Shown: positions 1 through 64,000 of the stretch, piece after piece
Numbering within the stretch: the first letter of the stretch is position 1
Layout of the letters: every line of letters begins with the position of its first letter
Source of the DNA: Halobacteriovoraceae bacterium
GTDB lineage: Bacteria; Bdellovibrionota; Bacteriovoracia; Bacteriovoracales; Bacteriovoracaceae
Assembly (NCBI GenBank): GCA_002712005.1
Contig: PASP01000005.1
Coordinates: forward strand, 1 to 64,000
Direction: 5' to 3'
Length of the DNA stretch: 64,000 bases
Translations under genes and position numbers: made by a program
Notes under the pieces: model-generated
Seen by the model: the letters and a program-made list of their open reading frames with translations, nothing else
Database searches by the model: none
Told to the model about the DNA's origin: nothing

Positions 1-511
1 TATTTAAAGAGATTTTAGCAAGATGTCCAAAGGCACCAATGGTTGCAATATTAGTACCTAGAACTCTTCTTGTTTTCTTATCTACGATGACCGTAACAGA
101 TAAAGGCTTCAATTTTGTATGTTCAATTGTAATCAAATCATCAAATTGAACTTCGGTGCATCTTTGATCTTGATATAAAGATTTAAGTAGCTCTCTATTT
201 TTTATCCGCGATCTCTTCGCCAAATACTCAAACTTTCTCTTGATTGTGACGGGATGACATTTATGTAAAATAGCAGCACGGTTTTGACTGATTCCTGATG
301 CCAGTTGAAGAAGAAGGGTGTGATTAAAGCGTCTTTTTTTCTGATTCTTTGCTGGAGAAAAAGTAGCATTTGAGAATTTTTTATAGCAAATCTTACAGCG
401 ATAACGCTGAATTTTTCTAGAATCACAACGTCTAAAGAAGAACCCATCCTTAACGACAAGAGTCTTTTGTTGGCATTTTGGACATGTTTTTTTACGGCAG
501 TTGGATCTCAT
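1..511 (-). CDS. Transposase-like protein, partial (3' end beyond window)
   Basis: An open frame starts at an ATG at 511 and runs without a stop to the left edge (about 170 codons visible). The N-terminus has two CxxC pairs (C10-x2-C13 and C39-x2-C42), a zinc ribbon like that of IS1/IS1595-type transposases, followed by a region that reads like a helix-turn-helix (about 65-100). Near residues 122-140 comes a QFDD...TVIVD stretch that could be the first acidic part of a DDE-type core. The catalytic C-terminus lies outside the window, so intactness cannot be judged. Upstream is the imperfect palindrome at 574-645. The function is inferred from the zinc ribbon plus the acidic core start; the exact IS family is not settled. 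Confidence 0.6.
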   Translation of the reverse strand, partial: MRSNCRKKTCPKCQQKTLVVKDGFFFRRCDSRKIQRYRCKICYKKFSNATFSPAKNQKKRRFNHTLLLQLASGISQNRAAILHKCHPVTIKRKFEYLAKRSRIKNRELLKSLYQDQRCTEVQFDDLITIEHTKLKPLSVTVIVDKKTRRVLGTNIATIGAFGHLAKISLN

Positions 512-573
512 GCACTTTGTAATGCAAGAGATCTTTTTTATAGAAAATGATTAAGTCATGGAAAATAAAGAGA

Positions 574-645
574 GGTAACTACAGAGGGATAAAAAATTGA
601 ACCATGATGATCAATTCTTTATCCCCACTCTAATAGGGCAGTTAC
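574..645. repeat. Imperfect 72-bp palindrome, copy 1 of a repeat pair
   Basis: The outer arms are GTAACT (574) and AGTTAC (to 645), followed inward by GAGGGATAAA against TTTATCCCcaCTC and an inner ATTGA/TCAAT stem. On the minus strand the right part reads CCCTATTAGAGTGGGGAT, closely matching the right arm of the repeat at 58759-58912 (CCCTAAGAGTGGGGAT). The element overlaps the stop codon of the lipoprotein gene at 642 and lies upstream of the transposase-like gene, so it may be an IS end, a MITE-like relic or a 3'-end structure. Confidence 0.55.
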
Positions 646-2195
646 GTGGGACCGAGAAGATGATGAAATAAGGGATTAGCATGGGCCTTACCATTACGGT
701 TTGCTCTAACTTGATCTTTAAATTTTTCTAAATCTCGAACTCTAATTTTTTCCAATCTCTTTTTAAGATCCGCTAATGAATAAATGGCATGAGGATCTTC
801 TTTGAAAAGGTCTTTCATCATTTTCTTATAAATAATTCCCGAAACCTTATCCATAGTCATAACACTAGAGAGAGTACGTCTAGACATATTCAATGGAAGC
901 TTATCTTCAATTAAATTGCCAAGCAAAGGAATTCTTCTCGTTCCATAGACTAGAGATCCTAAAATATTTCCTCTAAAGCTCCATTTAAAATTATATTGAT
1001 AGTCATCCATCCAGCGATAAATTTCGGAATGGATAACATCCTTTAATTGATTAGCTCTTGAGTAATTAAAGTTTCTCCATTCTGCGATCATAGTAAAGTC
1101 GGGGCTTAATTCAATATCTCCAGGCTGGAATCCTACTTTAGCATCGGTACCGATAGCATTGAGAAAAGTTCTATTTTTCATATCAAAGTGAGTCTTATAA
1201 AGAGGTATATCTACCTCACCTTTACTTGCCTCTTTAAAGGCCCAGTTCACAATTTCGGAACAGAATACTTTCTTGTGATCATTTAAATCGAAACCAAAAT
1301 CATAGTAGAGGTGATCTTTGGTCCCCATCGTTCGGGAAGCGACCTCGTAAGCAAACTTGGCGGCCTTCTTTGCCAATTGTGCGTCTTTATGTCTGAGAAC
1401 AACAATACGGGCAGAACCGGGGTGAAGAGGAGAATGGGTAAAATCTTCAACAATGAGTCCGGTTTCAATGAGTGACTCCATGTGAAAGAGCTTTCCTGTT
1501 TTTTCATCTCTATAAACCATGGAAAGGTGACTGAAGTTAGTTTCGGTATCCCCTAGCCTAGCGATAGAGGCCGAAATAGAAGTTTTTCCACGCCAAAGTA
1601 GGAGGTCTCCTGATTTAAGATCTTCTCTAAATTTAAAATCCTCTTTATCACTTAGAACCCAAGGAAAGGGCTTACTGAAGTTTGCAGAGGAGTCGGTATT
1701 TTCAAATCCCGTAAGTTTCTTGTGGTTATTCTTAATTTGAAATTGATTCACATAAATTAAGGAAACATAATCTTCAATATAACGAGAAGCTCTGAGGGCG
1801 GCTTTAATAGAACCCGCACATTGACGAGTCATAACTCCTGCGCTTTCCCAATTTCCAACATGTCGTCTTAGATTCTTCTTGATTAGCCAAATATCTTTAA
1901 TGATTTGTTCATATTCACCTGCCGAATATTCTGTTTTAAAGTGATCCGAAGGAAGCTCGGATAAATAATGAAAACCTTCAGCGATTTCTTGATTACACAC
2001 ATCAATTGAGAGTTCCTCAGTCGCTAGCTGAGATAGAATATCTGAAGTAGACAGGAGCAGATCTCGTTGAATAAAAGAAGAGCTCTGGGCTGGAATACGA
2101 AGATTTTGGGAACAGCTTTGAATTAAAAAGAAGGAAAAGAAAAGAATCAAAAAATGAGATCTCTTCTTAACTGAATGGGTTCTCTGTTGCTTCAT
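642..2195 (-). CDS. YiiX-type permuted papain-like lipoprotein
   Basis: A 517-residue exported protein. A basic start and hydrophobic stretch end in a lipobox (LIQS-C, Cys28), so the mature form should be a lipoprotein. Residues about 193-345 look like a permuted NlpC/P60-papain fold of the YaeF/YiiX (C92) type: SGDLLLWRG at 195, FSHLSMV with a candidate catalytic His223, and VFCSEIV with candidate Cys312. That family comprises cysteine peptidases or amidases acting on cell-envelope or lipid substrates; the substrate here is unknown. Flanking regions (30-190 and 350-517) match nothing I recognise. The stop codon lies in the arm of the palindrome at 574-645, so the last residues may derive from that element. 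It is transcribed alone, with an AGAGGAT ribosome site before the ATG. Confidence 0.75.
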   Translation of the reverse strand: MKQQRTHSVKKRSHFLILFFSFFLIQSCSQNLRIPAQSSSFIQRDLLLSTSDILSQLATEELSIDVCNQEIAEGFHYLSELPSDHFKTEYSAGEYEQIIKDIWLIKKNLRRHVGNWESAGVMTRQCAGSIKAALRASRYIEDYVSLIYVNQFQIKNNHKKLTGFENTDSSANFSKPFPWVLSDKEDFKFREDLKSGDLLLWRGKTSISASIARLGDTETNFSHLSMVYRDEKTGKLFHMESLIETGLIVEDFTHSPLHPGSARIVVLRHKDAQLAKKAAKFAYEVASRTMGTKDHLYYDFGFDLNDHKKVFCSEIVNWAFKEASKGEVDIPLYKTHFDMKNRTFLNAIGTDAKVGFQPGDIELSPDFTMIAEWRNFNYSRANQLKDVIHSEIYRWMDDYQYNFKWSFRGNILGSLVYGTRRIPLLGNLIEDKLPLNMSRRTLSSVMTMDKVSGIIYKKMMKDLFKEDPHAIYSLADLKKRLEKIRVRDLEKFKDQVRANRNGKAHANPLFHHLLGPT

Positions 2196-2372
2196 ACTCT
2201 ATCCTCTTCTTATTAATAAGTGTGAGTTTATTGGCCTTAGAAATAAGGCTTAAGATGCAACAATGAGACCAAGAGGCGATCGTAAATTCAGCCACTTACT
2301 GTCTTGATCGGATTCAATATTGGATAAAAAAGAAGTCAATAGTCTAGAAATAAGACGATCCCAAAAGAAGAC

Positions 2373-3278
2373 TTAAAGGTGACGAATCTCTAGGGAGCTC
2401 AACTGTTCTGAGCACTGCTTGAAGTCCTTGCAAAGTCCTAGAATAAAACCTCCTCCTCCAGCTCCGCAAAGCTTGAGAAAGAAATTCTTCTCTTGCAGTC
2501 CTTGCTCCCATAGGTCGTGATAGAGTTTAGGGATCATAGGTCTGAAATGCTCAAATTGGAAACGGGATAGTTCAAACATAGACTCCCACAAAGACTTTTG
2601 ATCCCCTCCCAAAAAGCTTTCAATGCATTGATTGGTAATGGGAGTGAGTTCTGATTCACAAAGAAAAGAAAATTCTTCTGATTTACATTTTTCGAGAAAG
2701 AGATTCACAAGGGGCTCTGTTTTTCGACTACGTCCCGTGTTGACCAAAAAGAAGGATGCCTCTTCCTTACTAGATGTTTCAGGAATTTCAACAGAGCGAA
2801 TTCCTTGAATTCTATCGCGGAGGATGGGCTTATTCATATAACTCACTAAGGGATCAAATCCACTTGAACTTCCATGAAAATGAGATTCTAAGAGAGCAAA
2901 ATTTCTTTTGAGCACTTCAATATCTTCTGTATTCTTTTCTCTTTCCACGACATAGCGGTCGTATAAAGAAGCGACGAGTGCACCGGAGCTTCCCACTCCG
3001 AAGCCTTGAGGAATTGTGCTATTGAAAAAGAGCCCTTGCCCTACGTCAAATTCATAGGTGCTAAGGTCAAAATCAAAGTTGAGAAGTCCTTCTTTTTGTA
3101 AACTCTTAACATAGCTTCCAAAGGCCCTTAGTTCTGGATCTCGCGCGCCTTCATTTTGAGCTTTAAATTTAAGTTGGCCATCGAAAAGGCCATAGGGAAT
3201 AAGAAGAGCATTCGACTCTTGAATGACACTATATTCTCCGAAGAGAAGGATTTTTGAAGAAAAGGACTTACTATTCAT
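2373..3278 (-). CDS. mvk: Mevalonate kinase (GHMP family)
   Basis: A 301-residue GHMP kinase, the last gene of the mevalonate operon; it would phosphorylate mevalonate with ATP in the cytosol. Visible features: an N-terminal KILLFGEYSVI motif, the ATP-binding loop PQGFGVGSSGALVASL (about 90-105) and a C-terminal glycine-rich KLCGAGGGGFILGL (about 268-281). The short length and the FGEYSVIQES...IPYG start resemble the Bacteroidota-type mevalonate kinase more than the classic GEHxVVYG form. Its ATG overlaps the mvaD stop by 8 bp, implying translational coupling. Assignment as mevalonate rather than phosphomevalonate kinase rests on this resemblance and on a second GHMP kinase in the operon. Confidence 0.82.
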   Translation of the reverse strand: MNSKSFSSKILLFGEYSVIQESNALLIPYGLFDGQLKFKAQNEGARDPELRAFGSYVKSLQKEGLLNFDFDLSTYEFDVGQGLFFNSTIPQGFGVGSSGALVASLYDRYVVEREKNTEDIEVLKRNFALLESHFHGSSSGFDPLVSYMNKPILRDRIQGIRSVEIPETSSKEEASFFLVNTGRSRKTEPLVNLFLEKCKSEEFSFLCESELTPITNQCIESFLGGDQKSLWESMFELSRFQFEHFRPMIPKLYHDLWEQGLQEKNFFLKLCGAGGGGFILGLCKDFKQCSEQLSSLEIRHL

Positions 3279-4410
3279 GGGGAATCTTACCTTTCGCGAG
3301 ATTTAGAGCGCCACTACCCATTTGATCATCTAATAGGCTTGCTCCCTCTAATTGGGATAAGAGCGTATTTTGGATAAAGTTGAATGCTTTGTCACGGGCT
3401 GATTTTGGATAAAGAATATGAAGATTAGGACCTGCATCGAGAGTGAAATAGAGGGGCACTCCAGTTTCATGGCGATATTGCCTAAGCAGTTCTATGGCCT
3501 TTATAGTCTGAGGGGCCATTAAGAGATAACCCGGCCTTGATGTCATCATCATAGCGTGAAGGGCCAATGCCTCTTCTTCAATAACCGCACCAAGATAATC
3601 CCACTGACCTTCCTTAAGCCATTGATAGACATAATTCCAATTTTGATTGGCCTGAATAAAACGTGAATGAGCATAGGGATGATCTTTCATCAGTCCATGT
3701 CCAGCGCGAGAACTTACTTTCTTTTCTCCTGAATCAACTATAACAATCGTATCATAGAGATTTTCCAAGTCAGGGTGCACTTCAACAGGACTCGCAAATA
3801 AATCATGGGGAGTTAGATCTCTATTCTCCTCTTCGCCCATAGAAGAATCAACACTGCCCCAGCTTGCGGCTTTTGGAAAGAGACTGCGACAAGCACTCCC
3901 ACTTCCTAAACGAGCGTAGAAACTTGAACGATATAAAAAGAAATCGGGATCGTACTCAGTATCGAGAAGCCACTGTTCAAACTCGACAAGGCAACAGGCG
4001 ATGGCCGCCATAGAGGAGGCGGAACTTGCGATGCCTGCACTGTGAGGAAAGCTATTTGAAGTATTTAATTGAAAAGAGAAATCTTTTAGATAGGGATTAT
4101 AAGCTTTTACATAATTAAAGAACTTTTCAATCTTAGGAAGAAAGGATGGCATTTCCTGTCCTTCAAAAATCAACTGGATCCAATCTGATCCAGTGTCCTT
4201 AGATGAGGCTACGGCCTTTAATTCAACCTCAGTTCGAGCTTGATCTAAAGTAACACTCAGGGAAGGATTAGCGGGTATTTGAATTCCCTCTTTCTTTCCC
4301 CAATATTTGACGAGAGCAATATTAGAAGGAGCGCTCCAATGAGAATAGAAACTCTCCTCTTTATTATTTAGATCTCTCTTTATGCCATCTATAATATAAT
4401 CAATATTCAT
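3271..4410 (-). CDS. mvaD: Diphosphomevalonate decarboxylase
   Basis: Converts mevalonate diphosphate to isopentenyl diphosphate with ATP. Family signatures are clear: the substrate-binding SNIALVKYWGK near the N-terminus, PANPSLSVTLD, the GHMP loop SAGIASSASSMAA, SGSACRS, and FTLDAGPNLH near the C-terminus. The last motif matches a conserved family segment rather than the usual catalytic-Asp position, so the exact catalytic residue was not located. About 379 residues, slightly longer than typical. An in-frame TTG lies 9 bp upstream (4419); I chose the ATG at 4410 because a GAG-type ribosome site lies just before it. It follows the GYDIA kinase closely and overlaps the next gene by 8 bp. Confidence 0.92.
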   Translation of the reverse strand: MNIDYIIDGIKRDLNNKEESFYSHWSAPSNIALVKYWGKKEGIQIPANPSLSVTLDQARTEVELKAVASSKDTGSDWIQLIFEGQEMPSFLPKIEKFFNYVKAYNPYLKDFSFQLNTSNSFPHSAGIASSASSMAAIACCLVEFEQWLLDTEYDPDFFLYRSSFYARLGSGSACRSLFPKAASWGSVDSSMGEEENRDLTPHDLFASPVEVHPDLENLYDTIVIVDSGEKKVSSRAGHGLMKDHPYAHSRFIQANQNWNYVYQWLKEGQWDYLGAVIEEEALALHAMMMTSRPGYLLMAPQTIKAIELLRQYRHETGVPLYFTLDAGPNLHILYPKSARDKAFNFIQNTLLSQLEGASLLDDQMGSGALNLAKGKIPHE

Positions 4411-4429
4411 CTTACTCAAAATCCATAAT

Positions 4430-5506
4430 TTATTGAATCATGTCACTTATAGACTGATTGGCCATGACTTGTGGGTTAGGAAGAATAAATTCCTTAAAAG
4501 GAATGACTGTCTTTAGTCCATGAGAGCTAAAGTAATTTTGAACCTCTTCAAAATTCATCTCTTCACTTCCAGCAAGAATAAAGTCTCCTCCCCAGGCTCC
4601 AAGGGATTTGAGACTTCCTTTAAAATCAGAAAATTTCTTGGCGATAGGATCGACACCAATGGCGCCAGAAACCAATTGTTCATGCTCACCAATAAGGTTA
4701 CAGAAATGATTGAAGTCTACACAATTAACCAGTTCTGAAGTAATTTGGTTAATTCTTTCAATTTCGGATTCTTTCACCTGATATTTCTTACGATACTCAT
4801 TAATAGAGTCTCTTGTGTTTTGCTTAGATCCTAAATACACGAAGTAAAGATTTTCATGAAATTCGGGAAAGAAACTTACTGTTGACCAGTGGGGAGAACC
4901 TTCTTCAAGATGATAGATAATAGGTCCATCACTTCCTGCACAGGCAATATCATAACCCGAGCCACCAAATGTTTCTTTGGCCAATTCAAAGGGAGATGTA
5001 TAGGCCCATTGGGCTGTGTTATAGAGAAGAGTTGAGCTTGAACCTAAACCCCATTCTCTAGGAAAGCCCAATTGAGTTTGAACATAGACATCTTGAGAAT
5101 CACGCAGGAAATGCTTATTTTGAATTCTCGCTTGCTTTAGAATTTTTTGAAGTTGAATGACTTCTTCACTGGGGTTTTCATCAAGAATATTAAAATGCCA
5201 GAATTCAAAATTGGCCTCTAACCATAAATTGCCATGCACATCATAGGACTTCCAATTTAACTTGGGGCTATAGCTTTGTTCGTAACGAATCCCCATTGAT
5301 TGCCCTACACATGTAGGCAAGGCCAAACCTTGTGCTCCATCTAAAATGAAGTACTCACCGGTAAGAAGAAGCTTTCCATGACCATAGTAGTATTGATCAA
5401 ATTTCTCTGCAGCTGTCATTCTTAAGTTATCTTTATTCATCAACTCGGCCATTACATTCTTTAGAATTATGCTATTTTCTGCGTTTTCTATTTTTACGGA
5501 ATCCAT
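4430..5506 (-). CDS. GYDIA-family GHMP kinase, probable phosphomevalonate kinase
   Basis: A 358-residue GHMP-fold kinase. It carries GHGKLLLTGEYFILDGAQGL (about 42-61), the ATP loop EWGLGSSSTLLYN, and the sequence GGSGYDIACA that names the GYDIA subfamily, found mainly in Bacteroidota next to mevalonate genes. Because the operon already has a mevalonate kinase and mvaD, the remaining step, phosphomevalonate phosphorylation, is the logical role; this is an inference from context. A strong AGGAAGGAAG ribosome site precedes the ATG. The C-terminal glycine-rich motif is weaker (SLGAWGGDFIL). It lies 21 bp after HMG-CoA reductase. Confidence 0.78.
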   Translation of the reverse strand: MDSVKIENAENSIILKNVMAELMNKDNLRMTAAEKFDQYYYGHGKLLLTGEYFILDGAQGLALPTCVGQSMGIRYEQSYSPKLNWKSYDVHGNLWLEANFEFWHFNILDENPSEEVIQLQKILKQARIQNKHFLRDSQDVYVQTQLGFPREWGLGSSSTLLYNTAQWAYTSPFELAKETFGGSGYDIACAGSDGPIIYHLEEGSPHWSTVSFFPEFHENLYFVYLGSKQNTRDSINEYRKKYQVKESEIERINQITSELVNCVDFNHFCNLIGEHEQLVSGAIGVDPIAKKFSDFKGSLKSLGAWGGDFILAGSEEMNFEEVQNYFSSHGLKTVIPFKEFILPNPQVMANQSISDMIQ

Positions 5507-5527
5507 CTTCCTTCCTAATTTTTAAGT

Positions 5528-6880
5528 TTACTGATACTGCCTCAACTGAGTAATGAAATCACTCACGCCTTTGAAAGAAATCACCTCTTCCGAGAACTTA
5601 ACTTTAGCCTTTTCTCTTTCTTCCTCATTGGCCTGGAGATGATTCAAAATATTCATAAGGTGCATTTTCATATGACCTTTTTGAATACCTGTGGTTGTTA
5701 GACTTCTTAGAGCAGCAAAATTTTGAGCAAGCCCAATGACTGCAGTGATCTCCATGAGTTCTTTTGCATTTGGGCGACCTAAGATGTCTAAACTTAATTT
5801 GGCCATTGGATGAAGAGAAGTCAGACCTCCTACAGTTCCTAAACTTAAGGGGATCGTAATCTCAAAGAGAAAAGTATCGTCCTCGATTGAACATCGAGTT
5901 AAGCTACGATACTGACCATCACGAGCAGCATAAGCATGGGCACAGGCTTCTACCGCTCTAAAATCATTGCCTGTTGCAAGGACGACAGAATCAATCCCAT
6001 TCATAATTCCTTTATTATGAGTAGTTGCTCTATGAACGTCCAAAGTAGCAATATCCACACTATTTTTAAATTTTTGAGCGAATTCAACGGGATCAATTCC
6101 CTTTTCTGCAAGATCTTCTATAGGGCATTCTACCCACGCCCTAACCAAGCAATCGGAAGTATAATTGGAGAGAATTGCCATGATGATTTGAATATCACCT
6201 TCTTTTAAATCTCTATTAACAATCGCTTCCCATTCCTTACCGAGAGCTTCTAAAACGGTGTTGATGAAGTTAGCCCCCATCGCATCACAAGTCTCGAAGT
6301 CAGCCCATATTTGGTAGTAGCCTTCAAGAATATCTGTTTTATCGACAAGACTAATCTCTTTAACTCCTCCCCCTCTTTTTTTCATATTAACTTCTATGGG
6401 TGCAAGGGATTCGAATAATTCTTCTTTCGCACTTTCAAAAAGATTAAGAAATTCTTCTTTTGGGCCATTCCACTTCAAATGAACTTGACCAGACTTAACT
6501 GTCGAAATAACTTCGGCCTTAAAACCACCACGCTCCAGCCAAAATTTTGCAGCCTTTGATGCTGCAGCCACTACACTTGATTCTTCAATAACCATGGGAA
6601 CGCAATAGAGATGGTCATTGATCAAAACATTAGGTGCGACACCAAAGGGAAAGGCAAAATTTGAAACTGTATTTTCAGAAAACTCATCTAATGTTTTCTG
6701 GAGATCATCATCACTATGCCAAAAGCTTTGGAGAAGCTTCTTGGCCTCTTCTTCTGATACTGATGCCTCGTCATTTAAATACGTCTTGATAATATAATTT
6801 ATTTTTTCTTCTTTTGAGAGGCGAGAAAATCCTTTAATAGGAGCTTGAATGGGATGTAAGGGGGGTTTTACCATATCCAT
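5528..6880 (-). CDS. mvaA: Hydroxymethylglutaryl-CoA reductase
   Basis: A 450-residue HMG-CoA reductase, the committed step of the mevalonate pathway. Recognisable segments are PIKGFSRLSKEEK at the N-terminus, DAMGANFINTVLEALGKE (about 200-217), TTHNKGIMNGIDSVVLATGNDFRA and SLGTVGGLTSLHPMAKLSL. Length and the absence of a membrane anchor fit the bacterial class II enzyme; cofactor preference cannot be read from sequence alone. The upstream gene's last codons (AAAGGATAG) double as the ribosome site for this ATG, so the two are tightly coupled. Confidence 0.93.
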   Translation of the reverse strand: MDMVKPPLHPIQAPIKGFSRLSKEEKINYIIKTYLNDEASVSEEEAKKLLQSFWHSDDDLQKTLDEFSENTVSNFAFPFGVAPNVLINDHLYCVPMVIEESSVVAAASKAAKFWLERGGFKAEVISTVKSGQVHLKWNGPKEEFLNLFESAKEELFESLAPIEVNMKKRGGGVKEISLVDKTDILEGYYQIWADFETCDAMGANFINTVLEALGKEWEAIVNRDLKEGDIQIIMAILSNYTSDCLVRAWVECPIEDLAEKGIDPVEFAQKFKNSVDIATLDVHRATTHNKGIMNGIDSVVLATGNDFRAVEACAHAYAARDGQYRSLTRCSIEDDTFLFEITIPLSLGTVGGLTSLHPMAKLSLDILGRPNAKELMEITAVIGLAQNFAALRSLTTTGIQKGHMKMHLMNILNHLQANEEEREKAKVKFSEEVISFKGVSDFITQLRQYQ

Positions 6881-6883
6881 AAC

Positions 6884-8002
6884 CTATCCTTTAAGACCTT
6901 TAGGTCTTAGAAATTGTTTAGCCATTTTAAGACCGTTCAATTCGGAAGAAATATATTCACAAAGAGCATCTCGCCCTTTTGCAGCGTGAGTAAGAAAGGG
7001 CAGGGCCATACCATATACACAGGGAGCTTGTAGAGCTTCCATCAAATAGTGCCCTTGTAGATAAGAACGAATCCCGCCGGAAATAATAAAATCAGGACAG
7101 CTTGATTGCTTATCTTGCTTCTTTTCTAAGATTTGATTGATGAGTCTAACCATCTCTTGAGCATCGTGACCAACAAAACGAAGATCAACACTTGAGCTAT
7201 CCTCATTCTTAGAAAGACCAACGGATCTCATTTTTTCTAAAAAACTAAAATTAGTACCGCCTAAGGCTCCAAACTCAAAAATATCAATAGGACGTTTTAA
7301 AACTTCGGCCAGAGATTCAGGACCCATCCCTTGACCAACTTCCTTGATCCCTAATTTGAGATCACTCTTCTCTAATCTCTCGAGTACTTCATCAATGATT
7401 TCCAATGGACTTCTCTTCCATTGATCACCTTCTGCTTGAAAAAACTCTTGAAGTGGATTGATATGAATGAAAAGGCCGTCTACTTCAAGTCTCTTACAAA
7501 CCTCTTCTAACTTATCCCAATGACCTTGTAAGAGAAGTTGGTCAACTTGGGCCAATCCAAAATTGGCCATGAGACAAATATCATGCCCTACAATGGGACG
7601 TAGATTAAAGTCTTCAAAGAATTCATCACTTGTTAAAAGTTGGCGACACGAACCAAGTCCAATGCCTAAACCAAATTCTTTAGCTGCATGAGCTAAGTTT
7701 TGGTTGATATGCCGGGCTTCCCCAGTCCCTCCAGTCATAGAAGAAATCCATAATGGGGCACCTAGAGTTTTTCCAGCAAATGGCGCTTCCAAAAGATGAG
7801 AATCATTGAAATCGGGAAAGCCATTTAACAGAGGCTCGTAATTGAAAAACTTTAGAATATCCATTTGAGAATAGGAGTCTTGCAATGGGGTCTGGGCCCT
7901 TTGTGCTAACTCCAGATGATGAGTTTTCCGTGCAGATGCACTAGGATCCTCATCCCTAAGAACGGATTTTTGTGAATGGTCATGATTCTGTGTTTTTGAC
8001 AC
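6884..8002 (-). CDS. fni: Type 2 isopentenyl-diphosphate delta-isomerase
   Basis: An FMN-dependent isomerase of IPP and DMAPP, the first gene of the mevalonate operon. Family features: RKTHHLELA near residue 26, the FMN-barrel segment LGAPLWISSMTGGTGEARHIN (about 80-100), GLGIGLGSCRQLL, KEVGQGM and the phosphate-site ISGGIRSYLQGH near the C-terminus. The start is a GTG at 8002 with GAGAGG six bases upstream; no better ATG is near. A 158-bp gap separates it from the methyltransferase gene upstream, so the operon promoter is probably there, although I see no strong -35/-10 pair. Confidence 0.92.
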   Translation of the reverse strand: MSKTQNHDHSQKSVLRDEDPSASARKTHHLELAQRAQTPLQDSYSQMDILKFFNYEPLLNGFPDFNDSHLLEAPFAGKTLGAPLWISSMTGGTGEARHINQNLAHAAKEFGLGIGLGSCRQLLTSDEFFEDFNLRPIVGHDICLMANFGLAQVDQLLLQGHWDKLEEVCKRLEVDGLFIHINPLQEFFQAEGDQWKRSPLEIIDEVLERLEKSDLKLGIKEVGQGMGPESLAEVLKRPIDIFEFGALGGTNFSFLEKMRSVGLSKNEDSSSVDLRFVGHDAQEMVRLINQILEKKQDKQSSCPDFIISGGIRSYLQGHYLMEALQAPCVYGMALPFLTHAAKGRDALCEYISSELNGLKMAKQFLRPKGLKG

Positions 8003-8160
8003 AGTATGCCTCTCATTTTAATAAAGTCTTTTTTTGGATGCTTCTTATACACTTTTTAACGCTTCTTGGGAAACGTAAGCTCTTATTAATTATAGGAAAT
8101 ACACGGAAAAATACCCTAAAATAACGCTAGGCAAAGCCCCTGTCTAAAAAACGTATAATA

Positions 8161-8880
8161 TTAGTCAATTACACAGACAAATTCTCTCTTACCAGGAGGG
8201 CTCTTATGTAAAAAGGACTGAAGTTGATCCAAATTACCCCAAAAGCTCTCAAAATTGTCACGATTAATATCCATGGCCAAATAAATAAGCTGGGAGCGCC
8301 CTTTCTTCCATTGGACTTCTAGCAACTCTTGGCAAACTCGTTCTAGCCGATAGGGAGTATCCATAAAGGCCAGCGCCTTTTCATCTTTAGTCATTTGGGC
8401 CAAGGATTGAAAGAATTGAGCTCTCTCTTGTTTTTCTCGGGGAGGAAACGAAAGGAATTCAAAGGCTCCTTCCGTAAATCCACTCATGGCGACCGCAGGA
8501 ATCAATGAATTATAAAAAGGAGTGGTCGAAACTTTGTAGCCCCTAGATTGAGCCTCATAGATAAGATCTCTCCCTGGGTCACAAAAGCCCGGCATACCGC
8601 CATCACTTTGTAGATAAATATCTCTGCCTTCTTTAAGAATATTCAAAAGCTTCGGTAAATTTTCAGAGCGAGCATGTTCATTATAGAGAATAAAATCATC
8701 AATGGCTTCACGAGGAAGATCCCAACTCCTCCATCTTCTGCGGGCCGGTTTTTCATCTTCTACAACGATGGCGGCGCGAGACTGCCAAGCATGGAGAAGA
8801 ATTTCTCTTAAGTCACTTCTATGCCCACCTAATTCTGCAATAGGAGTTGGGACTAATATAAGTTCACCATTTTTTGCCAT
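8161..8880 (-). CDS. RsmI-like SAM-dependent methyltransferase
   Basis: A tetrapyrrole-methylase-fold protein of the RsmI-like group, which includes the enzyme that 2'-O-methylates C1402 of 16S rRNA. The N-terminal ELILVPTPIAELGGHRSDL corresponds to the family's LYLVPTPIGNLGD, and QSDGGMPGFCDPG to its SDAGxPxISDPG. The frame stays open to 8988, but that start would overlap the divergent gene at 8982 and leave no promoter room; MAKNGELILVPTP at 8880 matches the normal family start, so I place the start there. Both motifs are divergent, so this may be a paralogue with another target. Confidence 0.78.
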   Translation of the reverse strand: MAKNGELILVPTPIAELGGHRSDLREILLHAWQSRAAIVVEDEKPARRRWRSWDLPREAIDDFILYNEHARSENLPKLLNILKEGRDIYLQSDGGMPGFCDPGRDLIYEAQSRGYKVSTTPFYNSLIPAVAMSGFTEGAFEFLSFPPREKQERAQFFQSLAQMTKDEKALAFMDTPYRLERVCQELLEVQWKKGRSQLIYLAMDINRDNFESFWGNLDQLQSFLHKSPPGKREFVCVID

Positions 8881-8981
8881 AAAGGATTCCCTAAGATATG
8901 AGTTTTCAAAGACGGTACTCATGACTCTATCTATGATAAAATAATATAAATCTCCCCTATCGTTACAGGAATATTTCCCCA

Positions 8982-10178
8982 ATGACAAAAGAAACCTTCT
9001 TCATTCAAGTTCCCCCTGGACTAGAAGACTTGGCCTTAAAAGAGTTTCATTTAAAATATATAAATATAGAACTCCAAGTACCTGAACCCACTGTTGAAAA
9101 AGGGGGATTACTCGTAAAACTTCCCCTAGAAAAAGGGGTGGCCTTAAATTCTTGGTTAAAAATCCCCAACCGCATACTCTTAAGAATTGATCACTTCAAG
9201 TGTAGAGATTTGCCTAAGCTCTTTAATCGAGTGAGTAAATTACCTTTGGGTCATTACTTTGCTGGACAAGATTTCAGCTTTCATATTAGTTCGAGTGCAT
9301 CTCGTCTTTTTGACTCTAGGAAAATAGAAGCTACCTTAAAAGATGCCTTAGACCGAAATTTCCAAAGACAAGAGCCTAAGAAGAAGGCCAAGGAAAGGGT
9401 TTCACAATGGGATCAATGGCGTTTCTATTGTAGATTTCAAGATGATTGGTGTGAACTCAGTATAGATACAACAGGAGAAAGACTCGGAAAAAGAGGAGAT
9501 AAATCAAAGGTTGGAAGAGCTCCTCTAAGAGAAAACCTAGCTTCAGCACTATACTTTGCAGCTCTTCAACAAAATGGGCTCCTCAACGAAATGGTACAAG
9601 CCGAACAAAGGATCACTCTTGTCGATCCTTTCGCTGGTAGTGGAACTCTACTGAGTGAAGCCGCCAACTTTTTTAAACCTTCTCAAAGTAGAGAATTTAC
9701 CTTTTCATACTTTCCCGTATTTAATGTTAATAAAAACTCAACTCAAAATTGCGACCCTAAATTTCAAACTCCCCTTACTCTTATAGCTGGAGAAAAATCA
9801 GAACAGCAATATCAAGCACTCGAAGAAAATTTAAAAGAGTTTCTACCCGAATGTGCCCATCTCTACCTTGGTGATAGTTTTGACGGAAAACTTCATCACT
9901 TAATTAATGAAATTTCTATAAAAGAATCCTCCCCAATACATCTGTGTTTAACCAATCCCCCCTATGGCCAAAGGATTAAAGATTCAAAGAAGATGATCGA
10001 TCTCTTAAATCAAATCTTTCATTTATATCCATTTGATAGGGTTGGGATTCTCATGCCCAAGGATGCGAAACTTCCTCAAGGAAATAGAGTCCCTTATTTG
10101 CATCTTAAAAGCTATAGTTTTTCCCACGGGGGTATCCCAGTAGTTTTTAGTCTGTGGTCTAAGAAAGAGACTCTTTAG
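8982..10178 (+). CDS. THUMP-domain RNA guanine-N2 methyltransferase (RlmL/Trm14-like)
   Basis: A 398-residue protein with an N-terminal RNA-binding THUMP region (about 60-165) and a C-terminal Rossmann methyltransferase domain. Visible motifs are ERLGKRGDKSKVGRAPLRENLASAL, the SAM-binding LVDPFAGSGTLLSEA, and the catalytic LTNPPYGQRI typical of N2-guanine methyltransferases. In the family these modify G residues in 23S rRNA or tRNA; the site here cannot be told. It is transcribed divergently from the RsmI-like gene and ends 9 bp before the convergent cytochrome peroxidase gene. Confidence 0.85.
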   Translation: MTKETFFIQVPPGLEDLALKEFHLKYINIELQVPEPTVEKGGLLVKLPLEKGVALNSWLKIPNRILLRIDHFKCRDLPKLFNRVSKLPLGHYFAGQDFSFHISSSASRLFDSRKIEATLKDALDRNFQRQEPKKKAKERVSQWDQWRFYCRFQDDWCELSIDTTGERLGKRGDKSKVGRAPLRENLASALYFAALQQNGLLNEMVQAEQRITLVDPFAGSGTLLSEAANFFKPSQSREFTFSYFPVFNVNKNSTQNCDPKFQTPLTLIAGEKSEQQYQALEENLKEFLPECAHLYLGDSFDGKLHHLINEISIKESSPIHLCLTNPPYGQRIKDSKKMIDLLNQIFHLYPFDRVGILMPKDAKLPQGNRVPYLHLKSYSFSHGGIPVVFSLWSKKETL

Positions 10179-10187
10179 AATGATACT

Positions 10188-11993
10188 TTAGTGATTAAGA
10201 AAAGGCGCGATTTCGAGCTGGTTACCTTCATCTCTTGTAATCGAAGGGCTTAAACCGCTAGGGACTTCTTCAGGATGTGAGAGATCATTTCCAAGATCCC
10301 CCTCTACTACCGCCTCCTTATCCCAGAGACCATAGGCTACGAAATCAACTAATCCATTTAAGTTCTCTTCACTTAAGTTAACAGGAAAGTAAGACATGGT
10401 TTTCATATCTCCTCTCATTCCCGGTCCCCAAAAGTTAAGGCGATAAAAAGGGATTAGAGGATCGAGTTGTAAGAGATCATCAAAATAGGGCTTCAACACA
10501 TTTCCTCTATTTTTTTGAGTAATATTAATGGGCCCTCTTAAATGATAGTGAATAACATTCTTTAAAGAAGCTATGGCCTGATCTTCTAAATGATCAAACT
10601 TGTGCCCCTTAGCTCTCTCAGTTCCATGGTGAAAATACGGAAAAGTTTCAATCACATTTCTTAAAGGAGGAACGCGCATTTTAAAACAATCTTCCGTATC
10701 TGAACTTTGATTGGCCTTTCCTATATCTGGAGCCAGTCCATTTGAAGAAACTGTAACGTTACTCACATGGCACTCAGGAGCAAGGCCTCTTTGTAAACGA
10801 GGGCGATTAAAAAATCCGGTACGACTATCTTGGATAACTGTAGCCCTAGATAATGGACTTCTGTAGTCACTTCTTATTCCAAGACTATGAAACTGAGTGC
10901 CCCCAAAGGTTCCTCCATCATGGCAATTAAAGCACCCCGCACCTTTAATGACGAGGTCTTTATATTGGTATTCTTTTCCAAGAGGAGTAAAGAAGGAAAC
11001 CATACCGATTAATTGAGAACGCGTCAGAGACTCTTCTCCTTTTAACCAAGAATCATAAGGAGTTTCATCTGCAATATGAGTGCTAATAAAGCTCATTAGG
11101 GCTGCAGAGAGATGACGATCTCCAATGACATCAATTTTGTAGACGTCTTTAAATTTATCTCGATACCATTTAATACGATTAAGCTTGGCCAAGGTTATAG
11201 CTAAACATTCATTTCTAGTGGGAATGGAAATTGTATTATTAGGACGTTTATAGGGAATATGGTCAATGATAACAGGCTGACCATTGAATTTACCTGTATC
11301 TCTTCCTGTATAAGCATCAGCACTATTGGTGTGATAAATTTTAACGGGCTCTTTAAAAATGGGCCCTCCCTTACGAAAAGGATTATTTCCCTCAGAATCC
11401 AAAGCAATAGGATTGGCTCCACAAAGCTCTTCTTTAGTATGAATGGGTAGTAGAGTTTGAAACCCGAGATCACCAAAGCGGCCATCCCAAAAAAGGCCCA
11501 CATTCTTTGTTTTATCGATTCGATAAATCGTATTCACTGTACTGAGGCTATTTCTGAACATAAAGCTTTCTGCATAATATCCAAGAGAATCATCCCCTAT
11601 CGTTCGATCTGTACTTAAAACACCTTTAGCAAACGTTGATCCGACATTTCCTCCATGAGGTCCGCCTTTTCCCATCGCTCCTACATTTAAGGCATTACCA
11701 TCGGCAAAGCCATGGTTGGTTAGATGGCAAGTGGCACAGCTAATATCATTATTACGAGATAAAACGGGATCATTAAAGAGCATGCGTCCCAACTCCAATT
11801 CATTTGCACTTGGTACACGACCAAGGGCTTCATTGTAATTGGGCTTAGGGAGAATAGGTAGACGATCTTTAAAATCAGATCTCACCTGATTAGAAAACGC
11901 CTTATCCTTTATCTCTGACCAACGATGATTGTCACAACTAAAGAGAGATGAGAAAAGAATCATAGAAAATATAATCTGAATTCTTTTAAACAC
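10188..11993 (-). CDS. Di-heme cytochrome c peroxidase-family lipoprotein
   Basis: A 601-residue exported protein with two c-type heme sites, CATCH at 86-90 and CFNCH at 354-358, in the CcpA/MauG arrangement. The leader ends in SLFS-C (Cys20), suggesting a lipoprotein. Members reduce peroxide or oxidise protein side chains in the periplasm. It is longer than classic CcpA (about 330 residues), with extra sequence between and after the hemes. The start is a GTG with AAGGA six bases before it, 13 bp after the last pilin-like gene, so it is probably the last cistron of that operon. Whether it acts on the pilin-like proteins is speculation from position. Confidence 0.85.
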   Translation of the reverse strand: MFKRIQIIFSMILFSSLFSCDNHRWSEIKDKAFSNQVRSDFKDRLPILPKPNYNEALGRVPSANELELGRMLFNDPVLSRNNDISCATCHLTNHGFADGNALNVGAMGKGGPHGGNVGSTFAKGVLSTDRTIGDDSLGYYAESFMFRNSLSTVNTIYRIDKTKNVGLFWDGRFGDLGFQTLLPIHTKEELCGANPIALDSEGNNPFRKGGPIFKEPVKIYHTNSADAYTGRDTGKFNGQPVIIDHIPYKRPNNTISIPTRNECLAITLAKLNRIKWYRDKFKDVYKIDVIGDRHLSAALMSFISTHIADETPYDSWLKGEESLTRSQLIGMVSFFTPLGKEYQYKDLVIKGAGCFNCHDGGTFGGTQFHSLGIRSDYRSPLSRATVIQDSRTGFFNRPRLQRGLAPECHVSNVTVSSNGLAPDIGKANQSSDTEDCFKMRVPPLRNVIETFPYFHHGTERAKGHKFDHLEDQAIASLKNVIHYHLRGPINITQKNRGNVLKPYFDDLLQLDPLIPFYRLNFWGPGMRGDMKTMSYFPVNLSEENLNGLVDFVAYGLWDKEAVVEGDLGNDLSHPEEVPSGLSPSITRDEGNQLEIAPFLNH

Positions 11994-12006
11994 TAAGAAT
12001 CCTTAA

Positions 12007-12882
12007 TTATTGAATGATCATAAAACCACTATCATGCACACCAGTCTCTTGAATAGGTCCAGATAAATTCCTCAATTGAACAATGGGCAGACGATTACAG
12101 TTCTTTTCTTTTGAATAGCGATAACAAGGATCATCTAAGATAAAATTATAAGCAATAAAACTATCTGGATTCTTATTTCTATTCATAAAGATCATATACC
12201 CTGCTCCCAATAGGTACTTTCTTTCTGAAAAGGAAGGAATCTGCTTCCAAGTATTATTCTTGTAATAGAAGCTGACAACACGGTAATCACTACGTCTTCC
12301 AGAAATTCTTGTGGAACTACTCTGCGACCCACTCGCATTTTTGGTTGAGCAGTGGATTTGGATTTTTTCATTTTTCTTAACAATATAGGGCCTACGCGGT
12401 AAATCTAGGGCCTCCTGTAGGGTAAAGTCTCGATCTTTATAATCTGTAGCAGATACACACCTGGTGAAGTAAAGTCCGTTCGTCCCTCCCTTTTCTTTCA
12501 CAAGAGTAAAAGAGTCGACATAGAAATTCACATTACCGAAACGACCAGCATCAATGGTTTGTTCGAGATCACCTCGGGAAGAAATACTATCTATATCAGA
12601 GTGATTCCAGTTTACGAGATTTAGATTTCTCATATTATTGCCCTGAAAATAGGTATTTTCGTAATCAAAGCTCTTCCAACTCAAACCATTAGAGTGAGCC
12701 GTTGTGTACTTTAATCCTAAATTGAGTAAGGACTGAATCGAAAGTTTAGTTGAAGTATTCTTCTTTTGTTTATTGAGAACTTCAATCCCATAATTCATTC
12801 CTAAACTTAAAATACCCAGAAGTCCTGCAGCTACGAGAACTTCTGAAAGTGAAAATCCTTTTTCACACTTTAAATGCGTCAT
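12007..12882 (-). CDS. Prepilin-like protein (type IV minor pilin/pseudopilin)
   Basis: The N-terminus MTHLKCEKG|FSLSEVLVAAGLLG is a type III prepilin leader: short, charged, Gly before the cut, Phe+1 and Glu+5, then a hydrophobic helix. The mature body of about 280 residues matches nothing I recognise. The frame extends to 12909, but the ATG at 12882 has a good GAAGGA site and puts the cleavage site at the usual distance. It lies 10 bp after the 1030-residue pilin-like gene and 13 bp before the cytochrome peroxidase. Confidence 0.78.
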   Translation of the reverse strand: MTHLKCEKGFSLSEVLVAAGLLGILSLGMNYGIEVLNKQKKNTSTKLSIQSLLNLGLKYTTAHSNGLSWKSFDYENTYFQGNNMRNLNLVNWNHSDIDSISSRGDLEQTIDAGRFGNVNFYVDSFTLVKEKGGTNGLYFTRCVSATDYKDRDFTLQEALDLPRRPYIVKKNEKIQIHCSTKNASGSQSSSTRISGRRSDYRVVSFYYKNNTWKQIPSFSERKYLLGAGYMIFMNRNKNPDSFIAYNFILDDPCYRYSKEKNCNRLPIVQLRNLSGPIQETGVHDSGFMIIQ

Positions 12883-12892
12883 AATTCCTTCT

Positions 12893-15800
12893 TTATTGAG
12901 GTAGATCAATTAAATCAAAAGCACTGAGACCAATAATATTAAGTAGGGCCCTACCTGACTTTGAACCAATCATCTGGTCTTTCTTAATTATATGTCCTGA
13001 ACATGTTGAGTAGTAGGAAATTCTACTGACCTTTCCATCACCACCAGTCAAACATAAGTGACTTCCCTCAGGGGACTTGGCCGATTTTGAATTATACTTA
13101 AAACCAAATTTTCGAGAAGTACTTCCCAGAGTGACATTAACATAATTCCCAGGACCTGGTTTCTTTCCAGATAAGACCAATTTCTTTTTCGATCCATAAG
13201 CATCTTTGATATCTATATCGACTCCAGAAAGTGCACTATCTATAATCCCCTTCCACTCAGGAAGATCTTTTTCCACATCTGATGTCGTGGTATTTAGATT
13301 CTTGGATTGGCTTAAGTGGCTAGATGTCGTAATTTGAAAACTACTATTTGGGGCCAACTCTATATCGTCAGGATCAATTGGATTCCCCGTTAACTCGGCA
13401 CGTGGATTAATATACTCTCCGTCACCATTAATAACCGTGTAACCATTATCAGCACCAGTTGGAGTGTATTTGGTCGTAAGTCCAACTTGCTTTAAGTCTG
13501 TCGAAGCATAGAACCAATTCTTATCATAATTTAAAGGACTCCCATTGGCCTTCATACCAACCCAGGCAAAGGGTATAGAGTCTACAGTTGTTTGATCTGG
13601 ATTTGGAAAACCATAGCGAGGAGAAAAGGAGTTTAAGGCATTCATAGCAGAAACCCATCCTACAGGAGTGGTCGGAGGAATGAATAGACCTCCTTCTAGC
13701 TTACAAATACTATCGCCCTTATCTTGGTCCGTACTCTTATTCTTACTGATAAAAAAGTTTCCATCAATTCTCTTTCTACGACAAAGAAAAGGGATCCTTC
13801 TAGCACCAAATGGTTTCTCCAAAGCTGAAGGAAATAATCCCTTAAACTTAACGTGATGAGATAAAATAAAACCTTTAGCACCTGCACTTTGTGCAATTCC
13901 TAAATTCTGAGGATAGGTTTTTGATTCAAGTGCCCCTCCAACAGAGAAATATAGAGCGTACTTATCTTGAGGGGTGTAATTGGGAGCAATAGGCGCTCTG
14001 GCCATGATATTGTCTTTACCATCTCTAACCATCGCTACCCAAAACTTTTTATTATTGCTGATACCGTTTGTTGTAAACCATGATCCTAAATCAACAATAT
14101 CTTGCTTAAATTGAGGGGCAAGAAAAATACCCTGTTGAGATAGGTTGATGAAGTCATAGTTTCCATCAGCATTCTTAGGAGCGCTAAAAGACTTTCCTAA
14201 GTACTGGTCTAATTCGGAAACTCTAGCGACTTCTCTCCCCATTGAAAAACAACGCCTTGGCGCTTCATTATATGTCACATAAGAGAGGGCCTCTTTATCG
14301 GCTGAGATATCCTTGGCCAATCTATAACCACCAAAATTGTAACAAAGGACTGGAAGTTTTTGATCACAATCTTCTGCAGAATATTCTAGTTGATTAGTCG
14401 CTTTATTAAGCTTTGCAGAAATACATTTTGAAGAAGATGCCCCCCAAGGAGTTCCTACTTTCTTCGTGCCAAATAAAACAGCGGGGGAATTAACTAGAGT
14501 TCGATCTTCTTTAAGACTACATTCAGGTAATGATGAATCAAGAGGATGAGTTGGCATCTTGGCCATGGGACCAAAAGTTCCAATCCCAAACTGACTACAG
14601 TTTTTCATATAACAGGCCGTACATCCGAGTTCTTGTCCTGAACTATAAGAAAAAGTATCTCCATTTTTACCCGATACAAAATTAACTTTTAAAAAGGGAG
14701 TATAACGATCTTCCCAACTGGCATCATTAGTATTGTAATTTGTACTTTCCGTACAAACCTTCTTACATATTCCTGTGGCATTATCACGATTTTTATCATT
14801 GATGGTGAAGGCCAAAGTATGGGAGCTGTTAATTACTGAGGGAGTCCCTATTTCTTTTTCTTTGTTATCAAAATTATAAGATTGGGCCTCGTAATTAACT
14901 AAATCCCCCCCCTCGGCTTTCTTTAATTGAATACGAGGATTAATTCTCATCGACTTAGAATAATTACCATTATTAATTTTATTGTATTCGTTATATTGAA
15001 TATTCGTAAAAAGATTAATTGGACCATAAACTCGACTTTTCGAATTCACTTGTGGACAGCGATATCTTGTTTCATTACATGATCCGAAGATATTTTGTGA
15101 GCTATCTGTAGTAATGAAATTTCCATTATTGGTAATTAAACCGGCTTGAGCTTGTGTTTTTTTCCAATTGATATCAATGGGCTCTTTCAAGTTTCCTGTA
15201 AAACCAGAGCGGTTATATATCGTTAGTCCCGAAGGGTCAGAAGCTCCTGCACCATTTAGTGAAAGCTTAACTTTCCTATCATTTGGTAGCGTATAATCAC
15301 AAAGTCCTACGTTAGGAGCCCAGAAAAAATCAGACATCACTTTCTTTACACGATTGCCATGCTCATTATTAAAATAAACTGTAGCATTGATTTCAAAGCC
15401 AATGTCTTTGGCATCAAAACGCCCAGCTTCATTTATGCTTAGTTTTTTAAAGACCTCATTTCCCCCATTCGTATTGGGGTTCATATTTACAGGATAAATA
15501 GCAACTGTAGCATTAATATCCTGTTCTTCAATTTGAGACTTTGAAAACGAAGAGGCCAATTTATCGTGATTGATTTTATAACATTTACCCCAAGCCCCTT
15601 TGATATCACATTCTTTATGTTGGCTTTCATTCCATGAAGTCAAAAAGTTATCCCAATTAGAATCTTTGAAGACTTTGGAAGAGTTCTTAAAATCAATAAA
15701 TATTGCCCCTACTCCCGGACTATTTGCCGTAGTCGATACAAGAGGACAAATACCTCGTACTTTATTTCCCTGCTTATCTTCACTCTTGGCCAAAAGATTC

Positions 15801-15985
15801 GTTGAACCTTTAATGAGATCGTCTACAAGAAGAGAAATATTGGATGTGGTCTCTGCTTTTTTAGTCGTCAGGTGAGTAATGGCTCCCGTCTTAAAGAGAA
15901 CGACTCCCCCAATCGCGACAATACCAGTCGAAACCAGTATTTCGGCCAAACTAAATCCTTTATTATTTCTTAATAATTTCTTCAT
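12893..15985 (-). CDS. Giant prepilin-like protein (about 1030 aa), possible pilus-tip adhesin
   Basis: The leader MKKLLRNNKG|FSLAEILVSTG has a canonical prepilin-peptidase site with Glu+5, so the protein should enter a type IV pilus or type II secretion pseudopilus. Ordinary pilins are 130-250 residues; this one carries about 1000 residues of extra ectodomain, rich in cysteine, Asn, Ser and Gly. Two segments (around CYNFGGYRLAK... and APRRCFSMG...FWVAMV) faintly recall C-type-lectin-like folds; that is a weak impression. The middle cistron of a three-pilin operon, it is most easily pictured as a tip protein taking part in adhesion. Confidence 0.72.
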   Translation of the reverse strand: MKKLLRNNKGFSLAEILVSTGIVAIGGVVLFKTGAITHLTTKKAETTSNISLLVDDLIKGSTNLLAKSEDKQGNKVRGICPLVSTTANSPGVGAIFIDFKNSSKVFKDSNWDNFLTSWNESQHKECDIKGAWGKCYKINHDKLASSFSKSQIEEQDINATVAIYPVNMNPNTNGGNEVFKKLSINEAGRFDAKDIGFEINATVYFNNEHGNRVKKVMSDFFWAPNVGLCDYTLPNDRKVKLSLNGAGASDPSGLTIYNRSGFTGNLKEPIDINWKKTQAQAGLITNNGNFITTDSSQNIFGSCNETRYRCPQVNSKSRVYGPINLFTNIQYNEYNKINNGNYSKSMRINPRIQLKKAEGGDLVNYEAQSYNFDNKEKEIGTPSVINSSHTLAFTINDKNRDNATGICKKVCTESTNYNTNDASWEDRYTPFLKVNFVSGKNGDTFSYSSGQELGCTACYMKNCSQFGIGTFGPMAKMPTHPLDSSLPECSLKEDRTLVNSPAVLFGTKKVGTPWGASSSKCISAKLNKATNQLEYSAEDCDQKLPVLCYNFGGYRLAKDISADKEALSYVTYNEAPRRCFSMGREVARVSELDQYLGKSFSAPKNADGNYDFINLSQQGIFLAPQFKQDIVDLGSWFTTNGISNNKKFWVAMVRDGKDNIMARAPIAPNYTPQDKYALYFSVGGALESKTYPQNLGIAQSAGAKGFILSHHVKFKGLFPSALEKPFGARRIPFLCRRKRIDGNFFISKNKSTDQDKGDSICKLEGGLFIPPTTPVGWVSAMNALNSFSPRYGFPNPDQTTVDSIPFAWVGMKANGSPLNYDKNWFYASTDLKQVGLTTKYTPTGADNGYTVINGDGEYINPRAELTGNPIDPDDIELAPNSSFQITTSSHLSQSKNLNTTTSDVEKDLPEWKGIIDSALSGVDIDIKDAYGSKKKLVLSGKKPGPGNYVNVTLGSTSRKFGFKYNSKSAKSPEGSHLCLTGGDGKVSRISYYSTCSGHIIKKDQMIGSKSGRALLNIIGLSAFDLIDLPQ

Positions 15986-16012
15986 AAAATTCCCTATTAT
16001 GATTAGCTTTTC

Positions 16013-17152
16013 TTAATGTGGAGGTTCAACATAAATCGTTGTGATATTTTGTTCGAGTTTTCCCTTGAAGGATCCTTCTTCTTTAATCACTTCATTATTT
16101 AGTCTGAAGGGCTCGATTCTTGATAATTTACTATTAACTTTAATATTGTAATTTAGACTCCCTGCAGGTTCGGAGTGCTGAGAAATATTCTGTTCCGTTG
16201 TAGTAGGTCCCGAACCTGTTACAGTTTTCGTAATATTTTGAACGAATGTCCCACATTCAACTTGATCAACCCATTCTACTTTATTTCCAGCCTCTAAGAA
16301 GTCATTAAGAGGCACATCGACAGTTGAAGCTGCTGGTGCTCTCACTCCTTCGACTTCTCTTCTAAAGACAACATTTCTTTCGTAGTCAATATCGTAGAGA
16401 ACCCCAGGGCCTAAGTTTTCGGTTAAAGCCACAACATCTGTTTTGGTATTCACATCAATGGTGAAAGGTCCTCTACAAGCAGGAAAGGGATGTTCTCCTT
16501 TAGAGGCATTACAAAGACTAATACAAGTAGAATCTAAAACGGTGAGTTTTGGAATTGCGATGGGTCTTTTAAAAACAGCCCCAGCAGAAATCTTTTGATT
16601 TTCTTCGTTCTTACTTAGCATGAGATTTAAATCAACTTTTACTACATAGTGATCATCATCAATGGCCTTAACTTCCTCTGACTTCACCCCTACAACCTTC
16701 TCGAGAGCCTTATCTTTATTTGTATCAACAAGTTTAAGAGATACAGTTCCTGGGAAAAGGCTGAGAACTTTATTACTTTTAAGCTTTCCATGCATTTGAT
16801 GATTTAAAATATCAAAGGTTAAATGATTTCCATCAAAACGGAGATTCGTAAATCCAAAATCTTCTGGCTTATAGGTTTTTTCGGCTTTTGTTCCTGACCA
16901 TTGACACTGCATGGGGGTATTTCCAGCTCCCCAAGGCTTACTCTTACAAAGGATTAAATTATTACTAATTAAAAAGCCTGCCATTGAGAAAATCTTCTTG
17001 GCTTCAGCTCGTGCCCTAATATCCTTAATCTCTTTGGCCGAGATATCACTCGATTGCTGAGACGACTTAATCATATAAAAGCTTCCTACCCCTACGGCCA
17101 CCATAAAGACTAGGGCTGCTCCTAAAGCGACTCCTCTCTCATTTCTTAGCAT
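16013..17152 (-). CDS. PilX/GspK-like prepilin protein
   Basis: Starts MLRNERG|VALGAALVFMVAVG: a prepilin-type leader and hydrophobic helix, but position +5 is Ala instead of Glu. Loss of Glu+5 is typical of tip pseudopilins of the GspK class and some PilX proteins. The remaining 350 residues are not recognised; a cluster of cysteines lies near 215-230. An in-frame TTG lies 6 bp upstream (17158), abutting the AAGGA site; the ATG at 17152 has proper spacing. It is the first gene of the pilin operon, 28 bp before the giant pilin gene. Confidence 0.72.
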   Translation of the reverse strand: MLRNERGVALGAALVFMVAVGVGSFYMIKSSQQSSDISAKEIKDIRARAEAKKIFSMAGFLISNNLILCKSKPWGAGNTPMQCQWSGTKAEKTYKPEDFGFTNLRFDGNHLTFDILNHQMHGKLKSNKVLSLFPGTVSLKLVDTNKDKALEKVVGVKSEEVKAIDDDHYVVKVDLNLMLSKNEENQKISAGAVFKRPIAIPKLTVLDSTCISLCNASKGEHPFPACRGPFTIDVNTKTDVVALTENLGPGVLYDIDYERNVVFRREVEGVRAPAASTVDVPLNDFLEAGNKVEWVDQVECGTFVQNITKTVTGSGPTTTEQNISQHSEPAGSLNYNIKVNSKLSRIEPFRLNNEVIKEEGSFKGKLEQNITTIYVEPPH

Positions 17153-17353
17153 GATCAATCCTTGCGTTCCTTATCTCAATTTCCTACTTAGTAAGAATTA
17201 AGAAAAGTTAGTATTTTTTATTTAATAGTTGAAAGTATAATACAAGTTTGTAAATCATGGTAAAAATTAGAGATTTAACACTTTTTACCTACTTTAACCG
17301 GCAAGAATTGTGGTCAGTAGAAGTCTTATCTAAGCTGAAATTATGGATTAAAA

Positions 17354-18259
17354 TTAAAGGAAATGGGGCTGAAACTTCGATAATTGCTGTTTAATGACTA
17401 GCGGGTCTGCACGATGAGACTTGTTGAAAAACCAAATATTCTTATCGGCTATTTTTCGATCAAAATAAAGTTTCCCACTTTCAGGTTCCTTCACTCGTCC
17501 TAGAAGCCAGACAATTGTGTCCGATCCTTCTTCTGCACTTCTTAGGTTAGGTCCAACAAAATCAGAAAATTTACCTAAAGCACCGCTGAGTCCTGGTGTG
17601 TTGACCCAACCAGGATGCATGGCCGTAATGTTGAATTCAGCAAATTCTTCTGCGCATTTAGGTAAGAATTCAACCATGGCCCTTTTGACATTGGCATAGG
17701 CTTCAACCTTGTCGTAGCGAGAACCTAGGAAGAATTGATCCAAGTTAAAGGACTTTAAATACATTCCACCAGAAGTCACCCATACGATGCGGGCCTTATC
17801 TTTGAGAAGTCTTTTTCTTTTGAGAAGCTGAATCAGATAAAAGTGTCCAAATAATTGAGATGCTGCTTGTATCTCAATACCTGAATCATTGGTGGAGAAG
17901 CGATCAGGCATTCCACCTGCATTTAAAACAATATAATCAAATTTAGGCATATCAAGAATGGCAGAGGGAAAGCTACTCCATTCTGCAAGATCAAAAGGAA
18001 CAAAATGTAGCTTGTCATCTTTTGAAGTATAGGCTTCGCCCTTTTCCCTATTTCTTCCTGTGACCCAGCAATTAAGATCAAATTGTTTGAGTTGCTCTGC
18101 AACCGATTGTCCTATTCCTGAAGTTCCTCCAGTGATCAGAACATTTTCTTGAGGTTTGAATTTATAGATCTCTTTTTTAAAATACTCTTTTTGATGACGT
18201 TTAAATCCACGTTTATCAAAACTAAAATAAATACTCTTATCTAATAACTTATTCAACAT
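17354..18259 (-). CDS. Short-chain dehydrogenase/reductase
   Basis: A 301-residue SDR with an N-terminal extension of about 38 residues, the cofactor loop TGGTSGIG, NAG in the fourth strand, a catalytic Ser in VTSGG and YANVK giving the Tyr-x3-Lys pair. It is the last gene of the operon that starts with the MerR regulator (24028) and includes CFA synthase. SDRs of this type recur in such clusters, where they probably act on a modified fatty acyl or lipid-derived carbonyl, but the substrate is unknown. It lies 24 bp after the NTF2-like gene. Confidence 0.85.
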   Translation of the reverse strand: MLNKLLDKSIYFSFDKRGFKRHQKEYFKKEIYKFKPQENVLITGGTSGIGQSVAEQLKQFDLNCWVTGRNREKGEAYTSKDDKLHFVPFDLAEWSSFPSAILDMPKFDYIVLNAGGMPDRFSTNDSGIEIQAASQLFGHFYLIQLLKRKRLLKDKARIVWVTSGGMYLKSFNLDQFFLGSRYDKVEAYANVKRAMVEFLPKCAEEFAEFNITAMHPGWVNTPGLSGALGKFSDFVGPNLRSAEEGSDTIVWLLGRVKEPESGKLYFDRKIADKNIWFFNKSHRADPLVIKQQLSKFQPHFL

Positions 18260-18283
18260 AGAATCAAAAAACCCTTTGTGACT

Positions 18284-18706
18284 TTATACTTTTAATTTTC
18301 GACAAAAATAACGATATATTCTCCCAACAATAGGAAGTTTACTTAATACTTCTTCTCCTACATCCCAATAGTCTCGATGATAATAGATGAGATCATTTTC
18401 ATCAAGTTTCAGAAAAGAACTTCCATGGATGAGAAATTCTTTATCTTTGATCAAGAAAATAAAGTCCCATGTAACAAAGAGACTTGAATCTTCTTGGACA
18501 GACTCTTTTATGACAAAACGTGGGTTATCCAAGGATTCAAACATATGAGAAAAGATCTTCTTTATATCTTCAATAGAATGAATTTCATTAAAGGGATCTT
18601 TAAAAAAGGCTTTTTGGGAATAAACGGATCCCATATTCTCAAGACTATCAGGAGTCATATGGGTGTAAAAATCTATAATTTTATTTTTTACTTCTTTATT
18701 CACCAT
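18284..18706 (-). CDS. SnoaL/NTF2-like protein
   Basis: A small protein of about 140 residues with the cone-fold pattern of SnoaL/NTF2-like proteins: an N-terminal helix (FYTHMTPDSLENM), YSQKAFFKDPFNEI, and alternating strands up to YYHRDYWDVGEE. In the family the pocket binds small hydrophobic ligands, and homologues are common in MerR-CFA lipid clusters. The gene overlaps the end of the DUF3833 gene; a TTG (18709), ATG (18706) and GTG (18703) are all possible starts behind the AAGG site, and I take the ATG. Confidence 0.7.
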   Translation of the reverse strand: MVNKEVKNKIIDFYTHMTPDSLENMGSVYSQKAFFKDPFNEIHSIEDIKKIFSHMFESLDNPRFVIKESVQEDSSLFVTWDFIFLIKDKEFLIHGSSFLKLDENDLIYYHRDYWDVGEEVLSKLPIVGRIYRYFCRKLKV

Positions 18707-19235
18707 CAACCTTTTTCATAATAAGAGTAATTTCACCAACGTCGAATCCCCATTTTGACATTCTAGACTTGGCCATAAGAGTATTCTCGTCAATCAAATG
18801 CATCCAATCATCTACATAAATTTCATATTCTGACTCATCGACATTTATTTTTAAATCATATGTAAAATGAAAGGTATTGCCAGCGAACTCACCTTGTGCG
18901 GTACCTACAATATCTGATGCCCGCCCTGTTAAACTTTGAGTTTTAGGATCATAAGAAAGTTTCCAAATACGGCGCTGCTTGCTTCCATCTGCATAGGTGA
19001 AACGCTCATCGAGTTCACCTTCATCACCATTCCAAGTTCCGACAATATCACAATTGAAGCGTTTAATCACTTCACCACTTCGATTCGTAACCATTCCTTG
19101 GGCGATCATTTTGCCTGAAAAGAATTTCTTAGGATGAAAAACAGGGTTTTCGTCTTTATAGATATCAAGACTATTTTGAGAACAAGATACTAAAAATAAA
19201 AATAGAAAACCTAAAATACTCAAACGATTTAACAT
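18696..19235 (-). CDS. DUF3833-family lipoprotein
   Basis: A 179-residue protein with a lipobox (LVS-C, Cys18) and the body of the DUF3833 family: F-x-G-K-M-x-A-x-G (FFSGKMIAQG), GTWNGDEGELDERFTYADGS, and a C-terminal DDWMHLIDENTLMAKS. The family is lipocalin-like and regularly encoded beside CFA-synthase-like and chalcone-isomerase-like proteins. Its biochemical role is unknown; a lipid-binding or transport function in the envelope is an inference. Confidence 0.8.
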   Translation of the reverse strand: MLNRLSILGFLFLFLVSCSQNSLDIYKDENPVFHPKKFFSGKMIAQGMVTNRSGEVIKRFNCDIVGTWNGDEGELDERFTYADGSKQRRIWKLSYDPKTQSLTGRASDIVGTAQGEFAGNTFHFTYDLKINVDESEYEIYVDDWMHLIDENTLMAKSRMSKWGFDVGEITLIMKKVDGE

Positions 19236-19247
19236 ACATTACCTACT

Positions 19248-19766
19248 TTAAATATTTAAAAGACTCTTTCTTAATTCAGGACCAGAGGTCTCTTTACCTA
19301 ACCATATATCTAAGAATCTTTTGGAATCTTCAATATTTGTCATTTCTCCAATCATCTTTTCTTCATTAAGATAGAAGCGTATCCCTTTTTCCTTATCAAA
19401 TTGGGCAGAAATACGATCTCCTTTCTCAACATCGGGAAAAATAGATTCAAATAACTTCATAAACTCTTCTTTTTTTTGAGCACTCAAGCTTGACTGAGCA
19501 TTCATCTCTTTCACACTTTGTTTCGCAATATCCTTGCCATTTAGAGACATTTTATACTCCAGTTCTAAAATTAATTTCTTACTATATAGTTCGTCTTTAC
19601 TCTGACCTTTTGGAAGAAAGAGCTTAGCGGTATAGACATCAAGCCACATCCACTCATACATTCCTTCTCCACTAAGTTCTAATTTATCTTTGTTAACCAT
19701 CATTTCACTGGAATAAATAGTGCTTATATGGCCTAGGATTAATAATAAAAAAAGTAACTTCTTCAT
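19248..19766 (-). CDS. Chalcone isomerase-like exported protein
   Basis: A 172-residue protein with a signal peptide (cut likely near TIYSS) and the segment GEGMYEWMWLDVYTAKLFLPKG that marks bacterial chalcone-isomerase-like proteins. These are not flavonoid enzymes; the fold also occurs in fatty-acid-binding proteins, so periplasmic lipid binding is plausible. It is encoded between CFA synthase and DUF3833, 21 and 12 bp away. Confidence 0.75.
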   Translation of the reverse strand: MKKLLFLLLILGHISTIYSSEMMVNKDKLELSGEGMYEWMWLDVYTAKLFLPKGQSKDELYSKKLILELEYKMSLNGKDIAKQSVKEMNAQSSLSAQKKEEFMKLFESIFPDVEKGDRISAQFDKEKGIRFYLNEEKMIGEMTNIEDSKRFLDIWLGKETSGPELRKSLLNI

Positions 19767-19787
19767 TAATTTACCTTTGTATAAAGT

Positions 19788-20987
19788 TTATTTTTCTAAA
19801 ACATAGTGAGACACATCAATCTTTCCTGCTCTAAAGCCACCTTCACAATATTTTAAGTAAAAGTGCCAAAGACGGTGGAATTTTTCATCAAATCCTAATA
19901 AAGAAATCTTTTCTTTTTGTGCCGTATAATTCTTATCCCAATTCCTTAGAGTTTCAGCATATGATTGTCCAAATCTAAAACGGCTTTTAAATCGTAATCC
20001 CGACTCTTTCGCCTTTTCTTTAAATAATTTAGGACAAGGTAACATTCCACCAGGAAAGATCATCTGCTGAATAAAATCTGAACCTTTACTATAGGATTTG
20101 AAGTCTTCATCATTCATTTCAATCGTTTGAATGACGGCCCTTCCCCCTGGAACGAGAATTTCTCTAATTTTTTCAAAGTAACGACTCCAATATTCCTTCC
20201 CTAAAGCTTCAAACATTTCTATCGAAACGACATAGTCAAACTGACCTTTCACATCACGGTAATCGCAAAACTTGATTTCTACCAATGGATTATTTTTAAA
20301 CTTCTCTTTACAGTACTCGAATTGTTCCTTTGAAATAGTAATTCCCGTTACATGAAGACCAGCATCGGCAGCTTCTTGTAAAAAACCACCCCAACCACAC
20401 CCAATTTCGAGAATGCTTCTTCCCCCATAGGCATCGAGTTTTCTTAAAATTCTTTGATATTTATTTTTCTGGGCCTGTTGTAAATCATCTGATTTCTCAA
20501 GAAATAATGCACTTGAGTAGGTCATCGTACCATCAAGCCAAGATTCGTAGAAATCGTTTCCAAGATCATAGTGAGCGTGTATATTCTTCTTGCTTCCTTC
20601 CTTATTATTTCGATTGAGGAAGTGTTTGAATCTATAATAGAGAATATTGACAAAACTACCTGATACAATTTTTTCAAGGTATTTTTGGTTTTCAATTCCA
20701 AAAACAATTAAATCATCGATATCAGCACAGCTCCACATTCCCTGTCTATAACTCTCACCTAAGCCAATATCTCCACTTCCAAGGATCATATCTAAAGCGT
20801 CCCAGTCATGAATATTAAGAGTTACATCGATTCCCTTTAACTCACCTTTAAATTCAGAAAATTCACCGGAAGGATAGATGATTTTTATACTTCCTTTTCG
20901 AACCTTCTTTAATAAACTGAAAAAAGCTCGTGCTCGATAGGGAAGCCTCGCTTTCTTCGTATTAGATGCTGATATTGTAGTCGCCAT
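19788..20987 (-). CDS. cfa: Cyclopropane-fatty-acyl-phospholipid synthase family methyltransferase
   Basis: About 399 residues. It transfers a methyl or methylene group from SAM to unsaturated acyl chains of membrane phospholipids. Visible features: GLGESYRQGMWSCADIDDL (about 80-98), HAYDLGNDFYESWLD-type segment (HAHYDLGNDFYESWLD), SAM motif ILEIGCGWGGFLQEAA, and QTIEMNDEDF...YSKGSDFIQQMIFPGGMLP near the C-terminus. An in-frame ATG lies at 21005, but the ATG at 20987 has a GGAAGGAAG site at the right spacing. Partners in the operon hint at further modification of the methylated chain, as with methylated or furan fatty acids. Confidence 0.9.
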   Translation of the reverse strand: MATTISASNTKKARLPYRARAFFSLLKKVRKGSIKIIYPSGEFSEFKGELKGIDVTLNIHDWDALDMILGSGDIGLGESYRQGMWSCADIDDLIVFGIENQKYLEKIVSGSFVNILYYRFKHFLNRNNKEGSKKNIHAHYDLGNDFYESWLDGTMTYSSALFLEKSDDLQQAQKNKYQRILRKLDAYGGRSILEIGCGWGGFLQEAADAGLHVTGITISKEQFEYCKEKFKNNPLVEIKFCDYRDVKGQFDYVVSIEMFEALGKEYWSRYFEKIREILVPGGRAVIQTIEMNDEDFKSYSKGSDFIQQMIFPGGMLPCPKLFKEKAKESGLRFKSRFRFGQSYAETLRNWDKNYTAQKEKISLLGFDEKFHRLWHFYLKYCEGGFRAGKIDVSHYVLEK

Positions 20988-21738
20988 ATGTGTCTTCCTT
21001 CCCATAGGGGATTGGTTTTTTGTAGAATTTAACTTTTTTCATAAAAAGCTTTAAAGCCTGCCAATGAATTAGAAATGTCACTTGGAAGGTAAATAGTGGA
21101 AGCTTAAAGAAGAGTCTTCTTAACTCTCTAGGGCTTAATTCTCTTTCTTCAAGAGCATCCATAGTTGCAATAAACTTAAGTTCATTTTGATTAAAATATT
21201 TAATGCTAATTTTATTAGTAAAAGAAAATTCATATTGCCCCTCTCTTGGATAGAACGGGGAGACATGAAATTCTTTGGGTAATGTCATTGATTCTTGTTC
21301 ATCTATTTTAAGAATATAATTATGAGATTCTCCAAAAGTGTTATTTACCTCACAGATAATGGCCTTCAATTGATTATCTGATGCAGGACCTTGATAACAA
21401 TACCAAAAACTAACCGGATTAAAGGTATATCCTAGGATTCTTGGAATCGATTGCAAAAGGATATCCCCTTCCACTTGAAGGGAAGCTTGCTGGAGTTTCT
21501 CTTGTGCCCAAGTACGATAAACCACTGAGAGCTCTTCCTCTTTATCCTCGCGATAAGCGTGATCTCTTGTATAAATAGAGAAAAGACCCATACGATTAAT
21601 ATTCAGGCCAAATCTCTTTCCTTTAATTACGGAGAAATCATTCAAGTTGATTCGAACTTGAAATCCTTTATAGCGAAAGGCATTCACGACCGGTGAAAAT
21701 CTTTTATGATAAATGGAGCTATAAAGAATTTTATTCAT
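20962..21738 (-). CDS. DUF1365-family protein
   Basis: About 258 residues, with family segments IYHKRFSPVVNAFRYKGF at the N-terminus, RILGYTFNPVSFWYCY in the middle and ESHNYIL. DUF1365 genes sit next to a flavin amine-oxidase-like gene and a CFA-synthase-like gene in many proteobacteria; some such gene sets are linked to furan-containing fatty acids in Rhodobacter sphaeroides. The biochemical role here is unknown. The ORF opens at 21765, but MNKILYSS at 21738 fits the family start. It overlaps the FAD gene upstream and the CFA gene downstream. Confidence 0.85.
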   Translation of the reverse strand: MNKILYSSIYHKRFSPVVNAFRYKGFQVRINLNDFSVIKGKRFGLNINRMGLFSIYTRDHAYREDKEEELSVVYRTWAQEKLQQASLQVEGDILLQSIPRILGYTFNPVSFWYCYQGPASDNQLKAIICEVNNTFGESHNYILKIDEQESMTLPKEFHVSPFYPREGQYEFSFTNKISIKYFNQNELKFIATMDALEERELSPRELRRLFFKLPLFTFQVTFLIHWQALKLFMKKVKFYKKPIPYGKEDTYGDYNISI

Positions 21739-23029
21739 AGATTTCCAAGTCTCTGTGCTTAGCACCTGTATGTTTGAAGAATTGATTCAATACTTTCTTA
21801 GCTGACAAAATTCCATCTTCATGAAAACCATAACGCATCCACGCTCCGCAAAAGTAGAGCTGGTCTATTCCTTGAAGACTCTCCATCTTCTCTTGCGCAC
21901 TGATTGTATTTTCATCAAATACAGGATGTTCATATTCAAGTTTTTTCCAAATTTTATCAGGGTTAATTTTAGAGACGGGATTCAGTGTGACAAGGATTGG
22001 GTCTTTAATAGGTAAAGGTTGTAATTTATTAATTAAATACGTTACAGAAACCCCTTGTTTTTTTGCGGTATCACTTTCTGAAGATTCGGAGGAGCGATAA
22101 TTCCATGCTGACCAAAACCTCTTTTCGGGCAAGATCTGCTTATCCCAATGAAGAACGGCCGTATTCTTTGTATAGTGAAAATGAGAAAGATTCTCTCTCA
22201 CTCGCAAATTGATATCTTTTACAATTTTTAAAGATTGTGGCGGATGACAACAAAAGATAATGGCATCAAATTGCTCTTCTCGATGAATGGTTTTCAATCT
22301 CACTTTCGATCCCACCTTCATGACCGATATAACGGGCTCATTTAGGTATTTATTTTCGATACTATTTAAGGCCTTTTCTACATAAGTAGCACAACCTCCT
22401 ACTAAGGTCTTCCACTGAGGTCTATCAGTCACTTGTAAAAGACCGTGATTAATACAGAAACGAATAAAGGAATAGGCTGGAAAAGAGAGCATCTTATCTA
22501 CAGGTGTAGACCAAATACATCCTCCCATGGGAAGTAAGTACCATTTTTTGAAGTCTTCCGAATAATTAAATCTAACGAGTAAATCACCTAAACTCAATTC
22601 GGGAGAAACTGTCGCAATTTCTAAATAGTGTTGACTATTTTTATTAAAGCGTAAGATTTCTGAGACAAAACGATAGAAGCGCGGACTTAAAATATTCTTA
22701 TACTGTCCAAATAAAGTGAGCAAATTGGTCCCCGCCCAAGAAATATTGTCGTTGGGCTCAATAACACTAAAACTCATATCGCTTTCATGAGTTTCTATAC
22801 CTAATTCATCAAAGAAATGAATTAAATTTGGATAGGTGCGATTATTGTGAACAAGAAAGCCCGTATCAACTTTTAAGCTATGTCCCTTCCACTCAATATC
22901 ATGGGTATGAGTGTGCCCTCCAAAGTGATCATCACTTTCAAAAAGAGAGACTTCATAGCCTAACTTATTTAAGTAATAAGCACTCGAAGTACCCGCAATT
23001 CCTGAACCTACAATAGCTATTCTCTTCAT
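21731..23029 (-). CDS. FAD-dependent amine-oxidase-like oxidoreductase
   Basis: A 432-residue flavoprotein with an N-terminal dinucleotide fold (IVGSGIAGTSSAYYLNKLG), acidic end of strand two (LFESDDHFGGHTHTH), then VDTGFLVHNNRTYPNLIHFF, and near the C-terminus FCGAWMRYGFHEDGILSA, which closes the FAD site. This subfamily is consistently paired with DUF1365 and CFA-like genes and is thought to oxidise or desaturate lipid-bound acyl chains. It is encoded 63 bp after the MerR gene and overlaps DUF1365. Confidence 0.87.
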   Translation of the reverse strand: MKRIAIVGSGIAGTSSAYYLNKLGYEVSLFESDDHFGGHTHTHDIEWKGHSLKVDTGFLVHNNRTYPNLIHFFDELGIETHESDMSFSVIEPNDNISWAGTNLLTLFGQYKNILSPRFYRFVSEILRFNKNSQHYLEIATVSPELSLGDLLVRFNYSEDFKKWYLLPMGGCIWSTPVDKMLSFPAYSFIRFCINHGLLQVTDRPQWKTLVGGCATYVEKALNSIENKYLNEPVISVMKVGSKVRLKTIHREEQFDAIIFCCHPPQSLKIVKDINLRVRENLSHFHYTKNTAVLHWDKQILPEKRFWSAWNYRSSESSESDTAKKQGVSVTYLINKLQPLPIKDPILVTLNPVSKINPDKIWKKLEYEHPVFDENTISAQEKMESLQGIDQLYFCGAWMRYGFHEDGILSAKKVLNQFFKHTGAKHRDLEIYE

Positions 23030-23092
23030 TACAACCTTTCATGCTTACTAAATAATTATCTAAGATTTATTCTTAAATAAGGGTATTCAAAT

Positions 23093-24028
23093 TTAAAGTA
23101 TGGATTGCATTAACTTCTTATCAAAGAGTTCAAAACTCTCTAAAAAATGCACTTTTTTAATTCTTCTCATTTTTGGAAAATTGAGGTTCCAACCTCCTCC
23201 AATAATGACTTCGACATCAATCCCAAGGCCTTCGTCCATTTTTTTCAAATAGGGAATCATCTCTTTTTCATAATCCCAAAGTTCTGAATGTACGGTACCT
23301 AAAACAATGCGGTCACACTTAAGGGCAGTAACCGCCATAGCAAGAGACTTGGCCGGATGAGCCGCGCCAAGATAGGTCGTGTGTCTCCTATTTATTCCAC
23401 AAATCAAGTCAGCGATCACTATAGAGAGCTCGTGATGATTTCCTTCTGGAGTAGCAAGGGCATATCGATGAAATGATCCTTTTGATTTAACAAAGAGATC
23501 AACAGGAGACTTCAACTCGTTTAACTGCCCACGAATAATAGAAGACACTATATGTTCTTGGGTAATAGAAAAGCGATTGTCGACCACCCTTTGTCCAACC
23601 TCTCTCATGATAGGTATAGAGAGATCAAAAATAAAATCTTTGATACTCATTAAGGTTCTCAACCGATTGAACTCTTCAACAAATTCATCAAATTTGAATT
23701 CTGATATCAATTCAAGAATTCTATTTCTTTCACTCTCTTCCCCACCAAGTTTGAGAAAGGGATTTTCGTCGACGATCACTTGAGTTTCATCGAGTAGTCT
23801 TTGAAGCTCTTCTAAAGACTTGCAAGCAATTTGAGAAATCGTAAAACCTCTTTTTATAAGAGAGGCTATAGCCATAGATCTCTTTAAGTCCTCATGCCCA
23901 TAAATTCTTTGTCCAGAGTGATCCCTCTTGGGATTGAACGCACCGTAGCGCTTCTCCCAAGCTCTAAGCGTTTGAGGAAGAACTCCACAAGCATCAGAAA
24001 TCACCTTAATTGTTATGGACTGGGCCAC
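23093..24028 (-). CDS. LitR/CarH-like MerR regulator with cobalamin-type domain
   Basis: A 311-residue regulator. Residues 5-75 are a MerR DNA-binding domain (GVLPQTLRAWEKRYG, GQRIYGHEDLKR). The C-terminus has a CarH-type helical cap (about 100-170) and a B12-binding-like Rossmann domain (185-300). In CarH the cap has W-x9-EH; here EH is present (E158, H159) but the Trp position is Val148. The lower-ligand motif ExHxxG reads N197-x-H199-x-x-S202, keeping the His only. It may therefore sense cobalamin differently or have lost it. It probably controls its own operon and the divergent epimerase gene through the TTGTATA sites at 24075-24139. Confidence 0.85.
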   Translation of the reverse strand: MAQSITIKVISDACGVLPQTLRAWEKRYGAFNPKRDHSGQRIYGHEDLKRSMAIASLIKRGFTISQIACKSLEELQRLLDETQVIVDENPFLKLGGEESERNRILELISEFKFDEFVEEFNRLRTLMSIKDFIFDLSIPIMREVGQRVVDNRFSITQEHIVSSIIRGQLNELKSPVDLFVKSKGSFHRYALATPEGNHHELSIVIADLICGINRRHTTYLGAAHPAKSLAMAVTALKCDRIVLGTVHSELWDYEKEMIPYLKKMDEGLGIDVEVIIGGGWNLNFPKMRRIKKVHFLESFELFDKKLMQSIL

Positions 24029-24074
24029 TATTACCTACTTGTCTCACTTTTATAACTAAACATTATGCGCCATT

Positions 24075-24139
24075 TTGTATAACATATAATATATACAAGC
24101 TATATACAAGCATTTACTTCATTAAATTTTATTTGTATA
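24075..24139. promoter_or_regulatory. Divergent operator region with four TTGTATA half-sites
   Basis: Half-sites TTGTATA at 24075 and 24133 and its complement TATACAA at 24092 and 24103 occupy the short space between the MerR gene and the epimerase gene. The first two form an inverted repeat. A candidate promoter for the epimerase gene is TTTACT (24113-24118), 17 bp, TATAAG (24136-24141), overlapping the last half-site. This layout fits a MerR/LitR operator acting on both directions. Confidence 0.6.
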
Positions 24140-24181
24140 AGCTAAAATAGAGGAAATATTCCATCTAAAAGAGGTAAGGCC

Positions 24182-25558
24182 ATGAAAATATTAATTACAG
24201 GTGCAACAGGATTAGTAGGAACTCGTTTGGTAGAGAAGCTTCTCGACAGAGGCTATACAGATATTAGGGCCTTAACTCGAAATGTTGAAAGAGCTCAAAA
24301 ATCAAGCCCCCTCCCCATCCAATTCTATGAATGGAATATCAAAAAATCATATATCGATTCAGAGGCTTTGGAAGATATCGATATCATCTTTAATCTTGCA
24401 GGAGAAAATATAGCCGACGGTCGATGGACAGAGGCCAAGAAGAAGAGAATCTTGCAATCCAGAACAAAAGCTCCAAAACTCATTTGGGATAAGTTAAAGA
24501 TTGCTGATCGCTCTCCTCAAAAGTTTATTTCTTCAAGCGCCGTTGGAATATATGGCAATCGAAAAGATGAAGTTCTTGATATCCACTCTTCATTTGGAAA
24601 TGACTTTCTCAGCCACGTTTGCCAAGAGTGGGAAAAGGCCGTTCAAGAAAATAAAATGGAAGGCACGAAAACTCATTGCCTGCGAACAGGTGTTGTCCTT
24701 AGCGATAGAGGGGGGGCTCTTATGAAGATGCTACCTGCCTTCAAAGCAGGTATCGCTGGAAAATTAGGCAATGGATTACAGTATATGAGCTGGATCCATC
24801 TAGATGATCTCGTCGATCAATTTATTTTTATCATGGAGAATGATCTCAAAGAGTCAGCCTATAATGGGGCTTCTCCAAATCCTGTTAATAATATCGAGTT
24901 TACTAAAGTGCTGGGAGATGTCATTAATCGACCAACTTTTCTTCCGGTACCTTCTTTGGCCCTAAAAGTAATATTTGGAGAAATGTCTACCGTACTTCTT
25001 GATGGACAAAGAGTTCAACCGTCACAACTCCAAGCTGCTGGGTTTAAATTTACATATCCCCAATTAAGTAGCGCTTTAGAAGATCTTCTAAAAAAAAAGA
25101 ATGAAAAAGAACTTCTTCGTTACCAAATAGTTCCTAGACCAGTAGAAGAGATTTTTAATTACTTTAGTCAAGGTAAGAACTTAGAAGAACTTACCCCATC
25201 AGAGATGCAATTTAAAATGGTGGGCATGAATACTGCATTCATTCAGAAGGGATCTATCATTGATTATTCTCTAAAAGTTCACGGTATTCCTCTTTCTTGG
25301 CAAGCAAAAATTAGCGACTATCGTGAAAACTCATACTTTATTGATGAACAACTCAAAGGCCCCTATTCAAAGTGGGTTCATGTCCATGGGTTTATTCAAG
25401 GAGATAATGGAGGCACCATTGTCAAAGATCACGTTCGCTATAAAATCCCTGGTGGCTTCTTAGGAGCTCTTATTGCAGGACCTTTCATAAGAAAAGATAT
25501 TAAGAATATTTTTAAATATCGATTTAAAACTTTAGAAAAAAAGTTTTCACGTTTATAA
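24182..25558 (+). CDS. TIGR01777-type epimerase with C-terminal SRPBCC-like domain
   Basis: A 458-residue fusion. Residues 1-300 are an extended SDR of the YfcH/SDR39U1 group: LITGATGLVGTRLVEKL, NLAGENIADGRWTEAKKKRI and a SSAVGIYG segment. From about 305 on, RYQIVPRPVEEIFNYFSQG...FIRKDIKNIFKYR resembles a START/SRPBCC lipid-binding domain. The fusion is known from LitR-associated clusters. The substrate is unknown; a hydrophobic ligand is likely given the SRPBCC part. The ribosome site is GAGG, and the lipocalin gene follows within 20 bp. Confidence 0.85.
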   Translation: MKILITGATGLVGTRLVEKLLDRGYTDIRALTRNVERAQKSSPLPIQFYEWNIKKSYIDSEALEDIDIIFNLAGENIADGRWTEAKKKRILQSRTKAPKLIWDKLKIADRSPQKFISSSAVGIYGNRKDEVLDIHSSFGNDFLSHVCQEWEKAVQENKMEGTKTHCLRTGVVLSDRGGALMKMLPAFKAGIAGKLGNGLQYMSWIHLDDLVDQFIFIMENDLKESAYNGASPNPVNNIEFTKVLGDVINRPTFLPVPSLALKVIFGEMSTVLLDGQRVQPSQLQAAGFKFTYPQLSSALEDLLKKKNEKELLRYQIVPRPVEEIFNYFSQGKNLEELTPSEMQFKMVGMNTAFIQKGSIIDYSLKVHGIPLSWQAKISDYRENSYFIDEQLKGPYSKWVHVHGFIQGDNGGTIVKDHVRYKIPGGFLGALIAGPFIRKDIKNIFKYRFKTLEKKFSRL

Positions 25559-25574
25559 ATTTAAGGAGATGGAA

Positions 25575-26120
25575 GTGAAAAAGTTAAGTTATGTTACTCT
25601 GTTGTTTATTCTATCCTTTCAAGCATGGGCAAAGATACCCAACTTGGATACCGTAGATTTTGTAGATCTCGATCAATACCTGGGAAAATGGTATGAGATC
25701 GCTCGATTCGAACAAAGATTTCAAAAAGGTTGTACAGCAGTTACCGCTGAATACACGTTGAGAAAAGATGGGGATATCAAAGTTCTCAACTCTTGTCGCC
25801 AAGATCATCCAAATGGGGAACTTAAGCAATCAGATGCACGCGCATGGGTAGTTGATCCAACGACCAATGCAAAGCTAAAGGTACAATTCTTCCTTACAGG
25901 TATTCGTATTCCACTATTTGCAGGAAATTACTGGATTCTAGATTTAGGTGATGAGCAAAATGGTCCCTACACCCACTCAATCGTCGGGGATGACTCTGGA
26001 GACTATCTTTGGATTCTTGCGAGAACGCCTAATATTTCTGAAGAAAAATATAATGAACTCGTAAGCAAGGCCCGTGAATTAGGTTTTGATACTTCGAAAT
26101 TATTAAGAACTCAGCACTAA
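25575..26120 (+). CDS. blc: Blc-type bacterial lipocalin
   Basis: A signal peptide followed by a lipocalin: DLDQYLGKWYEIARFEQRF contains the GxWYE signature, with further family segments RVLNSCR-like (KVLNSCRQ) and YLWILARTP. It lacks the lipobox of E. coli Blc, so it may be soluble in the periplasm. An ATG at 25569 directly abuts the AAGGAG site; the GTG at 25575 has a 6-base spacing and is the better start. It probably binds or moves fatty acids or lysophospholipids made or damaged in the same regulon. Confidence 0.85.
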   Translation: MKKLSYVTLLFILSFQAWAKIPNLDTVDFVDLDQYLGKWYEIARFEQRFQKGCTAVTAEYTLRKDGDIKVLNSCRQDHPNGELKQSDARAWVVDPTTNAKLKVQFFLTGIRIPLFAGNYWILDLGDEQNGPYTHSIVGDDSGDYLWILARTPNISEEKYNELVSKARELGFDTSKLLRTQH

Positions 26121-26142
26121 GAATAACGAGCTCTTATTGCAA

Positions 26143-27366
26143 TCAATGAGAGCTCACTTCTGTTTTAAAAACCATGGTTCGAACAGATATGCCTCCAACA
26201 TGAGGAATAAAGAATATCTGCCCAGTTTTTGCACTCTCTCTATTTTCTTTATCTGCACTCCAAATCGTTTTAAGAGTAACAAACTTCTCTCTTCCCTCTG
26301 GGCTTAAAAGTCTAATTTCATCACCCTTTCTTAGCGCGAGATTCTTTCCTTTGATTAGGATTCCCACATGTTCTTTCTTCTTTACATCAACGACATCACC
26401 AACATAGTGATGATCCCTATCTTGCAATCGATGATTCTTAAGCTTTTTGAAGAGAACATCTGTTTTATTTGTTCTAAAGAAACCTTTGGTATGTCCCATA
26501 GAACGAGAATTTTGAAATGACTCATGCTCCTTTCTAAAAAGAAGATTCCACTGCTCACAAGTTAAGCTTTCTATAGGAAAATCAATACGAAAAATGAAGT
26601 GAGGCAATTCATCGAGTTTTTCTTTCTCCGAAAAGATATAGAGCTCTTTGGTATTAAACATAAAGGTTCCATGACCATTCTCAATAATCGGAAAACCTTT
26701 ATGAGGACTCTCTTCTGAAGTACCAAAAACTTTGTATTCACCTAATTTGTTATTTTCATTTTCATTTTCATAAAGAGGAGAGATAAGATGTCTTGGCGTA
26801 TAAAACAGAAGAATATTTCCTGCCCCAAGAACTTCAAGCTGACAACTCAGTTGACCTTGAAGCTCATTTAATTTTTGTGCGGGAAATTCTGCCGAGAGAA
26901 CAAGCCTTGAAATATTTTCTGGCCAAAAGTTATACCATGACTTTAAACCCTCTAGATTATGATTTCCGTTCTCACAAATGAGATGGATCTCTTGGATAAG
27001 CTCTTCGCGAAAGATATCCTTATGCTCCTTTAACCAAAAGAGGGCACCTGTATCCTGAACTCTAATTCCATCAAAATATTCATTTATATCAGATGCATAT
27101 TGAGAAATTTGAGCACAGACAGCTTTAAAATTAGATTGAGTCATCAGGATATCCCATTGGAGGAATACCTTATTTCCCGTACTTTCTTTGAGCTCTTTTG
27201 CCCACTTCTTCGTTTCTTCCCAAGAGAGAGAACTGACGCGACTGAGAGCACGAGGTCCCAGAATATATTCCTGATTTCCCAAGAGATGGTGATCCTTCTT
27301 CGTTTGCTGATAAAAGCTTAGAAAGTTTTCTACGGCTTCATTTTCATGAAAGGAGATGATTCTCAT
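26143..27366 (-). CDS. U32-family-like protein lacking the iron-sulfur cysteines
   Basis: A 407-residue protein that resembles U32 'peptidases' (now mostly known as RNA or quinone hydroxylation proteins): LSAEFPAQKLNELQGQLSCQLEVLGAGNILLFYTPRHLI matches the family region where the barrel ends, and the C-terminus has an OB-like tail (RKGDEIRLLSPEGREKF). The cysteine cluster that holds the Fe-S centre in TrhP-type members is not visible. Its start overlaps the stop of the TrhP-like gene by 4 bp, so the two are translationally coupled and may work as a pair. Confidence 0.65.
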   Translation of the reverse strand: MRIISFHENEAVENFLSFYQQTKKDHHLLGNQEYILGPRALSRVSSLSWEETKKWAKELKESTGNKVFLQWDILMTQSNFKAVCAQISQYASDINEYFDGIRVQDTGALFWLKEHKDIFREELIQEIHLICENGNHNLEGLKSWYNFWPENISRLVLSAEFPAQKLNELQGQLSCQLEVLGAGNILLFYTPRHLISPLYENENENNKLGEYKVFGTSEESPHKGFPIIENGHGTFMFNTKELYIFSEKEKLDELPHFIFRIDFPIESLTCEQWNLLFRKEHESFQNSRSMGHTKGFFRTNKTDVLFKKLKNHRLQDRDHHYVGDVVDVKKKEHVGILIKGKNLALRKGDEIRLLSPEGREKFVTLKTIWSADKENRESAKTGQIFFIPHVGGISVRTMVFKTEVSSH

Positions 27367-28592
27367 CTTGCCTCCCTTTGGCCTAGAGATGAAGGAAGGG
27401 CCCGTACTATATTTAGAGCTTCAGCTTCACGCACATAAGGAAGACGAACGAGCATTCCAGGTCTCGCCTTTGAAAAAGTCTCTCCAGTGGCATCTTGAAT
27501 TTCCTTTAATTGGAAAGAATGAGTTTTACCTTTGAAGAAAATATATTCAAGGGTATCTCCCGCTTGAAAAGGACCACGGGCCTCTGCCAGTATATACTTA
27601 TCTTCGATAGACTCAAGAACCATGGCCGCAACCTTCGTTTCCACAACGGCATGCTGACGCTCAGGAAAAATACTTTCCTTACCCGCAGGGGCCATGAGAT
27701 TACCCAGGTGATAATCTCTATGACTCACTTTTTCGAGTTCTACTTCCCAACGGTAGAGATCTTCCGATAAGAGATTTCCATTTTCTTTATAATATTGAAG
27801 AGCTTCGGAATAAACTTTCGAAATCGTTCCTGCATAGTGATGGGATTTCATTCTTCCCTCTACTTTTAAAGAATCAATTCCGGCATCAATAAAGTCTTGT
27901 AAGACTCTTAATCCCATTAAGTCTTTTGAACTCATGAAATGAGCAAATTTCTTCTGACTATCCTCTACGCTATTGTCATTAGAAATAGAATATTCAAATC
28001 GACAACTATGAGCACATCCCCCTCTATTGGAGTCACGCCCTTGAGTGTAATTTGAAATTACGCAATTACCAGAATAGGCCATGCACATAGAACCATGAAT
28101 GAACATTTCAAGCTCTATATCAACCTCTTCTTTAATCTTCTTGGCCTCTTCGATGGTAACTTCTCGTCCCAGAACAATACGAGTAACGCCTTTATTCTTC
28201 CAAAATTGAGCAGCTGCACTATTGAGACAACTTGCTTGTGTGGATAAGTGGATTTCAAGAGCACTCTTTTTGGCCACGGTCTCTACGACCCCCAAGTCAC
28301 TAACAATAACCGCATCAACTTTGACTTCTTCTAATATCTTAAGAAAGTCTGGCAGATCATCGAGTTCTTTATCGTAAAGAAATGAATTGAGAACGACGTA
28401 TACCTGTGCACCATGCTCATGTGCAAATTCTACACCCTCTTTAAGCTCAGTTTCAGTGAAATTATCCGCGGCTGAACGAAGACCAAAATTTTGCCCACCG
28501 AGATAAACGGCATCGGCTCCATAGGAAACCGCAACCTTTAGTTTTTCCAATGATCCAGCGGGAGATAGTAGTTCTGGTACCCAGTGCGTCAT
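27363..28592 (-). CDS. U32-family protein, TrhP/YegQ-like
   Basis: A 409-residue TIM-barrel-type U32 protein: ELLSPAGSLEKLKVAVSYGADAVYLGG at the start, then MFIHGSMCMAYSGNC and GGCAHSCR, which supply the conserved Fe-S cysteines, and SKDLMGLRVLQDFIDAGIDSLKVEGRMKS. In E. coli the TrhP member makes 5-hydroxyuridine in tRNA; a tRNA or rRNA hydroxylation role is inferred. The frame reaches 28607, but the ATG at 28592 sits 5 bases after AGGA and fits the family start. Confidence 0.82.
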   Translation of the reverse strand: MTHWVPELLSPAGSLEKLKVAVSYGADAVYLGGQNFGLRSAADNFTETELKEGVEFAHEHGAQVYVVLNSFLYDKELDDLPDFLKILEEVKVDAVIVSDLGVVETVAKKSALEIHLSTQASCLNSAAAQFWKNKGVTRIVLGREVTIEEAKKIKEEVDIELEMFIHGSMCMAYSGNCVISNYTQGRDSNRGGCAHSCRFEYSISNDNSVEDSQKKFAHFMSSKDLMGLRVLQDFIDAGIDSLKVEGRMKSHHYAGTISKVYSEALQYYKENGNLLSEDLYRWEVELEKVSHRDYHLGNLMAPAGKESIFPERQHAVVETKVAAMVLESIEDKYILAEARGPFQAGDTLEYIFFKGKTHSFQLKEIQDATGETFSKARPGMLVRLPYVREAEALNIVRALPSSLGQREAR

Positions 28593-28749
28593 AGTTATCC
28601 TATTCATAGTCCATTTAAAGATTTCAAAGCTTTGTAGTAGCAGAAAACTTGAATAGAATAAAGAGGACTTTAGTCTATACCCTCAAAATCTGGTAAAATT
28701 ACAGGATATTAGGTTTAATTGATGACTCTCACAAGGATGTGGCAGGAAA

Positions 28750-29886
28750 ATGCGAATATTTATCAAAATCATTTATTTATCTCTCATCCTCCTTATAGGT
28801 TTACCCTCCGTATTCTTTGGGTACCGCTATATGGTGAACGAAACCCAAACCTACCCCTATCCCTATAAAGTGCCCTCTCCAAGTGTTGAAGAAATTCAGC
28901 AGGCCGAAAATGCAGATATTATTTTAATTGGAGACTCATCGACTTCCCTCCTAAAAGACGCGCTACAAGATCTCCCCTCAAAAGTATCCGTGCATCTCAA
29001 GAATCCTCCCATAATCTATGACTGGGGACGTCCAGGAGAAACGGGCGCTCAGACTTTAAAGAAACTGTCCGCATTGAAAAGCTTTCCCAGTCTCTTCATC
29101 TACCATGGAGGAAGAGATCCCTTTGAGAAGCTTAAATTTAACTTAATCGAGTTCAATCATTTAAAAAAGAATTTAGATAAGACGAAAGATGAAACGCTCA
29201 TGACCCTTATCATGGCCTATCCACCCCTTTCTCGTTTGATCTATGCTCCGGTAAAGAAGATATCCATTCAAAGTGAAAATAATACGGGCTATCCTGACTC
29301 TCTTCCTCCAGAGGCGGTCCTCCAGATTATGGAAATCTCCTATCAATTATATAAAATGGAGACGGCCGAACTTTTCACATTCCTAAAAGAGAAAGATGCT
29401 TCTTTGTGGGTCATTCCTCAAGCATTGAATCTCACTCTAAAGCCAAAAAGAGTCTGTGAGAATACACGGGATTCGGAATCAGAAAAGATTTTAAAAAAGG
29501 TTCAAGAACTCGCAGAACAAAGAAGATCTAAAGAGGCCTTTAATATGGCCAATGATTTGATTAAAACTTCCAAAGGAAATGCTAGAGCGTACTACATCAT
29601 TGGAGAACTTCTGTTGTCCATGGGGAATAACTCCGAAGCAAAGAAAGCATTCTATCAAAGCATGATCTATGATTGCGGACTAGAACGCTCGAACCCCATT
29701 TTCCTCAAAATCCTTATGGAAGAAGCGGAGAAAAGACAATTTAAAGTTATAGACTTTAATCGTCTTGTCACCAATCAGCTTGGGCATAATATTCTATTTA
29801 TCAATGAGCGAGATCCCCAGCCCCTTTATTATCAACAACTAAGTGATATAATTAAGAAAGAATTTCTAAAGTTCATTAAATTATAG
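28750..29886 (+). CDS. Membrane-anchored SGNH-like protein with TPR-like region
   Basis: A 378-residue protein with one N-terminal membrane helix (about 5-25). The segment NADIILIGDSSTSLL (about 54-68) resembles block I of SGNH/GDSL hydrolases, and IYHGGRDPF might be a later block. Residues 255-320 contain helix pairs with spacing like TPR repeats (EAFNMANDLIKTSKGNARAYYIIGELLLSMGNNSEAKKAFYQS). It may be an acyl or sugar esterase acting in the periplasm; I cannot place the catalytic Asp-His pair. It is followed 27 bp later by the cNMP-binding gene. Confidence 0.5.
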   Translation: MRIFIKIIYLSLILLIGLPSVFFGYRYMVNETQTYPYPYKVPSPSVEEIQQAENADIILIGDSSTSLLKDALQDLPSKVSVHLKNPPIIYDWGRPGETGAQTLKKLSALKSFPSLFIYHGGRDPFEKLKFNLIEFNHLKKNLDKTKDETLMTLIMAYPPLSRLIYAPVKKISIQSENNTGYPDSLPPEAVLQIMEISYQLYKMETAELFTFLKEKDASLWVIPQALNLTLKPKRVCENTRDSESEKILKKVQELAEQRRSKEAFNMANDLIKTSKGNARAYYIIGELLLSMGNNSEAKKAFYQSMIYDCGLERSNPIFLKILMEEAEKRQFKVIDFNRLVTNQLGHNILFINERDPQPLYYQQLSDIIKKEFLKFIKL

Positions 29887-29913
29887 GACTTCAAAGGGCC
29901 TAGGATAGACGAT

Positions 29914-30393
29914 ATGAAAAAAAAGAAAGACATTTCTGGTCCCCTGACCCGACAAATGATGAAAGGAGACATTGTTTGTGCGGCCGGTGAACACGATAGT
30001 AGTCTCTATATTATTCACTCCGGTAGACTTCTCGTCTTTGTAACAGATGGAACTAAAGTTACCCCCCTGGCCTATTTAGGAGAGGGAGAATATATCGGAG
30101 AGCTAAGCTTCTTTGATGGTGAGCCCCGTAGTGCTCATGTTATTTGTGTGGAAGACTCCACCCTCATTGAAATTCCAGTTTCTGAAATTCAAAAACAATT
30201 TCCTGATTGGCTCGTTACCATGGCCAAATCTATCACTCAAAAGCTGAGAAACTCTTCCGAGCTTATTCGTCAAAAAGGAATTCGTAAGCAAAATGTAGAA
30301 ACAATAAAGCCTTTAACGATAGAAGAGCAAAGAGATTATTATCGCTTTCTTCAAGGTTATCTTCAGGACAATCCTCTCTCTCCTCATGAATAA
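29914..30393 (+). CDS. Stand-alone cyclic-nucleotide-binding domain protein
   Basis: A 159-residue protein almost entirely made of a CAP-type cNMP-binding domain: GDIVCAAGEHDSSLYIIHSGRLLV, then the phosphate-binding loop YIGELSFFDGEPRSAHV (about 66-82, with Glu and Arg in the usual places). No DNA-binding domain is present, so it probably acts as a signalling subunit through protein contacts. Ligand (cAMP, cGMP or none) is not known. It is likely co-transcribed with the SGNH-like gene. Confidence 0.8.
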   Translation: MKKKKDISGPLTRQMMKGDIVCAAGEHDSSLYIIHSGRLLVFVTDGTKVTPLAYLGEGEYIGELSFFDGEPRSAHVICVEDSTLIEIPVSEIQKQFPDWLVTMAKSITQKLRNSSELIRQKGIRKQNVETIKPLTIEEQRDYYRFLQGYLQDNPLSPHE

Positions 30394-30506
30394 TTCCGAC
30401 TAAAAAAATCGGTGGCAAAATGCGGACGAGCTGACCCCATTTGGCAATCTTTTCCCTATTTTTCAGAAGTTAGGGACTTAATTGGCCCCAAAATATCTCA
30501 AAATCA

Positions 30507-30522
30507 TGGCATGAGCTTCGCA
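30507..30522 (+). promoter_or_regulatory. Possible sigma-54-type -24/-12 promoter
   Basis: TGGCATGAGCTTCGCA matches the TGGCACRN4TTGCA consensus with two mismatches and keeps GG and GC at the correct spacing. It lies about 77 bp upstream of the small ORF at 30599. It shares the TCGCA downstream box with the better site at 59930-59945. Confidence 0.35.
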
Positions 30523-30598
30523 ATAAGAAATATTAGGGAGCAAGAGAAGCAGATTCTATTCTCCTTATATTAGAGGTCATTGAAGCAAGGAGGTTGAT

Positions 30599-30787
30599 AT
30601 GACCATGTTCTTACGAGGAGGAATCCTTTTTGGGATCTTAAGTACTCTCATATTTCCCAGTCCTCTTGAAGAAGTTGATATCTATGTATCCAAGAAGGAT
30701 TCAGTAGATAAGAAAGAGATTATTCTTGAGAAGGCCCCTAAAGATGACAATCAATGGGTTAAGAAATGGCTTGAAAGTTCAAGCTAA
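30599..30787 (+). CDS. Small exported or membrane protein, hypothetical
   Basis: A 62-residue ORF with a perfect AAGGAGG ribosome site six bases before the ATG. The first 22 residues are hydrophobic (a signal peptide or membrane anchor), and the rest is charged and rich in Lys, Asp and Glu. The strong ribosome site and the possible sigma-54 promoter upstream support a real gene. I recognise no family. Its end overlaps the convergent pseudouridine synthase gene by 4 bp. Confidence 0.55.
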   Translation: MTMFLRGGILFGILSTLIFPSPLEEVDIYVSKKDSVDKKEIILEKAPKDDNQWVKKWLESSS

Positions 30788-31338
30788 GCTAAAATTTCTT
30801 TTGGGGAAACTTCACGCCATTGACCAATGGGAAGATCCCCAAGTTTATAGTGACCAACCTCTGCCCTAATTAAGCGTAAACAGGGAAATCCAATCGCGGC
30901 ACACATCTTTCTCACCTGCCTATTCTTCCCCTCATGAATCGTAACTTCAATCCAAGTGGTAGGAATATTCTTTCTCTCCCTTATTGGAGGGTTTCGAGGC
31001 GGAAACTCAAAGTCTTTAAGAATTCTGACTTTGGCAGGTAGTGTTTTATAATCTTTTATAAGAAGACCAGTGCGAAACTCTTTAAAGTCACTATCTGAAG
31101 GAGCCCCTTCAACTTGTACCCAGTAGACTTTATTCTTCTCAAATTGTGGTCGAGTTAAGTTCTTATTAAACTGTCCATCATCGGTGAGAACAAGTAGGCC
31201 CTCACTATCTTTATCCAATCTACCCGCGGCATAGACCCCCTTAGGAAAGGAGAACTCAGCAAGCGTACGCTGACCGGGAACTTCTTGAGTAAACTGACTA
31301 AGGACCCCAAAGGGTTTATTAAAAACGATATATTTCAT
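30784..31338 (-). CDS. RsuA/RluE-type pseudouridine synthase
   Basis: About 184 residues. Converts a uridine in rRNA to pseudouridine. Starts MKYIVFNKPFGVLSQF, has the catalytic Asp in GRLDKDSEGLLVLTDDG, and the C-terminal EGKNRQVRKMCAAIGFPCLRLIR box. No S4 domain is present, so it is closest to RluE. The frame runs upstream to 31389, but that part is the terminator hairpin of the preceding gene (31343-31385), so translation must start at 31338. No clear ribosome site precedes this ATG, because it directly follows the terminator's T-run. Confidence 0.88.
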   Translation of the reverse strand: MKYIVFNKPFGVLSQFTQEVPGQRTLAEFSFPKGVYAAGRLDKDSEGLLVLTDDGQFNKNLTRPQFEKNKVYWVQVEGAPSDSDFKEFRTGLLIKDYKTLPAKVRILKDFEFPPRNPPIRERKNIPTTWIEVTIHEGKNRQVRKMCAAIGFPCLRLIRAEVGHYKLGDLPIGQWREVSPKEILA

Positions 31339-31342
31339 AAAC

Positions 31343-31385
31343 AAAAAAAAAGGCCATCCCCATGCTTTAAGCATCAGGGATGGCC
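31343..31385 (-). terminator. Rho-independent terminator of the barrel gene
   Basis: A 9-bp perfect stem (GGCCATCCC/GGGATGGCC) with an inner ATGC/GCAT stem, followed on the minus strand by nine T residues. It lies just after the stop of the outer-membrane barrel gene. Confidence 0.93.
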
Positions 31386-31398
31386 TCACTCATTTTTA

Positions 31399-32010
31399 TT
31401 AGAATAATTCTAGATCAAAAGGCATAGATACAGTGAAGAGTAACTCACCAAGATTTACATCGGTATTACTTGTAGCACCTGAAGCCGTTTCTGACTCGCT
31501 ATACTCCATATTTCTGTATTCAAAATTTAAAGCAACAAGAGGAAGTCCAGTATAACTGGCACCAAATGCATAACCATTTCCAGAAGTATATTTACTATCA
31601 TTATCAAATTTTACACTACCCATAAGATAGTAAGTCGCCCAAACTCTCATAGGCATAGGAAGGTTATATCCAACAAAGATACCTGCTTGTGACTTATCTA
31701 CATCTTGATCACCAAGATCTGTAATATTGCTTCCAATTCTTCTTTCAAGTTGAAGCTCTGTTTTTTGGTAACTTGCATCGATTCCAACCATGGCTCCCCA
31801 CATGGAGTACCCAGCTCTAAAACCAGCAGTTGGAGCAAATTTATACTCGAGATCTGTACGTGTAGAACTCACGCTTGGCTTTACTTTACCATCACCCATA
31901 GTAGCGATACCAAGGTAAGGCTCAACAAGTACTCCAGCTTGAGCACTAAGACCAATAAGTGCAGTCATTAGAACGACTAGTCTTTTAAGTGTTTTGTTAG
32001 TTGTGTTCAT
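31399..32010 (-). CDS. Outer-membrane beta-barrel protein
   Basis: A 203-residue protein with a signal peptide ending LSAQA|GVLVEPYLG, followed by alternating strands rich in Gly and aromatic residues and ending in a C-terminal Phe (LELF), the signal for outer-membrane insertion. Size fits an eight-strand barrel. It belongs to the broad OmpA/OmpW-like group; no specific function can be assigned. It has its own terminator. Confidence 0.8.
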   Translation of the reverse strand: MNTTNKTLKRLVVLMTALIGLSAQAGVLVEPYLGIATMGDGKVKPSVSSTRTDLEYKFAPTAGFRAGYSMWGAMVGIDASYQKTELQLERRIGSNITDLGDQDVDKSQAGIFVGYNLPMPMRVWATYYLMGSVKFDNDSKYTSGNGYAFGASYTGLPLVALNFEYRNMEYSESETASGATSNTDVNLGELLFTVSMPFDLELF

Positions 32011-32059
32011 CTATCCTCTCCTTTACTTCATTCTTTTGAATGAACCCTTTTTTTGCGAA

Positions 32060-32088
32060 GCTTAGCGGAGAATCCATCTCCGCAAAGC
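32060..32088 (-). other. Strong hairpin after mdh (terminator without U-run)
   Basis: GCTTAGCGGAGA and TCTCCGCAAAGC form a 12-bp stem with one mismatch and a 5-base loop, 14 bp past the malate dehydrogenase stop. No T-run follows on either strand, so it may be a weak terminator, an mRNA 3' stabiliser, or part of the barrel gene's leader. Confidence 0.5.
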
Positions 32089-32101
32089 CTGTAAATTTAT
32101 C

Positions 32102-33091
32102 TTAAATTAAACCTAATTCCTTAACGGCTTGTCTCTCTTCTTTAAGCTCATTAAGAGTTGTATTAAATTTCTCTGTTCCAAATTCATTATGAGAGATACC
32201 TTCAACAACTTTAACCACTCCATTTTCAGTACGACATGGGTAAGAGAAGATAAGACCTTCATCTACACCATATTGTCCACTTGAAGCGAGACAAACTGAG
32301 TATGTTTCACCAGCAGGTGTGTCGTGAGTAAGGTTATAAATCCCTTGAACAGCGGCATTTGCTGCTGAAGCTGCAGAAGAGGCTCCACGAGCTTGAATAA
32401 TTGCTGCTCCACGCTTTTGTACCGTCTCAATGAATTCACCCTTAAGCCATGCTTCATCCGTAATCACTTCATGAGCAGCTTTACCACCAATGGTTGTGTT
32501 GTAGAAGTCTGGATACTGAGTTGCAGAGTGATTACCCCAAATCGTAAGATTTTTTACCGTTGTAACGTCTACGCCAGCTTTTTGAGCAAGTTGAGTTTTT
32601 GCTCTATTCTCATCAAGAGTCGTCATCGCAAAAAAGTTTGACTTCGATAATCTTGGAGCTGCATTCATAGCGATAAGAGCATTGGTGTTACAAGGATTTC
32701 CTACTACGAAAACCTTTGCATCGTCGGCTGCATTATCATTGATGGCCTTCCCCTGACCTGTGAAGATTCCCCCGTTAATGTTGAGAAGATCTTTTCTCTC
32801 CATTCCTGCCTTACGAGGAACAGCACCAACAAGTACTGACCAATTTGCATCTTTAAAACCTTTATTAAGGTCAGAAGTACAAGTAATATTTTTAAGAAGA
32901 GGGAAAGCACAATCGTCTAATTCCATCGCCACACCATTGAGGGCGCCAAGAGCTTGTTCAAGTTCGATAAGTTGTAGCTCCACTTCAGTATCCGCACCAA
33001 ACATTTGTCCAGAAGCAATTCTGAAAAGAAGGGCATATCCAATTTGACCTGCAGCACCAGTAATGGCCACTTTAACTCTTTTATTTGTCAT
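32102..33091 (-). CDS. mdh: Malate dehydrogenase
   Basis: A 329-residue NAD-dependent malate dehydrogenase interconverting malate and oxaloacetate in the TCA cycle. The N-terminal [19 protein letters not shown] is the cofactor loop; [26 protein letters not shown] and the catalytic His in [13 protein letters not shown] are all present. Length and motifs match the cytosolic-type MDH. A clear AAGGAG ribosome site precedes the ATG. It appears monocistronic. Confidence 0.96.
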
Positions 33092-33397
33092 GTGATCTCC
33101 TTATAGAGGTATATAATTAAAAAATTTTAAAAATTACGCACAATTAAACACAAAGAATCTTTCTTTGGCGAGTCGCAACCCGTCTTTTTTGCTCAATTTT
33201 CTTTTCATTTACGGACATCGCAGACTATCATAGGGTGAGAGGGAGAGAGAATAAGTCTGCTGTCGTTTAATGCTTTGAGCTATAACTTACCCATTAAGCT
33301 AGACAAAAAGAGGTTGAACTCGCAAATAGAGCGATTCTCTCTATTTCACCTTCGACGAGATGAGATAAAAGAAAAAGAATAAAGGTTGAGCAATACT
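33092..33397. other. Intergenic region with a leader hairpin
   Basis: This 306-bp space between mdh and the basic protein gene contains no convincing ORF. Its one clear structure is a perfect 8-bp inverted repeat AAATAGAG/CTCTATTT at 33324-33346 with a 7-base loop, in the probable leader of the gene at 33398. Promoters for the two divergent genes must lie here but no strong -35/-10 pair stands out. Confidence 0.5.
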
Positions 33398-33958
33398 ATG
33401 AGCAACACAGAGCAAGGTAATTCCAGCGCCCCCAATGGTTCAAATGGTCAAGGCGGCCCCAAGAAAAAAAGTAGAAGACCCCGTAATAATAAGAACCGTA
33501 ATCGCAACCGAAATAAGAATACAAAAAGAAAAAGTCATGCAAAAGGAAGTACAAAGAATCTTTCAGGTTTTGAAAAGATTGAAAGGGCCTATCTCAATTT
33601 ATTAGAAAAGCATCTTGAATCGAGAAAGAAGTATTATGATCTCTTTCATCGGGCAGATCCCAGGCAGCTGGCCAAATTAGAAAAATCTTTCTATCGCACC
33701 TTAAGTGAATTAAGGGAATATGAAGACAATATCAAAGACGAATATAAAGAGCGCTTTGATAAGAAGTATAATGGACTCGATCTAGACCATACCTATTCTA
33801 GTAACCATGAAATTTCCCCAGACCACGTTCCTGTTCCTACTGAAGGGGAATTCGATGATCCTCATTTACTTCCGACACAAGCCGAATCCTCTTATGCTGA
33901 AGATACTGAAGAGTCTGTGGGGTCAATCGAAGATTACAATCAGTACAAAGGTCTCTAG
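33398..33958 (+). CDS. Basic-tailed hypothetical protein, possibly RNA-binding
   Basis: About 186 residues. The N-terminal 45 residues are a low-complexity Lys/Arg/Asn tract (PKKKSRRPRNNKNRNRN...), followed by a helical core (about 48-125) with FEKIERAYLNLLEKHLESRKK and an acidic tail. The basic tract suggests nucleic-acid binding. A TTG start 12 bp upstream (33386) would add MSNT, an exact duplicate of the next four residues; I prefer the ATG at 33398, although neither has ideal spacing to the AAAGG site. No family recognised. Confidence 0.65.
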   Translation: MSNTEQGNSSAPNGSNGQGGPKKKSRRPRNNKNRNRNRNKNTKRKSHAKGSTKNLSGFEKIERAYLNLLEKHLESRKKYYDLFHRADPRQLAKLEKSFYRTLSELREYEDNIKDEYKERFDKKYNGLDLDHTYSSNHEISPDHVPVPTEGEFDDPHLLPTQAESSYAEDTEESVGSIEDYNQYKGL

Positions 33959-33970
33959 TCTCCTGAGTTT

Positions 33971-34504
33971 TTAACGAGGAGGCAAGGCCCTAATGAGTTG
34001 ATCTAAATATTGCCTCTCACTCTTAAGCTCTTCCATCAAAGATTGTTTGTGAATTTCTAAGTCACGAGTTTCTTCTTTTGAGTGAAAAGATGTGGAAAGT
34101 TCATAAGTAACATCTTTCAAATTCTGATTGAGTTCAGCTATCAATTCATTTTGACGATAAATTAATCTTCCCTTTTCCAAACCAACTTTAAAGGACTTTA
34201 GGCTCTTTTGTTTGAATTCATCACACTGTCCAATATAGAGAGCTCCAGATAGTCCATAATCGATTCCCCCTTCAAGGGTACAAAAGTCGATAAGTCCTTC
34301 TTTTCTCCCATTGTGATACTCTTTGGACTCAGGAAGCTTAGAACATTTTAAAGAATGCTGAAGAAACATAGTCGATCTTCTCCCAACAGATCCATCTTTC
34401 TTTCCCAGTTCAAACCAATCAATTTGACTACAGTCTTTCTTGTCCAACTGAGAACAAGAATTCAGGCCAAGAAAAAATAAAATTGATGTCAGCAAAAGCT
34501 TCAT
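33971..34504 (-). CDS. DUF2799-family lipoprotein
   Basis: About 177 residues with a lipobox (GLNS-C) after the start MKLLLTSIL. The mature part has IDWFELGKKDGSVGR, CTLEGGIDYGLSGALYIGQC, and a C-terminal helix likely forming a coiled coil (LIAELNQNLKDV...RQYLDQLIR), which is the DUF2799 pattern. Function is unknown. In-frame codons up to 34516 exist, but the Met at 34504 gives the standard signal peptide. Confidence 0.8.
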   Translation of the reverse strand: MKLLLTSILFFLGLNSCSQLDKKDCSQIDWFELGKKDGSVGRRSTMFLQHSLKCSKLPESKEYHNGRKEGLIDFCTLEGGIDYGLSGALYIGQCDEFKQKSLKSFKVGLEKGRLIYRQNELIAELNQNLKDVTYELSTSFHSKEETRDLEIHKQSLMEELKSERQYLDQLIRALPPR

Positions 34505-34558
34505 AACATTTCCCATTCTTTTAAGATTCTTTAAGAAGATGATCGGTATTATAACATC

Positions 34559-34593
34559 AAAAAAAAAAGGCTTTCCTAAGAAAGCCTTTTTTT
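34559..34593 (-). terminator. Rho-independent terminator (bidirectional shape)
   Basis: GGCTTTC/GAAAGCC stem with a 4-base loop, flanked by ten A on the left and seven T on the right. On the minus strand it ends the XRE regulator transcript; by symmetry it could also stop plus-strand transcription. Confidence 0.9.
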
Positions 34594-34628
34594 GGGGTCT
34601 TTTTAAAGATTGTAAAACTTAAATCTAT

Positions 34629-34964
34629 CTAGCTTAAACTTGTGTTAAGAAGAGGCTCACTTACATCTTCCTTAACTGTATTAGGAGAGTTTACAACTCC
34701 TCCACCAGAGCTTAGGAAGTTCTCTAGAGTCTTCTCGTGATCGGATAAAATAGCATTCTTAAGCTCATCATGAGAGATATCAAGGATCTCTGAAACACGA
34801 CCAAGCATTTTTAGAGGTACGTTACAAAGAGCACGCTCAACATTAGAAATAAATTGACCATTCTTATAACCTAAGAGCTGGCTTAGTTCTGATTGAGAGT
34901 AACCTTTTGGGTGATTCATTCTTTTGTCTCTGATTAATTTTGCGATTGCTTCAAAACTTCTCAT
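34629..34964 (-). CDS. XRE-family helix-turn-helix regulator
   Basis: A 111-residue protein with an N-terminal HTH of the Cro/CI type (IAKLIRDKRMNHPKGYSQSELSQLLGY...ISNVERALCNVPLKMLGRVSEILDI, residues 6-66) and a short disordered tail. It stands alone with its own terminator. The dyad at 35046-35097, about 80 bp upstream, is a candidate operator. Confidence 0.88.
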   Translation of the reverse strand: MRSFEAIAKLIRDKRMNHPKGYSQSELSQLLGYKNGQFISNVERALCNVPLKMLGRVSEILDISHDELKNAILSDHEKTLENFLSSGGGVVNSPNTVKEDVSEPLLNTSLS

Positions 34965-35326
34965 GGTTTGTTCCTTTGTTCTGTCTGGGTTAATTCGTTT
35001 TTTTATGTTTACAAATATTAACTTTTCTTAAACTAGCTAATGTCATTAGAGACTATATAGGGTGATGAAAATCATCTAATTTCCTATATGTCTCTAAACT
35101 CAGTTTATATGAGATCGGTTAAAATCCCTAATAAAATAAGGTAAAATTATTTATTTGCGTTTAACTTATCATAAATTACAGTAACTTGTTCAGCGAACGA
35201 GTGCACGTTTTGAGTTTGAATGGGGAATAATTTTTATTGCTCAATTGATCGATTATTTCGTTCTGGCAAAAAGGCCTAAATTTATTTACATTTTCTTAAT
35301 CTATTAGGAATTCTAGAGGTTTAAAA
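34965..35326. other. Intergenic region with a large dyad
   Basis: A 362-bp gap between the divergent XRE regulator and NfeD genes with no credible ORF. It holds the dyad at 35046-35097; the rest is AT-rich and presumably carries the two promoters. Confidence 0.5.
35046..35097. promoter_or_regulatory. 52-bp dyad upstream of the XRE gene
   Basis: TTAGAGACTATATAGG (35046-35061) pairs with CCTATATGTCTCTAA (35083-35097) apart from one extra base, and between them GATGA/TCATC forms an inner repeat. It has no adjacent T-run, so an operator is more likely than a terminator. Confidence 0.5.
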
Positions 35327-36853
35327 ATGAATTTTATTCACAAAGTTATTTACTTTTCCCTGCTTGTCTTTGTTTTTTCAATAAAAATTACTTATGCAAG
35401 TTCCACGAACTTGGAAACCCAAGACTCGAAAAAGCTAGCGGAAAATCAAGTGGACTCTCCCCTTTCTTCCCCTCATTTGAAAATTGATAGAATCCACGTG
35501 GCCTATATTAATGGAACAATTAATCCCGCTGCCTTTCACTATTTGAAAAGAATAGATGAAAAAACAAAAGATGATCATCATTCTCTTATTCTCATTGAAT
35601 TAGATACTCCAGGTGGACTCGTTACAACGACTAAGGATATCCTCACTCTCTTTGGAAGATCTAATCGTCCCTATATTATTTGGGTACGTCCAGAAGGTGC
35701 ATCAGCAACAAGTGCGGGCGCTTTAATATCAGCAGGAGCCCACTTCATTTTTATGAGTGAAGGAACCAATATGGGCGCTGCTACCCCAATACAAATGGGG
35801 GGAAATATTCCAGGTAAGAAAGGAGAAAACCCTATATTACCCAAGAATAAAAAAGGAGAAAAAGAAGAAAACGATGATCCTAATAATTCGTCTGAATCTT
35901 CTAGTGATCTAAGAGCAAAGGCCATCAACGATTTAGTGGCTTTAGTGAGAAGTCTCAGTGATATCAGAGATCGCAACGGAGAAGGCTTTTCTGAAATGAT
36001 AACAAAGGCCTCAAGCTTTACGGCCCGTGAGGCCTTAGAAAAAAATCTAATCAATGGTATCGCCAATACAAGAGAGCAAGTTATAGACCAGCTGAGATCA
36101 AGCTCGATTACGATTCTTGGTCAAAAGAGACAATTGGCCATTTCACCTCATGTAGAAATGAAAGAACATCCCATGGACCCGGGGCAGAAACTCTTAAATA
36201 TTTTTGCTCATCCCTCTATGGCCTATATTCTCTTTCTCATAGGTGCTGCTCTACTCTATTTAGAATTACAAGCACCGGGAGGATTTATTGCTGGCTCCAT
36301 TGGAGCGATTTGTTTAGTCTTATCGGCCATAGGCTTGCAGGTTCTTCCTCTCAATTTTGGTGCTCTTGGACTTATTATTCTCTCTTTCATTCTCTTTATT
36401 TTAGAAATTTTTATTACAAGCTTTGGCCTTCTCTCACTGGCCGGCTTTGCCTCTCTTATTTTTGGCTCCCTCTTCTTATATAGAACAGAAGACTCTTATA
36501 TAACTTTCTCTACCTCCCTCATTGTGGCCAGTGTTGCGGCCATAGGAAGTTTTTTAGCGATCTGCCTCTACCTCATTCTTAAGGATCAAAAATTTGTAGG
36601 AAAGACTAAATTTAATTCTCAGGAACAAAAGAGAGGTAAAGTGATTCAGCCACTCGAATCTCACACTTCATCAGAAGGACGTTACTTATATCAAATCAAA
36701 GTTGGCGGTGAGTTTTGGCGCGCTTACAGTCAAGAAGAACTCGAAGTTAACGATTCTGTCCTTGTTGTAGAGGGCTCAGATGCATCAAGTTCTTCATATG
36801 AGAAGACAGACAATAAAAATAATGAAATGATCTTAGAAATAAAGAAAGCATAG
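35327..36853 (+). CDS. NfeD1b-type membrane serine protease (ClpP-class)
   Basis: A 508-residue membrane protein. A signal segment is followed by a ClpP-like protease domain (about 55-270) with LDTPGGLVTTTKDI and the catalytic-Ser region GASATSAGALISAGAH; TNMGAATPIQMGG is also typical. Then come four or five membrane helices (about 300-425) and a C-terminal OB-type NfeD domain (about 430-490). NfeD1b proteases cleave stomatin-like partners, and the adjacent slipin gene fits exactly. A charged, low-complexity insert occurs at 165-200. Confidence 0.9.
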   Translation: MNFIHKVIYFSLLVFVFSIKITYASSTNLETQDSKKLAENQVDSPLSSPHLKIDRIHVAYINGTINPAAFHYLKRIDEKTKDDHHSLILIELDTPGGLVTTTKDILTLFGRSNRPYIIWVRPEGASATSAGALISAGAHFIFMSEGTNMGAATPIQMGGNIPGKKGENPILPKNKKGEKEENDDPNNSSESSSDLRAKAINDLVALVRSLSDIRDRNGEGFSEMITKASSFTAREALEKNLINGIANTREQVIDQLRSSSITILGQKRQLAISPHVEMKEHPMDPGQKLLNIFAHPSMAYILFLIGAALLYLELQAPGGFIAGSIGAICLVLSAIGLQVLPLNFGALGLIILSFILFILEIFITSFGLLSLAGFASLIFGSLFLYRTEDSYITFSTSLIVASVAAIGSFLAICLYLILKDQKFVGKTKFNSQEQKRGKVIQPLESHTSSEGRYLYQIKVGGEFWRAYSQEELEVNDSVLVVEGSDASSSSYEKTDNKNNEMILEIKKA

Positions 36854-36881
36854 TCTTTTTCAAACTTACTGAGGAGTTACC

Positions 36882-37637
36882 ATGGTTTTTAACCCCACTT
36901 TTCTTTTTATCATCATCCTATTTGTTTTACTTTTTAACTCGATCAAGATTCTTCGTGAGTATGAAAGAGCTGTTATCTTTAGACTAGGTCGTTTTACAGC
37001 ACTAAGAGGACCAGGACTTATTCTTCTTATCCCAGGCCTTGAGAAAATGGTTCGAGTAGATTTAAGAACTGTCACTATGGATATTCCAAGCCAGGATATT
37101 ATCTCTAAAGATAATGTGACTCTTAAAGTTAATGGAGTCGTTTATTTTAGAGTTAATGATCCCAATAAAGCAGTGATCGCGGTTGAAGATTATTACTCAG
37201 CTACGGCCCAAATTTCTCAAACAACTTTGCGAACGGTAATTGGCCAGTATGAACTCGATGAGATTCTCCAACATCGTGATAAAATCAATGCTTCTTTACA
37301 AGAGATCTTAGATGAACAAACAGAACCATGGGGAATCAAAGTAAGTACAGTGGAAGTTAAGGCCATTGACCTCCCTCTCGATATGCAAAAGGCCATGGCA
37401 AGACAAGCTCAGGCAGAACGAGATAAGAGGGCCAAAATTATTTCTGCGGAAGCAGAATATGAAGCGGCAAAGAAACTTGCTGAGGCAGCTCAAATCCTTG
37501 ATGCTCAAGATAATGCAATCACTCTTCGCTATTTAGAAACCATGCAAAATATTTCAAGTGGTGAAGGAAAGACCACAACATTCTTCCCCATTCCAATCAA
37601 TCTCATAAAAGACTTATTAGGAAAGGAAAGAAGCTAA
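36882..37637 (+). CDS. Slipin (stomatin-like SPFH protein)
   Basis: A 251-residue SPFH/band-7 protein. One N-terminal membrane helix is followed by [14 protein letters not shown]...[26 protein letters not shown] and a coiled helix with [21 protein letters not shown]. Slipins assemble on membranes and are the usual substrate or partner of NfeD. A GAGGAG site precedes the ATG, 28 bp after the NfeD gene, so the two form an operon. Confidence 0.93.
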
Positions 37638-37656
37638 TCGGTTCCAAAAGGAAGTT

Positions 37657-38193
37657 ATGAAATTCACTCTCCTCCCTTTTAATGGGTTGCCTGAGACCAA
37701 TATTAATAAGCAGGAGATTCCTTCTGAAATGAAAGTAGAGGCCACAATGAGTTGGCCTCAGCTTCATTTGGATTTTCAACTTCCTTCTTCTCATCTCTCC
37801 CCTACCGCTGATCTAAGTTTAAAAGAACGAAGAGATGAACTTTGGAAAGATACTTGCTTTGAGTGTTTTATTCTTTCTCGCAAGGGAAATTACGATGAGT
37901 GGAACTTCAATTTAGAGGGAGATTGGCAGTGTTATCAATTCGAATCTTATCGCAGCCCGCAGCCCCCTCGAGAAAGAAAGCTTCATACTCTTCCTGAAAT
38001 AAAAAGAGAAAAGAAAGGGAATCAGCTTTTCTTAAAACTTATCCTGCCGATAGAGCAGTTTCAGCGTTCAGAGATTATTTCGGTACACCCCTGCGTTGTA
38101 TGGAAAGGTTCCCACTTCTATGCAGCTGCTCATCCACCAGAAAAAGCAGATTTTCATTTAGATAAATTTTATCTTAATTGGAGAGACGCTTAA
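37657..38193 (+). CDS. DOMON-like domain protein
   Basis: A 178-residue protein of the DOMON-like group: DELWKDTCFECFIL, WNFNLEGDWQCYQFESYR and a C-terminal HPCVVWKGSHFYAAAHPPEKADFH are typical of small bacterial proteins with this sandwich fold. No signal peptide is visible. Its role is unknown. It lies 19 bp after the slipin gene and overlaps the convergent gene at its 3' end by 20 bp. Confidence 0.75.
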   Translation: MKFTLLPFNGLPETNINKQEIPSEMKVEATMSWPQLHLDFQLPSSHLSPTADLSLKERRDELWKDTCFECFILSRKGNYDEWNFNLEGDWQCYQFESYRSPQPPRERKLHTLPEIKREKKGNQLFLKLILPIEQFQRSEIISVHPCVVWKGSHFYAAAHPPEKADFHLDKFYLNWRDA

Positions 38194-38494
38194 AATCGAT
38201 CACTTCAGAAGAATAAGAAGAGATTGGAGTTTCAGATACTCTGTTCACACAAGAAAAAGTCTCATATGTCACTTCTCCCCACTCAGACTTCTTCTCAACA
38301 TAGGCCCCTACTTGAAGAAGACAATCTGGCCGCCCCTCAAGAATTTTAAGATCCCAAATCGAGTCAAAATCTATAGCAAAGAATCTCGCTAATTCTTCTC
38401 TAACAACAAGGTCAATCTTTGAAAATTCACCTGCAGCAGAGGAAAAAGATGAAAAGAATAGACTCGCTAAAATGATTCCTTTTATAGATTTCAC
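38174..38494 (-). CDS. Small exported hypothetical protein
   Basis: About 106 residues. I start at the GTG at 38494, seven bases after AGGAG; the result has a classical signal peptide (KSIKGIILASLFFSSFSSAA) and a mature domain of about 80 residues with two cysteines. The longer frame to 38647 would place the signal peptide mid-protein, which is unlikely. No family recognised. Confidence 0.6.
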   Translation of the reverse strand: MKSIKGIILASLFFSSFSSAAGEFSKIDLVVREELARFFAIDFDSIWDLKILEGRPDCLLQVGAYVEKKSEWGEVTYETFSCVNRVSETPISSYSSEVIDFKRLSN

Positions 38495-38671
38495 AACAAG
38501 GCTCCTGACCCAAAGATTTAAAGATTTGCAGGCAACATACATGACTCGATGCCGGCCATCAATAGGGAAAGGAAAAAAGATAGTGACACGCACAGTCATC
38601 GCCTGACAAGTAATCAAATATCCTTTATATTTAAGGAGATAGAACAATTTTCAAGACAGTAGGACAATATA

Positions 38672-39958
38672 ATGAAAAGACTTCCTCTCCCCATTCCAAT
38701 GGCCTTATCCGCTATGAGACTCTTCAAGCTTTGCCCTACTCTACTCGCTCTACTTCTTTTAACTGGCTGCTCTCTTCTTAATCAGATGAATCAGAGTCAT
38801 TCTCCGAATACCTTAAGAGTTTTGCACTATAATATCTTCGAACTCGATTCAGAGAAAATAGAGGACTTAAAACTTAAAGATCGACCTTCTTTACAACTTA
38901 AAAGTGTAAAAGAGCTCCTCGCTCCCTTTGACTTTCATCTCTTATCTGTAAATGAGATTCAATACGATCAACCGGGAGTCCCCTATCCCTCTTTCCAATC
39001 TGATGGAGAAAATCTTGCGAAATTAACTCATTGGCTACGCCCTAATAAGGGTTGGGACTTTCACTTTGTTCCGGCCAATACCGGAGCAGAGGCCAAGAAG
39101 ATTGCTCCTCAGTCCTATGCAACTTCTGAAGATGAAGGCGCTCGCTTCTATGCCGATCCCAATAACTATGGCCTCTTTCCTGGTCAGTACTCAACTGGAC
39201 TCTCCTCACGCTATCCTATTAAAAAGAAGATCTCAATTAAGTCTCTTCCTTGGAAGAGCTTCCATCCAGAAATTAATTTAAACCGCTTTAGAAATGGTCA
39301 AAGAGAAAAGCTCCCCAAGGATCTTGCCCTCTTTGATAAAGCTTTTATGGACACAGTCATTGAAGTCAATCACAAAGAAGTTCATGTGATTACCCTGCAC
39401 ACAGTTCCGGCCTATCACTTCGGAAATAAGCAAAGCCCTAATTATCAGAGAAACCTCGACCAATTGAGGTTTCTGGAGTGGTATCTCACAGGGAAGACAG
39501 ATATCAAAACTCAGCAGCAATACGAGGGAATATCACCTCTTAAAGAAGGAAGCTATTTTATCGCCATGGGCGATTGGAATACTGATATCAATCAAAAGAA
39601 TCCGGGTAGTGCAGTTCTTAAACGTCTGGCCAAGTCAGAGCGCCTCTTTCCTGCCCATTCAAAAACTTGGGAGGCCAAAGGCTTTCTCCCAGGGCGCATG
39701 AATATGAGACTGGACTATATCTACTACTCCGATAATATCCAGCTCATGAAAGCTCAAGTTGTTATCCCCGATGAAAAGAGAGTCCTTCTAGGTTGTGAGA
39801 AAGAGTCTCTTCCCGTGCAAGAGGATGAAAAGCGTGAAGTTGTCAGCTACACCAATAAAGCGGGCAAAGAATGCTTTGTCTCTCTGAATCAAGAATTCAA
39901 AGTTGCTAAAGACGCATCAGATCATTTTCCTATTTGGGCCGAATTTAAATTGAGATAA
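38672..39958 (+). CDS. Endonuclease/exonuclease/phosphatase-family lipoprotein
   Basis: A 428-residue exported enzyme of the EEP fold. The leader ends in a lipobox (LLLTG-C). Catalytic segments are LRVLHYNIFELD, LLSVNEIQYD (metal-binding Glu), AMGDWNTD and the C-terminal DASDHFPIWAEF. Related surface enzymes are nucleases or lipid and sugar phosphatases; a nuclease acting outside the cytoplasm would suit nucleotide scavenging, but the substrate is not known. It is transcribed alone, on the plus strand. Confidence 0.85.
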   Translation: MKRLPLPIPMALSAMRLFKLCPTLLALLLLTGCSLLNQMNQSHSPNTLRVLHYNIFELDSEKIEDLKLKDRPSLQLKSVKELLAPFDFHLLSVNEIQYDQPGVPYPSFQSDGENLAKLTHWLRPNKGWDFHFVPANTGAEAKKIAPQSYATSEDEGARFYADPNNYGLFPGQYSTGLSSRYPIKKKISIKSLPWKSFHPEINLNRFRNGQREKLPKDLALFDKAFMDTVIEVNHKEVHVITLHTVPAYHFGNKQSPNYQRNLDQLRFLEWYLTGKTDIKTQQQYEGISPLKEGSYFIAMGDWNTDINQKNPGSAVLKRLAKSERLFPAHSKTWEAKGFLPGRMNMRLDYIYYSDNIQLMKAQVVIPDEKRVLLGCEKESLPVQEDEKREVVSYTNKAGKECFVSLNQEFKVAKDASDHFPIWAEFKLR

Positions 39959-40031
39959 ATCAAGGAATCTTAATCCTCGGCCTTTCCTATTGTTTCTAAA
40001 TAAAAATCAGGGTTTAAGCACCCTTTTTACT

Positions 40032-40075
40032 TTGACAGGACTGGATATCTCAAATATTTTATTTTTGTAATATTT
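40032..40075 (+). promoter_or_regulatory. Promoter and dyad operator of the olefin operon
   Basis: TTGACA (40032-40037), a 17-bp spacer and TATTTT (40055-40060) form a strong sigma-70-type promoter. The inverted repeat AAATATT (40052-40058)/AATATTT (40069-40075) overlaps the -10 and start region, where a repressor would block RNA polymerase. It lies upstream of the GbsR-like gene, so self-repression is the simplest reading. Confidence 0.75.
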
Positions 40076-40110
40076 AAAATATGGCCTATGGAAAGGACTA
40101 GTTCCCAAAG

Positions 40111-40872
40111 ATGAGCTCATCTCTATCAAATTCATCTATTCAAAATATACCTGCCAAGGAGCTTCTCGCTGAAATACCAGCATTTGAAGACTTCCTCCAT
40201 GATATTGGCTTTAAGAGAAATGAGGGAGCTATTTTTGGACTTCTTGTTCTCAGTGCAGGACCTATGAGTAGTGAGGAAATCGAGCAAACCTTGAATTTAT
40301 CTCAGTCTGCTGTTTCCCAAGGGTTAAAGAAACTCTCCCTCTACGGTGCTATTGAAACGAGAGAGTCTCGTTCGCAAGAAAGCTCAAAACGAATGAAATA
40401 TCATCAGGCCAAAGAAGATAGCCTCAGTATTGTGGCCACTCTTTTCAGAAAGCGAGAACAAGAAACGATTGAAAAATTCAAGAAGATGGCCCAAAGAGTT
40501 CAAGGCCAACTTGAGTCCGATCGTCATCAAGAAAATGAGATCGTTCAAACCCGAATGAAGAGTATCATTTCCACTTGTGAACTCGCAGAGTCCGTCATCC
40601 ACTTTGTCATGGGTGTGGCTTCGCAAGCTGACAATCCCCTTTATCAAGAACTCACTCACCAGCTTCCAAAGCTCTTAGAAAAGAATCTAAAACGATTAAA
40701 TGAATTTACCTCAGAAAATAAAGATAACCTCCATAAGATCTCTCAATTTATAAGTGAAGGAATAGCTCCGGGACTTAAAGAGCGAATCCCAGAGCAAATA
40801 TCTGACAAATTTCCGGAAAAGTGGAAAGAGAGCTTATTTAAAATTACAGGAGCGCCCCATGGCAACAAGTAA
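40111..40872 (+). CDS. GbsR/MarR-family transcriptional regulator
   Basis: A 253-residue regulator with a winged-helix domain (about 25-105; GFKRNEGAIFGLLVLSAGPM...LNLSQSAVSQGLKKL) of the GbsR type and a long helical C-terminus for dimerisation. It leads the operon with the ketosynthase, ACP, FAD enzyme and oleABCD; its stop overlaps the ketosynthase start by 14 bp. It probably regulates this operon through the AAATATT dyad in its promoter. The signal it senses is unknown. Confidence 0.85.
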   Translation: MSSSLSNSSIQNIPAKELLAEIPAFEDFLHDIGFKRNEGAIFGLLVLSAGPMSSEEIEQTLNLSQSAVSQGLKKLSLYGAIETRESRSQESSKRMKYHQAKEDSLSIVATLFRKREQETIEKFKKMAQRVQGQLESDRHQENEIVQTRMKSIISTCELAESVIHFVMGVASQADNPLYQELTHQLPKLLEKNLKRLNEFTSENKDNLHKISQFISEGIAPGLKERIPEQISDKFPEKWKESLFKITGAPHGNK

Positions 40873-42106
40873 ATCTCTCAATGATGATCAACGTATCGTA
40901 ATCACCGGTATTGGACTCACCTCTCCCAATGGAAACCATATTCAAGAATATAGAAAGAATCTTCTTGAAGGAGTCAGTGGTATTGAACATATGGAAATTC
41001 GACATATGGGTAAAGTGGCGGCAGGAAATTGCAATTTTGATGAATATAAATATCTTAAGAAGAAAATGAGAAAGAGAGGTACCAGAGCCGGATCCATTGC
41101 GGTTTACTGCGCGAATGAAGCGATTGTGGATAGTGGAATCTCTATGGAAGACCAAGATAAGGATCTTATTGGAATCTATCTAGGGATTACCGAACATGGA
41201 AATGTTGAAACTGAGAATGAAATTCATCAACTCTATCAAAATGATCTTAACACCGACTTTTGGTCTCACCATCACAATCCAAGAACAGTTGCCAATGCAC
41301 CTGCCGGAGAAGTTTCCCTCAATCTAGGAATCACTGGACCGAGTTATACCATTGGAGCTGCTTGTGCTGCTGGAAACTTAGGACTTATTCACGGTGCTCA
41401 AATGATTCGTGCTGGTGAGGTGGAATGGGCCTTAGCTGGTGGCGTAAGTGAATCAACCCATACTTTTGGAATTTTTGCCGCGTTCAACTCTCAAGGGGCA
41501 CTTGGATCACATGAAGACCCAACCCTTGCGACTAAGCCTTTAGATAAGGATAGAAATGGTATCGTCGTTTCCGAAGGAGGATGTATTTACGTTCTTGAAT
41601 CGATGGCCAGAGCTAAGCAAAGAGGGGCAAAGATTTACGGAGAAATTATTGGTTATCATGTGAACTCTGACTCCACTGACTTTGTTCTCCCTAACTCTGA
41701 AAGACAGATTGAATGTATGCAAAAGGCCATGAAAAAAGCAGGTCTCGGACCAGATGAAATCGATATCGTAAATATGCATGCGACAGGTACAGGTCAAGGT
41801 GATATTCAAGAATGTAAGGCCGTAAGAGAAGTATTTGGACCTGTCCAAAATACTCTCATTAATGCAACAAAGGGCCATATCGGTCACTGCATGGGTGCAG
41901 CTGGCTCTCTCGAATTGGCCGGGAACCTACCTTCCTTCGAAGATGGTATGGTTCACTCTTGCCGAAATATAGATAACCTCGATCCTGAATGTGCAATTGA
42001 CGGACTCGTTATCGGTGAACCCGTAAAAAAAGAAGTTAAAACCATATTAAATAATAGCTTTGGGATGTTGGGTATCAACTCGGCCCTCATTATTGCCAAA
42101 GTATAA
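40859..42106 (+). CDS. Beta-ketoacyl-ACP synthase (KAS I/II-like)
   Basis: A 415-residue elongating condensing enzyme. The catalytic triad is visible: Cys169 in GAACAAGN, His307 in NMHATGTGQGD and His343 in KGHIGHCMGAAGS, with Lys338. It extends an acyl-ACP by two carbons from malonyl-ACP. The Cys and first-His boxes differ from housekeeping FabF (TACATG, AHGTST), suggesting a specialised branch. It is followed at once by its own ACP gene. It is probably the chain-building enzyme for the acyl precursor used by OleA. Confidence 0.9.
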   Translation: MATSKSLNDDQRIVITGIGLTSPNGNHIQEYRKNLLEGVSGIEHMEIRHMGKVAAGNCNFDEYKYLKKKMRKRGTRAGSIAVYCANEAIVDSGISMEDQDKDLIGIYLGITEHGNVETENEIHQLYQNDLNTDFWSHHHNPRTVANAPAGEVSLNLGITGPSYTIGAACAAGNLGLIHGAQMIRAGEVEWALAGGVSESTHTFGIFAAFNSQGALGSHEDPTLATKPLDKDRNGIVVSEGGCIYVLESMARAKQRGAKIYGEIIGYHVNSDSTDFVLPNSERQIECMQKAMKKAGLGPDEIDIVNMHATGTGQGDIQECKAVREVFGPVQNTLINATKGHIGHCMGAAGSLELAGNLPSFEDGMVHSCRNIDNLDPECAIDGLVIGEPVKKEVKTILNNSFGMLGINSALIIAKV

Positions 42107-42118
42107 AAGGAGTAAGAA

Positions 42119-42367
42119 ATGGAACAAGCAGAAGTAAGACAAAAAGTACTTGATATCATCGAAGATGTTGCCCTTGATGAAGATCTTTCCAACCTAGATG
42201 ATAGTGTGGCCCTGAGAGATCAACTTGACCTCGATAGTATGGACTTTCTTGATATCGTTATGGAATTGAAGAAGAGACATAAGATTGAAGTTCCTCAAGA
42301 GGACTACCCTCAACTGGCAACAATGGACAGCTGTGTAACTTATCTTACACCTAAGTTTAACCAATAA
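42119..42367 (+). CDS. Dedicated acyl carrier protein
   Basis: An 82-residue acidic protein with the phosphopantetheine site DLDSMDFLD, Ser40. It is diverged from housekeeping AcpP (DLDSLD motif, HKIEVPQEDYP). Its AAGGAG site is strong, and its stop overlaps the next ATG by 1 bp. It presumably holds the growing chain for the KAS encoded just upstream. Confidence 0.92.
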   Translation: MEQAEVRQKVLDIIEDVALDEDLSNLDDSVALRDQLDLDSMDFLDIVMELKKRHKIEVPQEDYPQLATMDSCVTYLTPKFNQ

Positions 42368-43845
42368 TGCCCATTCCTAATATTCCTGTGGAGAGAAGCT
42401 TCGATCCACAGGACACTCAATATGATGCCATTGTAATAGGCGCGGGAATGTCAGGCATGGCCGCGGCTATTCGACTCGGTATGTTCGATAAGAAAGTTCT
42501 CCTTCTCGAAAAGCATATCATTTCTGGAGGATTGAATTCTTATTACTCAAGATCAAAGATACCCTTTGATGTTGGTCTTCATGCCCTGACTAATTTTGCT
42601 CAGAAAAAAGAAAGAAGAAGACCACTGACTAAACTCTTGAAGCAACTTAGAATTCCCTACGAAGAGTTTAAACTCACAGAACAATTTAAATCTCAAATTC
42701 ATTTTCCAGAGGTCAAGCTTGGATTCACCAATGATATTGATTATTTTATCCAAGAAATAGAAAATCATTTTCCTCACGAAAAGGATAATTTTCTTAAACT
42801 CTTAGAAGATATTAAGGGCTTCAATGAAGTGGCCCTAGATAATCCCTATCAATCTGCTAAAGAAAAATTGGCCCAATTTATCAGAGATCCTCTTTTACAA
42901 GAGATGATTCTATGTCCCCTTCTCATTTATGGATCCGCATGGGAGATGGATATGGATTACTCCCAATTTGTCATTATGTTCAAATCAATTTACCTAGAGG
43001 GATTTGGACGACCTGAAGGTGGAGTAAGGACAATTATTCAGGCGCTTATCAATAAAATGAAAGAGGCCAATGTAGAAGTCTGCTATCGCAATGGTGTCTC
43101 AGAGATTATTGTCGATAATAACCAAGTTAAAGGAGTTATTACTTCTCGAGGACAGACGATCACAGCTCCTCTGATTTTATCCAGTGCAGGACTTCCTGAA
43201 ACATTAGGACTCATCCCTACAGAGACGAAGACTTCGACTTCACCCACACCAAAAACCGGAAAAATGAGCTTCACTGAAGCGATCTATATTACTAAAAAGA
43301 AACCCCAGCTCTATGGCAATGATCAGACGATTGTTTTCTATAATAATAGTGAGAAGTATAACTATCGTTGTCCCGATCAGTTCATTGATCCTCAAAGTGC
43401 CGTTCTGTGCTTCCCTAATAATTTCAAATATCAAAATAATCATCAGGGACCGTTTGCAGATGACTTTGATCAAGGGGTTCTAAGAATTACAATGATGGCC
43501 AATTACGATAAATGGAATGAAGCCAAGAGTATCGGAAGAGAATTCTATCTTTCAGAAAAAGAAAAAGTTAATCAAAAGTCTTTAGAATTACTTTCTCGAC
43601 ATCTTCCTCATTTTGATCCGTCAGAAATTACATTCAAAGATATTTTTACTCCCACTACAGTAGAGCGATATACCGGTCACTTTGGTGGTTGCGTCTATGG
43701 TAGTCCTGATAAGACAAGAGATGGAAGCACGGCCTACAAGGGTCTCGTCATTTGTGGAACAGATCAAGGATTCTTAGGCATTATCGGAAGTATGCTCTCA
43801 GGTATCTCTATGGCGAATCTCTATGGACTAATGGGACAGCAATAA
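42367..43845 (+). CDS. CrtI/CrtISO-like FAD-dependent oxidoreductase
   Basis: A 492-residue flavoprotein of the phytoene-desaturase/retinol-saturase superfamily. It starts with a dinucleotide fold (AIVIGAGMSGMAAAIRLG, 25-30), LLLEKHIISGGLNSYY, and ends with VERYTGHFGGCVYGSPD and the FAD-closing IGSMLSGISMANLYG. No carotenoid synthase genes are nearby, so the substrate is more likely an acyl-ACP or acyl chain. It is fused by overlaps into the KAS-ACP-oleABCD operon. The reaction could be desaturation, saturation or isomerisation; sequence does not decide. Confidence 0.82.
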   Translation: MPIPNIPVERSFDPQDTQYDAIVIGAGMSGMAAAIRLGMFDKKVLLLEKHIISGGLNSYYSRSKIPFDVGLHALTNFAQKKERRRPLTKLLKQLRIPYEEFKLTEQFKSQIHFPEVKLGFTNDIDYFIQEIENHFPHEKDNFLKLLEDIKGFNEVALDNPYQSAKEKLAQFIRDPLLQEMILCPLLIYGSAWEMDMDYSQFVIMFKSIYLEGFGRPEGGVRTIIQALINKMKEANVEVCYRNGVSEIIVDNNQVKGVITSRGQTITAPLILSSAGLPETLGLIPTETKTSTSPTPKTGKMSFTEAIYITKKKPQLYGNDQTIVFYNNSEKYNYRCPDQFIDPQSAVLCFPNNFKYQNNHQGPFADDFDQGVLRITMMANYDKWNEAKSIGREFYLSEKEKVNQKSLELLSRHLPHFDPSEITFKDIFTPTTVERYTGHFGGCVYGSPDKTRDGSTAYKGLVICGTDQGFLGIIGSMLSGISMANLYGLMGQQ

Positions 43846-43852
43846 GGATTTT

Positions 43853-44905
43853 ATGAATTTTGAAAATGTAGTGATTGCAGGTATTGAATGTCATCTATCG
43901 GACGACATCTTGAGTTCTTCTCAAATTGAAGAGCAACTCGCCCCACTCTATAAGGGCCTAAAACTTCCCGAAGGCCGACTTGAGTTGATGACAGGAATAA
44001 AAGAAAGAAGAATATGGCCGCGAGGAACTCGCCCTAGTTCACTTTCCATTGCTGCCGCTAACCAACTCTTTAGTCGCTATCCCCATCTCGATCGCAAGAA
44101 AATGGATCTTTTAATTCATAGTTCGGTATGCCGAGATTTTCTTGAGCCAAGTACCGCAAGTGTTGTTCATGCTGGACTTGAACTCTCCAGTGATGCCATG
44201 ATCTTTGATCTCTCTAATGCCTGCTTAGGTATGGTCAATTCAGTGGTCGTAGCCGCTCACATGATATCAAGAAAACAAATTCAGCATGCCCTTATCGTAA
44301 GTGGAGAAAACGGTGGCCCCCTCCTGGAAGAGACGATTTCCACTTTGAATCGCCTTTATTCAGAGGGAAGTATCAATCGAAAAAGTGTTAAGAAATACTT
44401 TGCGAACTTAACCATTGGAAGTGCAGCTACCGCAATGGTGATATCACATCGCGACCTCTATCCTGAAGCTCCTAGAATCTTGGGTGGAGTTGTCCAAACA
44501 GACTCTTCTGCAAATATTCTATGTCAGGGGGATGGAAATCCTAATCAACTTATGATGGAAACCGATAGTGAAGCACTCATGCACAAGGGTGTAGAACTTG
44601 CCAAGAAGAACTGGTCATTGGCCAAGGAAAATCTAAATTGGAGTGAAAGTGACGTGGACTGGGTACTTACTCACCAAGTGGGCAAGGCCCATGAAGAGCT
44701 CACTTTAAACACTCTTAATCTTTCTCAGGCAAAAACCCATCGAACCTATCCATTCTTAGGTAATACGGGCTCAAGTGCCCTTCCCATTACATTAAATTCT
44801 TTAGTTAGAGAAAACTTAATGCAACCTCAGGAAAGAGTCGCTCTTATGGGTATAGGCTCCGGACTCACCAGTATAATCCTAGGACTTGAATGGGGTAAAT
44901 TATAA
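43853..44905 (+). CDS. oleA: OleA, head-to-head acyl-CoA condensing enzyme
   Basis: A 350-residue thiolase-fold enzyme that joins two acyl-CoA molecules into a long-chain beta-keto acid. It has the catalytic Cys124 (DLSNACLGMVNS), His274 (LTHQVG), Asn304 (GNTGSSA), and the OleA hallmark Glu98 in SVCRDFLEPSTAS, which activates the second chain and is absent from FabH. The order oleA-B-C-D is complete here, which makes the assignment strong. Its stop overlaps the OleB start by 1 bp. Confidence 0.93.
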   Translation: MNFENVVIAGIECHLSDDILSSSQIEEQLAPLYKGLKLPEGRLELMTGIKERRIWPRGTRPSSLSIAAANQLFSRYPHLDRKKMDLLIHSSVCRDFLEPSTASVVHAGLELSSDAMIFDLSNACLGMVNSVVVAAHMISRKQIQHALIVSGENGGPLLEETISTLNRLYSEGSINRKSVKKYFANLTIGSAATAMVISHRDLYPEAPRILGGVVQTDSSANILCQGDGNPNQLMMETDSEALMHKGVELAKKNWSLAKENLNWSESDVDWVLTHQVGKAHEELTLNTLNLSQAKTHRTYPFLGNTGSSALPITLNSLVRENLMQPQERVALMGIGSGLTSIILGLEWGKL

Positions 44906-45834
44906 TGAATCCCCACAAATTAGAGGCCAATAATATGACAACAACAGTACCTCAGCACTTAAGAGCAGAATACCCTTTCATCCCTCAACTATTCCCACTC
45001 AAAAGTGGACATAAGCAGAATATCCTTGATCTTGGTGATCACGCGACCAAGCCCATCATGATGGTACATGGGAATCCGACTTGGTCATTCTTTTATCGAA
45101 ATTTGATTAAAGAATTTCAAAATCACCGACGTGTTATTGTCCCAGATCATTTAGGATGTGGACTTTCTGATAAACCCCAAGACTATGATTATAGCTTAAA
45201 AAATCACGTGAATAATATCTGTGAATATTTCGAAGAAAAGATCGTTCCTGCCTTAAAATTGAATCAACAGAAAATGGACCTCATTGTTCACGACTGGGGT
45301 GGTGCCATTGGAATGGGTTTGGCCACTCGTTATCCGGAAATGATTGATAAGATCGTGATTATGAATACGGCTGCATTCACGGATATTCATATTCCTAAGA
45401 GGATTGGAATATGTAAGCTCCCTGTTATTGGCGAAAAGCTTGTTCGTCACTTTAATGCCTTTGCTTGGCCTGCAACCTTTATGGCCGTTGAGAAGCCTCT
45501 GAATAAAATGATTAAGGAAGGCTTTCTTCTTCCCTACGGAAACTACCGAGATCGGATTGCTACGGCACGTTTTGTAAAAGATATCCCAATGGATGAGAGT
45601 CATCCCACTTGGGAGACTTTAAAGTCTATAGAAACTAAACTCACTCATCTAAAGGGTGAGAAGCTTCTTCTTTGGGGCGCGAAAGATTTCTGTTTCACGA
45701 CTCATTTTTATAGAAGATGGAGTGAATTCTATCCTGATGCTAAGAAGTGCTTGCTCGAAGAGGCGGGACACTATCTTTTAGAAGATGAAAGAGAAAGAAC
45801 AACTCAAGAAATCACACAATTTCTAAGCTTATAA
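44905..45834 (+). CDS. oleB: OleB, beta-lactone decarboxylase
   Basis: A 309-residue alpha/beta-hydrolase similar to haloalkane dehalogenases. It decarboxylates the beta-lactone made by OleC to a cis-olefin. The nucleophile Asp130 lies in VHDWGGAIG, the catalytic His289 in EAGHYLLED, and HGNPTWSFFYR is the oxyanion and pocket region. The start may be the ATG at 44905 or Met11; the overlap with oleA favours the first. It is stand-alone, not fused to OleC as in some actinobacteria. Confidence 0.92.
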   Translation: MNPHKLEANNMTTTVPQHLRAEYPFIPQLFPLKSGHKQNILDLGDHATKPIMMVHGNPTWSFFYRNLIKEFQNHRRVIVPDHLGCGLSDKPQDYDYSLKNHVNNICEYFEEKIVPALKLNQQKMDLIVHDWGGAIGMGLATRYPEMIDKIVIMNTAAFTDIHIPKRIGICKLPVIGEKLVRHFNAFAWPATFMAVEKPLNKMIKEGFLLPYGNYRDRIATARFVKDIPMDESHPTWETLKSIETKLTHLKGEKLLLWGAKDFCFTTHFYRRWSEFYPDAKKCLLEEAGHYLLEDERERTTQEITQFLSL

Positions 45835-45845
45835 AGGTTCACCAA

Positions 45846-47501
45846 ATGAATCATAATATTGCCGCCAATCTACCAATTCTTGCAGAGAAAATGGGAACGA
45901 AGCCGGCCGTAATCTTTGGCGGGATGAAACCCGATGCAAATGGAAATTTTAAGTATGAAAAGCTTAGTTTCAGTGAACTTGAAGAGCGCTCCCTTCTTTT
46001 GGCCAATCGATTAAGTGAAATAGGTCTCAAGGTTGGAGATAAAGTTCTCGTCTTTGTAAAACCAAGTCTAAACTTCTCAGCGATAACCTTCGCTCTTTTT
46101 CGCTTGGGACTGATACCTATTTTTATAGATCCGGGCATGGGCAAAAAGAACTTACTTCGAGCAGTAGAACAGATTAAACCTGATGCTCTCATCGCTGAAA
46201 AACAAGTCCACTGGTTACGAAAACTTTACTCGAACTCCTTTCAATCCATAAAATATCAAATCACAGTTTCGGGAGCGACTTGGTGGCATTGGGGTGGAAA
46301 GCTCTACTCAATAGTCGATTGGATTACGAATTACGAAAAGACTTCACCAAAACCTAAACTCGAAGAAAGAATGTATCCCTCTGGCCCAAATGACAGCGCT
46401 GCCATTCTCTTTACTTCGGGTGGTACAGGTATACCTAAAGGGGTCCTCTATACCCATGACATTTTCAATGCTCAAGTTGAGCGACTAAAAAATCTCTTCC
46501 AACTGGGACCCGATCAAATTGATCTTCCAGGCTTTCCCCTTTTTAGTCTCTTTACCATAACCATGGGTATGACTTCGGCCATCCCCTCAATGGATCCCAG
46601 TAAACCGTCAAAGGCCAATCCCCAATATCTCGTTAAAAATATAAGAGACCACAAGGCCACATTTCTAGCGGGCTCTCCTGCGATCTGGAAGAACCTTGCT
46701 GACTATTGTGAAAAAGAAAATATTCAATTACCCAGTGTGAAATATCTCGTTATGTTTGGAGCGCCCATTCCAATAGAGCTCCATCAGAGATTTAAGACGA
46801 TTCTCCCCCATGGTCATACTTTCACCCCTTATGGTGCTACAGAATGCCTGCCAGTGGCCAATATCTCTGGAAAAGATATTGAAGGAGAAATTGAAACCAA
46901 AGTTCTCCAAGGAAGAGGAACCTGTGTAGGACTACCTGCCCCCGACACTAAGATTGCCATTATTCAAATCACAGACGATATCCTTACTAAAGAAGATCAA
47001 TTTCAATTAAAAGCTCCCTATGAATTGGGAGAAATAGCCGTACTATCACGAACTGTCACCCCTGAATATGTGGGAATGCCTCAGAAGACTTCAGAGGCCA
47101 AAGTGTATGGTGAACAAGGAGAAGTTTGGCATAGAATGGGAGATTTGGGCTATCTAGATGAACAAGGCCGACTTTGGTTTGTGGGAAGAAAGTCCCATAA
47201 ACTTCTCTATCAGGATAAGATTCTTGGACCTGTTCCTATAGAAACACTTATCAATCAAATTCCTGGAATACGCAAATCTGCACTTATTCAAAAAGGAAAA
47301 GATGAGTTGGAAATTGTTATTGAGGGAAAGAGGAATTCAATTATCACAGAAAAAATTGAAGATTTAATTTCCAAAAATAATCAACTCTCTCCCATAAAGA
47401 ATATATCCTTCTTGGAATCTTTTCCTGTAGATGTACGTCACAATATTAAAATTGATCGCTTAAAAATATCTCAGTATGCCCAACAAGGAAAACTCCAATG
47501 A
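45846..47501 (+). CDS. oleC: OleC, beta-lactone synthetase
   Basis: A 551-residue ANL-superfamily (AMP-forming) enzyme. It activates the 2-alkyl-3-hydroxy acid and closes the beta-lactone. The P-loop-like AAILFTSGGTGIPKGVLYTH (about 180-200), FTPYGATECLPVA and MGDLGYLDEQGRLWFVGRKSHK are all present. Flanking oleB and oleD identify it among the many acyl-CoA-synthetase-like proteins. It overlaps oleD by 4 bp. Confidence 0.93.
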   Translation: MNHNIAANLPILAEKMGTKPAVIFGGMKPDANGNFKYEKLSFSELEERSLLLANRLSEIGLKVGDKVLVFVKPSLNFSAITFALFRLGLIPIFIDPGMGKKNLLRAVEQIKPDALIAEKQVHWLRKLYSNSFQSIKYQITVSGATWWHWGGKLYSIVDWITNYEKTSPKPKLEERMYPSGPNDSAAILFTSGGTGIPKGVLYTHDIFNAQVERLKNLFQLGPDQIDLPGFPLFSLFTITMGMTSAIPSMDPSKPSKANPQYLVKNIRDHKATFLAGSPAIWKNLADYCEKENIQLPSVKYLVMFGAPIPIELHQRFKTILPHGHTFTPYGATECLPVANISGKDIEGEIETKVLQGRGTCVGLPAPDTKIAIIQITDDILTKEDQFQLKAPYELGEIAVLSRTVTPEYVGMPQKTSEAKVYGEQGEVWHRMGDLGYLDEQGRLWFVGRKSHKLLYQDKILGPVPIETLINQIPGIRKSALIQKGKDELEIVIEGKRNSIITEKIEDLISKNNQLSPIKNISFLESFPVDVRHNIKIDRLKISQYAQQGKLQ

Positions 47502-48478
47502 AAGTTTTTATAACAGGCGGTGGGGGCTTTCTTGGCACCTATATTGTTCAGAAATTAGTCAAGAGGGGCTATAGCGTAACCAATTTCTCAAGAAGTCGCT
47601 ATCCCCACCTCGAAAATATTGGAGTCCACTGTGTTCAAGGAGACCTCAATAATGTGGACGAACTGGTTGCTGCAATGAAAGGTCATGAAGTGTGTTTTCA
47701 TGTGGCCTCAAAAGTGGCCATGTGGGGAAAGAAGGAAGACTTTCTTCGTACTAATTATAAAGGCACTCAAAATGTTATCCATGCTTGTAAGAAGAATTCA
47801 ATCAATAAGCTCATTTACACCAGTACTCCCAGTGTTGTTTTTGGAGAACATGGATTCGAAGGAGAGAGCGAAGAGCTTCCCTACCCAAAGAAGAGCTATT
47901 CACGTTATGGAATGAGTAAGGCCATGGCCGAGAAACTCGTATTAGAGAGTGCCAATGACGAATTTTTTACAGTAGCACTGAGACCTCACCTGGTCTTTGG
48001 TCCAGGTGACCAAAATCTAATTCCTAGGCTGGTGGAATCTGCTCGCAAGAAAAAATTGAAAATGATTGGAAATGGAGAAAATAAAGTTGATGTTCTCTAT
48101 GTTGAAAATGCAGCTGATGCCCACTTATGTGCCTTAGATAAAATGCTAACCCACCCAAAACTCATTTCAGGTCAGGCCTTCTTTCTAGGACAAGGACCCG
48201 TCAAACTTTGGGAATTCATTAATAAGATTCTTATCCACTATGGAATAGACCCTATTGATAAATCTAATAAGCTTAGCACAAGATTGGCCTTTACTATCGG
48301 AAAGTGTTTTGAGGCGCTGTCTTCTCTATTTGGACTTTATAATTGGAATCCGCCCATGACCCGTTTTGTGGCACTCCAATTAGGAGAACATCACTATTAT
48401 GATCACACTAAAGCGGAAAAACTCCTTGAATGGAAACCTAAAGTTGATTTAGACGAGGCCTTAGGCCGCCTCAATTAA
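47498..48478 (+). CDS. oleD: OleD, NAD(P)H-dependent 2-alkyl-3-ketoacid reductase
   Basis: A 326-residue extended SDR of the 3-beta-HSD type. It reduces the OleA product. FITGGGGFLGTYIVQKL is the cofactor loop, STPSVVF the Ser region and YGMSKAMAEK the catalytic Tyr-x3-Lys. It is the last gene of the operon, and its end overlaps the convergent kinase gene by 18 bp. Confidence 0.93.
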   Translation: MKVFITGGGGFLGTYIVQKLVKRGYSVTNFSRSRYPHLENIGVHCVQGDLNNVDELVAAMKGHEVCFHVASKVAMWGKKEDFLRTNYKGTQNVIHACKKNSINKLIYTSTPSVVFGEHGFEGESEELPYPKKSYSRYGMSKAMAEKLVLESANDEFFTVALRPHLVFGPGDQNLIPRLVESARKKKLKMIGNGENKVDVLYVENAADAHLCALDKMLTHPKLISGQAFFLGQGPVKLWEFINKILIHYGIDPIDKSNKLSTRLAFTIGKCFEALSSLFGLYNWNPPMTRFVALQLGEHHYYDHTKAEKLLEWKPKVDLDEALGRLN

Positions 48479-51400
48479 CTTTTTTTGTTCGTCTACTAGG
48501 CGCTCAATTTCCTTGAGTACTGCTTCATTATTTTCCTTAAAGGTAGAAAATAATGTTTCAAATGAAGAGAGATCCCCTTCTTTAGCTGCTTGTTCTATAA
48601 CAAATGCACTTTGAGTAAGTTTATCACTATAGAAGTTTGCTACTACACCTTTAAGTGTATGGGCAGAGATTTTTATTTTCTCAAGATCTTTATTGTCATA
48701 AGCAGCACTCAACTCAGAGAGCATAGAACTATATCGGTCTTTATAATCTAAATAGAGTTCTTCAAAAATATCAAGATCATCTTCAAACTCAAAAAGAATT
48801 TGTTCAATATTGATCCAGTTATAGTGATTTTCAGGACTATCCATCCTTTCCTCCAAATGATCAAGCTTACTCTCAAAATCAGGGAAATATTTAGAAAGTA
48901 AACTTAATAAAATTTTTCTCGATAGAGGCTTAGGTAAAAAGTCTTTCATACCGGCCGAAAAACAACGATTCTTATCTTCTTGGAAAACATTTGCTGTTAA
49001 AGCAACAATCATTGGCTTAAACTCTATCTCAGAAGAATTTAATATTTTCTTCGTGGCTTCAAGACCATCCATAACAGGCATTTGAAGATCCATAAAGACG
49101 ATATCAAAAGTCTTCTCTTTGACTAAATTATAAGCGATTTCACCATTATCTGCTAGTTCCACTTTTAGATCGAGCTTCTTAAAAATGGCCTTGACTAAGG
49201 TTTGATTGATAGGATTATCTTCAGCAACAAGAATTCTTAAATCTTTTCTATAGGAATACTTTATATCTTGAGAAGATTTATCTCCTTCCTCTTCCGAGGA
49301 CTTGTAGAAAGGACAGAGTATATTAAACTTAAATGTTGTTCCCTCACCTGGAGTGGAAAGTACTTTAATCTCCCCTCCCATTTTCTCTACTAAAGATTTA
49401 GAAATGGCCAAACCTAGACCAGTTCCGCCAAACTTTCTCGTAGTGGAACTATCTACTTGAGTAAAACTTGAAAAGAGTTTTCCAAGCTTATCTTCTTCTA
49501 TGCCAATACCCGTATCTTTAACGATAAAATTAATCACACCTTGAGTTGTTGAAAGATTTGATTCATTGAAATCGGCATGATTTGAATAGACAAATATATC
49601 TATAGATCCCGTTTCTGTGAATTTAACAGCATTGGATAGCAAATTACTTATAACTTGCTTTAATCTAACTTCATCGAGTTCAATATATTTTGGAAGACTT
49701 TTATCAAGTTTTAAATTGAGTTCAATCCCTTTATCTTTGGCCAATACAGAAAAGAAATCTGTTATTTTTTCAGTCATAGAAAGAAGATTAAATCGTCTCT
49801 GTTCAAATTCAATCTTACCTGCTTCAATTTTTGAAAAGTCGAGAACATCATTAACCACAGTAAGTAGATTATCACTACAGACTTTCATGGTTTCAATTAA
49901 CTTTCTCTGCTCATCATTAAGTTGGGTATCTTGTAAGAGATCTAACATGCCTAAAACTCCATTCATAGGAGTTCTAATTTCGTGGGACATAGATGCGAGA
50001 AAAGACGATTTCATTTTTGTGGCTTCTTCCGCTTTATTCTTCGTTTCAATGAGAATTCTTTCAAACTCCTTATCTTGTGATATATCCCAGAAAAGTCCTA
50101 ATATAGAATGGGGTCTTCCATTAGGATCGTATTCAATAATGCCACGTGATTGAATAAAGATGATAATATCATTTTCACCTCTTATTCTAAATTGTTGATT
50201 GACGATGGTTTCACCATTTTCGTAGGCATCTGAATAGGCCCTATTTACATCTTCAAAGTCCTCTTCAACAATAACACTTTTTAAATCAGCATAACTTAAA
50301 TGGCCTTCAATATGGCCAAGGCCTAAGAGATGTTTTAAGTAATCATCGGCCGTTATGGTTTTATCTTTATAAGATATTTCCCCAATGCCAAAACCAGCAG
50401 TTTCAAGGGCCATATCCACTTTCTTCATGGATCTTTGCAGATCAATTTCTAATATTTTTTGATCATTAATATCTTGGGTCGTTCCAAATAACTTATAGAT
50501 TTCATTGCCAATACATTCAACATAAATGATATGTCTCACCCAAACCCGAGAACCATCCGACTTAATAATTTGCGAGTCAAATTGTTGCATACTCTTGGTA
50601 TCAATCGCCTTTTCAGTGACTTCTCTTCCTAAATCCCAAAATTCTTTTGGAACAAATTTTTCGAAATAGTTACTCATTGTGGGTATGGTGCTATAAGGCT
50701 CAAGACCATAGATATCATAGGTACTCGGTGACCATGATATATTCTCTTCACCTAATATAACTTCCCATGACCCAATTTTGGCCACCTCTTGCGTACGATA
50801 GAGGATATTCTCCATAGTATGGTGCTCAGTTAAATCGGTAACTAAACCTACTAGGATTTCAGGTTGATTATCTTTATCGCAACGAATGACACGACCTCGA
50901 ATCATCAAGTGACGAATCTCAGATTCACTATTTCTATATTGGCAAAGGTAACTGAAGGTATCATTAGCGCCAGAAATATGATTTTCTATTTTATGTTTGA
51001 TCCCTAAAGCATCCTGTTCACTAAAGAGGGAATAGAATTTATTTTTAGAATGACTTAGGAAATGATCGTTGGTTCCTAGAAGGTTGAGAAATGTTTCATC
51101 ATAACTTAGTCGATCTTCATTAAAGAAATATTGAAACATTCCAGCTTCATAACTTTCTAATACAAAATTTAAAGTTTTGGTTTCTTCTTCGAAGAGACTT
51201 TCTAACTTCTTAGTTTTGGAGATATCCTGACAGATAGAGATGATTTCAGTAATTTCTCCCTTAGTATTCATGATGGGAGTAATATTGGCCTTTACCCAAT
51301 ATACACCTCCGTTCTTGTTGAGGTTACAAACCTCACCTTCCCATGAATTTCCTTTCAAAAGAGTTTGCCACACCTTCTTAGTAAACTCTTTGTCATGATA

Positions 51401-51577
51401 GCCAAAGTATACGATTTTATGATCTTTTCCGATCAGCTCTTTTTTCTTATAGCCAGAAATTTCGCAAAAATTTGAATTTACATAAGTGATAATTCCATCA
51501 CTATCGGTGATAGACACAATTGATGCTTGATCAATTGCATATTGATAAATATCGGACTGTCTTCCGAGCTTTCCCAT
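48461..51577 (-). CDS. Cytoplasmic four-PAS hybrid histidine kinase with REC and HPt
   Basis: A 1038-residue multidomain sensor with no membrane helices. Order: four PAS domains (about 10-125, 135-255, 262-375, 385-505), HisKA with His532 (FLASMSHEIRTPMNG), an HATPase (DTGIGIEEDKLGKLFSSF, GGTGLGLAIS), a receiver domain (ILVAEDNPINQ, VFMDLQMPVMDG, about 785-905) and a C-terminal HPt (AHTLKG). It can run a full phosphorelay alone. It begins inside the stop of the upstream REC protein (1-bp overlap). It lies between the two lipid operons; a regulatory link is only positional. Confidence 0.92.
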   Translation of the reverse strand: MGKLGRQSDIYQYAIDQASIVSITDSDGIITYVNSNFCEISGYKKKELIGKDHKIVYFGYHDKEFTKKVWQTLLKGNSWEGEVCNLNKNGGVYWVKANITPIMNTKGEITEIISICQDISKTKKLESLFEEETKTLNFVLESYEAGMFQYFFNEDRLSYDETFLNLLGTNDHFLSHSKNKFYSLFSEQDALGIKHKIENHISGANDTFSYLCQYRNSESEIRHLMIRGRVIRCDKDNQPEILVGLVTDLTEHHTMENILYRTQEVAKIGSWEVILGEENISWSPSTYDIYGLEPYSTIPTMSNYFEKFVPKEFWDLGREVTEKAIDTKSMQQFDSQIIKSDGSRVWVRHIIYVECIGNEIYKLFGTTQDINDQKILEIDLQRSMKKVDMALETAGFGIGEISYKDKTITADDYLKHLLGLGHIEGHLSYADLKSVIVEEDFEDVNRAYSDAYENGETIVNQQFRIRGENDIIIFIQSRGIIEYDPNGRPHSILGLFWDISQDKEFERILIETKNKAEEATKMKSSFLASMSHEIRTPMNGVLGMLDLLQDTQLNDEQRKLIETMKVCSDNLLTVVNDVLDFSKIEAGKIEFEQRRFNLLSMTEKITDFFSVLAKDKGIELNLKLDKSLPKYIELDEVRLKQVISNLLSNAVKFTETGSIDIFVYSNHADFNESNLSTTQGVINFIVKDTGIGIEEDKLGKLFSSFTQVDSSTTRKFGGTGLGLAISKSLVEKMGGEIKVLSTPGEGTTFKFNILCPFYKSSEEEGDKSSQDIKYSYRKDLRILVAEDNPINQTLVKAIFKKLDLKVELADNGEIAYNLVKEKTFDIVFMDLQMPVMDGLEATKKILNSSEIEFKPMIVALTANVFQEDKNRCFSAGMKDFLPKPLSRKILLSLLSKYFPDFESKLDHLEERMDSPENHYNWINIEQILFEFEDDLDIFEELYLDYKDRYSSMLSELSAAYDNKDLEKIKISAHTLKGVVANFYSDKLTQSAFVIEQAAKEGDLSSFETLFSTFKENNEAVLKEIERLVDEQKKLIEAA

Positions 51578-52224
51578 TATTTTATTTTGATCATTTTCCT
51601 GCCAGCGATATAGGTATCTTCTTCAACCTCACCTGACTTAGTAATGCGTTCAATTTTTTTAACGATTGAAGCAATCCTCTCTAGTGCATCAACAGCAATC
51701 TTAACTCTCTTCTCGTCTATTTTAGAATAATCACGACGAAGGCTTCCTAGTGCGATTGTTAATGGGTTATTTATTTCGTGGTTAAAAGTTGTCACCATAG
51801 AATTAATGGTTTCAAGTTGCTTCTTTTTCAGATTATCCATATAGAAGCTAATAAGTTCTTGCTGAGTCTTTATTCGGGCCACAGCAATATCAATATTGGC
51901 CGGTTTCGTTAGATAGTCACTAGCACCAAAATTTAAACACTCGACAACCTGTTCTGTTTCGTCATTGGCAGAGAGCATGATAACGGGCATTTCCATTGGA
52001 GAATAGGTGGAACGAATATGTTTGAGAACATCAATCCCATTCATCTGCGGCATAACGATATCAAGAATAATGATATACTTCCCAACTTCAGCATTTTCAC
52101 TAAAGAAGTCTAGGAAACTTTGGCCGTTATGAAAGACCTCAGTATCATAGCCACGCTTTTCTAAACGTTTTGAGAATATTTTGGAATTTATTTCATCATC
52201 ATCTATGAGAATTATTTTTACCAT
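51577..52224 (-). CDS. REC protein with kinase-type dimerisation helix but no ATPase
   Basis: A 215-residue protein. Residues 1-120 are a receiver domain with Asp55 (IIILDIVMPQMNG) and TKPAN. Residues 130-200 look like a HisKA dimerisation helix with a His149 in TTFNHEINNPL, but the protein ends before any HATPase. It could be a phosphotransfer or scaffold partner of the hybrid kinase, whose gene it overlaps by one base. It is an unusual architecture for a response regulator; no frameshift is visible. Confidence 0.85.
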   Translation of the reverse strand: MVKIILIDDDEINSKIFSKRLEKRGYDTEVFHNGQSFLDFFSENAEVGKYIIILDIVMPQMNGIDVLKHIRSTYSPMEMPVIMLSANDETEQVVECLNFGASDYLTKPANIDIAVARIKTQQELISFYMDNLKKKQLETINSMVTTFNHEINNPLTIALGSLRRDYSKIDEKRVKIAVDALERIASIVKKIERITKSGEVEEDTYIAGRKMIKIK

Positions 52225-52312
52225 GGAAAACCCCTTTCACTTCATCTAATCTTATCGGAGTTTAAAGGGAAAAGAATGAGATCTTTTTTAGGTAATAAAT
52301 GTCATAAAATCA

Positions 52313-54499
52313 TCATTTTACCTCAAGAGAGGTTTTTAGTCCGTTATTCTTTTGAAAGTTACTAATCAGGTCTATCCCCTTGAAATTACCTTCGGAAAAG
52401 TGATGAATAAAGGACTGTTCGCTATGAGTAGTCCCCGAAACTTGCCCATATACGTGGACATTGGCCACACCAAAGAGTTGAAAGTAGTAGACCTTACTTT
52501 CGGCCTTATTAAGAAAATGATCCATAAACTTGGCCATTCTCCATACAGGTAACTCACGATCTCTTTGTGATTGAGACTTTTGCGCTAATCTCTGTAAACA
52601 ACTATTCATATACTTTCTTTTACGACTCGAACTTAAATAGCCTCTTCGCCTAGAATAACTCTTCATGTCTGATTCACAGCGTTTATACATTTTTGCATCT
52701 AAAGCATTTGAACTCAGCTCTATTTGATAGAGATCGTACTGACTCTTTAGCTTTCTTTCGCAACTACTAAACAAAGAAGAAAGCCAGCCAAAGAAGCCAC
52801 GCGGACGACTGGAATCACAAATACGGTCGAAAATCTTATAGACCTCTTCAGGATTCAGATGATTAAAGTAATCAATACCATCTTTAGTCATTGAATATTT
52901 ACTATAGAAGCGAAGAGACTTATCTAGAAGGCCTGATTCGACTTGATCTATAACGAGAGGATCTACTCCTGAATATTTTTCTAAATACTCAACTAACTCC
53001 TCTCTATTATTTCTTGAACCTTTATAGGCATAATAATTTCTAATAAAGTTGAGACTTAATTTTTCCTCGGAGTCATCTTCTTGATACAGAAGATCTTTCT
53101 TCGATTCAATTAGATTCGTCTTATTCTTATATTGTATGGTTACGGCCCTAGAGCGTTCTTCAGAATTAGAAATAATACTTTTTAAATCGAGGAAGGACTT
53201 AAGAACAATTCCAAAAAGTTTACTAAAGATATTCTGTCTATAACTTCCCGACTCAAAATTATGAGAAAAGAATGAATGGAGATGATCTTCTTTGGTGATT
53301 TTATAGTGTGTCGTTTTTGCTTTTTTCTTGCCCCCAAAGAGAAGTAACTGATATCTTGAATCCTTGGCCAACTCCTTACGTTGCTCATGAGATACAATAT
53401 AAGGAGCAAGCGCTCTTTCATCTGCTTCTTCTTGTTTAAGAACGGATGCCACCTCACGGCCAAGACTACTTTGATTGGCCAAGATATCGCGATCAGTATC
53501 ATCAAAGCTGAGCGCAAATGAGTAGCTCTCTTTTAATGAATAATTAAAATCATATTTAAGTAAAGAGACTTGGAGTACACCTAGAAAGTCAGCAACGACG
53601 CCGGCACTGACGCCAGCAGAAAGAGTCGATGATTTCTCTGAAGCGATTCTTAGCCATTCCCCTTGATAGTTGAGCTCATCAGCGGATACTCCTTGAAGAG
53701 TAACGTAGGAAAGTTTGTTATACTTAACAAGAGCGCCTACATGGGCAGCTAGTCCAGTTCCTATCGATGCATTTCCGGCAGCTCCAACGGCCAAACTAAT
53801 GGAATCTTCTTTTTTTAAGAGCTCCCCTCTTTCGATCTGAAGATAATTCTCAGAGCGAAAATTTAAATAACTAAAGAAGAGTTTATCTAAATTATAGGCC
53901 AAGGCCTTCTCGTAACTTTCTTCATAATGAACATAGGTGTAGGAACGTTTGAAAGTCACCCCAGCAAAGAGGCCAAGTTGCTCATCCGTAATATCGATAA
54001 TTTCTTCATCTCTCAAATTACCGAGAAGATGAGTTGCACTGATATAGAGGTCAAATTGATCTGTTGCTATCCATAAATCATCTGAGAAAAGATCGGGAGC
54101 AACATCTCTTCTTAGCTCTACACTGAAATTCCCAAAGCCCTTAGAAAAGCTTAATCCTATATGATTGAGTCCACCCCATGCCTGAAGTCCACCACTTTCT
54201 CTAATCTCATCGATTTGCTCAGAGGCAATAGCATCGGAATGCTCATTAAAGTATTGAGTGACTTCTCTAAATATTGGATTCTCATTACCTAAATTTAGAG
54301 AAGATGTTGAAAGAGATTTAGAGACGACACCATTTTTAAAACTCTTTAGGGCAACTGACTCTTTCTCTTCCTTTTGTCCATATTGGGAGAGGGCCTGTTT
54401 ATCTTTAATGGTAAAATGATCTTGAGCGTTTGCATGGAGGCTCAAGATTAAACTAGAAAAAATAAATGTAATGCGAAGTCTTAGACTTAATTTCTTCAT
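52313..54499 (-). CDS. Large exported orphan protein
   Basis: About 728 residues with a signal peptide (MKKLSLRLRITFIF...LHANA|Q). The N-terminal 350 residues have many alternating strands (GLSFSKGFGNFSVELRRD, SAGVSAGVVADFLG) as in a beta-rich envelope protein; the rest is charged and helical, with an Arg/Ser/Cys-rich part near 590-650. I recognise no family. The ORF runs up to 54517, but the Met at 54499 gives a normal signal peptide. The 88-bp gap to the REC gene suggests separate transcription. Confidence 0.6.
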   Translation of the reverse strand: MKKLSLRLRITFIFSSLILSLHANAQDHFTIKDKQALSQYGQKEEKESVALKSFKNGVVSKSLSTSSLNLGNENPIFREVTQYFNEHSDAIASEQIDEIRESGGLQAWGGLNHIGLSFSKGFGNFSVELRRDVAPDLFSDDLWIATDQFDLYISATHLLGNLRDEEIIDITDEQLGLFAGVTFKRSYTYVHYEESYEKALAYNLDKLFFSYLNFRSENYLQIERGELLKKEDSISLAVGAAGNASIGTGLAAHVGALVKYNKLSYVTLQGVSADELNYQGEWLRIASEKSSTLSAGVSAGVVADFLGVLQVSLLKYDFNYSLKESYSFALSFDDTDRDILANQSSLGREVASVLKQEEADERALAPYIVSHEQRKELAKDSRYQLLLFGGKKKAKTTHYKITKEDHLHSFFSHNFESGSYRQNIFSKLFGIVLKSFLDLKSIISNSEERSRAVTIQYKNKTNLIESKKDLLYQEDDSEEKLSLNFIRNYYAYKGSRNNREELVEYLEKYSGVDPLVIDQVESGLLDKSLRFYSKYSMTKDGIDYFNHLNPEEVYKIFDRICDSSRPRGFFGWLSSLFSSCERKLKSQYDLYQIELSSNALDAKMYKRCESDMKSYSRRRGYLSSSRKRKYMNSCLQRLAQKSQSQRDRELPVWRMAKFMDHFLNKAESKVYYFQLFGVANVHVYGQVSGTTHSEQSFIHHFSEGNFKGIDLISNFQKNNGLKTSLEVK

Positions 54500-54652
54500 T
54501 ACAAACCCACTAACCAAAGATTTACTATCGGCTCTATACTTTAGCTAATCGGTCAAGAAACTCTATACTTTATAAGGATAAGAGGTGATTCGAGAGTTAT
54601 TCTCATGATTTATAGGATAATCTTTAAATTTCTTATATTTAAAAAGATTCAG

Positions 54653-54677
54653 AAAAAATGCCCACTTATTGTGGGCA
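54653..54677 (-). terminator. Terminator of the fab-like operon
   Basis: A perfect 7-bp stem TGCCCAC/GTGGGCA with a 5-base loop, followed on the minus strand by a run of six T residues, 50 bp past the FabI-like stop. Confidence 0.85.
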
Positions 54678-54726
54678 TATGTATTTCTAGATAATTAGGA
54701 AAGTGAATAGAATGAAAAAGCTAGGG

Positions 54727-55521
54727 CTAGCTATGATTGGCCACAACAGAAACGACCTCTTGGTCAAAGCCATTACATCTCATTCCTGCATCCACACGAA
54801 TACAAGTTCCATTGATACCACTACTGGTATTAGAGAGAAGAAACGCAATTGTGTTAGCCACTTCTTGAGTTTTAAGGGCCTGTTTTCTTAGAGTTAATTT
54901 TTCAGCAAAAATATAATTGTCTATATATCCCGGTATTCCTGCTGAAGCACTTGTCTTTAGAGGACCCGCTCCTACTGCATTAAATCTTACTTGGGAAAAG
55001 TCGCTAAAAGATTTCGCTAAATAAGCAACCGTATTATCTAAGGCCGCTTTAATAGGCCCTAAATAACCATAACTTGTAGCAAGGGTATCACTAATACTGA
55101 TCGTCACGACAGAGGCATCTTCACGGAAAAGTTCTTTAAATCCTCCACTCAATCGTATTAGAGAATAACAGCTAATTCTATCAGCTTGTTTATAATCATC
55201 CCATCTCGTTTCATGAAAAGGTTTTGGTTCAGCTAAATTGGCAAATGCCATTGAATGAAGAAGGCCATCGAGTTTAATCTTTCTTTCTAAGAGATTATCT
55301 CTGACCCTATCAATACTTTCTTCTTGTTCTACATCGATCACAAAGATTTCTTCTTCAGGAAAGAGCTTCGCCACCTTAGCTCGCTGCTCTTCCTTTTGAA
55401 TGGAGAGAATAAGTTTGGCACCATTTTCTTTTAAAACTTTTGCCGTAAAATAAGCGACTGACTTCTTATTGGCCACGCCCGTAATAAAGAACGTTTTATC
55501 TGTTATATTTAGGAAGTCCAT
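54727..55521 (-). CDS. FabI-like enoyl-ACP reductase
   Basis: A 264-residue SDR of the FabI type: TGVANKKSVAYFTAKVL, LLHSMAFANLAEP, and catalytic Tyr151-x6-Lys158 (SYGYLGPIKAALD), ending INGTCIRVDAGMR. The first Tyr of the FabI pair seems to be replaced: the sequence before Tyr151 is ISISDTLATS. It may reduce an enoyl group in a specialised chain, or have another reductase role. It is the last gene of the operon, 83 bp after the dehydratase. Confidence 0.8.
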   Translation of the reverse strand: MDFLNITDKTFFITGVANKKSVAYFTAKVLKENGAKLILSIQKEEQRAKVAKLFPEEEIFVIDVEQEESIDRVRDNLLERKIKLDGLLHSMAFANLAEPKPFHETRWDDYKQADRISCYSLIRLSGGFKELFREDASVVTISISDTLATSYGYLGPIKAALDNTVAYLAKSFSDFSQVRFNAVGAGPLKTSASAGIPGYIDNYIFAEKLTLRKQALKTQEVANTIAFLLSNTSSGINGTCIRVDAGMRCNGFDQEVVSVVANHS

Positions 55522-55604
55522 ATACTCTCCGTATGATTTATATCGTTTTCAATTTCTGAATTCTTACACTTCGCTTAAAATTTAGAAGTCATGATTTTCT
55601 CAAA

Positions 55605-56045
55605 CTAGGCCAAAGAAGGAACTGATGCACCAGTAAACTTAATGACCATGACAACTTTACCATCGACACGCATTTTCCCCGACATAAAGAAAGCATTGGC
55701 CATTTCTTCATCTAAGGTCACCTCCATTTCTAGGAGATTGCCCGGGACAACAAAGTTTTTAAATTTAACATCACTTACACGACTTACAACCCCAAGAGAG
55801 TCATTGCTTTGATCATCTTTGATATAGCTCATGAGTAGAGACCCACTTTGAAACATGGCCTCTTGGAGCAAAACTCCTGGCATGATGGGACGCCCAGGAA
55901 AGTGACCTTTAAAGAAGTCTTCCTCACCTGTTACTTGATATTGGGTCTTAATACTCTTCTCTGTCCTCTCTACGCAAGAGTCCACAAAGAGAAAGGGATC
56001 TTTTTGGGGTAAACGCTCAAGAACCTCATCAGTTGGATGACCCAT
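55605..56045 (-). CDS. FabZ-like 3-hydroxyacyl-ACP dehydratase
   Basis: A 146-residue hot-dog protein. The catalytic His48 (KGHFPGRPIMPG) and Glu62 (LLQEAM) match FabZ/FabA. It would dehydrate 3-hydroxyacyl-ACP, giving trans-2-enoyl or, if FabA-like, an isomerised bond. The FabG stop is 1 bp away. Whether it works with the housekeeping or with the dedicated ACP (42119) cannot be read here. Confidence 0.87.
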   Translation of the reverse strand: MGHPTDEVLERLPQKDPFLFVDSCVERTEKSIKTQYQVTGEEDFFKGHFPGRPIMPGVLLQEAMFQSGSLLMSYIKDDQSNDSLGVVSRVSDVKFKNFVVPGNLLEMEVTLDEEMANAFFMSGKMRVDGKVVMVIKFTGASVPSLA

Positions 56046-56046
56046 A

Positions 56047-56781
56047 TTACAATCCTCCTGAAACTTCTACGGTAGCCCCTGTTATATAAGAAGCTTTATC
56101 CGAAGATAGAAAGAGAACAGCATCGGCAACTTCCGAAGGCTTCCCAAAGCGCTTCATAGGAACTTGCGACTTATACTCTTTAACCTGGGCCTCAGGGAGG
56201 TCGGAGATTAATTCAGTTTCAATAAAACCAGGAAGAACACAATTTACTGTAATGCCTCTCTTTCCCACTTCCTTACTTAACGTTTTGGCCAGAGCAATTT
56301 GCCCAGCTTTAGAAGCCGCGTAATTGGACTGTCCGGCAAGACCAAGGATTCCGCCAATGGAGCTCATATTGACGATTCTTCCGTAACGAGATTTCATCAT
56401 TTTTAATACCGCTCCCTGACACATGAGATAAGTCCCCTTGAGATTGATATCTAGAACATCATCCCAAGACTGTTCATCAAGTGAGGCCAAAATATTATCT
56501 TTTCTAATACCAGCGTTATTGACCAGTACATGAATTTGTTCATACTCCTGATCGACTTCCTTCCAAAAGAGATCAACCTGATCTTTCTTAGAAACATCAA
56601 ATTTCTTTAAATGAAGTCTTTCCCCTTCTTCCAAAGTTGCTTTAAATGTTTGAGCTCTATCATCGTTTCCAGCATAGGTGGCAATAACGGTCGCACCAGC
56701 ATCGATAAAGGCCGTACTTAGGGCAGCACCGATTCCTCTTGTTCCACCTGTTACAACAACGACTTGATTATGAAAATTCAT
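56047..56781 (-). CDS. FabG-like 3-oxoacyl-ACP reductase
   Basis: A 244-residue SDR with TGGTRGIG (11-18), NNAG (88-91), Ser140/141, Tyr154 and Lys158 (YAASK), ending TGATVEVSGGL. It reduces 3-oxoacyl-ACP with NADPH. It stands between the FAD enzyme and the dehydratase, and completes the reductive half of an elongation cycle for the KAS in the other operon. Confidence 0.9.
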   Translation of the reverse strand: MNFHNQVVVVTGGTRGIGAALSTAFIDAGATVIATYAGNDDRAQTFKATLEEGERLHLKKFDVSKKDQVDLFWKEVDQEYEQIHVLVNNAGIRKDNILASLDEQSWDDVLDINLKGTYLMCQGAVLKMMKSRYGRIVNMSSIGGILGLAGQSNYAASKAGQIALAKTLSKEVGKRGITVNCVLPGFIETELISDLPEAQVKEYKSQVPMKRFGKPSEVADAVLFLSSDKASYITGATVEVSGGL

Positions 56782-56797
56782 TTTAATTCCTTATTTA

Positions 56798-58249
56798 TTA
56801 AATTTGAGTTGAGATCTCTTTATGCCCTTCAAGGCGATCCAAATAATTATCTACTTCATGGGACTGAATCACTCCATAGTTGGCAGCTCCAAGCCATCCC
56901 GACATAATGATTCCCACACTACCTGCATGGAAGAGTCCATCAATTTCCTTATGCATATTCATAGAAATGGGTAGACCCTCAAACTTCGTTCCAAAGCTTG
57001 CCCCTTTCTTATGATGAGTATACTTCTCAACCGTTAAAGGAGTTGAGGCATCTACATAATTCACTTTTTTACGCGTGCCTGGGATAACTTTATCTAAGCA
57101 ACTTAAGGCCCTTTCAATATTATATTCTTTACGTTCCTTATATTCGGCATCCGTTAAGTTGGCCCAGTCTTCATAGCGAGCATTGGAAGAGGAAACAACT
57201 GCATATCTGTCACTTAAATGAGGCCTTGTATTAGGATGATAAACACTAAAAGTTTGTGAGCCAACCTTAGGACTTAAGAGCGCATCCGTGCTAAAGGTTT
57301 CATCTTCACTGTAAAAGAGAAGCTCTCCTACATCTGGTAACGTTTCTCCCGGCGCAATTCCCATAAAGACCTGACAACTTGAAGTATTAAGTCTGACTTG
57401 CCTCGCCTTCTCGATATATTCTTTATTCCACTTATCCTCACCCACCATTTTGAAAATAGTATTATGAAGATTTGAATTAGAGGCCACAGCATGGGCTTCA
57501 ATCACCGTTCCATCACTTAACTTCACGCCACGTGTTTGGTTGCCCTCAATAAGAATTTCTTCCACGAAAGTATGAAGTTTTATATCAACCCCTGTTTCAA
57601 TCAAATTATCTCGCATCTGCGTGATCATTTGATCCGTTCCCCCACGGTAAATATAAACGCCTTTTGACATAAAATTAGAGAAAACGATTCCATAACTAAT
57701 TGCAGGATCTTCCAAGGTAGAACCATTCGCATAAACAATAGGCTCTAAGAGAAATCGAGTCACATCATTGCGATCACCAAAGAACTTCTTAAAGAGCTCC
57801 CCATTAGTCATCCCATCATCATCATAGAAATTCATATTCGCCAGATAGGAGAAGAATGATTCAACCGTATCTCGAGGGACTTTAAAATGCTCTACAAGAA
57901 TTCGGGTATAGTCTTCTTTCGTAAAATCAGTTTCAAGATTATATTGAGGATTAATAAAGCGTACTTTATTCACTTGCTTAATTTGATCAGCAATTTCCTT
58001 AGTCCAATATTTTCGACAAGTCTTCTTCATTCCAATGGGAAATCCATGAAGGCTCACATCAAAAATATGTTCCCCTTGCTTACGACGAAACCAAGTCGCA
58101 AAGCCCCCTAACTTATTATGAGATTCAAGCAGAAGAACTTTTCTGCCATTCATTCCCAACTTCTTAGCTAGCGTTAAACCTGCTAACCCAGAACCAATCA
58201 CAATAACGTCGTATGGACCCTTAGGGGTCTCCTTTTTCTTAAAAAGCAT
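56798..58249 (-). CDS. CrtI-like FAD-dependent oxidoreductase (second copy)
   Basis: A 483-residue flavoprotein of the same superfamily as the one at 42367: VIVIGSGLAGLTLAKKLG (19-24), LLLESHNKLGGFATWF, and ending GLFHAGSVGIIMSGWLGAANYGV. The middle parts of the two proteins differ, so they are paralogues with probably distinct steps, not a recent duplication. It leads the fab-like operon. No carotenoid backbone genes are near, so an acyl chain is the favoured substrate; desaturase, saturase or isomerase activity is open. Confidence 0.82.
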   Translation of the reverse strand: MLFKKKETPKGPYDVIVIGSGLAGLTLAKKLGMNGRKVLLLESHNKLGGFATWFRRKQGEHIFDVSLHGFPIGMKKTCRKYWTKEIADQIKQVNKVRFINPQYNLETDFTKEDYTRILVEHFKVPRDTVESFFSYLANMNFYDDDGMTNGELFKKFFGDRNDVTRFLLEPIVYANGSTLEDPAISYGIVFSNFMSKGVYIYRGGTDQMITQMRDNLIETGVDIKLHTFVEEILIEGNQTRGVKLSDGTVIEAHAVASNSNLHNTIFKMVGEDKWNKEYIEKARQVRLNTSSCQVFMGIAPGETLPDVGELLFYSEDETFSTDALLSPKVGSQTFSVYHPNTRPHLSDRYAVVSSSNARYEDWANLTDAEYKERKEYNIERALSCLDKVIPGTRKKVNYVDASTPLTVEKYTHHKKGASFGTKFEGLPISMNMHKEIDGLFHAGSVGIIMSGWLGAANYGVIQSHEVDNYLDRLEGHKEISTQI

Positions 58250-58371
58250 AGAGAAACCTTGAATAAATGAGATTCAAAGTAATTTACCTATGCCCTTAAA
58301 ATTAGGCAAGACAACATTGTCAGACGGGCTCAAATAGTCAAATAGCGATCATTGGAGGTCAGAAAAAAGAC

Positions 58372-58653
58372 TTAGTGACGGCCAATTTCTCCATTCTTAA
58401 CCATTTGGTTCATTTTTCGCAGATCAATAAAGCGCTTATTCTTTTTATTGATCACAAAGAAAGCAGATTGAAAGAAATCACGCGTAGCAGGATCCAAATC
58501 ATCTGAATTCATGCAATGCGAAGCGACTTCTAAAATCTCGTCTTCTTCATCAGGTCCTAGAGTTCCTTGTAACGCCATAGCATACAAGGCAGTGAAGTGA
58601 TCAACGTCCACTTCTAACGTCTCAGGCGTGTGCGCCTCAACTGAGTTTGGCAT
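58372..58653 (-). CDS. Small hypothetical protein
   Basis: A 93-residue acidic protein, mostly helical, with a good AAGGATGAGG ribosome site. No signal peptide, membrane segment or known motif is visible. It lies 122 bp upstream of the fab-like operon on the same strand. Confidence 0.6.
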   Translation of the reverse strand: MPNSVEAHTPETLEVDVDHFTALYAMALQGTLGPDEEDEILEVASHCMNSDDLDPATRDFFQSAFFVINKKNKRFIDLRKMNQMVKNGEIGRH

Positions 58654-58758
58654 CCCTCATCCTTGGAATACATTACTAGATATATATATTTTAAGGGTAA
58701 TCAGTATAAGTTGTAAGTTAGAATTCTATTAGATCTACCTTAAGTTAGTAATTGTTAG

Positions 58759-58912
58759 AAACTGGGTCACTTAAATGGGGATAGAGCAAGCAAAGCAATT
58801 GATATCACAGACAAAAAGGGCTTTTTTACAGAAAGGTTGGTTAGAATGATTATTAAAGGGAATGATCTCATTAGCTTAACTATGGATCATCCCCACTCTT
58901 AGGGCCCAGTTC
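58759..58912. repeat. Inverted-repeat element, copy 2 (MITE-like)
   Basis: The arms AACTGGGTCACTTAAATGGGGAT (left) and, reversed, AACTGGGCCCTAAGAGTGGGGAT (right) share their outer 7 and inner 7 bases. The right arm strongly resembles the arm of the palindrome at 574-645. The element of about 154 bp fills the gap after the beta-helix gene stop and contains no ORF. Confidence 0.55.
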
Positions 58913-59881
58913 TTATTGATTAGCGATATTCACTGTATCTTGAATATCATTTCTTCTTTCTTTGAAGTTAATTTCTGAAAATTTAATATCTCCATAACTT
59001 GTAAGGATGACTCCAGCTGTTGTATTTCCAGCAGAGCTGATTGAACGACCTTTAAAATCTGTTGCCACTTTTTCTGTGGCGACCTTTATTCCAACATCGG
59101 AGTTGGCCACTTCAACATTGGTAATTCTAACTTGTGCAGCATCGTAGATATGAATTCCTTCACTAAGGTTATTTCCAAATTGAGAACGACGAATATTAAC
59201 TTTTCCAGAGTCGTAGATGAAGGCCTGAGTTCCCTCAATCGCAGAGTCAGCAAGTTCGAGATCTTTTATGGCCACGATTTCAGATCCACTTAAAAGAAGA
59301 CCGCGTTTAGAGCCATCAAAAATATTGGATTTAAGACCAGTTATACGAACTTTTCTTGCCTTAATATTGAGAGCATATTCTTTTGAAAAAGATAGGTCTG
59401 TATCTTTGATATTTGGGGCGTATTCACAATTAGGAGAGAAGACCTTGATTCCATATTGGTTAGAACTTAAATCTGATTCTACAACTTTTAAGCGATCGCA
59501 ATTAAAGTCTTCCTCGGCATAGAAGTCAACACCGATACGAACATCACTAACCTTTGATCTTTTTACTACAAGTTTTTCAACACGATAGCCTACAATTCCT
59601 ACAGATTGAGCATTACCTTGAACTTCAAGATCAACCACTTTAACTTTACCACCGTATTCAGCATAGACTCCTACTGAAGTATTGGGTGAGATAACTTTAA
59701 ATCCATTACCTCTTAGGGTCATTTCACCTGTTAACTTTAAGGCGGAGTAGCCTTGATAGTTTGAACAATCGAGATCTTCTGTCATTACTGTAGTTTCATT
59801 TAAGACTTGTCCACATTCTAATGCGAAGCTTGAAGATAAACCGGTAAACAATAATGATAAACCTAAGACCATTCTATTCAT
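58913..59881 (-). CDS. Exported right-handed beta-helix protein
   Basis: A 322-residue protein with a signal peptide (ending SSSFA|LECGQ) and a series of about 22-residue repeats of valine, asparagine and glycine (such as VEVANSDVGIKVATE, VVESDLSSNQYGIKV), the pattern of a parallel beta-helix. Proteins of this shape bind or cleave polysaccharide; no catalytic site is clear. An AAGGGG site precedes the ATG, and a sigma-54-type promoter lies at 59930-59945. Confidence 0.75.
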   Translation of the reverse strand: MNRMVLGLSLLFTGLSSSFALECGQVLNETTVMTEDLDCSNYQGYSALKLTGEMTLRGNGFKVISPNTSVGVYAEYGGKVKVVDLEVQGNAQSVGIVGYRVEKLVVKRSKVSDVRIGVDFYAEEDFNCDRLKVVESDLSSNQYGIKVFSPNCEYAPNIKDTDLSFSKEYALNIKARKVRITGLKSNIFDGSKRGLLLSGSEIVAIKDLELADSAIEGTQAFIYDSGKVNIRRSQFGNNLSEGIHIYDAAQVRITNVEVANSDVGIKVATEKVATDFKGRSISSAGNTTAGVILTSYGDIKFSEINFKERRNDIQDTVNIANQ

Positions 59882-59929
59882 AAATTCCCCTTAAAAAATA
59901 ATTAATGATTTTGTGTGTACCAAGTCTTT

Positions 59930-59945
59930 TGCGAGAATGGTGCCA
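59930..59945 (-). promoter_or_regulatory. Sigma-54-type -24/-12 promoter
   Basis: On the minus strand TGGCACCATTCTCGCA matches TGGCACRN4TTGCA except at two less-conserved bases, with GG and GC exactly spaced. It lies 49 bp upstream of the start codon of the beta-helix gene, giving a leader of about 35 bases. Confidence 0.6.
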
Positions 59946-60076
59946 AAAACAAGTAAGGGGAATCAACGAATAAATGACCACTTATCCGTTGAAAGTAAGG
60001 ATTGAGAATTGAAATTATTTTACAGTGTTTAATGAATAGACAATAAATCTAAATTATTAAATATAAACCCTTTAAC

Positions 60077-61210
60077 TTAATCCTCTAATGAAGGAATAGA
60101 GATTTTAAAGGTTGTATGGTCTCGATCTTCAAGAAGTCTAATTTCTCCTTCCAGCTGCTTTTCAACACTTGCCTTCACAAAACTTAAGCCTACGCCACTT
60201 CCCTCTTCTTTAGATCCTGTCTTCGTTGTGAATCCAAAGTTAAAGATTTCATGGAGGGCTTCTTTCTCTATCCCAGGTCCGGAATCAGAAACTTCAAAAT
60301 GATTCATCCCTTCACTAGAGTAGGCCTTCAATTGAATCCAACGTTCACTACATTCTTTATCGATGATTTCATATATTGAATTGGAGACAAGATTAACAAG
60401 ACATTGGAGTAGAATAATTTCACATGTTCTAAGGCTTAAATTCTCTTGAACATCTTTAATCAGCTTAATCTTATTTTCGGCCATCTTATGGGCAAAGAAA
60501 CGAGTAATGTCATCAAAGAGTTCATCGATCACAATATCGATGATCTCTTTGTCACCTTGATTGAGAATAATTTTTCTATAGCGCTCAGAGAGTTGCTTAA
60601 TTTTAACGGAGCCTAGTTCCCCCTTTTCAGCAAACTCGTATATATCCTGCATGGTTTTTTCTTTTGTCGGCTTGGCCAAATTCTTGATGAGGTGAAGGCT
60701 ATAGAGAATGAGAGAATTGAAATTATTTAAATCATGAACAAAGCCCCCGGCAAATTCACCGATTTGAATTAACTTCTCTTTCTTTTGTATTTTCTTTAAG
60801 CGATTTTCTGCTTCTTTTTCAAGCTTGTAGCGCAGAAGACAGGTTTTCATGGAAAAATCTAATTGTACTTTAGAAAAGGGCTTAGGAAGATAACCATAAA
60901 TTAAGCTATCGGCTGCATTGAGAAATGTTTTCTCTTCAACATTTCCGGTTATATAGAGAACGGGAATTTTAAACTCATCTTTTATTTTGCGAGCAAATTC
61001 TACACCATTAAATTTTCCAGGAAGATTAACATCCAGAAGAAGAAGATCCGCATCCTTTAACTTTTCAACAATTTGATCATAATAAGCAGCTGCATCAGAG
61101 AAAGAGCCTAGAAGTTTTTGGCCGAGAGAGCGCACCATACGTTCCAAATTAAAGCGGAGCTTATCATCATCTTCAATGATAAGAATATTTCGATTGAGTA
61201 CAGCTTCCAT
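60077..61210 (-). CDS. REC-histidine kinase hybrid
   Basis: A 377-residue soluble protein. REC domain 8-125 with Asp60 (LLLLDVNLPG) and Lys110 (YLPKPFS), a HisKA-like helix with His159 (GGFVHDLNN) and an HATPase domain (VSDSGPGIEKEALHEIFNFGF, GSGVGLSFVKA). REC-first kinases can adjust their output by phosphotransfer. It lies 9 bp after the membrane kinase, so the pair should form one system. Confidence 0.87.
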   Translation of the reverse strand: MEAVLNRNILIIEDDDKLRFNLERMVRSLGQKLLGSFSDAAAYYDQIVEKLKDADLLLLDVNLPGKFNGVEFARKIKDEFKIPVLYITGNVEEKTFLNAADSLIYGYLPKPFSKVQLDFSMKTCLLRYKLEKEAENRLKKIQKKEKLIQIGEFAGGFVHDLNNFNSLILYSLHLIKNLAKPTKEKTMQDIYEFAEKGELGSVKIKQLSERYRKIILNQGDKEIIDIVIDELFDDITRFFAHKMAENKIKLIKDVQENLSLRTCEIILLQCLVNLVSNSIYEIIDKECSERWIQLKAYSSEGMNHFEVSDSGPGIEKEALHEIFNFGFTTKTGSKEEGSGVGLSFVKASVEKQLEGEIRLLEDRDHTTFKISIPSLED

Positions 61211-61219
61211 AATCTACCC

Positions 61220-63157
61220 TTAGTTCAAGGAATAAAACTTAAACTTGAGACAAAATGTTGTATTTGGCTCTTTTTCTATTATATCAATATCACCGTCATA
61301 TTTATGTAAGATTTCTTTACATAGGGAGAGACCAAGGCCTGTTCCCTGTGAGAGGTCTTTTGTCGAGAAATATGGGGTAAACATTTGTTCACATATTTCA
61401 TGATCAGGGGTTCTACCAGAGTCTTGAAAGTAGACGTAGACTTCATCTCCTTTCTGCTTGGCCCAAATCTTAAGCCAGCGATCTTCGTAGGCCCTAAGTT
61501 CATAGAGAGTATTGGTAATTAAGTTGATAAAGACTTGAGATATAAGAAGTTCATTTCCACAGACTCGGCCTTTAAATTCATCTCGATTCCATAGGATCAC
61601 AATACCTAGATCCGTAAGTTTCTTAGAGGAAAGCTCTAGAGAGTGCGTGATGATATCTTCTAAATTTGCAAATTCATTCTTATTAAGTTGGTCCGTATGC
61701 CCTAGACGGGAGAGTTGTTTAATATAAGTGGTTAAATTGATCATCTCAAAAACGGTTTCTCTCATATTCTTGATAAAAATCGCCATATCCGCATCTTGAT
61801 CCCAAAACCCCTTTTCCTTGAGTTCATCTTCCATAAGATCGATTGAAGTATTTAAAGTAGAAATAGGTGTAGAGAACTGGTGGGACAACCCCGCACTCAT
61901 TCGCCCGATATTGGCCATAATCGCCTGATTGAACATTTTCTTTTCTTTATTTACTTCATTTAATTCAGATCTTAAGTTTCTCTCTTCCGTCGTATCATAG
62001 CGCACGGATACATAACCTATCACCTTTGAATCCGCATCATGAAGAGGAGCTATAAAAGATTGTACCCAATAGTAATCTCCCGATTTATTACGATTACAAA
62101 TTTCAGCATTGAAGACTTCTCCCTTTTTTAAAGTCTCCCACATCTCTTGGAAGAATTCTTTATCATGCATTCCTGAATTGAGAATGCGATGATCTCGCCC
62201 CAGTAATTCTTCCGCACTAAAACCTGAGATTTTACAAAAATTCTCATTTACATAAGTGATTTTTCCACTCTTATCCGTCATGGAAAGAATGAAGCTCTCA
62301 TCGATAAATTGCTTATACATCCCACTGTAAAAGAGAGATTCACTCTTATTTTTAAGATAGCGAACATAGAAAATAAGGGTGGCCAACGAGATAAGAAAGA
62401 AGATCAATAAGCCCCACCAGAATCGTTTACGATAACTTGAAAAATCCAGTTTAAGATAGAATTCCAAAGGTCTATGGGTTACCTGCATTTCTTTCAAATA
62501 ATCAGAAACCTTTTCTAATTCAACCTTAGTTAAAAAAGGAGTATCCGAAAAAGGAAAGAGGGCCCCTGGAGAATATTCAGGGTGATTACTCTTTAAGAGA
62601 ATATCAATATTATTAAAATCCTTTAAAAAGCGTTTAAAATAATTATCTGAAATATTTAAAAAGAAGAGTCTATTGAGTTGGTCATATCTTCTCCCTATTC
62701 TTAAGGTTAAATTACCTTCTTCAGCTTTTCCCTTTTCAAAATTATAATCTAAGGAAGACACATAGATTTCCTTCTTCGATTGAAGAATATCTTGAATATA
62801 GTAGCGATCCTTCTTATTTTGTAAGAGCTCTTGATCAACGACGATTTGCTTCTTACTTAGGTAATTATTAATTCTAATCAACTCTTGTCCTTCTAGGTCA
62901 AGGACTCGCACTTGAGAGTATTGAGGATTGTAAAATGAAAATCGCTTTAAGCGCTCAGTGTTAAAATTCTCAGGTCTTACGATGAGAACATCGTTAATTG
63001 CATCAGAGAGTAAGAAAGATAAGGAACTTGAGAAAGAACGCTCAAAGAGAGCAAGGCGATCTTGCGCATCCTGAAGAACATTTTGGGCATAGAATAAGAA
63101 TAGACTACTATAACCAATTATAATGAGAGAAGAAATCAGCTTAAATTTAAATATCAT
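61220..63157 (-). CDS. Membrane PAS histidine kinase
   Basis: A 645-residue sensor: membrane helix 7-25, periplasmic sensor of about 220 residues, second helix 246-266, PAS 285-392, HisKA with His426 (SAGLSHQFSTP) and HATPase (FQDSGRTPDHEICEQMF, GTGLGLSLCKEIL). The PAS domain resembles the first PAS of the kinase at 48461 (GKITYVNENFCKISGF vs GIITYVNSNFCEISGY). It is driven by the strong promoter at 63185-63213. Ligand unknown. Confidence 0.9.
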   Translation of the reverse strand: MIFKFKLISSLIIIGYSSLFLFYAQNVLQDAQDRLALFERSFSSSLSFLLSDAINDVLIVRPENFNTERLKRFSFYNPQYSQVRVLDLEGQELIRINNYLSKKQIVVDQELLQNKKDRYYIQDILQSKKEIYVSSLDYNFEKGKAEEGNLTLRIGRRYDQLNRLFFLNISDNYFKRFLKDFNNIDILLKSNHPEYSPGALFPFSDTPFLTKVELEKVSDYLKEMQVTHRPLEFYLKLDFSSYRKRFWWGLLIFFLISLATLIFYVRYLKNKSESLFYSGMYKQFIDESFILSMTDKSGKITYVNENFCKISGFSAEELLGRDHRILNSGMHDKEFFQEMWETLKKGEVFNAEICNRNKSGDYYWVQSFIAPLHDADSKVIGYVSVRYDTTEERNLRSELNEVNKEKKMFNQAIMANIGRMSAGLSHQFSTPISTLNTSIDLMEDELKEKGFWDQDADMAIFIKNMRETVFEMINLTTYIKQLSRLGHTDQLNKNEFANLEDIITHSLELSSKKLTDLGIVILWNRDEFKGRVCGNELLISQVFINLITNTLYELRAYEDRWLKIWAKQKGDEVYVYFQDSGRTPDHEICEQMFTPYFSTKDLSQGTGLGLSLCKEILHKYDGDIDIIEKEPNTTFCLKFKFYSLN

Positions 63158-63184
63158 AGGCCCTAAACACTTAATTTTAGTGAA

Positions 63185-63213
63185 ATTATCTAGAGCCTAT
63201 GAGAATAAGTCAA
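63185..63213 (-). promoter_or_regulatory. Sigma-70-type promoter of the kinase pair
   Basis: On the minus strand TTGACT (63213-63208), 17 bp spacer, GATAAT (63190-63185), 28 bp upstream of the kinase ATG. Confidence 0.65.
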
Positions 63214-63270
63214 AGCCTATCTTATGTAAATTTTATTTATGTCAAAAAAGTCACTGCGCACATGATCACT

Positions 63271-64000
63271 CTAGGCCGTAACTTGCGCTCCCTCTCTTTT
63301 ATTCACCATGAAAAGAGCGATAAGCGTAAAGGCCAAAGAGGCCAAAATAGAATAGCTTGAGCTCACCGCTGGATTGAGAAAGCCCAATCCTAAATTTAAG
63401 ATTAAATGGCCAAAAAGACCAATCATAGAGGCCGTCGTCACCACCCATAGAGGAAGGGTTTTCTTATAGAGAACACCAAAGAGAATGGGAACAAGAGATG
63501 CAGCAGCTAATCCATAGACTCCCTTTTGAGCAAAGAGACCTACTAATTGAGGAGGATTATACGCCAGAGCATAAGAGAAAAGCCCTACTCCAATTAATAC
63601 ATAACGAGAGAGTTTTAACGCTTTCTTTGAATCCATTTCAGCGCCTTTTCTCGTCGCCATGGGTTTATAAATATCATTGACCACCATCGCAGATAGAGAA
63701 ACTAAGATTCCATCTAAAGTACTCATCCCTGCGGCCAATAAACTAATAGAAATAAAGGTAAGAAAATAAATACCTAAAGTCGAAGTTCCAAACTCACTTC
63801 CAATATAAGTGGCCACCACCATATCTTGACGAGGAATCTCAAGACCTTTGATACGGGCATAGAATCCAACAAAGAGCATAAGGGCATAACAAGTCCCGAC
63901 AATAACTGTAGTCCAAATAAATTTAGAAACTTCACTCTCCTTACGAATATAAAGAACCTTCGTGAGAATGTGAGGCTGAAGCATGAGAGCAAAAGTAATA
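63271..64000 (-). CDS. Sodium:solute symporter (SSF family), partial
   Basis: The frame is open from the right edge to a stop at 63271; the 5' part is outside. About 240 residues are seen, beginning just before MLQPHILTKVLY, a conserved loop of SSF transporters, and including SISLLAAGMSTLDGILVSLSAM, the usual sodium-site helix region, and five to six further helices. It carries an amino acid, sugar or organic acid with sodium; the substrate is unclear. Confidence 0.85.
   Translation of the reverse strand, partial: ITFALMLQPHILTKVLYIRKESEVSKFIWTTVIVGTCYALMLFVGFYARIKGLEIPRQDMVVATYIGSEFGTSTLGIYFLTFISISLLAAGMSTLDGILVSLSAMVVNDIYKPMATRKGAEMDSKKALKLSRYVLIGVGLFSYALAYNPPQLVGLFAQKGVYGLAAASLVPILFGVLYKKTLPLWVVTTASMIGLFGHLILNLGLGFLNPAVSSSYSILASLAFTLIALFMVNKREGAQVTA

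Follow-up and report, generated by a model that had tools for sequence, protein, structure and literature searches.

A diverse set of pilins is known to carry grafted binding modules (PMC8179133). In Streptococcus sanguinis, PilB and PilC have a pilin leader and helix that bear a bulky extra module, are modelled at the pilus tip and are adhesive, and the most extreme pilin with multiple extra domains named in the same source has 860 residues with 12 copies of a motif (PMC8179133). In the Tad-like Kil pilus of Myxococcus, trimeric tips of minor pilins, one of them giant, affect prey range; the KilL-KilM-KilN tip of Myxococcus xanthus is a heterotrimer whose giant subunit exposes a variable domain, and such alternative tips are linked to predation (PMC12075869). 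Cluster_1 of M. xanthus encodes the minor pilins X, W and V in an operon that also holds TfcP, a cytochrome c on which the tip adhesin depends (PMC8833165), and ComZ of Thermus thermophilus is a pilin proposed to be a tip-associated receptor (PMC6561018).

The window analysed here (the whole 64,000-nt stretch of DNA) contains a four-gene module that brings such ideas together in a new family: a putative grafted module, a prepilin trio with one giant and a candidate heme helper. Its largest product, hereafter the giant, is best read as a modular minor pilin displayed at the tip of a type IV pilus. The giant appears to resemble the S. sanguinis proteins in architecture, whereas it differs from them in its size (1,030 aa), in an extra domain unrecognised by databases and in a fixed set of partner genes. 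The extra module of ComZ is a beta-solenoid and would differ from that of the giant. The Kil tips belong to the Tad family and are TadE/F/G-related, whereas the module here consists of N_methyl-type prepilins, and no tad link was found. Cluster_1 differs in that TfcP has one CxxCH motif and a cytochrome c-like fold, the adhesin is the separate protein PilY1.1 and FimU is present (PMC8833165). Among the titles and abstract openings listed from an open-access library, none described the giant family or linked an enzyme of the CCP/MauG type with minor pilins. We rate as new the family itself, unrecognised by Pfam and NCBIfam beyond its leader, with its dedicated heme partner; tip-displayed modular pilins were already known.

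The giant prepilin and its operon

The giant is encoded on the minus strand (12893-15985) by a frame of 1,030 codons that starts with ATG, has no internal stop and is preceded by a TAGGGA whose last base lies 5 nt ahead of the start. It is not a chance frame, because it is conserved in 24 of 368 genomes. Class III prepilins have a hydrophilic leader ending in Gly or Ala, followed by a hydrophobic tract of about 21 residues that opens the alpha-1 helix. The giant has both and belongs to the type IV (class III signal) prepilins: its N-terminus reads MKKLLRNNKG/FSLAEILVSTG, with Gly at -1 and Glu at +5, and Pfam, the structural model and a comparison of leaders delimit a leader (residues 1-10) and alpha-1 helix (residues 11-66) at 15788-15985 on the minus strand. 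The helix was predicted for residues 13-66, with pLDDT below 50 through most of residues 1-46. Against Pfam N_methyl the giant scored 20.2 bits (E 4.4e-4), about 1 bit below the cut-off of 21.2, and its ortholog at locus L051 passed the cut-off with 21.9 bits. Among 22 giant leaders, position -1 was Gly in 21 and Ala in one; Glu5 was absent from nine, which we count against tip display. Eleven N_methyl matches were found genome-wide at E up to 10, and the giant is the longest open frame among them. Cysteines make up 20 of its 1,030 residues (1.9%), and 18 of the 20 fall in columns with Cys in at least 92% of the 23 to 25 aligned relatives.

Our analysis showed that the giant is the second gene of a minus-strand operon with the order, 5' to 3', X-like prepilin, giant, W-like prepilin and two-heme CCP/MauG-family protein; its own V-like slot is assigned from gene order alone. 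The X-like and giant genes are 27 nt apart, the giant and the listed W-like frame overlap by 17 nt, and 13 nt separate the W-like and heme genes. Scans for promoters and terminators at the operon returned no more than in shuffled sequence. Upstream of the operon lie a short-chain dehydrogenase gene and a cyclopropane-synthase/DUF1365 run, which we take to be unrelated to the module.

The X-like gene (16013-17158, minus strand) encodes 381 aa from the listed TTG; an ATG lies two codons inside, at 17152, and is the likelier start. The N-terminus of the protein is leader-like (NERG/VALGAALVFM) and has no Glu5, as is also the case in PilX and GspK. It had no Pfam match at E 1, and a Pfam search of nine X-like orthologs returned no prepilin or pilin family in any of them. 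The W-like gene (12007-12909, minus strand; 300 aa from the listed TTG) matched N_methyl above the cut-off (E 3.2e-5). Beyond the leader, Pfam and NCBIfam searches found no homology of the module prepilins to PilV, PilW or PilX, which also counts against tip display; the matches were leader-level, among them TIGR02523 PilV (E 0.18). Comparison by hhalign with the genome's own GspJ gave an alignment of 29 leader columns, and with its own GspK one of 21 columns (probability 1%). An earlier note on this DNA had described an oversized pilin with a canonical prepilin leader and a Cys-rich ectodomain, flanked by two prepilin-like proteins. The leader is confirmed at a score just below the family cut-off, the frame is intact, its cysteines are enriched rather than extreme, and both neighbours stand, one by its N_methyl match and the other by its leader-like N-terminus without a Pfam match.

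The last gene of the operon (10188-11993, minus strand) encodes a protein with two CxxCH motifs, CATCH and CFNCH, that belongs to the CCP_MauG family PF03150 (E 1.1e-30; 107.7 bits against a cut-off of 25.6). Its signal, judged by eye, is that of a lipoprotein, so it is probably one. Its score against the MauG equivalog TIGR03791 was 73.2 bits, compared with a cut-off of 443.85, and it is not MauG proper; its nearest sequence was the di-heme peroxidase 1iqc (E 1.3e-28), and the best MauG match had E 3.7e-14. The protein resembles the known two-heme enzymes, bacterial cytochrome c peroxidases more closely than MauG, but differs from them in its length of about 600 aa, in being a probable lipoprotein and in occurring only in genomes with the giant (E 1e-60).

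Predicted structure of the ectodomain

The model of the full giant was of middling quality (pLDDT 67.1, pTM 0.43), and three regions were distinguished after the helix. Residues 267-458 (14612-15187, minus strand) were modelled as an Ig-like beta sandwich, with a best Z of 8.0, a commonplace level. Residues 828-998 (12992-13504, minus strand), a stretch aligned in six genomes, were predicted to form a domain similar to D2/D3 of the flagellar cap protein FliD: the model matched FliD of Bdellovibrio bacteriovorus (6kty) with a VIA Z of 10.0 and an rmsd of 4.9 over 131 residues, and other FliD and flagellin entries at about 2.5 A over some 100 residues. FliD was also the best Foldseek match of the full model (E 2.5e-3); most other Foldseek rows listed were arrestin, Ig-type and MHC chains of low probability, which we regard as commonplace. 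No sequence support for the FliD likeness of residues 828-998 was found.

The Cys-rich region between them (residues 505-828; 13502-14473, minus strand) was predicted with high confidence on its own from 24 rows (pLDDT 88.7, pTM 0.87). Its profile gave six matches in the PDB up to E 10 (0.035-0.92), five of which were E-selectin, conglutinin or tetranectin, all named as C-type lectins; the sixth was a 134-aa chain labelled TNFalpha, which we take to be a tetranectin-based binder. In searches with sub-profiles, lectins made up two of three hits, none, and three of four, codakine being counted here on our understanding that it is a lectin. The order of strands and helices, judged by eye, suits a C-type lectin fold. 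A comparison of the two later lectin-like segments for an internal repeat gave a weak match (hhalign E 0.0031, probability 10%), and the first segment matched neither. Pfam gave no lectin match for the region. Fold searches with residues 505-828 returned nothing usable from Foldseek (best E 0.52 in the PDB and 0.81 in a viral library) and no Z of 2 or more from VIA among 289 chains, results that do not establish a new fold. Because the profile matches are weak and neither Foldseek nor VIA returned a lectin, a lectin-like nature of the Cys-rich region is graded as possible, and the lack of a recognised adhesive fold is a point against the tip reading.

The giant sequence alone had no PDB match up to E 10, and Pfam and NCBIfam gave nothing usable on the ectodomain, so that no model recognised the family beyond its leader. 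The pilin head had no match to a solved pilin, a further point against tip display. Modular pilins are defined by a pilin module with a grafted module foreign to type IV pili, and the size and separate predicted domains of the giant make it a putative case. As to whether it might be an unrelated secreted enzyme, the outcome named in the earlier note as contrary to its proposal, no enzyme domain was recognised in it by Pfam or NCBIfam.

Distribution of the module and its two-heme partner

Across the phylum, a profile search of 368 genomes at E 1e-9 placed the giant in 24, which belong to four families, with a tandem copy in G311; the search gave 25 rows, from which G024 was removed since its match covered profile positions 5-65, the leader only. 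An initial scan of named genomes gave no match, and the single giant sequence searched against 59 genomes, its own included, matched in seven, two of them at the level of the leader. In the window's family, a six-row alignment matched 107 of 129 genomes at E 1e-3, and 12 were counted as carriers (G000, G001, G004, G016, G035, G060, G111, G114, G122, G123, G124 and G149). The best matches of the uncounted genomes had E 2.5e-8 or weaker and, among the matches listed, reached no farther than about profile position 104, in the leader region. The figure of 12 is a lower bound, since scoring was limited to six candidates in each genome and completeness falls to 56% in some assemblies. Carriers among public records include Bacteriovorax sp. 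BSW11_IV, where the entire module sits on one contig, and the relatives also include a Bacteriovorax stolpii MAG.

The X-like gene accompanies the giant closely. At E 1e-6 its profile matched exactly the same 12 of 129 family genomes, or nine of the 73 good ones, and all ten X-like proteins from other families matched a profile from the window's family in a ten-sequence target (E 3e-47 to 1.7e-13; 11 profile rows, one of which, from L055, is in the wrong frame). In 21 of 22 loci that could be read by eye, X is the gene immediately 5' of the giant, and L072, with the order giant-W-X, is the exception. Contig ends or frame breaks mask the neighbour in L012, L057, L078, L080, L082 and at the second copy in L075, and these loci do not enter the count. 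W-like matches were found at the module in all 12 carriers of the window's family and in seven of the 12 elsewhere; in G252, G272, G273, G274 and G275 they were off the module and leader-sized. Loci L076, L077 and L079 have the giant without an adjoining W-like gene, which we count against tip display. Since W is missing beside the giant in some loci, X and the giant form the constant core.

Searched with a six-row profile at E 1e-60, 13 of 368 genomes had the two-heme protein, every one of them among the 24 giant carriers. In the window's family it is present in nine of 12 carriers, each time directly after W, with the gene broken by a contig end in G004, G111 and G124; it was not seen in G035 and G123, where another gene takes the place, or in G114, where the contig ends. 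In family f11 the gene runs convergently towards the giant in G272, while G273, G274 and G283 have it on a separate contig. The giant lies several kilobases inside its contig in G273 and G274 with no two-heme gene beside it, so in these two genomes the genes are unlinked; a contig end in G283 hides the arrangement. Simple counting gave chances of 8e-18 (genomes) and 3e-9 (genera) for the co-occurrence, figures that are too small because they ignore operon linkage and kinship. The argument for an association rests on the unlinked cases. None of the Trp, Tyr, Met, Cys and His residues of the giant was conserved only where the enzyme is present (12 rows with it against 12 without; L053 and L060, where its presence is unsettled, were kept out), which speaks against a residue-specific maturation common to all carriers.

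Candidate pilus machine and proposed role of the module

We consider it more likely than not that the products of the operon form an alternative tip complex of a type IVa pilus, with the giant as its exposed binding module. The leader and helix, the tight operon, the linkage of X and giant, the type IVa machine in the same genome and a PilA-like neighbour in G035 argue for this, as do the position of TadE-like matches away from the module, the restriction of the two-heme protein to giant carriers and the lack of a PilY1 match. The last point comes from the window's own genome and from a 368-genome search (E 1e-5) in which no control genome matched either; the giant itself had no match to the PilY1 domain PF05567 at E 1. 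In such a complex, the X-like, giant and W-like prepilins would enter the inner membrane and be processed by prepilin peptidase, and their N-terminal helices would assemble them into a cap that primes pilus growth. The cap would move outward as PilA is added below, and the giant's putatively disulfide-rich ectodomain of about 960 residues would be the exposed binder, in the role that PilY1 has elsewhere. The periplasmic two-heme enzyme might serve the ectodomain, either in its maturation or in its protection from oxidation. The earlier note had proposed a tip adhesin: the tip-displayed modular pilin is the best supported part, by the leader, the constant prepilin partner and the missing PilY1 match (obtained without a positive control). 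That the giant binds something at the pilus tip is most likely, and adhesion, including prey adhesion, is plausible.

The type IVa cluster lies on contig C4, where PilT and PilM family matches passed their respective cut-offs and the best PilB-, PilC- and PilA-like matches fell short of theirs; the module is not adjacent to this main pil cluster, which weighs against the tip reading. In G035 the module adjoins a divergent PilA-like gene with 48% identity over 132 aa to the PilA of the window's genome. The PilB profile matched 128 of 129 relatives at E 1e-100, a threshold that also catches the type II ATPase (in the window's genome, 2.4e-199 for PilB compared with 2.3e-168 for that ATPase). At E below 1e-180, PilB-level matches were found in 113 of 129; of these, 102 belong to the 117 genomes where the giant was not detected. 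The type IVa machine is thus common without the module, which marks the module as an accessory to a widespread machine or as an alternative tip for it.

The genome also has a complete-looking type II secretion cluster (gspD-E-F-G-H-I-J-K-like, by eye), whose pseudopilus could in principle use such subunits, and this too counts against the tip reading. The trio might then be an accessory pseudopilus tip and the giant a cargo-recognising secretion adaptor rather than an external adhesin, an idea that gains from the leader shared by the J-like pseudopilin and the W-like protein; we regard it as unlikely, since the system already owns an H-I-J-K-like set, the module is on another contig and its neighbour in G035 is PilA-like. 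A tip like KilL-KilM-KilN on a Tad pilus would follow the same logic, three minor pilins including one giant, and Tip-like complexes are predicted by structure in Bdellovibrio bacteriovorus (PMC12075869). However, the leaders of the giant and of W belong to the N_methyl type, and the three module prepilins had no TadE match at E 1. The genome's three weak TadE-like matches lie elsewhere, on contigs C4 and C16, and since all are below the cut-off of PF07811, that model is a weak probe here. A Tad machine is disfavoured for the module, and we judge a tip of this kind highly improbable.

Two further readings concern what the tip does. By analogy with Thermus, where ComZ, a large pilin associated with competence, is proposed to act as the DNA receptor at the tip (PMC6561018), the tip might bind DNA for uptake instead of prey or surfaces, which we think very unlikely. 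The four genes might also be a redox device, with the giant itself a redox-active or peroxide-handling surface protein and the pilus its carrier. The giant is present in every one of the 13 genomes that have the two-heme protein, and PQQ-type propeller genes occur near the module in L070, L073 and L075; but 11 of the 24 giant carriers have no such enzyme at E 1e-60 (in G114 the contig breaks off), Pfam and NCBIfam identified no redox domain in the giant, and the residue comparison above gave no enzyme-linked position. We consider this reading very improbable.

If the operon does encode a type IVa tip complex, it names concrete tip candidates in a phylum without a PilY1 match (a search without a positive control) and bears on prey recognition. 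We know of no description of the tip of the type IVa pilus in predatory Bdellovibrio-like bacteria. This pilus is reported to be essential for predation, and the carrier Bacteriovorax sp. BSW11_IV is listed as a marine periplasmic predator (PMC5430801). Only 12 of the 129 genomes in the window's family were found to carry the giant, so predation would not generally require the module, provided that the remaining relatives are predators.

The most interesting point of the module is the role that the two-heme enzyme may have for a pilus tip. Its co-occurrence with a pilin, alongside TfcP of Myxococcus (PMC8833165), suggests that support of pilus tips by heme proteins may be a recurring arrangement. 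It is conceivable, though unlikely, that the enzyme is a dedicated maturase that oxidises or cross-links the giant in the periplasm and so yields a tip with an oxidised or cross-linked binding head; to our knowledge, no peroxidase-matured pilus tip was known before. The loci with PQQ-type propeller genes near the module belong to other families and have no two-heme protein, and membrane protein matches below the cut-off were also found near the module, HTTM-like in L073 and L075 and MauE-like in L073. These neighbours might do the maturation job in lineages without the two-heme enzyme. In L070 and L071, large genes on the flanks have starts that we take to resemble those of Bdellovibrio fibre proteins.

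Variant copies of the giant gene in relatives

At L075, a locus of genome G311 from another family of the phylum, the unit formed by the giant prepilin-like gene and the X-like prepilin gene directly upstream of it is duplicated in tandem (5015-14804), and the second X-like gene of the pair is split over two frames. The giant gene of genome G001 (L010, 6471-9557) carries one TAA interruption, which divides it into 795 and 219 aa and reflects either an assembly error or a broken copy.

PQQ-propeller (BamB-like) genes were observed near the module at L075 and at L070 and L073, likewise from other families, in genomes without the two-heme enzyme; HTTM/MauE-like membrane genes, with weak matches, also occur near the module among these loci.

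Long proteins elsewhere in the window's genome

A second long prepilin-like protein of 763 aa (contig C17, L018:5227-7518, plus strand) matched N_methyl over the cut-off and had no NCBIfam match at E 1e-5. On contig C16, a weak TadE-like stretch under the cut-off (213405-213530, minus strand) lies inside a 927-aa open frame, which is possibly a TadG/KilN-like giant of a Tad system.

Other genes of the window

The 734-aa protein encoded at 52313-54517 (minus strand) had no Pfam match at E 1e-3. A single run of genes at 17354-23029, perhaps a lipid-modification cluster, comprises an SDR, a DUF3833 and a chalcone-isomerase-like gene together with genes for a cyclopropane synthase, a DUF1365 protein and an amine oxidoreductase.
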